Below are positions 1 to 64,000 of a stretch of 64,000 bases of DNA, one piece after another. A program made the position numbers and the translations under genes. Under the pieces are notes generated by a model, which saw only the letters and a program-made list of their open reading frames with translations, had not been told where the DNA came from and did no database searches. The stretch's first letter is position 1. Each line of letters begins with the position of its first letter. This stretch comes from Diprion similis (taxonomy: Eukaryota > Arthropoda > Insecta > Hymenoptera > Diprionidae). The stretch is taken from positions 15,398,001 through 15,462,000 of the forward strand of contig NC_060110.1 of the NCBI RefSeq assembly GCF_021155765.1, given 5' to 3'.

Positions 1-1421
1 CGATGATACTCCTCATCGGATTTCCATCGCTCTCCATCACCAGGTCTTCAAGTTTACTGCAATATAAAACGGATTGTTATTCACAGATGGTAAAATTCGG
101 ATTACTGTGGAATCGGGAAGTTGGAAAGAAATGGTATAATAATGTATTGTGTGATTCGTGTGACTGCAAACTTGACACTCGTCGCAATTGGCAACTTTTT
201 ATTAATTGAACAAGTGAATAAATAGCGGTGGGGATTAGCGTGGCACTTTTGTTGGAAGCAACTTTACCATTTAATGGCAAACCGTCGAAGAAAATGAACG
301 AAACTCTTTCCAACAGACGAAAGTAAAACAATTGTGGTGATGCATGCACGAACCTATATTCACAACAGCCAAATGGTATTGGCCGGTTTTGTCCCGCTAA
401 TCTGCTACATACGTAAAGCCCTTCTTTTCATGCAAATTTGATAAAAAAAAATAGAAAATTTTTTACTTAGCACTTTACTATACCCTCCGTTAGGAAATTG
501 GTAATCTATCATCTCTTCGTAAATGGTACTTCGTTGTAGATCGATGACCTGCTGAATTTCACTTAACGTAGAATTTGAATCTTCGGCTTCCTCGATTTCA
601 TCCGTCTTCTGTAATGAAGCGAAATTACATGTATCTTAGGGATTCAACAAAGAAAGAATTTGTCAAATACTTGAGCAAGCGGCTTTCAATTTATCAGTGA
701 GAAATACATACACCCATGAAAACTCGATTCTGAACGGAACTATATTTCTCGACACTCTCATTTAGGGTTCTTGCATATTATTAGGTAACTGACCGGGTAA
801 TTTCATTCGTTTTTTCAATGGAAGATCGTATTCGATTTCGTACTATTTATTCTATTTGCTCGTCACACGAATATTTTACTTCGCTGTAAAAGTATATCAA
901 TTATGTACGTTTCATACTATACTCGAATTCAGATTATCGTATCAAAAATATTATACGTCATAACATATTTTCAAACTTTCCAAGTCATCCTGTATACGTG
1001 AAAGAACTCCCCGTTATTTTTAAATGGGAAATAGCTATCAATAATGTATCCTACTAAATAATTTTCACACACTATATCGATCGTGAGACAAGTATAAAAA
1101 GTCTGTTTCTCGGACATTACTAGTAATGTCAATATTCACAGATTTGTTCACAGATGCACGAACTCAATACGGCTTTTTGTGAACGTGCGTGGAGCGAGAT
1201 TACTATGAACGAAAATGTTTCGCCTACGTATGGTTTTGAATAAATACAAAATAATCTGTTGTCATTTAACTTAAAAAACTTACCTCCCAGAATTTTACCG
1301 CTTCTACTAACCCTTCTATTCGGGTTCTCACTGGGCTACCGTACAGTTGGTCGTAAAGAACAATTACAAAGCATAGAGATCCGAAGCCGATTAGCCCATA
1401 ACAGATCGCCCGGTAAACCAT
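1..1421 (-). CDS. Carbohydrate sulfotransferase-like, copy A (5' part only, apparent frameshift)
   Basis: Leftmost member of a five-copy array; the window cuts it inside exon 3. Exons read on the minus strand: 1421-1284 (46 codons, start ATG at 1421-1419), 608-467 and 56-1. Exon 1 encodes a short cytoplasmic end and a hydrophobic signal anchor (GLIGFGSLCFVIVLYD) expected to hold a type II protein in the Golgi. Exon 2 encodes the stem and exon 3 opens the catalytic domain (KLEDLV). Exon 2 is 142 nt, whereas the equivalent exon is 143 nt in copies B, C and E and 146 nt in D. The missing base is in an A run just before the donor. Joining to exon 3 then gives a stop six codons into it. Either the copy is dying or the base is a sequencing error. 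A 591-bp TTAA-flanked element sits one base upstream of the ATG. Closest relative is copy C. Confidence 0.7.
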
Positions 1422-1426
1422 CTTAA

Positions 1427-2017
1427 GGCCCCGCTGACCTGGCATGTCATATATATATTTCGTGACGTCAGAAGCGGGGAAATTTGGTGAAAACGCCTAT
1501 ACGAATCCTGCGATAACGAGAGTATGAATATTACTCGGAAATATTTTAAATCGTAGCTTGAATAATAGTGTACGTGTGAATCTCAGTCACTGCTCAGGCA
1601 AATCGCTGATAATGTTTATAATAAAGAATGATGAAGTGAATAAAATCACGCGACAACAAACATGGCCGATCGGAGCTACCGCATGTTGAATATTCACTGA
1701 TTGCACTGTTCCACAATTTCTTTCACCCTCGCCAGGGAGATTCACACGTACAAAAGCACACACGTTATCCGGGAAAATTTATACTATTAGTTATTTCTTT
1801 GTAAACATGGCTCGATTCGTATACGCGTTTTTCATGTGACAGCAGCCCGTTTATGGTCCACTAGAAGTATGTTCCGATCTGTAACTGACATCATTGGTTG
1901 GATCTAACAGAACAAGCCAATGAAATCAGCGGCCTTAGTTCACCGTTCAACGTTCAGAGGCGCTGCACGTATTTATGACGTCACGATTTGATATTTTCAA
2001 GTCACTTCAGCGGCACC
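1427..2017. mobile_element. TTAA-flanked non-autonomous DNA element (piggyBac-like MITE)
   Basis: A 591-bp segment is bounded by TTAA at 1423-1426 and 2018-2021. Its ends are an imperfect inverted repeat of about 45 bp: the left end begins GGCCCCGCTGA and the reverse complement of the right end begins GGTGCCGCTGA, and both reach a shared CGTGACGTCA block. Copy C has the uninterrupted site: one TTAA at 14,608-14,611, directly followed by sequence matching the right flank of this element. Exact TTAA target duplication is the signature of piggyBac transposition. No transposase reading frame is present, so it would be a non-autonomous derivative. It lies in the 5' leader of copy A. Confidence 0.75.
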
Positions 2018-2025
2018 TTAACGTC

Positions 2026-2695
2026 CACACAGTAAACTCACTCGTAAGCCGTCGGTAAACTACATACGGCAAATCAGAGAATCTGGTACAAAGATCTAAT
2101 GAAAAAGGGTTAAAAAACGAGCAATTAGTAACAAGGAGTTCCTATATTTTTTATGCTGATTTGTTCAGCAATTTCAAATTCACCACACTCATATCACAAG
2201 TAATTATTTAACGCACACGAAATGGCAACAAAGGTGTGACGATCTTGAGTTCGTTGATTCGCTTCTACAGTACGTGAATAACCAAAAAGTCTAGAGATAG
2301 GATTGAATAAATGTGGGTATGATTAGAATATGAGTTTAATGTTTATTGTGAGATGATTGGTTGGTAAGACGAATGCGAAGTTTACAGTTTAAAAGCTAGA
2401 TGAAAAGTGACTTAGAAGGAGCAGAACGAAGCCTGAGTGAGTGCAGAAAGTAGAGTGCTGGCTGAGGGTTCTGGAAATGAGAGGAGATAGTCAGCCGTGT
2501 ATAAGAAGTGCGAGATAAATTGTTTAGCATATTCAAACGAAAATTCAAACCAGATAAAAACGAAGACGAAGTACAAGTGCAAAGTAAGACTGAGCAGTGA
2601 GTACACAACCTATAAATGCTCGATATTTATGTATATGTAGAATTGTCTGTACGCTACAGTCATTCGTAAGGATCTTGAAAATTACGTTATTATTA
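2026..2695. repeat. Duplicated upstream segment, paralogous to 14620-15255
   Basis: This stretch matches the region upstream of copy C over roughly 650 bp with scattered substitutions and indels. Shared landmarks include CTCACTCGTAAGCC, TTTGTTCAGCAATTTC, ATGAGAGGAGATAGTCAG and a final ACGTTATTATT. Copies A and C therefore duplicated as a block that included their 5' flanks, presumably with promoter elements. No open reading frame in it looks coding. Confidence 0.7.
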
Positions 2696-4066
2696 TTATT
2701 AATCTATAGTTTTGGGTCCATACAATATGACCCATACATATTTCAACTAAATTCGTGACTTTACCCAAGAAATAATAAATACCTTACCTCGAAACAGAAG
2801 AAAAGAAGAGAAAGGACCGCCGTAAAATAGGACTTTGCGAACCAAGTGAGGGTTGTGCCCCTCGGGACCATCGAAGTCACTCCGAGGAACACACAATCCT
2901 CACGAGGCCGTAAAATCTTACCACCGAGATGCAATCAAGATTTCTTTATCGAGTAAACGTAAAGTATACCTCGCCACTTCGGTAGTGTTTACCGCCGTGT
3001 AGTTGAACTTGAGGCTTGCGGACAAGTGCGCGGTAAAGAACGTCTTTATGACCGGAAAACACGACCGAAAAGCCGTATCGTAAGAAGAAGCAGTAACTGA
3101 ACAAAATAGTAAAAGAATATTGTAACGAGACTAAAACACATGCGAGGCGTGACGTGGCTGGCGATAAAATAGGTCGAGACGATGGAGGCGATCTTACAGT
3201 AATTGATATTAGACCATGGAGGATGGGTCAAGCATTCGTTGGTAGGGGTGCTACTCAGTAATGAGATAAGGATAACAGAGTGACCCTTCAGGAACTGACG
3301 AGATAATGCTTAAAGGAATGCGCCCAAACTGGAACCTACTTTAAAATGTTCTTGGCCGGTATTCCTCTTGCTGCAATATAAGATTCACTATTATTGTCAG
3401 TGAGAAACAGTAGACGAATTTCAAATAGAGAGAAAAATTCATATCCAATGTATGAAAATCAGTGGGGAAATATCATACTCGGTATTACAGTCGACTGTAA
3501 AAAAGTATAGTTTCTGCAAGGGAGAGGAGGGAGAATTGCTTTTGAATTATTTGGAGCTGATTTGGGGACTGAATGATAAAAAATTCGTGTAACCATTATT
3601 TTTATTTTTTACAAATAATGGTGATTACAAGATCTCTGGTTATCACGTTAATTATAAATTACTGTGGCTATCAATCTCTTCATGAATTATACAAGAACAA
3701 TTATGCAGAATAATCTTTTTGAATCGAGCAGAATTAATTTTATCAGTCATTTTAGGTTCCATTCAACGTAGAAATATATAAATTAAAATTACGTAGCACA
3801 GATTTACAATAAATTAAATACTTAAGACTCTAAAGAATACTGGTAGGTAGTATTTTATAACATATCGACAATATATGGTCTTCAGTATCAACATGATATG
3901 TGATAAATAAACATCAGTAATCGAACTCAACGATACGAAAAGAATTCGGTAACGCTTGTAACGAAAAATTCGGTGAAACATGAAGCGCCCAATTTTACGG
4001 AATTCCGATAGTGAATTGAAAGTAAAACGCTATTCATAATTCTTGCGTAATTTAACTTCTGTCTAT
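2696..4066. other. Intergenic, no gene recognised
   Basis: No supported gene. The part from about 2,780 to 3,330 is noticeably richer in G and C than its surroundings and contains a short open stretch around 3,130-3,260 that I do not recognise. It may be an old transposon fragment, but no terminal repeats were found. Confidence 0.4.
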
Positions 4067-6765
4067 ACCGGGACCATCTCTAGAAACTAAACAGGAACTG
4101 CGCATGCGCCAAATGATTCAATTTCATTGGTCAGCGAAATTGCCCCGCGGAGTAATTTTCGTCAGCTAACCAAGGCGACCAACGTACACGAAATGTGACA
4201 AGGCTCTGAATATCTCGAGCGTAAAGTAGCGTATTGAGGTTATGTTGATATTTATTCCTACTTATCGTGAATTTTCTACGAAAAGTGTCATTCAGCAATA
4301 CCGTAGTTGATATTAGAAGATATTTAATCGACACAATAAAGACGTCAATGGAGAAACAAATATCAAAAGCTACAGAAATTGGATCAGTTATTTATTGAAA
4401 GAAGAAATCTGAAATTAAATGTGGAACGTCATCAACGAGTGGGAGTCTAGACAAACTGAGGCAGGTAAGTAAAAATATTGTTTATTTCAAACAGATTCTT
4501 TATTTACATAAAATTACAAATAAATGGATTGTTGAAACCCAGTAGAAGGTTGCTCCAGAGTAGATTTGTTACAGTGCAGTGCTCCGGAAGCCAGTAATCA
4601 GTGCCAATGAACATGAAATATTAAAATAAAATCAGTAACAAGGAATAAAAGAAATAGTGTATCTTGAAACACAAAGCTTAGGAGTGCAAAAAGTAGCAAT
4701 TCGTTTTTCTGTCGCAATTTATTGAAAATTAGTGGTATTCAAAACAATTGGAAGCTCTTGTCTGATGATAATATCTTTTAATATTTTCAGGTGGGAAACA
4801 AACATCATCGAAGCGAGACTAAAGTTGTCAGGCGTTGAAGCGTGTAAGTAAATTTCTGATACTATGATATTTGCATATTACAATATTTTCACATGTATTC
4901 AATGATAAAATTCGTTTGTTCTGACAGACTTGAAGTTTCAAGTTTGGATAATAGGATGAAAATCATACCTTACCTGATGGTCAAAACGTTTTGGTGGCTA
5001 GGACCCTAGTTTCTCGATTGGTGCCACCGTTCCAACCATCGAACCTGGTTGTTCCGTTGTTCCATTAGACAACAGGTATCCGAAGGAATTTCTTCTGGTC
5101 ATCGCCACCTTCTGAACATCAGTCGTGGCAAAATTGAAGAGCACGACACACTACAGATCATGGTGTTTGAATATTCCATCATTTTAGATCTATCGAGCCA
5201 ATAGTAAAAAGTTTGTTATTCAACAATTGCTGCTAACTAATTTTACAGAGCAATCATTCCGTGCACCATTGTAATCCAAGCAGTATTATTGGCCCGCATT
5301 ATTTTTCAAATGTTATTTTCGGCAGTTTTGATATTTTATTTTTCACTCTCTTGGTATTCAATTCAGATGAATAGTGTTTCAAGTGTTAAATCAGATTCCA
5401 AGGATGAATTTTGATGTGTAAACTGAACCAATCTCAATCTAAAAATGTCGGATAACTTCAGTTGAAAATGTCTTTAAAATCAATATTAATCGACAGTATC
5501 ATCTGACTAGCTAGTTGCAGCTATCATCCGTGCTTGAGCCTCGTTCAACCCCAGCAAGGTCTAAGGAATGCATTCACTTACTAGTACACATTACAAATGA
5601 TCACTTTGTCTACAATAGGACTTACTTGCTGGCTAACTTTTTTATGATGAATCTTTATCAGGGAGTCATCCGGTAACTTATTGAAAGCTTGAAACCAGAT
5701 TCAATTTTATACTCTTACAATGGTCCTTCATTGAAACTGAGAGTTTGTGAATCTCCATTTATTACAATTAATTCTGCATCCCATGTTAACACTGTTCGAA
5801 ACAAAAAATCTCATCCTAAGATTGGAAATGGAATCTGCAATGCAAAAGTTATCTAGTGGCACAAGTTAAAAACAAAGAACCTTATAACGGTTTCTGCGAC
5901 AGAGGGATTCCTTCCGGATATTCATGTTACTGGATGATGTTCGGAGCACTATGAACAAGATATTGTATTGGATTTAGGTTTAAGTAAATATTTTCATGGA
6001 CTTCAGTGAAAATTAGATATTCATTTGTTTCAAAGGAACAAGGGGTACAATGTTGAATCCGATAAGTCAATATTTTCATATGAATGTTCTGAACATTACT
6101 CTAAAACATGATTATCCTTAAAGTTAATTACTGAGGCACATTTTGAAAATGTTGATTTTTAACTTGTGTCACAGAATGTTTCTGAGTTTTACTCTTCGGA
6201 TTAGATTTCTTTAGATTAGATTTGAAATTGAAAGAAACCGTAAGATCTACAACTTCCTTTTCCAACCAACAAAAGTGGCCGATGATCTCTGCATGTGTCA
6301 TGAATTGAATGGGAAGAGAAGACATCAGCTAACAGCAGAGATGCTATTATTTTGGCTGTATTTTCTGTTGAAAGAAAAAAATTTCATTGTTATTCTTAAT
6401 GTATGAAGTAATGAAAATGATTTTTGTCAATGAAATTGTCCCCACCTACCTGCTTCGTTTCTTCCAAGCACCCAACATTTGAACAGATTTCTTGTTTCAA
6501 TCGAATAGGACGAATTTTCAAAGAGCATCAGCATTAAATTCCGACCGTTCTTTGAACAATCAATTTTCAATAACAAATGCTTCCCAAGCCTTTCCGAGTG
6601 ACTATCTCAATAACTTGAGATTCTAACCTCAAAAATGCATGTGAACTACATCGCCGACAGAAACAGAGTTTGACAGCAGGGTCTCGGGGTGGCCAGACTG
6701 CACGGACGGCGGATTTACATTCGCGCATGCGCAGATCCTGTTTAGTTTCTAGAGATGGTCCCGGT
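4067..6765. mobile_element. DNA transposon relic with 43-bp terminal inverted repeats
   Basis: The segment starts at 4067 with ACCGGGACCATCTCTAGAAA and ends at 6765 with its reverse complement. The inverted repeats cover 4067-4109 and 6723-6765 with about one mismatch and end in a GCGCATGCGC palindrome. A TA dinucleotide occurs at each outer boundary, which could be a TA target duplication as in Tc1/mariner elements. The 2.6-kb interior has possible splice donors (near 4,465 and 4,841) but only short, interrupted reading frames, the longest being about 65 codons. I read it as a decayed or non-autonomous copy. Superfamily assignment is uncertain. Confidence 0.7.
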
Positions 6766-6954
6766 ATGTACACAGCATGTGAATTTCCAAATCATGCTTG
6801 TAAATACCTAAGCAATATATGAAATACGAATTAATTCATTTGACCTTTGGAAAATTGCTAAACCTGTAACTGTTGGTTGAGATGTATATTAAACTTGAAA
6901 TAACATTAATATATCGTTAAATTTAACGAGGTATTAATACTTCCGCGTAGTATA

Positions 6955-9900
6955 TTATAATTGTATTGTATAATCTGTTACTGGATTGAATTCTTTTTGA
7001 TGAGAAACGTTCAATGCTGGTACGTAACCCCAATGTCTCATTGCAACAAGGCAATTTCGTTGAATTTCTTCAACTTCTTCAAATTGTAAATCTGTTCTCC
7101 AGTGAAAGGGAGCAGTCTTTGAATTTCGATATGTACTGTACGCATTACCAACGTCACTTTGCGTGTGAGTATCTAGATACTTTTTAACTTTCGGATGAAA
7201 ATCCAGTCCATAAAATTGGAAAAGTTCTTCCACATGTTTATACGGCTCTGCAGTCAGATCTTCATATCGTAACACTCTGTAATGATAACATTATCGTTAT
7301 TTCAATGGTGTGTAGGGCTTTTCCAGTGAAATTCGTCGAACAGTGCTCCATCTATATGTTCCGAAGGTTTACCATCATTTAATAATAAATAATTATTATA
7401 AATTCACGCGTAACTTTTAAAATACTGTAATGAACTAGTCATCTCTTCAATTTTTCCTATTCTGCTCTATATTTGTCATTCCCATAATTCAACTAATCTG
7501 AATGCTTTGAGAGAAAAATATTTTTTTTAAAGAAGCTCTGATTGTGATGAAATTTATTAAAAAATATGAGAAAAGAGATTTACGTCATTTAAGCGATAAT
7601 TACTCCGAATTTCTCTACTCATTGAACAGAGATAATTTGAAAAATTTGCTTACCTAAATGTAGAGGGATATTTCTTTTTCAGTTCCACTGCAGCGTTATA
7701 ATCTGATATCAAGTCCGCGCAAAGTAAACCTGCATCTGAACAGTCCGGACTTGTCTCGCAAAAAGAAGTATGTTTTCTCGACTGAAGTGTTCCACGGGGA
7801 TCCCTTATCAACAGTATCAATCTCACAGCCAATCTGGAAACCAATTGTCCGTGGAAGTGGGAGGAAAAATATCTCAAAAGATTGTAAAATAATTCGTAGT
7901 GTTTTACGGCGTTATTCGGCTTCAAAGTGACAGATCATCACTAAACGTCTCTTTATTTCTCGAATCGCAAGTGAGCGTGATGGCTAATACGTGTCTGACT
8001 GATTATTTTACTTACTTTTTGTCGGCAAGAAGCTCTTGTGCAACACGTAACCTCAGGCGGACAAGCTTCATTGATTGGAATGGAAAAAGTTTGCACATTC
8101 CGGTAAGAAATCTGTCATCATAGCAGATGCTCTGGTGAGCTTGGCATTGCGTCCACAGAGGCGGATTAAGTCTGAAAATCCAAGTTTGATTCTTCACATA
8201 TTCTACATAGTGATCTGGAAAATATGATTAGTTATAATATCATTTCAATGCATATTATACATCGACTTCGAAAGTACAAATATCGCAGCTAAAATTTACC
8301 CAAGCATCAGAGATACATGTATGTATAAATGCAAAATGTGTTGCTACATTTTTCGCGGAAGATTAAGGGAGTTATTAACTTTTTCACATTTCAGACATTA
8401 GAGAGATATTCAAAATGAAAGTAGCTAATGACTTGATTGACAAACGTGAGACTGTGGATTTAAAAAGATGTCTCACGTTTACTCAAAGTGCAAATAAAAT
8501 TACTAGTGGAACATGGTTTACCTAAGTCCGCATATTCGCAGTTCAGCAGCGCCTTGATATTTATCAAAGCTTGGCTGGCAAGTGGAGGGCCTCTGATTTG
8601 AACAATGTCAAAATCTGAAAGTGGCTCATAGTGATAAAAAAGCCCTGGATGCGCCGCAAGAATATCCCCAAGAAATGTACTCCCACTACGCCAGGTTGTT
8701 AAAATGATACTCCTGATCGGTTTTCCATCGTTCTCCATCAACAGGTCTTCAAGTTTACTAGAATATAACATAGATAGCGAGATTTTTTTTAGCAAATAGT
8801 AAAATTCAGAATGCTGTGGAATTGAGGAGTTAGAAAAAAATGCTATAAGAGTAATTGCTTTACTTGGCACTTATATTATGTCTTCTGTTAGGATATTTGT
8901 AATCTATCATCTCATCGTGAATGGTTCTTCGTTGTAGATGGAGGACTTGCTGTATTTCACTCAATGTAGCCAGTGAGTCATCGACTTCCCTGACTTCACC
9001 TGTATTCTGTAATTAAAAGAAAGTATACTTATGTGCATTGGCAGTTTAAAAAGGAAAAAATTCATCACGTGCGTGAGTTCGTGGTTTTCAATTTATTAGT
9101 CTATTATTATATATTATTAGATTTTTGAATCGACATATTTTCATATGCGCATATGCCCTTGAATTCCTATATTTCCTAAAATTGCAGCATATTCCGCCCT
9201 AAAAATGTTATATAATTTCGTCAATTTCGAAAAAATCTGAAAACCGCGTCGCGAATGAATTTAACGCGATTGTGAGTGCAAGCTGAAAATTCGGAACGTT
9301 CGCGTTCGTCTAAACGAATTATATCGCGCCAATTTTTATAAATTTTCGGGAGTATCGCCGGCGAATAGTTGATTTCCCGTTCATTGTCAGATTTTATCGA
9401 ATTAAGTCAAGTGATTTCTTCGAAATTCAAAAGCCGGGGCAGATTATTTTATTTCCACTAAATCCATTAGACGGTTAAAAAAATTTATCTATCCGTCTAC
9501 TCATACTCATAATTATAGTTGAACGCTGGGTGCCGAGACGAATGCAAACTGTCTTGAACTTGTAAAAAATAAAGATGTGTAGAATTTTAAAATCAGTCTA
9601 CATCCGCAAAACATAGACAAGTTACACGTATACGTATATTATACGTAATCTAATTGCTGATAGTTATCGGGAAAGTAGATACAGATTATATGTGGCCCTG
9701 TTCAAACTAGAGTTTGACTTACTTAAATTGGTCAAATTAATTCCTTAATATGAATTGTGATGGTGAATTTTGGAAAACTTGGTAAACCGGCTGATTGGTA
9801 CGTAATTAAACTCACCTGCCAGAACCCCCCCGTTCCTGATAACCGTTGCATTTCATCTCCCATTGTCTCTGGGCTTCCGTATCTTTGATCGAAGAATAAT

Positions 9901-9959
9901 AACACAAAACACAACGATCCAAGACCGGCAAACCCATAAAAGCGCACCCGCTTAGACAT
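6955..9959 (-). CDS. Carbohydrate sulfotransferase-like, copy B
   Basis: Complete six-exon gene on the minus strand: 9959-9816, 9006-8864, 8757-8522, 8214-8016, 7833-7654 and 7276-6955; 407 aa. Residues about 10-23 form a hydrophobic signal anchor, giving a type II Golgi topology. The catalytic domain starts near residue 96. The 5'-phosphosulfate-binding loop is TTWRSGSTF (about 116-124), followed by HPGLFYHYEPL. The 3'-phosphate-binding loop is RDPRG...QSR (about 251-260). The last exon has RYEDL and an FHWR motif typical of the CHST1-7 family, which moves sulfate from PAPS to the 6-OH of GlcNAc, Gal or GalNAc. The acceptor sugar cannot be read from sequence. All splice sites are GT-AG with matching phases. 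The start was chosen because MSK plus the leader before it is shared with copies D and E. Confidence 0.9.
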
Positions 9960-12055
9960 CGCGATACCGGAACAGTAAATTTGTTTTTGAAAATTGTACG
10001 AAAATTACACGTGGAAGATTGGTAAAACTGAAACAAAAATTGAACACCAAAGAGGACCATATCATAACATAATCTGTAACAATGAGTAACGATATTTTTC
10101 ACGTTGGTATGTTTAATAATTCCGAATTTTCCGTACCTGTGTGGCCTAGAAATAATTCAAATACCAACGAATTATTAATGATTCATCAGCAGATTGCGGA
10201 AATTATTTTATCGAAACACAGGTGCAGATCGATGAAAAAGTACCACTAAGCCATTGCAATGGATTTTTTATTTCCATTGACTTAATCACACGTTATAGCG
10301 AGAAACTATTAAAATAGCAGATTTAAGCTTCCGCGAAAACGATTGCTTCTAATATTATTTCTCCGAAGCTTATATAACTTATTAATCACTCGGGAGAACA
10401 AGAGGGGCACGTTATTTTTAAATCGCAATCGGATAGGTCAAATCCTTTATTGGTGGGGGACTAATTTCAATCGGACTTCCGGCTGCGACATATTTTTCAC
10501 GTTACCTTCTTATCTGATTTTAGTTTCGAGAGTGATCGTCATATTACAACTTTCAAGTACCTACTTGTATTTCATCTGTCTGCATTTGATGACTTTACTG
10601 TTACTATTCAGCTGCGAACATTATTCACTATAAAATTATGCGGCGCACTTGTTAAACCAAACTTTTGTATAATCGGATTTAAACATATTCACAATGGCTT
10701 CTCGACATAAGTGAAAATTGAATGGAAAAAATATCGTAGATCAATTATTGTGAAGGATTTTTTTGCTCAAACGATTTTTTCTCCGGTTTATCGGTGTGAA
10801 ATTATTAAGTAACAAACTAAAGTTCATCGCGTGATAATTTTTTACAGTCATGACAGCTGATTTTGTGTGAATCGTATCATGTATAAGTGATGAAGACGAA
10901 CTCAAAGTGCACGAAACTTCAGCTATTCGTCATTTTTGTACCGAGAGTTCCCACGTGTGTACCGTTTTTATCGGTATAATTCAGATCAATTATGATTTTA
11001 ATGATATCATTGACAAGTTCCGCAGCCAGGCAGCGAGGTGACAGACGAAAACCTTATAATACGTCTACACCGGCTCACGTGAACGCGAGATAAGATTACC
11101 GCTGAGAAAAAGTAAAGATATATATCATATGCACGATAAATTTGGAAAGTCGACAAAATCATGATCATTTAATTTATTGAAGAGAAAATCAGCGTTCAAA
11201 GGCAGGCTTGTAAATGATTGATATAAATGTCTCCTGGAAATTATTTCCACATATGGTTTTTTACGGTTATCAATCATCGAGTATATATACAAACATATTC
11301 CAAAGTATAAGTGTAGTGGTGAAGTTTACTAAGGTTATGAAGGTGGCTCTATCAGCTCGACGATCTCTCAAAATTCAACCGTTCGACTTATATGCATACC
11401 CACTTACCACTTTGCAGGTGGAATAAGATACGGCTCGTTATCATGTAGATTTTGCCTCTTAATTGTCCGACGTAAAAGAAAGTTAAAATCACCAGCCCAC
11501 AATTGAAAGTGACGAGCAATGAAAGAATCACTTATGTGAAAATAAAACTAGAGAACACCAGTGAAGGGGTGTGTACACAATTGATTGCAACGCTGAAGTA
11601 TTTCGCACGTCGTTTTCCCTATCGCGAATTGGCGCTGTTGCGCAATCCCGCACGTGGATAATAAAGTAGACAGCTGAATTCAAAATTTATCATAAGATAG
11701 ACGAAATTAAGAAAGAACAAGTATAAACATATAAAATAAAACAAAAAAATCCATACATAATTTCAAAATTGAAAGTCCAAATATAATATCACGATTTCGT
11801 AGAAATCATGCCGTTTCTTTATTTTTGCGTTCAATGAAAATGTGTTGGAGTGCTTTTATTCAAAATTGCATGTAAGAATGGAGCTGTTATATCCTTTTTT
11901 ACATTTGAGGTACTTGAACTTGGCAAATTCGAGATATATACGTTAGCGTCGAAATCGACTAAACCCCCCCTTAATTTGTAATATAAGTCTCATTCGATCT
12001 GTAGATTCGACTTGCAATAACATTCTGATATCGTTACAGTCTCCGCTACAACATT
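9960..12055. other. Intergenic between copies C and B
   Basis: Holds the 5' flank of copy B; the first 30 bases upstream of its ATG match the leaders of copies D and E. It also holds the 3' flank of copy C. The part from about 11,840 to 12,055 is homologous to the 3' flank of copy D (15,391-15,534 and 16,036-16,087). The 96-codon open stretch at 10,343-10,633 has no coding character I can recognise. Confidence 0.5.
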
Positions 12056-14606
12056 TTACAAGTGAGGCATATTTGTTATAGGATTGAATTCTCTTTGATG
12101 AGAAGCGTTGACCGCTGGAACGTAGCCCCAGTATTTCATCGGCACGAAGCAATTTCGTTGTATCTCTTCGACTTCTTTAAATTCTAATTCCGTCCTCCAG
12201 TGGAAAGGAGCAGTCTTTGAATCCCTGTACGTAGTGTACGCATTACCGACGTCATTTTTCGTGTGAGTATCTAGATACTTCGTAACGTTTGGATGAAAAT
12301 CGAGGCCATAAAATTCGAAAAGTTCTTCCACTCGTTTATATGGCTCTAGAGATAGATCTTCGTATCGTAACACCCTGCAATAATCGTTATTTGTACAATT
12401 TTAGCACACGTATATGAATAGTAGAAGCTCGTAGAAAAAAACATTTCATGAATAAATTCAAGTGAATATTCTCGATGCAAAAGATTTTGTGGAAAAAATT
12501 TTAATTGCAATAATTTATTTGGATCGTGCTTGAAAAAGATTTATTGTAACCAATGAATGCAACTATATGAAGGTAGTTTGAAAACGTGTTTACCGGAATG
12601 TGGAGGGATATTTCTTTTGCAATTCTACAGCAGTGTTGTAATCCGATACCATGTCTGCACAAAGTAAATTTGGATCTAAACAATCCAAACTTTTTTGACA
12701 AAACGAACGATGTTTTCTTGACTGAAACACTCCCCGGGGATCCCTTGCCAGAAAAACCAATCTCACACCCAACCTGGAAAAAAATTGTCAGTGTAAGTCA
12801 AACAAGTAAGATTATCTCAAAGGGTTGAAAAATGGTTAATGATTCTTTCAGTAATCAAATGATGATAAGAGATTCCGCGATGACTGATTATTGTTTCTCT
12901 CACTTTTTATCGGCAAGAAGCTCTTGTGCAATTTGCAACGTCGGGCGGAGAATTTTCATGAACTGGAATGGGAAAAGTTTACACATTTTGCTCAGGAATC
13001 TGTGATCGTAGCAGATGCTTGGATGAGCCTGGCATTGAGTCCAAAGAGGTGGATTAGACCGAAAGATCCAAGATTCATTTTTCACATGTTCTAAATAGTG
13101 ATCTGAAAAAAGTGATGCAACTGGAATATTATTTTCATGCATAATGTATCGTCATCAAAAATACAATTATTGTTGCTCGAATTTACCCCAATTAATATAT
13201 AGGTATGAATGCAAAATGTGTCGAAGCATCTTTTGGAAGATGGATGGTCAAGTTATAACATTTTCCTCATTTTAAACATTAGAGAGGCGTGTGGAGTGAA
13301 AATGGTAAATGGCTTGCTTGACATGGCTTTAAGTTGCAAGTGCAACCCTGTTATATATTCTACGGACGCAGAGTATGAGACACTGGATGCTACTTGCCAG
13401 ACACAGAACCGTGAGTAGGTATAGGAAGATGACCTATATTTATTACACACGGTATATAATGATGAAATTAATATCGTCCTATGAGAATTACCTAAACTCG
13501 CATATTCGCAACTAAGTAGTGCCTTGAGATTTTCCAAAGCTTGACTGGCAAGCGGAGGGCCTCTAATTTTTTTAATGCCAAAATCATAAAGTGGCTCGAA
13601 GTGGTAAAAGAGCCCCGGACGTGCCGTGAAGATGTCGCCAAAGAATGTACTCCCACTACGCCAGGTTGATACAACGACACTCCTGATCGGGTTTCCATTT
13701 TCCTCAATCACCAGGTCTTCGAGTTTGCTGTAACGCAGCATGGATTATCATTATAAAATTATGAATTTCGAGACGCTGTAGAATTGGGAAGTTGTAAAGA
13801 AACAGTATAAAAGTAATTGCTGTACTTTGCACTTATATTATATCTTCCGTTAGGATATTGGTAATTTATCATCTCATCGTGAATGATGATTCGTTGTAGA
13901 TCGATGGCCTGCTGTATTTCACTTAACGTAGAAATTAAGTCATCGGCTCTCTCGACTTCACCTGCGTTCTGCGATTAAGAGAAATCACCTGTGTTTTAGG
14001 GAATCGACAAAGAAAGACTTCGGCACATACTTGAGTAAGTGGCTTTCAATTTATCAGTGAGAAATACAAACATCCGTGAAAACTTGATTCTAAATGGAAC
14101 TATAATTCTCAACTTTCCTATCAGGGTCCGTGTGTATGCGGTAATAGATCGGGTAATTTTCGTTCGTTTCTTTCATGAAAGATAGTCTCCGATTTCGTAT
14201 TGTTTGGTCTGTTTGCGCGATATTGACAGTTTTAGTGAACTTATCTTCGTTATTTTTTTATGAAATCCGCCAGATTAGAGCAATTCGCTGTCACTTGAAT
14301 AGTTAAGAGATTCGAGATTATAAGCAACAAACGACATCCTGCACACGTGATAAAAGAACTCCGCGTTATTGTTAAGTGGGAAAAAGCTATCACAAATGTA
14401 TCCTGCCAAATAATTTTTACATAACACTATATCGACCGTGAGACAAATATAATATAATAATAGAATGAATAATGATATATGAAGAATAATATAATTTTCA
14501 AAACCATCATTGAACTCACCTTCTGGGATCCTTCCACTCCCAACCAAATCATAAAACATAAAGATCCGAAGCCGACTAGCCCGTAAAAGATTACCCGATC
14601 GAACAT
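12056..14606 (-). CDS. Carbohydrate sulfotransferase-like, copy C
   Basis: Complete six-exon gene on the minus strand: 14606-14520, 13968-13826, 13727-13492, 13102-12904, 12773-12594 and 12374-12056; 387 aa. Exon 1 is only 29 codons (46-48 in its sisters), so the stem just after the membrane anchor is shorter. The anchor itself (GLVGFGSLCFMIW) is intact. The phosphosulfate loop is STWRSGSTFF and the 3'-phosphate loop RDPRG...QSRKH. The segment after the first loop reads TARPGLFYHFEPL where copies B, D and E have AHP, a change at a well-kept position. The C-terminus ends NMPHL, one residue shorter than the others. Introns, exon lengths and flanks match copy A most closely. An uninterrupted TTAA two bases before the ATG is the empty site of the element inserted in copy A. 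Confidence 0.88.
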
Positions 14607-14619
14607 CTTAACGTAAAAA

Positions 14620-15255
14620 CGGTGAACTCACTCGTAAGCCATAGGTAAATTACGTACAGTAAATCAGAGGATCCGGAATAAAGATGTAACGAAAAAAGGG
14701 TAAAAAAAACGCACAATCATCAATCAGAAGAACCTGAATTTTTTATGCACGTTTGTTCAGCAATTTCGAATTCACTGTACTTATACCACAAATAATTATC
14801 ACACACGAAATGGGACTAAAAGTATGATGATCTTGGGTACGTTTATTCGCTTCTATAACATTACGGGAATGGCCGGGAAGCCGAGAAGTAGGTTTGAACA
14901 AATGTGAGTGTGATTAGAATACCAGTTTGATGGTTACTGTGATACGAGTGGTTCGAAAGGCGGAGACGAAGTGTGGAATGAAGTTGGAATGAGCCGAACA
15001 AAGCGTAAATGGGTGTATAAAGCAGAGTCCACACTAATAGTTCTGGGAATGAGAGGAGATAGTCAGGTATGCATAGAATGTGCGAGAGATTGTTTGGTCT
15101 GATTAAATGCAAAGGCTTCCGGGTAAGAGAGACGAAGAAGTGAGTGCAAAGAGAGACGGATATTTTTGGAATAGACGTGGAGCTGGGGTTTACATCGAAT
15201 TGTCTTAGAGCTAGAGTTATTTATAAAGGTCTTAAAAAGTACGTTATTATTGTTA
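14620..15255. repeat. Upstream segment of copy C, paralogous to 2026-2695
   Basis: Partner of the duplicated 5' flank of copy A. In copy C this segment abuts the gene directly, about 13 bp from the start codon, while in copy A a transposon separates them. It therefore preserves the ancestral arrangement. The 92-codon minus-strand and 72-codon plus-strand open stretches inside it are not kept in the paralogous segment, so I do not call them genes. Confidence 0.7.
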
Positions 15256-16087
15256 CGAAAAGTAGAGCTAGGCCCGTTTCCTTTCCCCGAAATATGCAGC
15301 TTCTGATGTGTAATTGTGCCATCCATTGGACTTTCTTTCACTTAATTACTGCCAGGTTTTAATTAATATAAATTAGGTAATAAAAAAAATATGTTGGAGG
15401 GTTTTTGTTCATAATTAAGTACAGAATGCCGCTGTTAAGTTTTATTTTATGTTTGAGATACAAGGACTTCGATATGTGAAGATTACCGTACGTTAGGGTC
15501 GAAATCAGTCAGAGCACCCGCTTAATTGCGAGACAGAACAAAATCAAAGCTGATTTATTTAATAAATGACATAAAAAAATATATATACTATATAAAAATA
15601 TATAGGTGCGTCCTACAGAGCACAAGATTAATCCATAACTAATGCAATACTTCTGAACTTGATGTGTCTGGACTGCAGCTTTGGAATGCATCCTCAGAGC
15701 GACTTGAGACTGTGCGCTGAAGGACACTTTTACAAAAGTTTACAATGTTGTAAAATCATCTTCGTGGTGATCCATCAATTGTAGAGTAGATCAGAGGAAC
15801 GATAGTGGACGTTTTATTAAATGACGGCCGGACTCGTAGCACTTATCTTGCAGTTCGAGTGACACAGCAACTTTTGCTGTGCATGGCGGTAACTGAAGAC
15901 TTTTTTATTATGAAACTAAAATCAGGGCATAAGACCCTACACACAAAATGTAACGAAGCGATCAAAGATATACCGTATCTATATTGTTAAATGTAAATAT
16001 AATTTTTGTATAGGGATAGCGTCTGAAGTATATTACAAATTCAGCTTTGAAAATCATTCTGATGTCCTCACAGACTTCGGAACTGTT
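15256..16087. other. 3' flank of copy D with an inserted block
   Basis: 15,391-15,534 matches the 3' flank of copy C (about 11,841-11,985), and 16,036-16,087 matches its continuation next to the stop codon. The intervening roughly 500 bp (about 15,535-16,035) has no counterpart beside copy C. It is either an insertion here or a deletion there. I found no clear terminal repeats and no gene in it. Confidence 0.45.
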
Positions 16088-19000
16088 TTACAAGTGCAGC
16101 ACATAGTTTGTTACGGGATTGAATTCTCTTTGATGAGAAGCGTTCAACGCTGGAACGTAACCCCAGTGTTTCATTGCCATGAAGCAAGTACGTTGAATCT
16201 CTTCGACTTCTTCAAATTCTAGATTTGTTCTCCAGTGAAAGGGAGCCGTCTTCGAATTTCTGTATGTACTGTATACGTCACCGACGTTATGTTTCGTATG
16301 AGTATCCAAATACTTTTTGACGTTTGGGTGAAAATGGAGTCCATAAAACTTGAAAAGTTCTTCCACCTGCTTATGCGGCTCAACCGAGAGATCTTCGTAT
16401 CGTATCACCCTATAAAAACCATATTTGTCATAACATTAGTCACGCATTGGTCATTCTAGATCGACTTGGTGTCAGTCATTTTTAATCGACTGGATTGTAT
16501 TGTTTCAAACATGATTTATAATTGTGTATCGTGGCTTCTAAGCTTCACTAGAGAAATTTTTCAAAAAATTGTAGTACACAATATTGAATTTTCATATGTG
16601 AATTTGGAAAAGCTATGATGAACTAATACACCTTTATATATAATGTATCATATCTTTTCATTTCTGTTCCATGCTTTCAGGGGTACGAATTCAATTCGGG
16701 TGACTACTTTGAATCGTGATGTTTTACTGAAAAGTGTTTCTCATGTAATAAGTTTTATGATGATATTTAACAAAAATGTTGGAAGTGACTACGGGGGCAT
16801 TTATAGATCATGGCTTCTCTGGTTTTCCGTAATAACGAAACGACAATAATTTTATCAAACCGTGTACCTGAATGTAGTGGGATATTTCTCTTGCAATTCC
16901 ACCGCGGAGTTAAAATCCGATACCAAGTCCGCGCAAAGTAAACCTGGATCCATACAATCCGGATTCTTCGAACAAAATGAAGTATGTTTCCGCGACTGAA
17001 GAATCCCACGGGGATCCCTTACCAAAAGTACCAATCTTACACCCAATCTGGTAAACAATCGTGCGCACAAACTGTAGTAAAAATATTGGATGTAAGAATA
17101 ATCGATTATTTTACTAACTTCTTATCAGCGAGAAGTTCTTTTGCAATGTGCAATCTCAGGCGGGCTATTTTCATTGACTGAAATGGAAAAAGTTCGCACA
17201 TTCCACTGAGAAATCTGGAATCGTAGCAGATGCTCTTGTGAGCTTGACATTGCGTCCACAGAGGCGAATTAAATCTAAAATTCCAATACTCAGTCTTCCC
17301 GTGTTCTATGTAGTGATCTGCAAAAATCGGACAGTTACAAGACTTCGTGATACATGACATACCGTCTTTGAGTATGAAAGAATTGCAGGTGAAATTTCTC
17401 ATCCGTTGAGTGAATTATATGCACTGCAAAAAGTGTCAGAGCTTGTTTTCGACTATGAATTTTCCGCAGATAAGGAAGGTGACGGGAGTCGTTACAAATT
17501 TGTTGGTTGCTACTTGATATACCTTGAAGGTACGTCACTTTGTTACAGAAAATCGCAACATCATAAAACAGACATAAATTGCCTTGCAAGGCATTAGATC
17601 GTTAAAAAATGGATCCAAATTTATTCTACAGTTTCGGAACCTTTACGAAAGAAACAAATAAACGAACGGGTGACATAAGGTTTTGACAACCATCCATGCT
17701 GGTCAATCTTGCCAACGTCATCAGCCATTACTATTCGGAAAAATTGTGGTCAAAGAAGTGAAGTTGATATAGCAATTGAGATGTATTTCGATGGTTCTGG
17801 AAAAATAATTTCACGGCTTGCATTACCCAAATCGACATATTCGCAGTTTAGTAGTCGCTTTAGATTTTTCAAGGCCTGACTAGTCAGTGGTGGATCTGTA
17901 ATTCGAATGGTGCCAAAGTCCAAAAGTGGTTCACAGTGATAAAAGACCGCCGGATGTGCTGCGACAATATCGCCTAGAAATGTACTTCCACTACGAACGC
18001 GTGCGACAATGACACTTCTGATCGGGTTTCCACTTTCCTTCATCAATAAGTCTTTCAGCTCGCTGCAGTATAATATTAATTTTTATATACAAATGGTAAC
18101 GCTATGGATTGCTGCGGCATTAGAGGGCTTGAAAATACAGTGAAAAATCAGTTTTCTCACGTGGCATTTCTACTTTTATCTCTTCCGTTCGGAAATTGGT
18201 AATCGCTCATCTCATTGCGAATTATTCGGCGTTGTAGATCAAGGACCTGCTGTATTTCGCTTGAAGTAGTACTTGAATTATCAGCTTTCTCGATTTCATC
18301 TACCTTCTGCAATTAAAAGAAAATACATGTATATTAACGAGTCGAAAAATAAAAAGCAAAACGATTTCATCACGTGCGTGAGTATCTACATAGTTTTTAA
18401 TTGATCAGTGTTAGTTGCTAACACATTTAGACTTTGATTTCTAACAGATCTGCTCTCCTGATTTCGGAAAGAAAACAATATAATATAATATATAAAACAT
18501 TCGTTTTATTTAATACTAAATCAGGTACAGTTCCGGAAACAAAGTGTTGAAATTTATGTTTACCATTCAACATTCTACATATATTTTTGTTACCAGGTAT
18601 TCACGGCTTATAATTTTTGTCATTTGAGTAGGGCCACGATGATTATTCAATTTGTTTGTAGCTGATCAACTACAGCAAGAATGTTTGTTAATTATAAATT
18701 TCAAACATGATAGTACTCCTCAAGACCAGCTTGGAAAGCTAATGGCCAAGGTGATAATTGACGATACCACGAGTACCCCACATTATTTTCAGTCGTCATT
18801 AAATCGGTATAATTAATGAGATAATCTTCAGGTTAATGTGGCTTGAAAGAAAAGTTCATCGAAGTATCTTTTTTCTGTACGCAGGGCAACATTACTAATA
18901 ATTTTAACTAAACAACCACTTCGGTTGTACTATTATTCGTAAGATTTAGAAAAATTTGTATTATACTCTCTGTTGGCAAGATCTATATACCTGTACTTTA

Positions 19001-19445
19001 TTTATACATATGTTGTTGAATGTTAATTAGGAATGACTGAAATAATACAGGCTCCTGATACAGCCACTTTAATCTTCGAATCTGCAGTGTATCTTTCAAT
19101 TTAAATTCAAATATTGAAAGCCGTTCAAGAGTCGGTAGTTGATTTCAATTTTTTGAAGTTGTATTTTCAGAAATTAATTTTCTCAAATCAGTCCGAATCG
19201 GCAATTCGTAAGTATACGCCCCTGTATCGCAATTCTTCGCTTAAAATTGAGTCAACTATCTGGCAAAGTCGGTGTTGAATTTGGGAATGAGGAATCATTA
19301 AACTCACTTTCCAAAATCTTTGCAGAGACATTTGTTGATCAAAATCTGTTAATGGTCTTCCATTCCTTTGGACGAAGAAGAAAAAAAATGCGCAACACAG
19401 AAAAACGGAACCGAGTAGTCGATAAAAATTAACTCTCTTCGACAT
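16088..19445 (-). CDS. Carbohydrate sulfotransferase-like, copy D
   Basis: Complete six-exon gene on the minus strand: 19445-19308, 18306-18161, 18062-17827, 17317-17119, 17047-16868 and 16409-16088; 406 aa. The signal anchor is an unusually phenylalanine-rich run (residues about 12-25). Exon 2 has one extra codon relative to its sisters. The phosphosulfate loop reads VARVRSGSTF, so the usual T-W before RSGST is replaced by R-V. The key R-S-G-S-T is intact, as is the 3'-phosphate loop RDPRG...QSRKH. The exon 4 donor is GTTAGT instead of GTAAGT or GTGAGA. An in-frame ATG exists 12 codons upstream, but the start at MSK is preferred because it matches copies B and E. A type II Golgi enzyme using PAPS is expected; acceptor unknown. 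Confidence 0.88.
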
Positions 19446-19783
19446 GTTGATACGGATACTGTAAATTGAATGTCTGGGCACAATTAAACTCAGAACATTT
19501 GCAATCTGAAAATCCTTTTATTCTATAGCCCTTTAGAAAATTTGTACAAATTATGTCTCGGATTACGTCAGCTACCGATCTGCCACAAGCTGTGTCCTTT
19601 TATATCTGCACTTTCAATCCACAAATTCGTTAACTTTATGCATTCACTCGCATTACTTGAAGGAATTGGAACGAGACTGGGTATGACCAGAATGCAAGCG
19701 AATTTTACTTAAAACTGAACACGTCAACTTATAAACTGACATAAGTGGTATAATTGTGGAGGGAGTGAAGCGACTGCACCTAA

Positions 19784-20172
19784 CGAGGTGACATCTGCAT
19801 ATAACCCACGAGTTTTGGGATGTAACATAATATAATAACGAAATAATATGTATAATGTAACAATGCTCTATTATTTACATATCTACTTAAAAAATCTTAA
19901 TTGTTTTTTCAATAAGTGTAAGACGTCGTTCTTATGCTGGTAAACGAGTACAATCGTTTGGATGATATTCATTGTAAAAATAATCAAATCATTTCAACTG
20001 TCGGGACCAGGAGCACTGAATGAATGCTGCTTCGACTTCATCGCATAATATGGCAGAGTATTATATTATACTTCTATAACTTCTAGCGAGTATTTAATTA
20101 AAAAAAAACAGCATTTGTGGGTTCGTTGTAAGGTGTTGTATGTTCGTCTGAAGTAAATTGGGGAGAAAAAAG

Positions 20173-20203
<31 letters not shown>

Positions 20204-20461
20204 TTAGCTTTCACAGACCGAGTCTTGAACACGGGACGCACGGATGGTACGCCAGGATGCGCGATGCACGGCTACGTGCTTCGAAGTTTCATGATTGAAG
20301 TTTAAGTCATATAACCAGTTGCAAAACTTTCTACCCACAATATCTCGGAAACGGCTGCGTATCTGAGCTAAAGCCTTTACAGTTTACTTAATACTAGTCT
20401 CTACTACCACCCTACCAAGTTACATCCCAAAACTCGTGGGGCAAATGCTGGTGTCTCCTCG
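19784..20461. mobile_element. Non-autonomous DNA element with 43-bp inverted repeats and TAA duplication
   Basis: The 678-bp segment has terminal inverted repeats at 19,784-19,826 and 20,419-20,461. They begin CGAGG and share a long identical core (CCCACGAGTTTTGGGATGTA). TAA flanks both ends (19,781-19,783 and 20,462-20,464). A 3-bp TAA target duplication with such ends fits PIF/Harbinger-type elements. Inside lies a 27-base A run (20,177-20,203). Beside it is a GC-rich stretch (about 20,205-20,280) whose minus strand resembles a tRNA-like B box (GTTCAAGAC), possibly a nested SINE. No transposase frame is seen. Confidence 0.7.
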
Positions 20462-23400
20462 TAAGCTATTGTCAACGAAAATAATAGTTAACCCTAATTA
20501 TTACTAACAACATGTACTGCCACTACTACTATTCGCGTGAAATGATAAGCTATCATTGAACTCATTGTTAGCATTTGTATGAGCGATTGCTTCGAATTAT
20601 TTTACTCAAAAGCTTCTATTCCCTTTATGACTCGGAGAAGAAGAGGGGAGCTTCCCAGACAGCACCAAGTTGTTTGCAAGATGTAGAAAAGGTGACAGAT
20701 TTTCCGCAAAGTCATCTCTTAGTCATAGTGTAAAATGGACATTTCGTGAAATTTCGAAAAAAAAAATTAATCACCGTTGCATTAACACGGGAAGTGCACT
20801 CATCTTCGCCACCGTTTTAAACGACTCTGAAGAAGAATTTCAAAATTCGGAAAATTCCACGGCACAGATTACTTTTTCACCTTAATATGCTTCCAGAGCA
20901 ACTTCGATATCTTTATAAATAACGGAGAAATCTTGTATCGCGTGAACGTCTGCAAGAGCTTGCTGCGCCGGGAGTAGGCAACGTCCTTGATAAATAATTC
21001 TAAAATTGAAATGAGTTTTTAAAACAAGCTGAGAACCATTACATTGCAGTCGAGTCGGAAATATATCATTTTGACGCAGTTGTGAAAAGACTTATTAATT
21101 GGCTTTCAGAAGGCAAATAGTAAATGGGGTTACGTATGCTTATCACCATGCGTCATACGCGGCTGTACATACATGAATTAACGATACGAGGCCCACCTAC
21201 TGATTCGAACTGTCATAACGAATGTTTAATGACCTAAAAAGTCATTCATATAGCCGTAATAATTTTTGAAATAGAACTTATCTTTGTTCTGGAAAAGTAA
21301 ATATGTACTACAGCGTCTACAGCCCTAAATTTCGATTAACGTTGGAGGAATCGGTCCAGAATCCCCGAATACGTGACGTAGGCAGGGAAACATAAAGTCC
21401 TACATGGTATAATTCCAGTATTAACCAATTTTAAATTTCTCGAAACAATGCAACCACACTTTTATGCTTTAAGGACCATCCCCTGACCCACCTGGGTAAC
21501 ATCCTTAACGGGCCCCTCGAATTTGAAGCACCGGCAACACGAGAAGGTGCCCACCGCAGCTATACATACTTCATACCTCCATGGAACCATTGGAACCTAC
21601 TCACTGATAATGAAATATATAATTACATTAACTAGAACAAGCCCCAAGGTCGTGGGGTTGGCACAGAAAGAGGTTGGTCAAAGGTAAAGGTGATCGAGTC
21701 GCGTTACATTTTCAAAGGCGGTACATTACATAGAGCGAGTGAGAGAGGTTGGAAACTTTTCTTGCTTGTCTCTCAGCTGTACTTGATCTGTCTGGCACTC
21801 ATCGGTACTTACATTCTGAAAGACACCTTTCAGACAACATTTCGTCATTTCCGCAATACAAGACAAATCTGTAGACAGACATCCTTAAGTCCATTATGAT
21901 TAGTCGTCGCCTATTTTTATATGTGCTTGCAATTGCCTGCTACAACGAAATCTTTCCCATCTTGATTTTCCTATTGCGAAATCCTCCCTGGATGATAGAC
22001 TTGACATTCAAATCGCTTGCATATGCAAGGAGTTCAACGCTTATTCAATAGAGGAGTTAAAAACTGAGTAATCGCAAAATACAATAAATTTTTTACAGGC
22101 TTATCTAGAACGTGAGGATATGAATATTGCATGCGTAACGATCGATGAATAAATTCACATATACTTTCAAATGTATATATTTAATTGTCTATAGATGGCA
22201 AATACAAGTTGTGCTTTAAAATTTTGTACAATCGACATGATGGTGATGATATTTAATTGTTGAGCATATCATATACGAAAGATACTGCACATTTGTTATT
22301 GAAAATCATGACTGAACTCGCATCACTTATTCTGCACTTTGACTGATACAGTTAATTATTTTTGCGGTGCATTGCAGTACACATTGCAGTCCACAATTTT
22401 AACGGTTCAACAATCAATATAAACGTCATGTCACAATTACTTGTATAACATTCTGCCACTACCTGCAAATATCACTCGTCGCAACGAATTTACCACTAAC
22501 TTTGGTATAATATTTTTTAATTTTTTCTTTTTCCTTTTATGTATTGTGATCGTGAATCGCCAAACTACATGACCAGAGGAAAATACATTTTCACGTGTGA
22601 TGCCGCTAGGTTTACAAATTGACGATGTAACATTACTGCGTAAATTATAATAAATAACTAGATGTCAGCCTCCACATGACTTAGGCGAACTTTATTACAA
22701 ACAATAAGTTCGTATCCTGTATACACGTCAGAAGTACGTAACATAATATTCTAGGTGAACAGACGCACACATTTATCGTAAAATATTTCTCTAAAGAAAA
22801 CAAAAATCAAATATATATATCAAGATGACGTGTAATACTTTCTAATAATAGTGAATGTGCGAATATAATGATTAAAATGACATAAAACATATCGTTTCAT
22901 GCTAAAGGAAAGTCGCAAAGCTCTGAATATCGGTTGGTGATATTGTGTATAGCCGATAAGCCATATACACGGTCAAAGTATAAATGCAATTTGTCACGGA
23001 ATTCAGTCCGTCAATATTTATAACTTACAATTTTTATAGGCTGACGCAAAACGGGGCCACTCCAATATTACTTTGCACATTACTAGATCTTGAAATTCCT
23101 ATTCCCGTTTCTCAGCAATTGCAGATTAGGCCACTCGTAATAAATCACCAAAAAATATTCAGTGCATGGATGAAAGATGGTAACTAAACTATATCAACAA
23201 TTGGCAATACCCTAAATTATAGGTAATATATCTAAACACGTTTTTTATAAAGTTTTCGTCATGTCAACGATTGCGTGTGATTAGTTTATTATAGTCTTAA
23301 TCGTATTCCCGTGTTACGAAGGGAATGTGTTAATCTGTGCTCGCCGCGGATTAGCGATCACCATTTCACTCCGAAAAATTTCCACCGAAAAACCTCAAGA

Positions 23401-25163
23401 CACCATACACTTGTTACATTAGGATAGGTACTCGGATTAATTTGACAATAATAGATCATTAGGGTAGGCACTACGGTTACGACATTGAAGATATTTGGCT
23501 GTCTTCTGAATGATCGACAAGGAATTGTTGCATCCTCTGCGTTTTCGAAGTTTTTAAATACTACAAAATTACATTTAATGTTGGGTGATGCCTTAATTGA
23601 ATTTATTCTACCGACGCAGGACTCTGTAAGCATTATAGAATAAGAGGAATGTTCGCGTGCTTCGTTACTTTTCTATCATGAAAATATTTATTTATTTTTT
23701 TTCTTTATTTATTTATTTATTTATTTTTGATCACTCGTTCATTTTAAGTGTTAGCAAGCTTTTCGTGTAACTTTCAGTTATATTCGTCAAATGACTTTCA
23801 ATCATACTATATATGCCGTGCCAGTTATGCTAGTAAAATTTGAAATTTATTGTGCTTAATAAAGCTTTCATAACTGTGCCAAGTAATTATTTGGGGCTCA
23901 AACAAGAAATAATGAGGTCCGGAAAAATTTCTGTCACAATGATATGTTTTCCGTGTGTATAATCAAGGATTCTTCTCACGTCGAAGAAACGATGCATATC
24001 TATTTATTTGAATCAGTGCATTCAGTGCTTAATCGAAAATTGAGCGATACGGCATGAATGATTCCATGTGCCGAACGAGCAAGGAACAATTGAGTGATTT
24101 GTGTACCGTTTTGTGCACAATTCATCTTTGGGAAAATTAGATTAAATAAAACTATTGATAATAATAGACTTGTAAACACTTACAAAATAGATGAAATATC
24201 TAAAAATTCGCGAATTACACGACTTATGTATGAGGAAAATTGACTGTAATCACAGCTTGGTAAAATTAAATAATCTTAACTTAGGCTACGATATTCTGCA
24301 GTCCAGCTACATTGAATAATCGTTGAATTAATAGTTATACAATAATTTCGTGATCGTTGGGACATTGTGGATGTCCGAAATAAAGTAAATAAAACATCCT
24401 CGAAGAGCATCGAAAATTTCGGACTTGGTGCAACTGAAAATCCGATTCGTTATTCGTCATCAATAATTTGTCATATTTGTCTCATTCGTCGCGAGATCGC
24501 CTGATCTTTATCGCGTAAATTTGTGTCTTTTTGTGTGTGCTTGTTTGCCACGTGAGATCCATATTTTTTTCCTCCATAATGTATGAATAATACTGATAAT
24601 AAACACTGGTAGCAAGGCTTGATACGCAAGGGCACTTTCAAAGCTTTTACGTAGTTTGACTTTGAGTTTTAATCTAACGGTGCAAAATTGTTCATGGAAA
24701 AAAGTAGATTCACATGTACAGGAAAAATAATCGCCCATAATACTGCTTATATAATAATATACCTATGATACGTATGATCCCAAAAGTAAAAGGTGAGTTA
24801 CACATTGTTGAACCATGATTGAATAAAAATTACAAATTCATTTGACTGTATGTAAGTGTCATGATATTGTCATATTTTCTTTCATTGTTTTCCCACATCT
24901 TTTGTGTATTTTCTTTCTTTCTCTTTTTTAGTTATATCTTTACTTTTACCTTTGGAAAAATAAATCTTTGAGGTATCGTAATACGATAATGTACACGCAT
25001 TACGAAACCACAAGGACGTGTGTACGGTAGTCAAATTTTGAATAATAAGAAATTGGTGCTATTAATAACTTTGACTAACCTGCTAAATCTGTAACTCTCG
25101 TTCGAGATGTACATTCAATTTGAAATAACATTCTGATATTGCTACAGACTCCGACGCAGTGTG
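20462..25163. other. Intergenic between copies E and D, no gene recognised
   Basis: About 4.7 kb with only short open stretches. A low-complexity TTTA-rich tract lies near 23,690-23,728. A moderately GC-rich patch near 21,475-21,560 has no recognised origin. The last 100 bp form the 3' flank of copy E and share AATAACATTCTGATAT with the 3' flank of copy C. Confidence 0.4.
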
Positions 25164-28100
25164 TCACAAACGTAGTACATAGTCTGTTATGGGATTGAAT
25201 TCTCTTTGATGAGACGCGTTGATTGCTCGCACGTAACCCCAGTGTCTCATTGCCACAATACAATTTCGTTGAATTTCTTCGACTTCTTCAAATTCTAAAT
25301 CCGCCCTCCAGTGAAAAGGTGCCGCTTTCGAATTTCTGTATGTACTGGACACACCGCCGACGTCATTTTTTGTATGAGTGTCTAAAAACCTTTTCACACT
25401 CGGGTGAAAGTCGAGGCCATAAAATTTAAAAAGTTCTTCCACGTGTTTATACGGCTCAACAGCCAGATCTTCGTACCGTATCACCCTGAAACCACCATCA
25501 CTTTCATCGTTTGTAATACACCGAAAGCATTACGAAGTAATTTAAAAAAATTACTTACCTAAATGTGGAGGGATATTTCCTCTGCAATTCCACCGCGGCG
25601 TTGTAATCTGACACCATATCTGCACAGAGTAAACTTGGGTCTGAACAGTCCGGACTTTCTCGGCAAAAAGAACGATGTTTTCTCGACTGGAGAGTCCCAC
25701 GGGGATCCCTTACCAAGAGAATCAATCTTACAGCTAATCTGAAAAACGGTTATCAGCAAAGATTATATTGGAAGCAATTCAAAGTGTTGAAAAATAATTG
25801 AAAGTCTTCATATCATTGCAATAGAGTGACGTTGAGGTTCAGATATTGTGATGATTAGTAAGTGTCTTGCTGCATACAATCCCAACGCAGTAAATGCCAA
25901 ACTCACTTAAATTGACAACCGCAAAGAAAGAAATGTTTAGCAGAATAGACCAAAACGCATTCAACATGTTAACGAATAGTTCAAATTTTAAAACTGCCGC
26001 TAAACGGATGGTCGTATGACTCATAAAATATGATCTGTAACAAATCAGTAACTGATAATCAGTGCTAACCAATATTATATAAAAATATAGTATTATCTTG
26101 TACATTAGCGGACACAATTTAAGTAACGATACAAAGTTAAAGCTGGTAAAAACAGGAATTTAGTAACAGCTTTCGGAGATATAAGCACTCAAACTTGGAA
26201 CTACTGTCACTCACAGTAACTACTATGAACTACACAACTAAGCAAATGGAAGTGGCTGTGGTGTATGTATCCATCACGTACTAATACAATTTCTGATGGT
26301 CAAATGATGACATTTATCAGGTCTGTTGGACAAGTTTCTGCTGTTTTGGCTTTCGCGCGAAAAAGATAGAAGTCATATCACAAAACTGATATTTTCTGAA
26401 TCGCGAATGCAAATGATATTCTGCAAGAGCTGTTTTAGATATCGTTATCATGTCTTTGATTGAATATGTTACTAACTTTTCGTCAGCAAGAAGTTCTTGT
26501 GCAACACGTAATCTGAGTCGGACAAGCTTCATAGACTGGAATGGAAAAAGTTTACACATTCCGCTAAGGAATCTGTGATTATAACAGATTCTTCTGTGAG
26601 CTTGGCATTGCTTCCACAGTGGTGAGTTATGATTCAAAAGCCAAGAATGGCCCCTTCCAAATTGTATATAGTGATCTGAAATTACAGGATTAAAGCGATT
26701 AGTTGCAATATTATTCATGCTTGATACTATACTATATCGTCTTGGAGGGTATGGAAATTTCAAGTTCAATCTATCAGATTCAGAGGAAATATCATGTGAA
26801 TGCAAAAATGCGACTGTATTATCATGAATATTAATGTTTTTTACAAACTACGAAGATGGAGGAAGTTGACAAGTTTTTTAAACCTGAAGCGTATTAAAGA
26901 GACATGCAATTGAAGTAGGGAAACGACTTGACATCGCGTAACATGTTAACTTATTAGACAATGGATGAGAATATGAGATACAAAACTGTCACTACAAGAG
27001 GTTGACTTACGTTTATTACAAGTATATGAATATTAAGAACAACAGCGAAGCATGCATTACCCAAATCTTCGTATTCGCAGTTCAGTAGCGCCTTAAGATT
27101 TGTCAAAGCTTGGCTGGCCAAGGGAGGACCTCGAATTTGAACAATATCAAAATCTAAAAGCGGTTCATAGTGATAGAAGACCCCGGGATGTGCGGTGAGA
27201 ACATCGCCGAGAAACGTACTTCCACTACGCCATGTTGTAATAATGACACTTCTGATTGGGTTTCCATTTCTTTCCATCACCAAATCGTCAAGCTTTCTGC
27301 AATATATAACAATACGGATCTTTATTGAGACATGACAGAGTTGTGGAATTGCATGTATCGTTAAGAAGTTCAAAAATTGTTTTTCACACGTCGATATCTT
27401 ACGTGGTGAGTTAGAGCAAGAAAGAGAGAATCGTCTTACTTGGCACTTTTGTTGTATCTGCCATTGGGATATTGGTAACCTATCATCTCGTCGCGAATCA
27501 TTCTTCGTTGCAGATTAAGGACTTGGTGTATTTCGTTCAAGGTGGCAATCGAATTGTCAGGTTCCTTGACGACAGCTGAATTCTGTAATCGACAGGACAT
27601 CGTATGTCTGTATATTGACCAGTCAAAATAGTCATGATCAAAACGCGTTATTTTGTATTCAATTCGTCAGTTCAAATTCCACACACGCATCACAAAAACG
27701 GTTCAATACAAACAGTACGAAAAATTGCAATCTCATTGCTTTATATGTATATACATACATAATATGTCACGTCAATGAGTATTGGCTGAAGATGATGACC
27801 AATTCTTTCAACTATTACTTTCATTCGCGCAACAACAGACCATAACTGAAATATTTTACAAAAACATCAGTTTTAAGGTAAGCGAAATATTCGATTAAAC
27901 GTGCATATGAACGGGTTGGATATATGCTGGAAAGAATCGGATCTAGAAACGGACAACGATCGACGGGTAAAATCAGTTTACTGCATAAATTTCTTCAATT
28001 TAATTACTTCTGTGCTATAAGCTTAAGGCACACCAAAAAGAAACACAATATACATATATAGGAATCGTAGACTGAAAACGCACATGCACACTCACAATCA

Positions 28101-29772
28101 AGGTATATTATCACTTTCGGGAAAAAACATTCGATATAAAATATGTCGAAGGTGCCTTACCGATACTGGTTCCTCAAATTCATAGGGCTCTGGTGTTGTT
28201 TCAAAATCCTAAAGAAAAAGTGCACAAAACTATTGAATGATTCGAACGATAATACGTGCGTTTTTATTTTTCAAGTTAATGAATTTGAAGACACTAACGC
28301 GATAAGTTACTGGATTTTCGCTGATGTGTGTAATTAAAAACTCGAAAAAAGAAATCCCTACACTTGACCATAATAATTAAAGGAAGTGCGCATACGATGT
28401 TTCCGATTTCTGTATTACATACGCTATATATAGACGTTATATTATTTAATGTTGATTATTTTCTCATTGATTCCAAAATTTTTCCATCGCAGGCTGAATC
28501 ATCAATCACTTCTACGTTTTTCGATCTAGTCGTACTTTACACATTTGGCTGGTTTCTTACTACATTTTGTCTTTCGGCCCACATACCCAACTACTTTTAT
28601 ACAAATTGAAATAAAACAAATATACTTTCATCTCAAATACTTTAGACTTTCCAATAATAATCTCGAAAAATCGCTTAACATTCTTATGTCCTTTGACATA
28701 AATATAAATATTTTCATTGGATTTGACAACGATTTTACGCAATATATAAGACTTTTAGACCGAGTTCATCACGTTGATACAAAATGAATAACTGTATCGA
28801 TAAACATCGGGTAAAAATTAATTAAATTTAACATTATTATTATTATTATTGTTCAGTTTGCTCCGAGGCAATTGGTGATGAGCCTCTCTGCTAGATGGTT
28901 CTACTTTAAGTGGAACAACCCAATGTAGGATGAAGGACTGAAAAGGGTCGGTTCTTTTGTATCCGGTACTAGCTAATTGAAACCCGGATATGTAATTCAG
29001 GTTGAAATTACAGAAGCTTCTACACTTTGCTTTCAAGGCAACTACATAATTTTTATTATCGCATAAATATGATTAGAGTAATAACACTGATTTCCGATCT
29101 CTGATATCGATTAATTGGTCTGTATCCGCACAGTATTACAGATAAGTCACTAATAGTGCAGATGGAAGATTATAGAATTGTTCGACTTTGTTTTCCGGCA
29201 CAAATTGATCAAATTAAATCATTATCACTAGGATGTTTCTTTTGAAATCATTTAATTCTGAATGGAAAAACATTTCGTCGAATTGCCAGTTTTGTAGCGA
29301 AATAATTAAATCTCGACGAAATGCTTCGAGGATCAAGTTCGTATCATTGAATGCGACTGAGTGGTAACAATTAAAAATAACGACATCTTCTCTAATAGTA
29401 AAATATTTAACTGGGGGTGGACGGAGGGGCTTTGAATTCCCAGAACGACCTTTAAAAATTGGGTGCAAGAAATGCGTCCCTCTACTAGGATTTTTTATTC
29501 TTGCTATTCACAAGTTCTTCAGGTATAAGCAGAAAAGAAATGTCGATTCTAAACGAAACACCCTAGTGAGCATACGGTTTATATCCCTGAGGCTTAATAT
29601 TAGCCTTTAATTTCTATGTCAAGCACGAACTCACCTCCCAGGATCGTCCCACAGCTAATATCGGCTGTATTCGATGTTTCATTGGGCTGCCGTACCTTTG
29701 GTTGAAGAATAAAAATACCAAGCATAGAGATCCGAGGCCGACCAGCCCATAAAAGCTTGCGAGCTTAGACAT
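25164..29772 (-). CDS. Carbohydrate sulfotransferase-like, copy E
   Basis: Complete six-exon gene on the minus strand: 29772-29635, 27582-27440, 27296-27061, 26675-26477, 25738-25559 and 25485-25164; 405 aa. The signal anchor spans residues about 9-23 (GLVGLGSLCLVFLFF), followed by NQRYGSP, shared with copy B. The phosphosulfate loop is TTWRSGSTF and is followed by AHPGVFYHYEPL. The 3'-phosphate loop is VRDPRG...QSRKH. The last exon keeps RYEDL and FHWR. The exon 4 donor is GTTAGT, as in copy D. Its first intron is about 2 kb, longer than in the other copies. It is the most upstream gene of the array and has no neighbour for about 7 kb. Confidence 0.9.
28833..28850. repeat. ATT/AAT microsatellite, possible retroelement tail
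   Basis: Six ATT units in the first intron of copy E. On the minus strand they read as an AAT-repeat tail directly after about 180 bp of more complex sequence (28,851-29,036). Some non-LTR retroelements end in TAA-type repeats, so this may be the 3' stub of one. No reverse-transcriptase motif is present. Confidence 0.3.
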
Positions 29773-32700
29773 CTCGATACCTGCACAGTAAGTTTATTCG
29801 TAAACCGTGGATTACGAGCGAAGATAGGCGAGGCTGTAATAGAAATCACAACGAACAACTACCCACACATCAACTAATAATAACAACTACTGGGTGAACA
29901 ATTTTATTTATTTCAACATCAAACCAGACAAATAAAACCGATTAATGATATTGAGTGTGATTTGAATAAATAATGAAACAATTCGGAAGAGTTTTTTCAG
30001 TAAATACAGCTTACTGATTACGCTAAAGCTTTTTTCACAAACCGGCTCAGATTTTTCATTATTATATCACATGTGGGAAAAATATTGAAGATTGAAAATG
30101 CTTTATACGAACGTACCTAAACCTAGACTAACTCGACTTGTTGCAGTGCTCGCGATCCGAGTTATTAATTATTAGCAAATCTAGAACGGCTTTTTCCAGC
30201 GTTATAACGCTGTGTCGAGATGGCAGTCCGATAATTCGAGAACATAGCCTGCAGAGCTAAGAGAGAAGGGGTATCCACCATGCTATGGGGAAATATCTTA
30301 CACACACACAAAATCACAGGAAGTTGAATCAAAATACGGAAAATTAAATTATTGTTATCTCCATATAACCGTTCGTCAGATTTTATACCGGAGCACAGGT
30401 GTATATCTGCAGCAGACAAGAATTATTTATCACCTTCCGATTGTTACTATGACAATGAATTCTCTGCGCGTGATTGATGAATTCATGCGAAGTAATAAAA
30501 TATTCATGTATATTAATAGGTGTAAAAGCTGTCTTTGAAAGGAATCACGTTCAAATATTTCACATCATATTTGTATGTATTTGTTTTTTAATTCGAAGAA
30601 CACGGGGGTAGTTCATTGTTCGATAATTATCATATATATGTAAACATATAGGTGAACCTGCGATTGGTGCCACCCTCGCTCAACATTATACCTACCTTCA
30701 CGGTGGGCTGGGAAATTTTGCGACTTTTCAAGCACAATCCTCTCATGGAGTGAGAAAATGTGTTTATTAACTGTAAAAAAACATTCGATACTGACTGAAC
30801 ATTCATGTACACCACGTTGGAAAAATATATATTGTGCAGACCAAACATCAAAACACGAAGTAGCAAACCCAGATCACGTAGAAATCTGCACCTATTTATG
30901 GACACCTTATATATTAGTTAACTCGACGTGCACAGCATATTTGCACCGTGTATAATAACACTTGTGAATGTACGCGCATATGTATAGGTGTGTATAATTT
31001 TTTACGGTGTAAAGTTGGAAGAGTAGAAATTTTTAGAGGAAAAATCGATCGCGGTTGTATTATCGATTTTTTCGCGTATCCTAATCTAACAATAATAATA
31101 TTATTATGCTTGTTGATCTCGCTATACGCCAGCCTCCGCTCAACTTCCTGCTCCAGGAAGTACAGGAAATGAAAATCCTTCCAATAGCTGTAACGAACAA
31201 TGCTAAAATTGTAGTCACGTAACCGGGGTCTGAATTTATTACTTATTCGTCAACTTCCGATACTTCTGAATCTGTCTTACCAAAAGTTACGTTGGCGTGC
31301 AATAGTGATCAACGATTATAAGACGCAATTATGATTCCAATGGTACTGAAGATCAAAAATTGTCAAATTCATCTAAAATTGGCCTGAATTGGAGGGAAAA
31401 ATTTTCACTTGATATCCAATGATTTTATCAATTTTGTCAAAAGCCATTATCATTCATTGAACATTCTCTTCAGGCGAAACTGCCGACCTGGTGTTGGATA
31501 CCTGTTATATCGATGAGCTGGTGAGAGCGCATTGTGAAAAAAAATTTAAGCACGTAATTTTAGTTAGTCGACACGTCATGGTCTTCCCCGGGTCGGCCAA
31601 GTGAAAGGGTGCTTGAAGCCCACTTTCAGCCCCTTAAGGGAAGGACGGCGAAGGGGACATACTTTTGAGAGGATTGGTATAACTACCGAGGGAAATTTTT
31701 GTGGTGGCAGTATTATTACGATGTTATTATACCTATTATACGTCAAAGGTTCGTTGTTCTTTGATAAGTTATTGTTCAAGGTTATTGGACATTTGAATCA
31801 CTAATACCTAGAATTTTGTTCCCTTAAGATCATGGGTTCAAAAACGAATCGACGTGGAAAGTTCCGGAGAGGAAATATGAACGTAAACAGAGAGCTCTTT
31901 AGACGATATATGGTTATCTGCTTTTTCTCAAGTCTCACGCTGCTTTTGCGACTCAAGCGTCGAAACCTGAAGCCCTTGGGCCCCTCAAGGCGCCAGTGGG
32001 TCCGAACAGTCTTTATAGTTTTTCAGCGGTATTAGAGAAGTAAAGACGATCCTTCCTCGTAAATTAAAAATAAAATTCTGGGCTGCCGCATACAGGATCG
32101 TTATTAAACAATTGCTAAATACAAGCAGAATGTATGCCAAAAAACCCGACAATACCGAAGTAAAATAATATGTATTTTGCCAATCGGTGGGTATACAAAT
32201 CCCGCAATATTCCCGTGTATCCTGGTTTACCGTCACCCTGTAAACAGCGGGGTGCGATTATACCTGAATGTAGCCAATATGCACACCAGATGTGCCCTGC
32301 CATAAATTGAAATCCCAATGACAATGACAATTCTTTCACAGCCTTCCCAACCGCTGACGATATCTGAAGTGGAACGAATAATCTAGGACCTACACTTATT
32401 TTTAGAATGGAAAATGATGAGTTGTCAAAAAACTACTCAGCATTGTGTAAGTGTGAGGAAACAGGTTACACTTACGATCAGCCGTACTTCACGAGAAGCA
32501 AGTGTAAATTACCAAAAATTTTATCTTAAATAAATTATATTATAAATAAACACTGGGAATATACTGTTAGAAAGCAAATATACTTCCTAAAATTGTTTAT
32601 CTTAACGTGTAGAAATAAATTTACACATAATTGTTTGCGCAGCGAGGGAGAAACAAAAACTTCATCTCCACGAATAACTAATACATCGTACGTTATACTA

Positions 32701-35700
32701 TACCTGAGATTTAATAATAACTCGATTCGTATCTAATATTTGTTCGACGGTAAAAAATACTCGAAAAGGTGCTTTTGTAGTGGGTTTCATGTCGGGTGAC
32801 AGGAACACTTTTAGAAAATGTCTATTTGTTATATGTTACTTTTTTTAAATCATAAATCAGTATTGATCTTCCTAGAAGCAGTGAAGTAAATCAAATTTCG
32901 GATCCAACGTACCCAGTAAGTTCTTCGCATTTCGACAAGCAAATGTCATAATTTGATCAACGTAACGATAAGTAATAGAATTTTATTATTATTGTAACGA
33001 CTGACGATAATAGAGAAAAGAGAACCGATTTACCGTTAACTAACGAAACAATAGCAGTTGAAAATAGACGGGGCTCGGCATAAATCCGCCTCGTCTTATC
33101 AGGGCTCGATTCGAAACGGCCAAATGCTATTGCCATAACAGTCGACAAAGGAAATATTGAATTACAGTCCCCGGTTCATAAGATTAACGAGCATGAGCTA
33201 CGCGCTTGAAATGCACCGATGTATCGCAACTATAACCACATCCGTGTAATTTGATTTTATAGCCGCTACAATTTGTGTATATAGTTCGGTTGCAAGCATA
33301 TTGTACGTACACCCGCCTTGAGTTAGGTATTGATTTAGATCTATATACAATACTATATGTATTGTGGTGCAGTATAAACTGCGGATGTGCCGCGAGACAA
33401 AACGCATGCGGCTCTAATCGATAATATGTCCGGTGAACTGGAAAAAATTTTATAAATTCAAATTTTCAAACGTACTAACGAGTCAAAACTTTTCCAAAAT
33501 CACACCACTTCGAATCGAAATAGTTGAAACTTTGAATTGATCAAATTTTTCTTATATCTGCAGTCTAGTACCCGCTCTGAATAGCGCGAAATTATTTGGA
33601 TCCATTTTACTGAGTGAAAATTCAAATTTAACTCCGATTTCAAACGAATAGATACCATTTGTTAATGTTATTTAATATTAATCCCTAATTATAGAAGCCG
33701 ACAGTTCGATTTTCTGCTCATATTTTTTTAACGAATAACCGTAGGTGTAAAGCAAAAATTTACCAGCCGGATCTCGTTACATCGTAATCTAGCAGCTGAA
33801 TTTTTTATCAAAGAATATTACAATGGTTCATTAGAAATGTTAATTAATGGAATATAGAACTGAATAATTCATTGGGTTTCGTCTTGCTCGCTAGATTTCA
33901 TCGTACTACGAGTATATGTTACAGTAGAACGTTTGAGGAAGTGAGACTTCGTAATATTTTTTACACTATGGAACTTTACAGAAAGTGTTATCGTTTTCAA
34001 TTTCGCCATTAATTTAAAGCTTTCGCATCACAGGTTCAATTCCAAAACATATCTGCTGTAGGTAGTGTGTTGGATTGTTTAAAAAAAAGTCAAAATGACG
34101 AGCATTCAGGGTTTACTAAGTTGTGATGCAATCACTTATACATGTGCTTGGACATTCATGAAAATTACAAGAACAATTTGTAAAGGATGGAAAAAATTCG
34201 GAGATAAACCGGCGAAATTCTTACACAAGTTTTATACGAGAGCAGTACTGGATTCCAGAGAGGTAAAACTCCAGGCGAAACATGCAGGAAATATTCACGG
34301 ATTCTTAAAATTATACACCATTCCGAAAAGATAATTGGACATGATATTCAAGCGAAAATTTTTCTACAACCAAAGTCGTTGAAATCGTCTCGTGCTCTTA
34401 TCACATGCCTATAAAGTAGATGCATAAAGTAAACTTAGGGAAATTAAGGTATGAAAGAAAAACGAGAGGTAGTCGTCTATTGCATATATCGGTTTATTTG
34501 TTAAAAGGTAAAAATTAACATGTAATGTTCTGTAGTACTGCTGCTATGAGAAATTGTTGAGTGTTTATTGACAAGGGTACGTATCGAATCGAGTGACAAT
34601 TCTGTGAAACTATTTTATATACAGTTTAATCCTTTTCTTATGTAGTGTGTAATGTGATTTTACATTTGCCGAATGTTTGGGTACAGTATTGGATATTAAA
34701 TGAATAGTTAACCAAATTGAAATGGGTCTTTCGCGAATAAAGTTGTATGAATTATCAATAGATTTTTAATAAGTTTCGATGTAAATTTAATTAAGAAATA
34801 GGTAGTACGGTGTTTGGCACAAAATTAATACTAATGTGTAAAATGCACATGCATGAATGCAGAATAATGGTGGTATAGTTATGAAGTAAAGAGTACACTG
34901 CGTGCAGCCAAATATGGTGATTCCCAAAAAGTCAAGTCAGATTGTTTTGGGAAGAAGTGTTTAAGAGTCGTGCTAATTGCGGCAATTGTTTCTCTGATAT
35001 CCTTCAGCGTCTAATCCAACCTAGAAAAATTTGATTATGAATGAAAACTCAACACGATGCATAAAATAATATCGCATAAACTTGAGTGAACAAAAATACT
35101 TGTGGATAAAAAAATTATTCTATTTAAAAATGCTATTTAAGGTGTCTAGAAAATAACTTAAAATTAATTATATTCGCATTCAAAACACAAAGTATAGCAT
35201 CTCAGTACCATTGTTTTAACTACTTTAAAGCAAGTAATAATTATATAAATCAATAATTTTATTCAGTAAGAATATATTTGAAAACAGCAATCGTCTAATG
35301 CAGCCTGAAATACAGCTCTGTTAAAATATTACAATGCTCTAAAATTAAACGTACATAAAAAAATATGCTCATTTACTTAGAAGCTTCAAAAGTTTATTAC
35401 AGCGCGTATATACATACTAATACGACACCAACAAGAATAGTCATGGTAGAACGATAATTGAAGACGATTTAAACATCACTGGACGTAATTAATGGAATAT
35501 TGGGTCGATTCTAGCATGCGCAACTTAACGCATTTGTTTTCATTTAATGTAAATTATGTACCTCAACGCAGCTCGTAGTCTTCCATTATGCATCGACACG
35601 GAATGTTATTTAGATATGTTTAATCGATTCCGTTAGTAAAAACATCTCTTCAGCCGTTTACTAGTGTTTTATATGCTTGGACAGATTCATATTCTCTCAG

Positions 35701-36649
35701 CAGTTGACAGTAATCAAAAAATACAAAACGTTACACAAATCCATGCACGAACTGACAGCAGTGCCATAGCCAACCATAACTGACCACACAATTTCCACTG
35801 ATAATTTCTAACTTTTCGACATAAAGTAGGCAGAGTTCAGACGGCGCTCAACTAGCGATCAACACGGCCCGACAGAACAAGCCTCCTTGCGTCCGTCGGT
35901 AACTGGGATATAGGGTTTTTAAAACCAATTTGATGAAGATGTGCACCCTGCATGCTGATTCCCTAGTATCCAACCAATAGGAAGGCAGGAAAACTAGGGA
36001 AATCGTACCCACACTCTGCGGTGTGCGCTTTTGCTGTGACTCGAATAGATTGTGATTTCATAGCCAATTTCACTACTGATTCACAATACTACGAGCACTA
36101 TGATTAAACTGTATACATACAGGTATAAAAGTGTGGAATAGATTCCATCAACGGACCTATACACGCGCGTAATTGCGGTTATTTCCAACCCTACATCTCT
36201 TGTCTCACCCTTGAGTGAGAGAGCCGCCCGTGTGGAATCCAGATAGAATATACAATTAACTGTGTAAATCGCACCGGTGGTCAGAATTACCTATAGATGA
36301 CCCTGCAAATTTCAAAAATAAATAAAGTGGCGAAGAACAATGACATTAAGTAATATACGTTGGGAATGGAGATGCATACCTGTCTGTACACGTGATTAGC
36401 GCTAAGTCAGTCAACGCCCGTGGTTCCCACCAATGGAATACTGAGAATCTTACCGCCAATTCGTCGTGTGTCGTAAACAATTGAGCAGGGGGGGGGGAGC
36501 TGCTTGGAACAAAGTTTTGAAGCTGTCTCTTTTGATACCGGATACCGGTCTCTAAACTACTCTGAAGTGTGACTCCAGTCGCCTGGCAAATGTGGTTTGG
36601 TTTGGATCGTTTGGATAGCGTTCGCCGCATTTATTCAATTCTACCATCT
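29773..36649. other. Large intergenic region, no supported gene
   Basis: Separates the minus-strand sulfotransferase array from the plus-strand genes. The first 40 bp are the 5' leader of copy E. A GC-richer block lies at about 31,560-32,040 and has open stretches on both strands without recognisable similarity. A CA repeat sits near 30,300. A possible small reading frame at 34,095 is listed separately. The stretch 35,800-36,640 is less AT-rich and probably holds the promoter of the LOTUS-Tudor gene. Confidence 0.4.
34095..34334 (+). CDS. Possible small basic protein, 79 aa (doubtful)
   Basis: A 79-codon frame starts at an ATG in a good insect context (AAAATG) and is rich in lysine, with KGWKKFGDKPAKFLHKFY in the middle. 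A possible splice acceptor (ATCACAG) lies about 60 bp upstream and a polyadenylation signal (AATAAA) about 400 bp downstream. I recognise no family. It may equally be a chance frame or part of a noncoding RNA. Confidence 0.2.
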   Translation: MTSIQGLLSCDAITYTCAWTFMKITRTICKGWKKFGDKPAKFLHKFYTRAVLDSREVKLQAKHAGNIHGFLKLYTIPKR

Positions 36650-36924
36650 ACGCTGTGAAGTGCGCCGCTTGTCACAGAACCTCCTCGGACTTGTATTGTG
36701 TAGCACGTGTGCTTTACGAAACGGTTGATATCAGTGGTGTAGTAAATACCGCTTACAGAATACATTTTTTTCGGTCAGCGTTAATACACACTTACCTCTT
36801 GCGAAACTACGTTTGCTGTTGGACCACGCTTGTTGACGGTGCAAATTACATTGAGAAAAAATTTCTAAGCTTCCAGCTATTTCGTTGCTGTATCATAGTC
36901 AGGCATCAATCTTGGAAGTAACAT
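36650..36924 (+). promoter_or_regulatory. Likely 5' untranslated exon and promoter area of the LOTUS-Tudor gene
   Basis: A strong donor (ACAT/GTAAGT, exon end 36,924) pairs with an acceptor (TATTGTAG, exon start 37,229) just upstream of the start codon at 37,256. This suggests one noncoding first exon ending at 36,924. The transcription start cannot be placed precisely; 36,650 is a guess. No TATA box is evident. Confidence 0.4.
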
Positions 36925-37255
36925 GTAAGTGTAATTTCTGTAATTTTCGTCCTTCTGCACGTGGCATTTGCGTTATAATTGAACAGTTTGAATATACGAA
37001 TTATTTTATACGAAATGGTGCGACGGCCGTTGTAACGGACTCAGGTTAAATTTGAGCAACCTACAACGGTCTATTTTCGTTGTTTTTCTATATTCGTCAT
37101 GCTTTTAGATTAAATAGCTTCACAAGAAAAGTGTTTCTTAACTCCTCATCGTTTTCAAATTCCCGTTTTCTTCCGTAGTAGTGAACGTCTTCTCCTTTAT
37201 CTTCTTTAATTGGGTGTTAATATTGTAGGTGAATTTGGCAATATTTCGCCTCAAA

Positions 37256-40200
37256 ATGTCGATGCAACAAAAGCGCGATGACCTTGGGAAGCTTCTCGCT
37301 TGTTTTCTGGTATCAAGGAAAGGCGACAGTACCATATATGAACTAGAGAGAGATTATAAAGAAAACGAGGGCAGACCTATACCCTATCGAGATTTTGGAT
37401 GTATCTCTGTGTTGGACTTTTTGCGCAGTATTCCAGATCACGTGAGACTCTCGCCATCGAATGGAACACATTTAGTGTTCCCTGTTGTATCGGAAAAGAT
37501 TAAACACGTTAACGATCTGGTAGTAAAGCAAAGAGCCGCTAAGAAAAGTTGCTCATCACGTCGAAAAACCAGCAAGCCTTCCAGGTATTGTCCGAGGCTC
37601 AGGGAACCAAGTCCATTTATACCAAATAACGTGCAGAAAGAAATTGCTAGTATACTTACCAGAGAGCCAAATGGTGTGAAGAAAGATTATATTGTGCAAT
37701 ACTTGCAAAATTCACGTTCAATCGCTGGTACAGTCGATCTGACGAATGTTGATGATTACTTGACAAGCATGTCCCATATTGCTTACACGAGAGGCAACAT
37801 GGTTTTTCCAAGCCTTTCTCTTCATGTTACCAGTAATGTAGCACAGCATAACACACAACCGCCCAATCGGCCTGAAGCGGGGAAATCAAACATGTCAGAA
37901 ACCCCTCAACCTATGATGAGCATCAACAGCACACCAGTGATGAACACTTACCCTGCTGGTGCCGAAGAAGATGAAGATATGTTTTATGACGATGAATTTG
38001 GAGATGAAGAGATTAGGCTTCACTGTGCATCCATGGGTAATTACAAAGTTGACACTGATAATCAGCCTCAGCAGTCATCATGGACAAGTTTAGAACAAGG
38101 TGTAGGAAGAATGTCTTCGGCAGAATTTATTGCACGTGGTGCAGGATCATATGAACAAAGGCAATCGCAGACCAATACGTTACATCTAAGAAATAATAAT
38201 ATAGACGAAGAGGCTATGAACGAATTAACTTACAGCACTTATGCATCCGACGACGAAGAATTTGACATAATTAACGACAGATTAAAGTCACGTTTGCAAC
38301 AATTAATTCAAAAACATCCAGATGGAATATGGTGTGCCGATCTACCGCAAACATTTTTGGATGAATACAGTGTTCCATTGGACTATGCAGAACTCGGGTT
38401 TCAAAGTGTTTGCGACCTTGCATCCCGCCTTCCGAGTATTTTCCACCTATGTAGATGGGATAATCGCGGTGATTTCATATTGTACGACGCCACGGAACCC
38501 GTACCCACGAATATCAAAAAAACTGATTTTGATGAGCAGGATTCTGATTGGGCAGATGCCATTGATGATGACTACGAGGATATCGATCCGATTCCTCCGA
38601 CACTGGTATGTAATTATGCAGTAATATTAATATCTTACGATACAACGTTTTTCTGATCTTCTCATTATTATGTTAAAGTGAACCTATGTAATCGTAACAA
38701 AAATTTGCAATCCAGAATTTTCATAAAGAAGATTGAAACTAATTAGCTCTATATTTGTTTCACAGGATTTACAAGAATCACAAAAATTGATACCCCATGA
38801 TGTAATGAGCCATGGCGAAAGTGTTGGTCAACAGAGGATACCAGAATTTCCCTCTGATGGATGTGTCCACCACCTGGAAGTTTTTGTTTCAGAAGTTTAT
38901 ACGCCCAGTTTGTTCTGGGTTCATTTACGGAAAAAACGCCTGAAATTGGGACAGCTAATGGAAAATATGCAGTTAGTATTCAGGAACAAAGTTTATTCAG
39001 TCTATTACCGTTACTGATTTTCTGTTTGCAAGAACTGCAACCATTTGTGCTCAAATACCAAAATCCCAAGGTTCTGGACTCCGTTTTTCTTACATAGCTT
39101 GCCTGGTAGTATAATAAAATGTGTATATATTGCCACTAACATGTTCAATTAATCATGACAAATGTTGTGAAAATATACTCCGGGTCAGTAATGAGAAAAT
39201 AAGTCTCAACTGGAATGTCATTATTTATCCTATACTTTCAAAATTGACTTACCATGTCTAATAATTTTGGTAAAGTGTTCAGATCCAACTTGGTTGCAAA
39301 TGCATTTAAAAGTCTTCATTTTGTGTGCATAGTTTGCAAATATTATTTGAAGACATTAACACAAAACTGATCAATTCACACCCAGCTCAGTATGTAAAAC
39401 ATCATAGATTTTGCTGAATAGTTTGCAATATAATTAAATTGCCGAATGTCTGCCAAAAGCACACCATTTTTATTTTCAGTGAATTCTATCAGCGAGAAGG
39501 ACTTAATTATACTATCCCAACCGTCATACTAGAAAAAGGCTTGAATTGCGTTTGCATGTTTGAAGATAAATGGCATCGAGCCATAATCAAAACTGTAAAA
39601 CCAGATGGAGATGTTACGGTAAATTGAGGATTATTAATTTCAGAAAAACCATGCAAGAGATGAAAGCTTATTTATTCATGAGTAATATGCCATTCATAGC
39701 ATTTATTTTTAATGCTGAAACTAGTAGCCATAACACTTGGTAAAGGATCAAGCTTGTATGTTGAAATCATTCAAATGCAAGCCATGGCTGTAAGTTTCAG
39801 CATCGTCATTAAAGTGCAGCTGAAAACAATAATGAACATTTTTATTCCAGTTGATATTTTATGATTATGGTACAACCAAAACGTATCCATCAGAAGATGT
39901 GAGGTTCTTACATAGACTATTCTCAAATTTGCCTGCTCAATCAATTCCTTGTGGATTGTACAACATTAGACCTTTAAAACACGATGCTTGGACAAGAGGA
40001 GCAAGTTCAGATTTTTGGGATAAAGTTGCCGATATACCTCTAGTTGCTATCGTCAATAAAGTTGACAGAGAGGTAAGATGCTTATTAATTTCCAAATTCG
40101 ACTCACAATAATTTGACAAAAATATTAACATGAACTGTGTTAGTATTACTTCATATTTGAATTGTGAAATGTAACAAATTTCGTTTAACTACCTGCACCG

Positions 40201-43200
40201 AATTTCGAATTGAATTTTTCGTTACTACTATCCAACTTGTAAAATAATTATGAATAATTTTTATTCCTGTAGAATAATTCAATGCTGATATCATTGGTTG
40301 ACACACGAGAACAAACAGATGACCATATAAATGACTGGATGGTACATAAAGGACTGGCGGAATTTGGTAGCATGGTGCGTAATAGGCCTTCAAATTATGT
40401 ATTTAGACATTACGTAAAATGTATAAACTATCACTACGAAAACCGTGTAAATGCAAAAAAAAGGGTTCGACTAAATCTGCACGTGAACAACAAATACGTT
40501 GAACACACCGAATCCGAATCTAATTCTAATTCTAGACTAAAACTGAAGTCTGCTAATTCTATAAAAAGCTTGATGACAAAATTTTCCAAATATAAGAAAG
40601 GACAAAACCAAGATAATATTTCGCCCAGAAATGATGTTGACTCTGAACAAAACTCAACTTCTGAACACAGCACTGCAAACGAAAAACATTGTTTGCCCAA
40701 TCTTCCGGCATCGGAAATTGTCAAATCTTCTCGGAAGTCTATGAATGAAAATCGATTCCATAAGATTTTTAAATCTAAACTGGATTCAATGTGTGCTGCA
40801 GAGACCAACGTTAAGATAGTTGAAAATAGTTCAACAGCGGCGTCTTCAGTAGAACAGCGGACACATGAATCAGACTGTACTGACCATTGCAATAATTATG
40901 AAGTTTCATCCGAAGAATGTGTCAAACATGAACCAAATTCTGTTGAATTGAAAGATTTTGGTTCATTTAAAAGTTTTTTTGGAGGTCACGGTTTAACGGG
41001 CGACGTTGATTGGTCGAAAATTCGCACTGCAGTAAAAACTAAGCAGAAAATTGAGCCAATTGTAAGAGCTAAAACATCAGCTATCTCTGAATTTCCATTA
41101 TTCAATTTATGTGAAGAAGCTACAGGTACATCTGCGACATGTCAACATAGTGATAGGTGTAGTGACGATATTGAAAAAGGATCTGTGCCGTGTAAATATG
41201 TAACTAAGGTTGCAGAGGTAATTGATGAACCTGTCGACAAATCTCCTGTAAAGCAAATAATACCGGCCAAAAATTATTTTCTGAATGCAATTAAAAATAA
41301 CAAAGATCATTATTACAGTGCTCATGGTGAAAAATTGTGGTGGTCGCCTGATGGAAACATTGAGAATAAAGCAGGTGTTATTACCCCTTTACTGAGAATG
41401 AGAAGAAAGCGTTTTGAAGAATCAGATATCGATTTAATGAAGGTATCTGCATCGCCTGAGATATTGCAGAGTCTTAGAGGCAGAGATTTACAAAGTAAAT
41501 CTAAGGGTGCTGCATCTGAAAATACATCAGATCCAGACCTCAAATTCATTATACAATTGAAAAATATGGGCCATCGTAGTTCGGATATATCTGATCAAAG
41601 TTCACTTGAAATTCAAAGTAATGCTTCACAAACAAATCTGAATAAATCTGCTTGTTCCACAGCTGCTTTGCAAAATACTAATCAGAGTTGTAAGACATCT
41701 AATTCACTACCAAAACATCGATTTTCAACTACGATCGCTTATATGAATAGCAAGAAGAAGGAAAATGTACCTTTGCTTTCCAGACAAAATTTTTCCTCTG
41801 AAAGTTCTAGCGAAACTGTTGATACGAATAGCATTTCAATATTAGCCCCAACTTCAAGCAGCATGAATCTCACAGATTTCACTGATACTTCAAAAAAAAT
41901 TATTGGTTTATCAAAAGCTCAAGATGCATCGTGTGAAGATGAAGTATATTTTACAAAACAATTCGTCAAATCTTCAAATCATTCTCGAGATCAGGTATCA
42001 CCAACTATGCATGCCCCAATCCCAAATACGAATATCAATATCAGCGACATACCATCTACAAATATTGAAAATAGTCACGAGTCAGATAAACGATCAGAAG
42101 AGAAGTGCAAAGCTGAAGTTTTAAGTCAACATGATGGAATAGCAAAATTAGATTCAACTCTGAAAAACGAAGATGAAATATCGGTGATCAGTAACAGGAC
42201 TGTCCAAAGCAATTTGACAGAAAGTACTTCTAGCAATACTACAGGCAGTAATAAGCCAGTTATGAAGGTCTTAGATTTTCCGGACACTTGCTATGAAACA
42301 TCTGACCCTACAGAGAAACAAGAAAAGACTCATGTCTCAATTTGCCAAGGTACCAGTTTCATTTCAAACTCTAGTCGAATATCTAAATCATTTGAAACAA
42401 AAGAGCAAGTTGATGATTCAGTAGAACTACAGAATCATTCTAGTAACACTTCTGAACTGGATTCTGACGACCTTAGTCGGTCTTATTCTAACTCAGAAAT
42501 TGATAGTACATTCGTAACTCGAACAAAAATTGATATTGAATTACAGAGAAATTTCGATACTGAAACTTTAGATAATGAAGAAATCTTAGCCAGTCCACGA
42601 AATATTTTACCACGTGATACCGTAAATATTCAAGTACAATCAACACCTGATAACACGTCTGTACAGTCAGGATATAATAAGGAGATCAATACATGTGTGC
42701 CTAAAACTGAAACTCAGGCTTATGTGCCTATAGTCAATGATGAGGATGATATTGAGGATAGCGAAGACTGGGAAATACATGGTGTATGGCAAGATTTCAT
42801 GAAAGGTCAGGATAATTACATGACTCGCATTATGCATAAACTAGAAAGTGCAATCAGCAACCCAGATTCAGCGAAAATTTCTGAAGTAACCGATAACTCT
42901 GAAGTGGCTGATGTTTGCAACTCAAACTGTCTCAGAGATGAACCAAATGTTGAAAAGATTACTGAAAAAACGTATGAAAAGCAGTATGGTCAGGATAATT
43001 ACATGACTCGCATTATGCATAAACTAGAAAGCGCAATCAGCAACCCAGATTCAGCGAAAATTTCTGAAGTAACCGATAACTCTAAAGTGGCTGATGTTTG
43101 CAACTCAAACTGTCTCAGAGATAAACCTAATGTTGAAAAGATTACTGAAAAAACGTATGAAAAGCAGTATGGTCAGGTTCGCGTTGCGGAAAATGGTCAG

Positions 43201-44226
43201 AGTCGTAATTCCAATGATAAAATTTTTGACAGCACAGAATTAGTTGAAAACAATGTACTCAAACCTGGGAAACAAACAGCGTTAGTTGTGGACCAAAAAG
43301 TTCCTAGCAGTGATACTCAGGAACACATCAAAAAGTCTCATAGATTTGCCTGTGCGAATACACTAATTCAAACTTCTAACAATAACAACGAAAATCAAAC
43401 GACAACTTCAGTACCTAGTAGCTCTGGCAACAAAAGTCCCATTCCAGAAAATGAAAGCACATTTGATGACGTTTCTCCAATTATACATAAGTTACAAAAA
43501 AATGAAATTTCTATTGCTGAAATTTCTGATGTAAAAAGTCTCAATACAACATCTATGGAATATCAGAACCACACACTTGTAGCCACAACCTGTGACAAAA
43601 AAATACCGATTCGTGGACTTAGGAACAGAACAATGACCATGCAGGCAATGTTGAAAAATTTCAAAGATAAAACAAGTCTAAGGCGTTTCAATATCAATTC
43701 TGAACAAATCGACCATTCTATGCAGTGCAAAGCAAATACATCACAAAATGAAATGTCAGGAACAAGTTCTTCAATTGATGACGACACATTCGAAGAAATA
43801 GAAAAGAAAGAGTCAATATCTGATTCAGAAATGTTCGCCGACTTATCAAATACTTCAAGTTCAAGTAAAGATTCAGATTTTCTTGTTACGAATTCTATAG
43901 GTGGAAACGTATCCAAACATTCAAACGATCCACGCTTAAGAAATAAGTATGAAATTCTTGACAGAGAATCGAAATTATGCTCTAGTGACGATACAGAATC
44001 TATTGAAGACGAGTCACAAAGACTTCCAATTTTATCATCAATCAAGAAACATCAATTGACGGTAAAGTTTTATAAAAGTGACGAGCTTCAGAATGAAAAT
44101 ATTACACAAATAAATACTGATCCGGTTTTAAACAATGATAATTTACTTTTGAATGACAGTAGTTCAAGCAGTAACAGCTTGTCTCTCTCATTTCTTAATA
44201 AAATCAAATCTCTATTGGAAAAATAA
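37256..44226 (+). CDS. TDRD5: LOTUS and Tudor domain protein, TDRD5/Tejas type
   Basis: Exons 37256-38605, 38766-38971, 39480-39618, 39851-40072 and 40273-44226, phases consistent; 1,956 aa as drawn. Three LOTUS domains lie at residues about 7-80, 121-190 and 340-412. A single extended Tudor domain follows (about 470-673) with FYDYGTT and the flanking LPAQSIPCGLYNIRPL, the pattern of TDRD5. In this family LOTUS domains bind the Vasa helicase and the protein works in germ granules in piRNA production and transposon silencing. After the Tudor domain comes a tail of about 1,280 residues, Ser/Asn/Asp-rich and probably disordered, with a 61-residue tandem repeat. Human TDRD5 is about half this length. 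A donor at 40,374/40,375 in phase 0 could bypass the tail and join the block at 45,211. The start is MSMQQ; upstream is an acceptor and leader. Confidence 0.85.
42805..43170 (+). repeat. In-frame 183-bp tandem duplication within the long tail exon
   Basis: Two units, 42,805-42,987 and 42,988-43,170, differ at only four positions: two synonymous and two giving E to K. Each encodes 61 residues starting GQDNYMTRIMHKLESAIS and ending TYEKQY. A third unit begins (GGTCAG) but breaks off. The high identity marks a recent duplication or ongoing homogenisation. Confidence 0.95.
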
Positions 44227-45011
44227 TCAGACAGTGAAAATGATTCTCAATGCAGTTTTTATTCAAAACACGAAAATTTCTTGTGCAATATAATTATAAG
44301 TTCATGAATGGCAGCTTTTTAAAATATCTCTATTTTATTGATGGTAGAAAGGTTTTGTTTTCACCTTAGACACAACATGTCTATCCAGTAAAAAAAATCG
44401 TGTTGAGTGAAAGCAACTGTTTCCATATTGAGTAAAATCTAAACCGTAAAGACTATTGTATCGCTAAACCCTTTATGTTACTGGTAACTATCTAACTCGT
44501 CGTCGAAGAAAACAGTACCAAAAACGAATTTGTGATCTTTGTTTAATTGTTTGAACCTCACAGATAATCGTGCTATGGGAGCAATACTCTGATTCAGATT
44601 TGTTTTGAACCCTTATTTTTACTTCTGAAAACTTGAACTATGTTTATGTTTTTGTTATTATATTCGTTTAATTAATTTATACGAAAAAACTAGTTAAAAA
44701 AATTTTCTTTTATTTGCAAATGGAAGGTGATGTCCATTCGCTTACAATTATCGTATTATAAACTATTGCGTCATGAAAATACAATTAGCAAGTGTAACGT
44801 TAAACGTATCGAATGGTAATGAATATTTGTAATGATATTCACAAAAAATCACAGCCTTTTAAATAATGATTCATTTGAGTTTTGTTCAACTAGTTATACA
44901 TTTGAAGCTATTATTAACAGTTTATTCTACTTATGCTGTGGGAAAAATTATAACTTTATGTTACGTTCTTCAGTTGTTCCAAAACATAGTCTAATGTTTT
45001 GTATATTTGAT

Positions 45012-45017
45012 AATAAA
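45012..45017 (+). terminator. Polyadenylation signal after the long-tail exon
   Basis: An AATAAA about 790 bp after the stop at 44,226 and about 190 bp before the next coding block. It would end the long-tail transcript before the acceptor at 45,210. No other gene feature is seen between 44,227 and 45,210. Confidence 0.35.
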
Positions 45018-45210
45018 TGAAATATATTGTAAAGGAAACAGTTATTGCTTTCATTACTGCACCTTAATTCTATAGCACCGTTATAAGGATCACATGAAGT
45101 GATTATTTTTCCCATATTCAATTATCAAAGCCGATTTTCACAAAACAATTACATAAGTTTGTCATACATCAAAATGATCACTTTATTTGGTCTTTGTAAA
45201 ATGCTTATAG

Positions 45211-48200
45211 GGGGATACCGTTGCCTTGGAGAGTTCATACCTAGATGACCGGAAAATTGATCTACAAGAAACAATAAAAGGGACAGAAAATGTGCCGCTA
45301 ATTTCACCCCAAAGTATTTTACTTGAAAGTTCAGCGAAATCTGTGAGACCGCCACCAGGTTTCACAAAACCTTTGGAACCCTCAGATTTTGCAGCTTTGG
45401 TTAGTGAATATTTAAGTGGCAAAGACTACACCAGTACTGAAATGGGAAACTCTCCATTTTTTAATTCCTCTGATGCAAATGAGAATAACAATCCCATAGT
45501 ACCACCGTCAGAAGCAATCATGGAACTTTTGAAAAAGCCATGGGAAATATATTTGCAATTAACAACAATTTTTCATCAGCTTCTTTTGCAAAATGTCAAC
45601 GTCCACACTACTAATCAAACAATGCAAAATACTTCTTGCACAACAGCGTCACCATCTACAACTAAAAATTCAGATATGCAACGGTCAACTACAAATCCAT
45701 TTCAAACTTATCAGGAAAACAATAATGAAGACCTCGCAACAACTATAAATGGCTGTGCAGCATCAAGTGATTATTCTACAAACGTGAATACTGACGAGCC
45801 TAATCTCCCTTGTTTTACCAGCAGTACACCTTTCTCTAATTCAGACAAAACTGCAAGCGGGAGTAACAAAGATTCTAATTTTCGAACATTCGATGCACAA
45901 AAATTTTTACATGAAGAACAAGTTTTTCCTGCAAAAAATGACAATCATCCACCTGCTATGTTGAATTCCACACATGTAAATAGCCATAGCTTTGGTATTG
46001 GTTATCTAAATGAAAGTTTGTCTAATGGAGGCCCCACAATTTTTTATGATAAAAACTCAAACTTACCTGCCACAGGTCAGTCGAACGTACAGAATGAAAG
46101 TCATGATATAAAAACAGCAAATGAATGCACAAGCTGTCACTTCTCTAAGCTTACAGAGAATGAACATTCAATACATGTAAATAACGGAAATGAATTCTCT
46201 ACACCAGAAAAGAATGAATCGTATAAGAACACATTCTCAAATGCAAACCAGAAAATCATTGGTACAAACTGTGTGAACAGTGACGAAAACGGAGCTTTTA
46301 CAAAATGGGAATTTCATGATACAAATCCATTCAAAGAATATGTTACGACAAACTTTTCACATAACATTAAGACTGAAAAAGAGGAGAGCTTTGCGGAAAA
46401 GTCTATTAATGTCATTGAAAAACCACCCATCCCGCCAAGAAATCCAAAATTGATAAATAAGACTGTCATTGCCTGCAAAGACAAGATCAAAGAAGTTAAA
46501 TGTGATCAATCAACCGATGTTGGCACTGTTCTAAACAAACCGACATCAAATGTTTACTACAAAAGTGGTCCAGTGATGTATGACATACAACAGAATGAAA
46601 CAAATACAAAAAATGACGAGCGTAGTGAACAAACTCCTGTATCAACGACCTTGGTAAGTTTTCAAAACAACAGACTCTCTCACACAGTAAACTCGACACA
46701 AAATGATCCAAGTGCGCTGCCTTCTTATGGAGAAGCATCGAGCTATCAAAATTCCGTTTTTTCAGAATCCAATTCCGAAATACATACTGATACATTTGAT
46801 GGTAGTTTCACTCCGCATCGCAGGCTTTCACCAAATCATCTACAAAGTTCAACTCCAAGAATAATAACCAATACTTACAGGGCCCCTCCGCCTTCTTATA
46901 CTGATACTAATCAGATGGTGTTTAGAAATAAAAACAAGTCTCCTATATCACCACAATTTAGTTCCCCAGTGCTATCTGATACTTCTAGAACTGCAATAAA
47001 CGAAATCCGATTAGCTACAGAAATTGATTTGTTTGACAAATTGCAATTTGTTCCAACAGAAACATCAACTTCACCTAAGTATGATCATGCAATGAAAAAT
47101 ATAGGCACACACAGTCAACTAACATCATCATCATCAACTCCAATGACAAATAACCATACTATATTTACAACCACTTTAAATTCACACTCACACAAGCAAA
47201 ACGTGGTAAAAATCAATGATTCGTACAACGTAGATTTAATTTCACCAAAATGTCGACAGGTCAAGCAAAGTACAATCAAGTTGAAACAAGAAAGACTCGC
47301 TAATTTGCGACAGAGAATAGCAGCCAAGATGACGTCAGTATTACCTCCAGAGAAGGAAAATATGGATCAAAACTTCACGAAGCAAGAAGAAGTTTTACCT
47401 GATGTAGAACAAAATGTCCCGAGATTATTGTCTTGGTCTAAACAGCATCAAGAGACTTATCATCTTGACGAAATTTCTCAAGGCAGTTCAGAAACACCAG
47501 TAAGTGGTCGAACCACGTGTGAAATGAAAATTGAACTTGACAACTGTACAGGAGCCCGAAATAAAGAAATATGTAATAGGAAGGAGAGACACAATAAATA
47601 TAGCACGACGCCAAATCAAGAGAGTCCACGAACCTCGGTAAATGGGCAGAACCTATTTAAAAACGGGAATGCTAATTGTGAAAATTCTAACCAGCATGTA
47701 ACATTGAATAACAATAATAATCTGGAGTTCTGTGATACCAAAGATATTAACACATCACCTGATGTTATTCCATACCATCTTCAGCTGCAATTTATCAATT
47801 TAAATCCACACTTACCACATTCATACGGCCAACAACATTATGGATCAAATTATCCATACCGGGCACAACAACCTCATATAATGCAACATCCACCAGTAAT
47901 CCAGCAGTTACCATTGTTCAGACCCAGTGCACCTAGATTCTACACCCATGCATCCAACTGGCATAGACCTCCATTTGTCAATCCAGCACCTAATTATCAG
48001 TTCACTAACATTCCGTATGCACATCAATATTCACAGTCTTGGAATCCATATCATAATTCACGCTTCTATATACCAAACCAAACCAACCAAACACCTCGTG
48101 TTCCGCTTGGAGCATCCACAACAAAATCACCATCAAACACAGGAGTAGACTTTGATAAAAAAAAATTATCATCGAGATTAAATGACTCACAGATACCTCC

Positions 48201-49669
48201 ACATCAGGCCAAGGCAAACATAAACATCGGCCAACATTCGCAGATGTCTGGTGAAATTTCAGAGTTCTCATCATATGATACAACGCAATCAGATAGTTCA
48301 GGTTTCACAGAGTATACAGAACATTCTAAGAATTCTAACGGACCTGAAGCACCAATAGATTCTCATTCTAATCGTTCATCTGAATATGATAACTGTGATT
48401 TATCAACGCACCTGGGTAAGTTGAGCTTAAGTACAGATAATCATGACGTGACAAAAAATGGACTTCTAAGTTCCATTGAAGAAGATACTGCCACTTCACC
48501 CAAATATGATCAAGTAATACCCGCAGCAGTTGTACCATTAAGAGTTGTATCAAAAAAGACAAGAAATGAGAATGATAATAATATTTCTCCACCCACTTCA
48601 TCTCGAGATCTGACCAAAGTCTTCAAACCAATTGGTGAGTTCATCTTTGTACATAAATTTCTTCAAATGAAATCATGTCTCATATATTTGTTTTCAATGA
48701 ATACAAAAAATGTGGCAAAATAGTGTTTACGTTTGTGTGCATTATTGATCTTATTGTCAATTATTTCAGAGGTAAATTATCAAGTGATCTACTTGTTCAA
48801 TATTAGAAATGAAGGATGGGTTTGTACTGACGAAATTATCTCAACCTTCACAAGCTACCCAAGTCGTAATGTAATCCTACGTTTACTAGAACTACTACAA
48901 ATAAACATTGATTTCTTGGAGGTGGATAGATCTCAAAGCCCGTTTTTATTCACCCAATTAGATAGGTAAGTATTCAAATTATGCAATTATTTACAATTAA
49001 ATACACGATAACATTCTAAAATGATAAGAGATGCAACCTGAATAAGTAAGTAAGAGAACTGCAATTTAAGGGCATTACTGCAGTTTTTCTCTGCAAGGAA
49101 AGTTAATCCTCTGCAAATTGAAACCAAAACTGTTATTGAAATAGAAAACCTTGACTTCTCCAATAATTGAAATGCATCTAACTCACATTGGCATGTGAAC
49201 CGTCAACATCAAATGTGGATCTTATGTCGTAATTCTGATAACTTAACAGGCTCAAAATAGGAGTTACCCTCTTCTCAGTTCCTCAGTTTATTCAATATGC
49301 CAGATGTAACGGGTATGCATTTTTTATATTTTTATTCTTTCAGTACAAACATACGTTTACCTAGAATGACAAATTCTAAAAGGATTAAAGGTGTTTTACA
49401 TTTGACCCCATTGAGGTCATTAGGTCGATTAATGTTCTGCTTGGAAGTCATTTCTGAAGAAGAGATTCAGAATTTGCGTGAAAAAAAACAGGCACCACTC
49501 GACTCAAATTTGTACGGATTGATGGTACATAGTTACCTTATTGTTTAATATTATACTCGGATGTCGTAACACAGCCACAGTGCATATTTGTATATAACAC
49601 AATGTGTTTCCTACTTTTCAGAAAATCATCACCTCTTATAAGCCAGATGACGAGTATTGGGTATCATGA
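45211..49669 (+). CDS. Long low-complexity protein block with conserved-looking C-terminus; probable alternative 3' part of the LOTUS-Tudor gene
   Basis: Exons 45211-48634, 48770-48965, 49344-49524 and 49622-49669; 1,282 codons including the stop less one. The frame opens exactly at a splice acceptor (CTTATAG), whose TAG is itself an in-frame stop. The first ATG (45,441) lies after sequence that already looks coding (RPPPGFTKPLEPSDF). It is therefore an internal exon. Phase-0 donors at 40,374/40,375 (right after the Tudor domain) and 44,061/44,062 could both feed it. The large exon is rich in Asn, Ser, Thr and Pro, with a PPPSY (WW-binding type) motif, a KPPIPPR (SH3-type) motif and two TSPKYD motifs. 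The last three exons encode about 140 residues of ordinary composition (LFNIRNEGWVCTDE, LRLLELLQINIDFLEV) that look folded. No family recognised for certain. Confidence 0.7.
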
Positions 49670-50541
49670 ATCATGTCAAAGCGTTTTTCGTTTCATCCAA
49701 TTAAGTTTTACTTCCAACGAACCAGCTGATGTTTTAGCGTGTACGAGATGACAGAACTAATATGGTTTCTTATCAGAAAGCACTCACAGTTATAGTTGTT
49801 ATATAAATTTTATACATAGCATAAGCATATTTCAGTTACGTGCCAAACTATTGAAAATCTTTCTTGAGTCAATAAACTATCGCAGCTTTTATTATTTTTA
49901 GTTTAAGAATTGAAAGAAACTTTACTTTATAGATGTATAGAATATTATTTGTTTTGTTATTAACTAATCTAGCGTGCTATATCGTACAGAGAATATTGTT
50001 AAAATATTTACTGATTGTGAGTAGATATTTGCAAAGAATGCAAAATTTGGGAGAGTAAATCTATGGAAAAAAAGTATAATTTTCTACAAGGTAGACAATA
50101 TAGGACTTTTTATAGGTATATTCAAATATTGATGAAGTTTTTATAACTTGTGATAATAGTAATAGTTACGCTACAGCACTATCATGAAGTACTTAATTGA
50201 AAGCTGTGTATTTGACATTATATTAGGTTAGTCTCCAAAGAAAAAGAGTAATTTACGAGATTTTATTCGTTATTTGACGAAGTCGAAAATATTTTAGTTG
50301 ACTCATTATTACATGAGAAAATTTCTTTCTGTGATTACAAAGATTCAACAACGCCAAGGAAAAAAAAACTAATTAAACAAAAGCTGCTTCCAACGTAAAT
50401 ATACAGAGAGGAATGACAAGCTCATTTGACATGCAGTTATTTGGTTGTATAAATCTCTTGTGAATCGTAGTCTTCGTTAAGTATGACCATTATATTTTAA
50501 TATATATTAATAATAAATAATATACTGTACCATAGGGCACA
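49670..50541 (+). other. 3' untranslated region and short intergenic spacer
   Basis: An AATAAA at 49,871-49,876, 202 bp after the stop codon, is the likely polyadenylation signal of the preceding gene. The remaining 650 bp are AT-rich without a coding signal and should contain the promoter of the next gene. An acceptor-like ACCATAG lies 6 bases before its ATG. Confidence 0.4.
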
Positions 50542-52975
50542 ATGTCTGATCCTTTGCAAGAAAAGCCATGCAAAAGTGATGGAGCTAAATCGCACCCCAG
50601 TAAAAAACAACAAACTGTGGTACAGAGTTTGAAATCGACAGCTACCACCTATATTTCGCGATTTATCACTTACGTGAATGGGTTATTTTCCAATAAACGT
50701 AAATATACCAATATTGTTCAAGTTAAAATTTCGGAAATAGATTTAAGAGATAATAACTAAAATATACTGAATACTTACTATATAAGTAATAAACACTCAG
50801 TGAGATAAGCGAATGGTCATTACCTTCTATGAATGTACTAATATTTTCTCGGTTTTTTTTTAGTTTTGCATAGCTCATGTGAAATAATGTAAAGAGATGT
50901 TGACCAACAAAATATAAATACGTAAAATTGAACTATCATAATGAACTTTTTTTCAATCTGTTTGTTATTAAGTTGAATGCCCAATTATGGAAAATTAAAT
51001 TACTTCTCATTTTATACAGAAGTACTTGGTGGCAATTTGCAGACTCGTATTTATGATGACCTGAAAGAACTCGTATGTAAAACTGAAAATAAAATCAACG
51101 AAGTTTACGGAAAAATTGTCACCGAAGTCAAGCTCTTAGAACAAAACGAGCTACAAGCATGTAAAAATTACTCAAAAGAAGAATTGGCGAAAGTTGATAG
51201 GAAGTTCAAAGTGTATTATATCACAATCCAGAAAATATTTGAAGAATTGATGGAGCGTTTGCACGGTTTTAAGAAGAGATTGCAAACTAAGATCGTAACT
51301 TATGAGGAATATCAAAGTTTAATTACGTACTTGGAAGAAAAAATTAATCAAACGCGGAAACTGACACAGGGAATGAATAAAAACATTCAGCAAACAATCA
51401 CCAATCCCAAACTGGAAGAAAAATTGATAGACACGGTTGAAAGTCATTATAAAAAAGTTATAAGTGTAATGGATACTCTTTGCACAGCAGTTAAGGTTTG
51501 AATTTTTTCGTTTCACCACCAAAATACATTTACTTTCATATGAATAGTACTTTACCAACTGTTGACGATTGTGAAAATGAAAATCATTAGTTGAAAAGTA
51601 ATATAACAATCTTTTCATTCTCATCTACCCGGACAAAACATTATTTAATATGTGAACTATTGAAACATGGAAAAATCTATTAAATATGTTTGTAATATCC
51701 AGGAAACTGACGTGCATGAAAAGTGGAAATTGAAATTTCGAATATCTCAAATAAAAAATCTGGTGATTGTGTCAGAAATAAAAATTAAAGAACTATTTCA
51801 TGGTATACTCAAGAAGGCCAAAAATGTACATGACAATGAGTTACAGACTTATAAGAACTATTCGAAAGAAGAATTGTTCAAAGTAAAGTCCAACTTACAA
51901 GAGTACTCTGTAAAAATACGAAAACTATCCGATGACACGCTCAAATATTTACATGTCCTCAAGATTGACTTTCAGAGACAGGTTATGACACACAGAGATT
52001 TTCAAAATTTGGTTTCGTACATAGATGGCAAAGTCATCGAAATTAAAAAGTTAACTGAAGAGTTACTCAAAAACATTCAAACCACCATCAAAGAGCCTAT
52101 ATTGGGAAAGAAATTGATGGCAGTGGTAGAAAGCAATACTCAAAAAATAAAAATTACTGTCGATGATCTTTACACAGCTATTAAGGTGAGAATAATTTTA
52201 ATCAAAGAATAAATTCTTAATGTTTTTATATTATATATGTGTAAATTAACCAACAACAAAAAAAAAAAAAAAAATCCAGCCCCTTGAAATCTATTTGCAC
52301 TACACTGTTTTTGAATCCATCACTCCAGAATTTAGTATATACACATGTTGTTATTAAACTACGCTAAGTATTTAAGATAGGCTAAAAATACATTGAATTC
52401 ACTTAGTCTGGTAAGAGACACATTCACATAAATGCAGACAAATATCAAGCTAATTCATAAAATTTGTTGAAATTCTACCAATGAGAAAGAACAAAAATCA
52501 GTATTGAATTATTTCAGGGCAATTTTACCAAGACCAATGGGTTCAAATCAATGACCGACAAGACAATGTTATTTTCAAAGTTACCTGTACTAGGAAAATT
52601 TAAGCAATCAGTGAATTGTTCTCCATTGTCATTGCCAAACAATGGTACTAAAATGGTGTCAGAGTGCAAAGGAAATTCAGTAGTCGGTTTACACAAAAAG
52701 AGAATATCATTCTTCAATTTGTGTAAACATTTCAACTCTACAACTAACCACGCACGTACTAATGTGAGTAACTCTGATTGATATAGTGGAATGTTTTGCA
52801 ATTGTTTTGTTTTGTGTTGTTAGTGATTGTGATTACATAATCTTACTGTTATTTGCTACTACATTTTAAACATCACTAACAAGTTTTTAATTTTTATGAA
52901 TTGTAGGTAGCAAAAGCCACATATGCAGGAATATTGATCTATTACTTGTATAAAAAGATCAAAAATACAACCTAA
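50542..52975 (+). CDS. Coiled-coil protein with DAPIT-like C-terminus (fusion gene)
   Basis: Five exons: 50542-50698, 51020-51495, 51703-52185, 52518-52763 and 52907-52975; 476 aa. All junction phases agree (1, 0, 0, 0). Exon 1 encodes a basic leader with a possible amphipathic helix. Exons 2 and 3 encode two homologous helical, charged modules of about 158-161 residues sharing NELQ..KNYSKEEL.KV and VES near their ends; both stop at T-A-x-K before the intron. Exon 4 gives a linker, then CKHFNSTTNHARTN. Exon 5 gives VAKATYAGILIYYLYKKIKN and the stop. The C-terminus parallels DAPIT (KYFNSQTNRGRAN, VAKATYA), with the intron at the same residue and phase. A mitochondrial inner-membrane role is inferred from this alone. 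The exon 2 donor (GTTTGA) is weak. The coiled-coil module is not recognised. Confidence 0.72.
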
Positions 52976-53052
52976 ACTTAGTGTGGATAAAACGTAATGT
53001 AATCATAATCTCCAGCGAGGACTATGACTCAATTGTCGAAAGATGGATCATA

Positions 53053-53076
53053 GATTGGAAAAATTATTTTCCAATC
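53053..53076. other. Perfect 10-bp hairpin downstream of the fusion gene
   Basis: GATTGGAAAA and TTTTCCAATC flank a four-base loop (ATTA), 78 bp after the stop codon of the fusion gene. Such a stem could form in its 3' untranslated RNA. The rest of 52,976-53,880 shows no gene and should hold the DAPIT promoter and leader. Confidence 0.4.
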
Positions 53077-53913
53077 ATGTTAAACTTTCTGTAATCGGAT
53101 ATCTAAAGTATTTACTCCTGCAAGGCAATGATCAAGTTCTGTGTCTAGTCCATCCTGATGTAGTTAGTTAATTCAATATATACGTCTTGCAAGATTATTT
53201 ATACATTGGATATGCTAGTTCTTCAATGCGTTTTTTTGTTGTTTAACGTAATACAAGTTGTGTCTTTATTTCATTGAAATTATATTTCTTTTAAAGTATG
53301 CGTGTAATCTTATACAATGCAGAGTTGTGTTTTCATCCAAATCTGAGATCTGAAAAATCAAAGAATTAGATTTGACCAGTGACCTAAATGAACCAGCGCC
53401 TATTATTCATCAGATGGAAATTCAATCTTGCTCATATTTGCAATGTTTTGCAGTAAAGTTTGAGTACATAGAGATTCTTAATTGTTTATTCGTGCCGCAG
53501 CTATATCAATTGTTCGTGTATGCGATTTGCTTTGATTCGACCATTACAGTGGCTCTTCGCTATTTTGAGTTTGCTCTGTGTTATCAACTGTAGAGCAGAC
53601 AGAAAATGTAACTTTGTAACAGATTGGCGGTTACCATCCAGTTACGTCGAAAGTTAGTTTGAAAAACCTATTCATATCAGAGAGCGCTATTATATCGGGG
53701 ATACAAATAATGCTATGCTTCGATATAGTTTTGTAGTTTGCCGTTACTCGGGAATGGCGTATACATCGCGTGCTCATGTCAATTTTCAAGACGGCCATTG
53801 AGCAATTTCTCGGCTGTTCCGTACGCAGAAAGACTGATCGGTAGATATTTGATCGAATGAAATAAAAGTAGGGTTAGTACGTAGCAATTGATAAACTGTA
53901 ATAATTTCAGAAA

Positions 53914-54189
53914 ATGTCTGGAGATTCGAATGTGGATGAATCGAAATTTACTGGTCTGTCGAAATATTTCAACAGCCAGACGAATAGGGGCCGAGCTAAT
54001 GTAAGTCTGCCGCCTCTGCAGCTCTAACCTTCAATTTTACCAATTTACGTAATACGGAAAAGAAAAAGTGATTTGACTGTTTTCATTTGTGACAATTATT
54101 TTCGAATTTTCCAGGTGGCCAAGGCGACGTACGCAACCGTTGCCCTGATAGCTGCTTACTTTTATCTAAAACCAAAAAGCAAAAAATGA
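53914..54189 (+). CDS. ATP5MK: DAPIT, ATP synthase membrane subunit k (USMG5)
   Basis: Two coding exons, 53914-54000 and 54115-54189, phase 0; 53 aa, close to the 58 aa of human DAPIT. Residues 12-31 carry the hallmark GLSKYFNS and GRANVAKATYA, followed by one transmembrane helix (about 35-47) and a lysine-rich end (KPKSKK). DAPIT is a small accessory subunit of the mitochondrial F1Fo-ATP synthase in the inner membrane, involved in dimer stability. An acceptor (AATTTCAG) four bases before the ATG implies a noncoding first exon. It lies 938 bp downstream of the fusion gene, same strand. Confidence 0.95.
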
Positions 54190-54287
54190 ATTTCGTTCGA
54201 TGTAACTAGATGGGCGATATTTCTTACGTAATTTTCGTTTAGTGAGACACTTAAGCGTCATTAATCTTGTTGCAATGTATATTACAC

Positions 54288-54293
54288 AATAAA
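54288..54293 (+). terminator. Polyadenylation signal of DAPIT
   Basis: AATAAA 99 bp after the DAPIT stop codon, followed by a second AATAAA a few bases on. Position and spacing fit a short 3' untranslated region. Confidence 0.6.
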
Positions 54294-54299
54294 AAATAA

Positions 54300-55477
54300 A
54301 TAATATGTACAAATTGAATCCCTTACTTAGAACCAGCCATCAACAATTTTCGATCCGTTTCCATCGTGGTAAATGGGCATTGCTTGCATGAGCGTTTTGT
54401 ATATAATTTTATTCAAAGAACGTTGAACATATTTACAATAAACTACGGTGATACTGGAAGGCGGGGAGTTGTAAAAAATGAGCAATAATGATTAAAAATC
54501 ATCAATATTATCTTGCATTGTTTATTAATTCTAGAGTTGAAACAAAGGATCAGTGTTAGATTTCTCCCGCAAAGATTGCAACCGACAGTTACAATCAACA
54601 TTGTATACGGATGATTTTGCCCTTTTGATTGAAGAAACGATAAATCTTGTAGATTCTCATCGAGCAGAATAACGGTACACACAAAACGAATACAAAATGA
54701 GCTGTGTAGATAATCGGGTATAATAAATTTCCGGTAGTCAAGGAATTTCGAGTTGACAAAAATATGTAATATAGTACGGTTGGATCTCTTCGAACCTCGT
54801 AGCTATAATCAGTAGTGCATCGACCGAGTAATAATTTTAGATTAGTCTATACGTGAAAACCTGGCATTCACGTTCGCTTGAACAAACCTAATTAGTCATT
54901 TATCTAAAAGATTAAATTTTGAGTGTCTGTATACAGTAAGTAAAATATTTTCTCTTGTAAAAATAAAATTTTTCACTATCACAAGTTCGTAACAATAGCA
55001 ATTGTTCTATGGGATACATCGGATTCAACACTTTCGAATAAGAGTTTAAAAATAAAGTGCGGTGCGGTTGGGACGTCCCTGAAGCAATCAATATGGCCAC
55101 CCGTTAGTCCGAGGTAGACCAGATAGTTTAGAGCAAGTTGTTTTCACCGGAGATATTTGAAGGGTAACAATCCACTCGAATATGCAACAAATTAGCAACG
55201 TAATTAGTTGAAATAAAGTTCCGCATTCCGGTGAATGGTTGTGTAATTTTTTGTGGTTAAATTATGTTAAAAAGCTGAAATAAACGTCAGTTTGATAGGA
55301 CAGGTTGTGCATTGTACATTTATCGCTAGCGATATAGCTGCGGAAGACGCGTAAGAAATTGGTACATTTTATGAACATATTTATCATATCTGGTGTTTGG
55401 TGTCGATGAAAAAATGTGTGGTATTTTCTACGCCATGTGACTAAGCTTGGTTGGTATTTTTTAACACGTCAATTGCA
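54300..55477. other. Intergenic and leader region before G9a
   Basis: No gene found. An acceptor (CAATTGCAG, last base 55,478) lies 18 bp before the G9a start codon, so a noncoding first exon probably lies in this stretch, perhaps near 55,080-55,150 where base composition is less AT-rich. The exact promoter cannot be placed. Confidence 0.35.
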
Positions 55478-55495
55478 GTGGAAACGTTTTCCTCA

Positions 55496-58400
55496 ATGTC
55501 CGGTACAAAAGATAACGAAATGAGTAAACTAGCAGCAACTGAGGGTGCCGATTGTGGAAAAGATGAAGAAATGGCCGGCAAAGACGTGGCTCAGGACAAT
55601 GTTAGCATACGAAAAATTCTCGAAGGAATGACGAACGAGTTCAACAAAAGCCTGAGCTTGAACAAAACTCTTGATGTTGAAAATACGACACAGAAAAATA
55701 ACAAAGTTGATAGTATCCTTAAGGATCATGAGAGGGTTCTCAAACATTCCAAGGTCGTTGATGAAGAACCAACACAAGTTGATGAAGTATCAGAAGAGTG
55801 CACTCAGGCTACCAGAACCAAAGCACCAGACGTCATAGATGATCCTGCTGAAAAAGCAGTCCAAGAAAATGACCACAGCCCCGAAAAGGACATTACCTCG
55901 AAAAAGGATAGTCCGAATAAAGAATCTATACCAAGAATAATATTGACATTTAGAACAATAGACGAGAACACGGATGATGGAAAAAAGACAAAAATATCCA
56001 GCTGTTCCTCCAATCTCAAGTTGGTTCCTGATGAATTGACCAATTGCGACCAAATCGGTGGTGTTTCGGTGAAAATTGAAACTTCTGATGAAAATTCAAA
56101 TCCTGCCGATAAGTCGGATGAAAATCAAGAAAAAATTGAAGCAGATCTGGAGGTACTAGGCAAAATCAAAGATGAGGATAACCAGGAGCAAAAAGTGAAA
56201 GAAGAGACGGTGAATCCTCACATGGAGTTGATTGAAAATAAGGAATCAGAATCTTCTGAGAAGATTGATTCGAGTAGCAAGAAAGTCAAGGTTCCAGAGC
56301 TCAGTAAAATCACGACAGAAACAGCAGAACCTAATTCGCCCCCTAAGAAAAGAAGGGTAGGACGTCCTAGGTTAAGAGCATTAAGGTTACTTTTCATTTT
56401 ATTATTACCTATTATAAGGCTTATACGTAATAAGATTTCAAGCAGCTTTTATTGATCTATCTTTGTTTACAATATAATGTTAATAATCAATCAGGAATAT
56501 ATATATTTTGAAATGAAGGTAATGTTACTATTTTAATTGAATATTATCTCAAACTTCTGATTTCTGAGATGTCGCCTATCGCAGAGTTATGTCTAATGAA
56601 GGTAAATACATTCAGTTTTAGAAATCAGATCAACCATTCTTTGGATTTTATATTGTATAGTCTCAGGATAATTGGCAAAGAACTTTGTATCGGATGATTA
56701 TGGTGATTTGATGTTCTATTTTGTTTAGCATTTCTTTGTTTACAAGACTCAAACATCTCAACTTTCAACAGTTCTGTTCTTGGAAAGATTAATGAATTAT
56801 TATCATAGATGTTATTCAGAAATATTTTTGAGATGCTTTAATTCTTTCAGAATGCGACCTATTAAGGTTTATGAAGTTTTTTTTATACTTTACATTGAAT
56901 AGATTATTGAGGATAATTTAATCAACTAATAGCATTATCTCCAAAAAAAACTTGTTACAGCGATTCAACGGAAGAGCTGCCAGGACCTGCAGGACCAAAA
57001 CGTTCCGCTCGTCGTTTGTGCAAAGAGTCTTTCAAAAGTACTGTACTGGAGAGTGCGATGGCCCGTAAAGAGAAATCGAATTATACTGATGAGCGAAAAT
57101 TCAAAAATGAGAAAAAGTATAGCAGACCCGGAAGACCTAAAAAAATCGTTAAATGGAAAGATCAGAATAAGCAATCCGATAAAAAAAACTGTGAAAATCG
57201 AACTGATAATTCTCGGAATGTGACAGACATAAATGGTATGCCATCAGATGTAAATGCCTCTTTGGATTCATCCAGAAACAACACAACTTTGTCGGACAAA
57301 AGTCCAAACGATATTAGCTCGGAAGATCCACAGAATTCTTCCATGGATCTTGAAGGAATGCCAAAGTTGTCTCCAATTACAAAAACTGTAGATAGTAGTC
57401 AGACTAGTTCTGGTCATTCTACAAGCCCTACGAGAGAAGACGACATGGCCATGAACATTGAAAGTGATAAACCTTTTTTGAAACCTATCATCAGTCGTAG
57501 TAAACGAGAACGTGGCCGACCAAAAGGAAGCACCAGTGCTAGAAAAATAGCTAAAGTAGATTCTTTCAATGAAGGTGAGTTACAAAATTGAACTTTCAAA
57601 GATTTTAGGTACAATGAAAGCGTGAATGGTGCAAACTCGCATCTTATTTCGTACATTATTACATACGAATAACATTGATACATACGAAATAATTACATAA
57701 GCAGTGTTTCGTAAATAATTTCAGATGGATCACCATCTGTTGCAGAAACTGGTAAAAACAACGACTATCCTGAAGGTATGATTTAGATTTTACATTTTCA
57801 TTGCACTGAGAATTATAAAAAGATTTTTGTGAAATATTATGTAAAGGCTTTAGGTATATTTAAAAGTTTCAAGTCCATAGTGATTATTCTGATTTTCCAT
57901 TATCAGCACTGTTAAATTGTTTTCCAATCACTTTTTACAGAAGGCACAGTCCCGGCAAAAAGAACTCGGCGTAGTATGGTTCCTAGTCCAAGTCCTGCCG
58001 AGGGTCAAGCATCAAAACCAGAATCCACGGCAATTTTGAATGAAGTTAGTACTTATTAACTGAATTTATTGAGAGTTGTAAGTTAGTAGTTACTTATTTT
58101 CAGTATCTGCAGTCACTATACAAATTCCAGAATCGCCTTAAACATTGATAGTCACTAAAAGCTATTCGAAAATACTACAGTATTTTGTTACTTTGTCAAT
58201 GACTTGCAATGAAATTCAGTCATCTCAGCACATGGAAATTAAGTTGAATCTTATAAAGCAGTAAGCACTAGAGAGCATATTTCAGTGCATCTTCTGAAAC
58301 TTGTATTCTACACTGAAGATTGTGGGTACAAATTTCAATTACGAACAACATTTTTGCTGTTATTCTGCATATTCCTAATGCTCTTCTTTGGCATGGTTTA

Positions 58401-61400
58401 ATTGATCCCGATAGTCGTTGTTGGGTATCTATTATCCATGTGGGACATTTTATGAATAATATTTACTTACATAAAACATCATTTATTTTGCAGGTCTATA
58501 CACCCTCTTTATTGTGCCTGTGCCAGATACGTTCTCAATTATACGTAACGATCACAGGTTCTGGGGCCCCTCTTTATTGTACAGCAACAGATTCGATAGA
58601 TAGTAAAGTTGTAGGCTGCTGCAACGAAGTAGATAGCAACGACGTTGCAATGCGCCGACCTAGTGCCAGAGTGCCTTTCATAATACTTTGTCGTATGCAT
58701 AAGGAGCGATTGCTTAGACACAACTGCTGTCCAAGTTGTGGACTATTTTGTACACAGGGTAGGTTTGTCCAGTGTGTAAATGGGCATCAGTACCACAGAG
58801 AGTGTGAGATATACCCTAATAAAAAAGCGTTGTGTCCTCATTGTGGCTGCGACAGTTCGTCGTACGATGTAGCAATTACTATGAGAGCAATGAGGAAACC
58901 TGTATTCATACCAACTCGGAGAAAGTTTTCTAAGTTACCATCTGCAAAAATGAGTTTTACGGGAAAAGGAGACAATACCAAACTGGCGGGTAGACCTCCC
59001 AGTCCTTTGATCCCACCGGAAGCTATTAAGATTCAACAACCAAATTGTAACGCTGACAGACCAGAACGTTATACGATTATGAGTCTATATACGTCTGTCA
59101 AAAATGGAGATTTAGAGAAGTTGGTCAATGTATTAGGTGAGTATTGGAAATTGAGTGGTGTGAACCCTATTTCATTATTGATAGAGTACTGTTGAGATTT
59201 GGCCAAATCATTATCATGTGCTATAAGCTGGTTGAATCGTGAGGAAGATGAACAATTATGTTTACAGCATGTGGTTACAATGCTAATCACACATTTCGTG
59301 ATTATGCTCTTCGCACAAGCTTACACATTGCGGCTGATAAAGGTCATTTGTCGTGTGTCCATACCTTGGTACAAGCAGGGGCCCAGCTAGATGTTATGGA
59401 TAAAAATCAGCTAACCCCGTTGATGCTAGCTGCCGCAAAGGGAAAAGTTGATGTTGTAAAATACTTGATTAAGATAGGAGCTGATGTAACATTGAAAGGT
59501 GAAGATGGTATGACAGTGTTGCATATGGCAGCTAAGTCTGGGCATTTGGATGTGTGCCAAATCATTTTAGCTGAATGCAAGGTTCCAAGAACCCTAGTAG
59601 GTAATTAAAAACATTTCTAAGCATTAAATAATTAAAGGTCATTGGCTGAGCTGGGAAAGGAAAAAAATTTCAGTGTTAAACCACTGTCTTTTTTTGCACA
59701 TTACACATTACCATTGTACCTTCGAATAAGATGATTACCATATTATTTTTTTTTCCAACAGACTCAGTGGATGATGGCGGTTGGACGAGTTTGATTTGGG
59801 CTTGCGAATTTTGTCATACAGAAGTAGCTAGATTTTTGCTTGAAAAACGATGTGACCCTTTGATAAGAGATGCTGAGCAGAATATAGCTTTACATTGGAG
59901 TGCATTCAGTGGAAGTTCAGAAATTACGGAACTCTTACTAAACCAAGGGTGTGATGTCAACGCTGTCAATGTTCACGGGGATACGCCATTGTAAGTCATT
60001 GAAGTTAGACTGAATTTATATGTCATTTAACATGAATTTGCAGTAAGTGAGTATAATTATAATGCTTGTGGCTTGATATTATCGTCTAAAGATCTTATAA
60101 TATCCGGACATCACTTATTAATTGTAATTGTGGATAAAAGGAGTTTTTAAAAATGCGAAAACTTGGAAAAAGCGAAAAATAATTAGGATATTTGAAGATC
60201 AATCTTGCAAGAACGTTCAGAGTCGAAATAAATTCTGAATTATAGAAACATAGCTAAAATCACATACGGTAATTATTTTCTAGACATATCGCTGCCAGGC
60301 AAGATCAGTATGCTGTAAGCGTTTTACTTTTGGCACGGGGTGCTAAAATTGGAGAAACAAATACAGCTGGAGAAACTGCTGTAAATTGTTGTCCATCAGA
60401 AGGCGATACTATGGCAGCGTTGAGATTGAATGCAAAAGTGAACGAGTTAACGGAACACATGTGGGAACCTACAGTTAAAATATTGTCGAAGTAAGTATTA
60501 TCTGAGAACGTACAAGTAATCACAACAAATTTCAAAAAGACGTTTAGGATAATTTATCAGCAGAATCGATGTTCATCAGATACAGAAAGTGCTCATAAAT
60601 AGTGAGCAAACAATATATATTTCCACTTATTACTCGCATAATATATTTGGCAGCTGAATATATTACACTGCCATTTGATGAAATTATTTCCAGTGACATA
60701 TCACGAGGCAAAGAAACAAATCCCATCCAGTGTGTGAATGGGTATGACTCTGAAGACAAGCCTACCGATTTCTTATACGTTACAGAAAATTGTTTTACAA
60801 GTAGTATAAATGTTGATCGTACAATAACGTCGCTGCAATCTTGCCGTTGCGAAGATTACTGTAGTTCCGAGAAATGCTTATGCGGGAATATAAGTCTGAG
60901 ATGTTGGTATGACGAAGAGGGAAAACTTATTCCTGAGTTCAATTATGCTGGTGAGTGTTGGTGATGAATTTGTATAAGATTCAATTATTGATTGTAAACT
61001 TTTTTCACATGGTATCCGTACATTTTTTACATTTCAGATCCGCCGATGTTGTTTGAATGCAACCAGGCTTGCGATTGTAATCGTATAACATGTAATAATC
61101 GGGTGGTGCAACATGGCTTAACTCAAAGGTTTCAACTATTTAGGACTAAAGGAAAGGGTTGGGGTCTAAGAACGTTGCGATTCATTCTAAAAGGGACTTA
61201 CGTCTGTGAATATGTTGGAGAAATCATATCTGATTCTGAAGCCGATCATCGCGAAGATGACTCCTATTTGTTTGACCTGGACAACAGAGTAAGTTTCTCA
61301 TAGTGATAACTATTTTACCCCTTTTTAAACTAGGGGTCAGGTCATTAAAATTTATTTTTCACCCTACTACGGATAGGAAGAGGGTAATCTGATTAGATCG

Positions 61401-63284
61401 TTTGCTATACACCTCTAAAAAATACTCACCAAATATGAGCTCTTAATTTTGATAGGAAGGTCCTCCGCTTTATAGTTTTCCATTTGTTCCTCAGTATTAG
61501 AAACGAAAAACCTTTGATATCTTTCAAACGGTGAGGTTTAGGGAAAAATTATACGAGACCTATTTTGTAGAGCGTTCAATTTCCTACAAGAATATGAGGA
61601 GAGATATTTTTTAACGAACATTTAATAGAGAGATATAAATTTTCGTTTCTAATACTGAGGAACAAATGGAAAACTATAAAGCGGAGGACCTTCCTATCAA
61701 AATTAAGAGCTCATATTTGGTGAGTATTTTATAGAGGTGTAAAGCAACCGATTTTTCAGAGTATAAAGTGAAAAAAAAAAAATAGTCGGTTTTTTTGACC
61801 CACCCTAATGTACACCCTAATAAAGTCGATTCTGACCCTCATTGGTTTTGCGGCTCAAAAATAAGGTTGGGTTTTGGCAGCCTCTAACCAATGGCTGTGG
61901 CGCATTGGCCAATAAGGCATCTGTTACTCAACGGATATAAGTTACACACCAGTGCGACCAATATTATTTTTGACGCTCCAGAATTGGTTGGATCAGAATC
62001 GACTTTACTCAGGTATACGTTTGTTTAGAATCACTTTTCGCCTGAAAGACTCAATATATTTCAACGAAATAAAAGTCAGAAAAGTGATTCTTAAAGTTTT
62101 AGAAGCATTCTTAACTAGGTTAAACTCACGTGAAACCACTAACAGGGAGATGGGGGACAGGGGGACGGCGTACAATTTCATTGAGGGTGTTGCTGATTCC
62201 AAATGAGTTTCGTTTTATAATACATAAGAATAAGTCTCTCCATGATTATCTTATTGAATCTGAAGGGTCATTTTTAAACATGTGAAAAGTTACAAGGGTC
62301 TAATTATTTATTTTCATTTAGGACGGAGAAACGTACTGCATAGATGCAAGACGCTACGGTAATCTTGCTCGTTTCATAAACCATTCTTGTGCACCTAATC
62401 TTCTACCTGTCCGAGTATTCGTTGAGCACCAAGATCTTCATTTTCCAAGGATTGCATTCTTCGCTAACCGAGATATTGATGCTGACGAAGAACTTGGGTA
62501 CGTTAAACGGAACTGTTCCTGCTGTTAAAGAAGCAGTAATGGCAGTGATGTTTGTACGAATATTGTCGTGTGAAATAAAAGCTTTTTCTTTTGTTTTCGT
62601 TGCCTCATAATTATTGTATTTCGTCATCATAATAGATCATTACTACATAGAAACACCACTTCAAATTTTGATGAATTTTTTCATTTGCTCTCTGTCGTCA
62701 TGGTAGATGTGGTATTGAGTGTATTCAATTGCTGTGTCACAGGATATGAACTGTCGTAACATAATAATTTTCACTTACATATTTGCAATCACTCATGATT
62801 CTGAGAATACAGCTGATCTCAAATTATGGCGATTATTGAACTAATTTGAAAAACCCATAATCGTGTTATGTCATGTCATATCATCACTTCATACCACGCT
62901 TTTCAATTCATCCAAGGTAGGTAAGTCTTGGACAAACGTACCCACTCTGCATTAAACGTATGCAATACCATTCTTTATGTGTAGTAAATATTTATCGTGA
63001 ACGGAAAAAGTTATTGAAGTACTCGGTATTATCGTGAACTCTGTGTTTCTCGTTGTCTGCAACATCTTTATTCATATTAAATTATATATATATATAAATA
63101 TATCGAAATTCCTTTTTTCAGTTTTGATTATGGCGAAAAGTTCTGGATTATAAAGTGCAAGTCATTTACTTGTACCTGTGGTGCTGAAGCCTGTCGATAT
63201 TCAGAAACTACAATTCAACTCACGCTGGATAATTACAGAAGAAAAATTCAACAGGAGGAGCAGCTTGCCGCACAATTATCTTAA
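55496..63284 (+). CDS. G9a: Histone H3K9 methyltransferase G9a/EHMT
   Basis: Twelve coding exons: 55496-56370, 56961-57574, 57725-57775, 57941-58044, 58494-59136, 59268-59600, 59762-59990, 60284-60490, 60694-60950, 61038-61288, 62322-62497 and 63122-63284; 1,300 aa with consistent phases. The acidic N-terminal half has three AT-hook-like cores (VGRPR about 287, PGRPKK about 348, RGRPKG about 476). A cysteine-rich domain ([14 protein letters not shown]) at about 555-650 precedes ankyrin repeats (about 745-1010). The repeats keep [11 protein letters not shown], the segment holding the methyl-lysine cage of GLP/G9a. Pre-SET cysteines (CRCEDYC, CLCG) lead into [33 protein letters not shown] post-[11 protein letters not shown] follows. 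The family mono- and dimethylates H3K9 in the nucleus using SAM. The start follows a splice acceptor in the leader. Confidence 0.95.
61331..61807. mobile_element. Fold-back element (MITE) in a G9a SET-domain intron
   Basis: Two near-identical inverted arms of about 100 bases (61,411-61,510 and 61,641-61,740) are separated by about 130 bp. Weaker inverted similarity continues outward to TAGGG at 61,331 and CCCTA at 61,807. A TA at each end is compatible with TA target duplication. There is no coding capacity. It occupies the middle of the 1,033-bp intron 61,289-62,321, leaving the splice sites intact. The transcript could form a long hairpin here. Confidence 0.75.
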
Positions 63285-63936
63285 TCTAAAACTTTTAGTT
63301 GGTGACTTTAGGAAATGTTGCGAGATTCCTGTAGCATGGTGTCAAATGAAAAATGAATGAGAAACCTGAGAGTAAAAAGTAATAGTAATAATGAAGTGTC
63401 GATTGAAAAATTCAAAATCTTGAGAAGGCTGGATATAAAGTTGGCAGCATAGCCAGTATATCAATTGTTAATGAATTTGAGAGATGCGTTAACATAATTT
63501 AAAAAAGTTATACTGTTAAATATTGTTTATCACGTGGACCATTATCATAATTTGATGCTGAAGCACTATTATAACTTAATTATAGGTAATTAAGTTCATT
63601 TCGTTTAAGGTATTGGAATGTTGACAGGGGTTGTAATTTCGTAATTATTAGACTAATAGTAAAACTGTTGCAATTGCTCCAACTATAGATAAAATGTTCC
63701 TGGAGTCTTGAAACAGAGGCAAAAACGGAATATTTTATCAGAGTTAATTCAGAAGTTCGTCAAGGTAGCCCCAAGGCAATATAGTTGGGGCACCACATAC
63801 ATTACATTGTCACACTTAACATGGAAAAGTTGTAATATTCGTGTGAAAAACTTTGCATTGGCATAAAGTTTCTTATTCCAATTAAACTGGATACCTTACT
63901 GCACGTATTTATAAGGTATATACGGTTGCCTTTAAT

Positions 63937-63942
63937 AATAAA
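63937..63942 (+). terminator. Possible polyadenylation signal of G9a
   Basis: AATAAA about 650 bp after the G9a stop codon, near the window edge. The region 63,285-64,000 shows no other gene and is probably the 3' untranslated region. A nearer variant signal may be used instead. Confidence 0.3.
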
Positions 63943-64000
63943 TTCTTCAAAGGTTGACATGAGTAATCAATGTATAAAACAATGGAATCGAATATACAAG

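Follow-up and report, generated by a model that had tools for sequence, protein, structure and literature searches.

The closest described systems are the testis-enriched paralogs of ATP-synthase subunits in Drosophila. Knon, a paralog of subunit d, carries 532 extra residues; according to the accessible part of its description, the spermatid Nebenkern depends on it for its structure, and its expression in flight muscle changes the dimer:monomer ratio (PMC5364652). The same partial text gives a moderately enlarged F6 paralog, with 147 residues versus 106 in its partner, and a g paralog similar in size to its partner (PMC5364652). The second relevant system is DAPIT, which has been renamed subunit k and, according to the excerpt available, may link ATP-synthase dimers in rows (PMC7519299). 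Bovine DAPIT has one predicted transmembrane helix, and in the portion of the report at hand cross-links make a matrix location of its N-terminus likely (PMC4505582). The accessible passages of two sources describe the subunit as loosely held or lost in purification (PMC4505582, PMC12325954).

In a 64,000-nucleotide stretch of the genome of the hymenopteran Diprion similis (contig NC_060110.1, positions 15,398,001 to 15,462,000; hereafter, the window), a DAPIT copy appears, judging from the sequence, to be fused in frame to a larger helical protein, adjoining the normal DAPIT gene (Table 1). Five exons join in frame to encode 476 aa followed by a stop codon, with no internal stop, and all four introns are GT...AG, with phases 1, 0, 0 and 0. 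The region 50542-52975 contains stop-free runs of 182, 174 and 98 codons. Of 1000 dinucleotide-shuffled versions, a single one had a longest run that reached 158 codons, and none had three runs of 98 codons or more. A sequence-only reading of the window had assembled five exons in compatible phases into a 476-aa protein, and the GT/AG introns, the in-frame join and the rarity of such stop-free runs in shuffles bear this out. We consider it likely that this is a real gene with all five exons. The frame is kept when exon 3, exon 4 or both are skipped and is lost when exon 2 is skipped, so shorter isoforms with the DAPIT tail would be possible. Separately, exon 3 could splice in frame into the ordinary DAPIT gene (53911-54000), which would give a possible further isoform.

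Table 1. Features of the predicted fused gene and of the ordinary DAPIT gene, in window coordinates.
Feature	Position	Strand	Description
Exon 1	50542..50698	+	ATG, 52 codons plus one base; open; in-phase splice to exon 2; amphipathic stretch at residues 34-51 (helical moment)
Exon 2	51020..51495	+	First helical module, about 159 aa; 38% identical to exon 3; no stop; four helices predicted by AlphaFold2
Exon 3	51703..52185	+	Second helical module, 161 aa; four helices predicted by AlphaFold2
Exon 4	52518..52763	+	Linker, then first half of the DAPIT-like segment (FFNLCKHFNSTTNHARTN); PF14960 match
Exon 5	52907..52975	+	VAKATYAGILIYYLYKKIKNTT, then stop; DAPIT membrane segment; PF14960 match
Ordinary DAPIT, coding exon 1	53914..54000	+	With coding exon 2, PF14960 E 3.2e-24
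Ordinary DAPIT, coding exon 2 with stop	54115..54189	+	AATAAA at 54288 and 54295
AATAAA in intron 3	52208..52213	+	Overlaps the read-through-frame stop TAA at 52210-52212
Alternative start (AAAATGG)	52653..52763	+	In-frame ATG; with exon 5 gives a separate 59-aa DAPIT-like protein

Splice sites were ranked by percentile among the GTs or AGs of the window, using weight matrices. The junctions that make the fusion have better donors than the upstream two: 52186 (AAG|GTGAGA) ranks in the top 0.2% of GTs and 52764 in the top 1.4%, whereas 50699 (AAC|GTAAAT, top 17%) and 51496 (AAG|GTTTGA, top 13%) are weak. The four acceptors fall within the best 0.7 to 9.8% of AGs, with acceptor 52517 in the best 5.4%. 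The second and third exons duplicate one another over the length of the module, with the KNYSKEEL block kept, and their similarity extends to both donors (...TAVK| and ...TAIK|). Thus, these two exon ends have support that does not depend on splice-site strength.

The comparison of exons 2 and 3 also bears on coding. Across 157 codons they differ at 62 first, 49 second and 94 third positions. Estimates of dN were 0.48, 0.56 and 0.65 by three methods; two of these gave dS values of 1.5 and 3.7, and with the other dS could not be computed. Of 13 fourfold sites, 2 agree (0.29 expected at random). In a neutral simulation with local base composition, 0.1 substitutions per site led to 3 stops per exon and 0.75 to about 11, versus 0 observed; both exons together stayed free of stops in 0.002 of the runs at 0.1 and in no run from 0.25 upwards. 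Neither exon contains a stop or a frameshift despite saturated silent sites, a combination that neutral simulation almost never gives, which indicates that exons 2 and 3 are real coding sequence, kept as protein.

For the tail, the argument depends on how its divergence is split between branches, since the neutral probability varies with the number of substitutions per site. Between the tail and the corresponding segment of ordinary DAPIT, dN is 0.62-0.67, dS is saturated or not computable and 1 of 7 fourfold sites is the same. A neutrally drifting tail kept at least 19 identities without a stop with a frequency of 0.0005 at 0.75 substitutions per site (2000 runs), 0.018 at 0.5 and 0.29 at 0.25. 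The coding case for the DAPIT tail is therefore good but not closed, as neutral drift is possible if 0.25 substitutions per site fell on the tail's branch alone. A weak codon-usage score singled out the first part of exon 4, which lies in the best 0.9% of non-coding windows and scores best in its own frame; for both exon 5 and exon 2 of ordinary DAPIT, the two other frames outscored the proper one, and the score is too weak to use. These results frame the reading of the locus as a decaying or chance exon chain, in which the tail would be a dying duplicate that is open by accident. The weak donors at 50699 and 51496, the uninformative codon score, the shortness of the tail and the possibility that its own branch is short speak for it, but 476 codons without an internal stop, the clear constraint on exons 2 and 3 and the retained signature residues of the tail make it very unlikely. 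The alternatives weighed here and below overlap, and the likelihoods attached to them need not sum with that of the best explanation.

The relationship of the tail to DAPIT is seen at the level of profile, residues and gene structure. In the spliced 476-aa protein, PF14960 matches residues 441-473 with E 8.6e-9 and 35.2 bits (Pfam gathering cut-off 25), versus 84.6 bits for the 53-aa ordinary DAPIT, whose start lies 0.94 kb downstream of the fused gene. The tail's match covers model positions 15-47 of 50, so the first residues of DAPIT are not kept. Positions 52710-52763 of exon 4 align to ordinary DAPIT, and over the whole alignment 19 of 40 residues are identical, the maximum in 10,000 shuffles being 11. 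Twelve signature positions (F, K, F, N, S, T, R, N, A, T, Y and Y) are common to the tail, ordinary DAPIT and one mammalian DAPIT. With this one sequence as the only outgroup, the tail has 15 identities in 40 positions versus 22 for the ordinary copy. A single-sequence search against solved mammalian DAPIT chains gave a weak match for the tail (best E 0.017) and a clear one for ordinary DAPIT (1.3e-09). In both gene models a phase-0 intron lies at the same residue (N|VAKATYA), as the sequence-only reading had noticed; its statement that the last 35 or so residues copy DAPIT agrees with the above-cut-off Pfam match and the 19 identities. That reading went on to propose a tandem duplication of DAPIT followed by capture of upstream coiled-coil exons. 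The first part of the proposal, a tandem paralog joined in frame to upstream exons, is the interpretation we favour, because intron position and phase are common to both genes, the Pfam match is present and divergence is accompanied by retained signature residues. Origin of the DAPIT-like C-terminus by tandem duplication is thus well supported.

Whether the tail belongs to the same transcript as the helical part is a separate question. One alternative holds that there are two genes: exons 1-3 would specify a helical protein whose frame stops within intron 3 (at 52212), and a short, independent transcript arising in the exon 4 region would code for a 59-aa DAPIT duplicate beginning at the ATG at 52653. 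By eye, this ATG has a good context, and the product has DAPIT's usual length. It matches PF14960 with E 1.7e-10 and 40.7 bits versus 35.2 for the complete chain, a difference that is partly an effect of length. The AATAAA at 52208, overlapping the read-through stop, is a possible intronic poly(A) signal for a form without DAPIT, whereas the motif scan found no AATAAA between the stop of the fused gene and 53861, where the variant signals GATAAA (52986), AATATA (53175) and others follow the last exon. However, the + strand of the window has 1.34 AATAAA motifs per kb, so the intronic copy may be there by chance. The strength of donor 52186 and the rank of acceptor 52517 are also at odds with two genes, as is exon 4 upstream of the ATG, which is open in the right frame and has the best, if weak, codon score there. 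In addition, either intron 3, of 332 bases, or the beginning of exon 4 would have to contain a promoter. We regard two separate genes as unlikely, and continue with the fused gene; a single mRNA carrying the helical part and the DAPIT tail is at present a predicted and unproven chain.

The upstream part had been called a coiled coil, a label that needs revision, as it is not simply one. Exons 2 and 3 encode duplicated modules of about 160 residues, and this part is better described, on the basis of structure prediction, as two tandem helical modules than as a coiled coil. AlphaFold2, run on each module with only the two module sequences, predicted four long helices for exon 3 (pLDDT 73.4 and pTM 0.63 in the best model; pLDDT 49.8 to 57.3 in the other four of the five) and four long helices for exon 2 (pLDDT 59.2, pTM 0.49). 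A fold search with the exon 3 model returned 529 matches, none at E 0.001 or less; the best 50 were designed bundles, vinculin, catenin, talin and other helical proteins, and this insignificant and assorted company suggests that the fold is generic. No Pfam family matched the helical part above cut-off (8 weak ones lie below it), and a two-sequence profile gave 0 matches to solved relatives at E up to 10. The spliced protein as a whole retrieved eight solved sequences, namely six DAPIT chains (E 0.017 to 0.92) and two of apolipoprotein L1 (0.63 and 0.72). Within the window, a six-frame comparison found no third copy of the module beyond exons 2 and 3 (best match E 0.7). Pattern matches to the module numbered 281 in viral contigs and 417 in prokaryotic genome contigs, with none confirmed in either, and ordinary DAPIT had no match in phage records; by their descriptions, these collections contain no insect genomes and are silent on insects.

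Taken together, the gene structures suggest a scenario in which a gene for two tandem four-helix modules acquired its last two exons from a tandem duplicate of DAPIT. A DAPIT copy without its own start would have been spliced onto an upstream gene with phase-0 exon ends. When exon 3 is joined to the AG just before the ATG of ordinary DAPIT (53910), the result is in frame without any repair; as an acceptor this AG is weak, in the best 30% only. It illustrates how a fusion could start via a 5'-UTR acceptor and is not evidence for that route.

How the fused protein might act depends on whether the tail inserts as DAPIT does. The DAPIT tail would insert the protein into the mitochondrial inner membrane, and the helical part, roughly 430 residues, would then sit in the matrix beside the ATP-synthase membrane domain, because the N-terminus of DAPIT is most likely in the matrix. 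The insertion step is weakened by the lower hydrophobicity of the tail, whose best 17-residue mean hydropathy is 0.69 versus 1.24 in ordinary DAPIT; elsewhere in the 476-aa protein two windows exceed the tail's (1.26 at 231 and 0.82 at 199). No canonical mitochondrial presequence is evident by eye (acidic residues at 3, 7 and 13; no arginine before 40). A further alternative accepts the fused gene and denies it an ATP-synthase role, the tail doing no more than holding a helical protein of unrelated function to a membrane or to mitochondria. It fits the lack of a Pfam family above cut-off and of a significant solved relative for the helical part, as well as the drift of the tail away from mammalian DAPIT, but FNS-T-R-N is kept before the hydrophobic span and is not obviously needed by a mere anchor. 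We consider an anchor-only function rather unlikely.

An ATP-synthase function, to which we return, would have the fused protein replace or compete with ordinary DAPIT in some complexes. Its helical arm could serve as a spacer or tether, altering dimer alignment and thereby the shape of cristae. Such a role would probably be confined to one tissue, for instance developing sperm, as proposed for Knon in flies. Overall, the chance that the fused gene acts as an ATP-synthase-associated membrane protein falls, in our view, slightly short of even. Granted a real five-exon gene, location in the inner membrane and association with ATP synthase become reasonably probable, and granted these, a testis-biased role in cristae, drawn from analogy, would be an evenly balanced call. 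By the same analogy, a tissue-specific modifier of ATP-synthase dimer packing would be the likeliest role. The boldest version is of a dimer-row subunit turned matrix scaffold, in which the tail docks in the membrane sector and the two four-helix modules bridge or space adjacent dimers and so remodel the cristae of one cell type. The task proposed for Knon in fly sperm would then have been solved independently a second time; we offer this as an improbable speculation.

The surroundings of the locus are varied. The upstream neighbour (37229-40111) has a LOTUS (OST-HTH) domain with E 2.1e-18 and Tudor matches split between one piece at 2.1e-05 and another at 0.0049; we take it to be a LOTUS-Tudor gene of the TDRD5/Tejas type. 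Genes of this type have a germ-line role, and the neighbour is at most a hint to the role of the fused gene. Next to it, a 1317-codon open frame (40273-44226) has no Pfam match at E 0.01 and contains a nearly identical in-frame tandem repeat of about 60 residues, seen by eye (QDNYMTRIMHKLES...KQYG twice), which looks recent. It is followed by a long Asn/Ser-rich frame and then short exon-like frames (45211-49669); the three pieces scanned there have no Pfam match above cut-off. On the - strand, similar sulfotransferase-like genes are represented by three pieces that may form a cluster (8460-8870, 13253-13744 and 26954-27514); two have a sub-threshold Sulfotransfer_3 match and one has none. A histone methyltransferase gene of the EHMT/G9a type, with a Cys-rich region, ankyrin repeats and SET, lies around 58317-62528. 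Scans of the window for tRNAs (bacterial settings) and with Rfam gave no matches.

Subunit k is tiny and easily lost in purification, so its possible dimer-row role is hard to test. If the proposed function is true, a natural DAPIT variant with a large arm would be a ready-made probe of how the spacing of dimers determines the form of cristae. With Knon, there would then be two cases of an enlarged peripheral ATP-synthase subunit, suggesting a recurrent route to a tissue-specific mitochondrial form, and the gene would be an example of a fusion arising from a tandem duplicate.

Compared with DAPIT itself (ATP5MK, ATP synthase subunit k, PF14960), the C-terminal 40 residues of the fused protein carry its signature residues, and the intron within them matches that of the adjacent gene in position and phase. 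DAPIT is normally a stand-alone protein of about 55 aa, whereas here it is the terminal part of a predicted 476-aa protein, lacking DAPIT's own N-terminus and having a less hydrophobic span. In the literature, no DAPIT ending a larger protein was found among the matches listed, a search whose scope left most subscription papers and gene databases outside, and an annotated but undescribed ortholog may well exist. Like Knon, as far as its description is accessible, the fused gene model combines a duplicated ATP-synthase subunit with a large, charged, non-homologous region (PMC5364652); this combination of a subunit-derived domain and a large unrelated extension depends on the predicted splicing. 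The available text puts the Knon extension at 28% E or K, versus 25% K+E in residues 53-372 of the fused protein (PMC5364652). By contrast, Knon derives from subunit d rather than k, and its extension is C-terminal and predicted to be mostly unstructured (PMC5364652, in part); no homology to subunit d was found in the fused protein among 9 Pfam families to E 10 or 8 solved sequences, and a profile search gave 0. In the same portion of that source, Knon is not beside its parent gene and its testis role is demonstrated (PMC5364652). The F6 and g paralogs of Drosophila resemble the tail in coming from peripheral-stalk or dimer-interface subunits; they are reported to evolve faster than the ordinary copies, as the tail may also do, but their parent genes are not adjacent, so far as the accessible text goes (PMC5364652). 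Since Knon, with its large extension, and F6 are known enlarged subunit paralogs, the fused architecture has a precedent as a type. What differs here is which subunit is extended, its arm of two modules and its location next to the parent gene.
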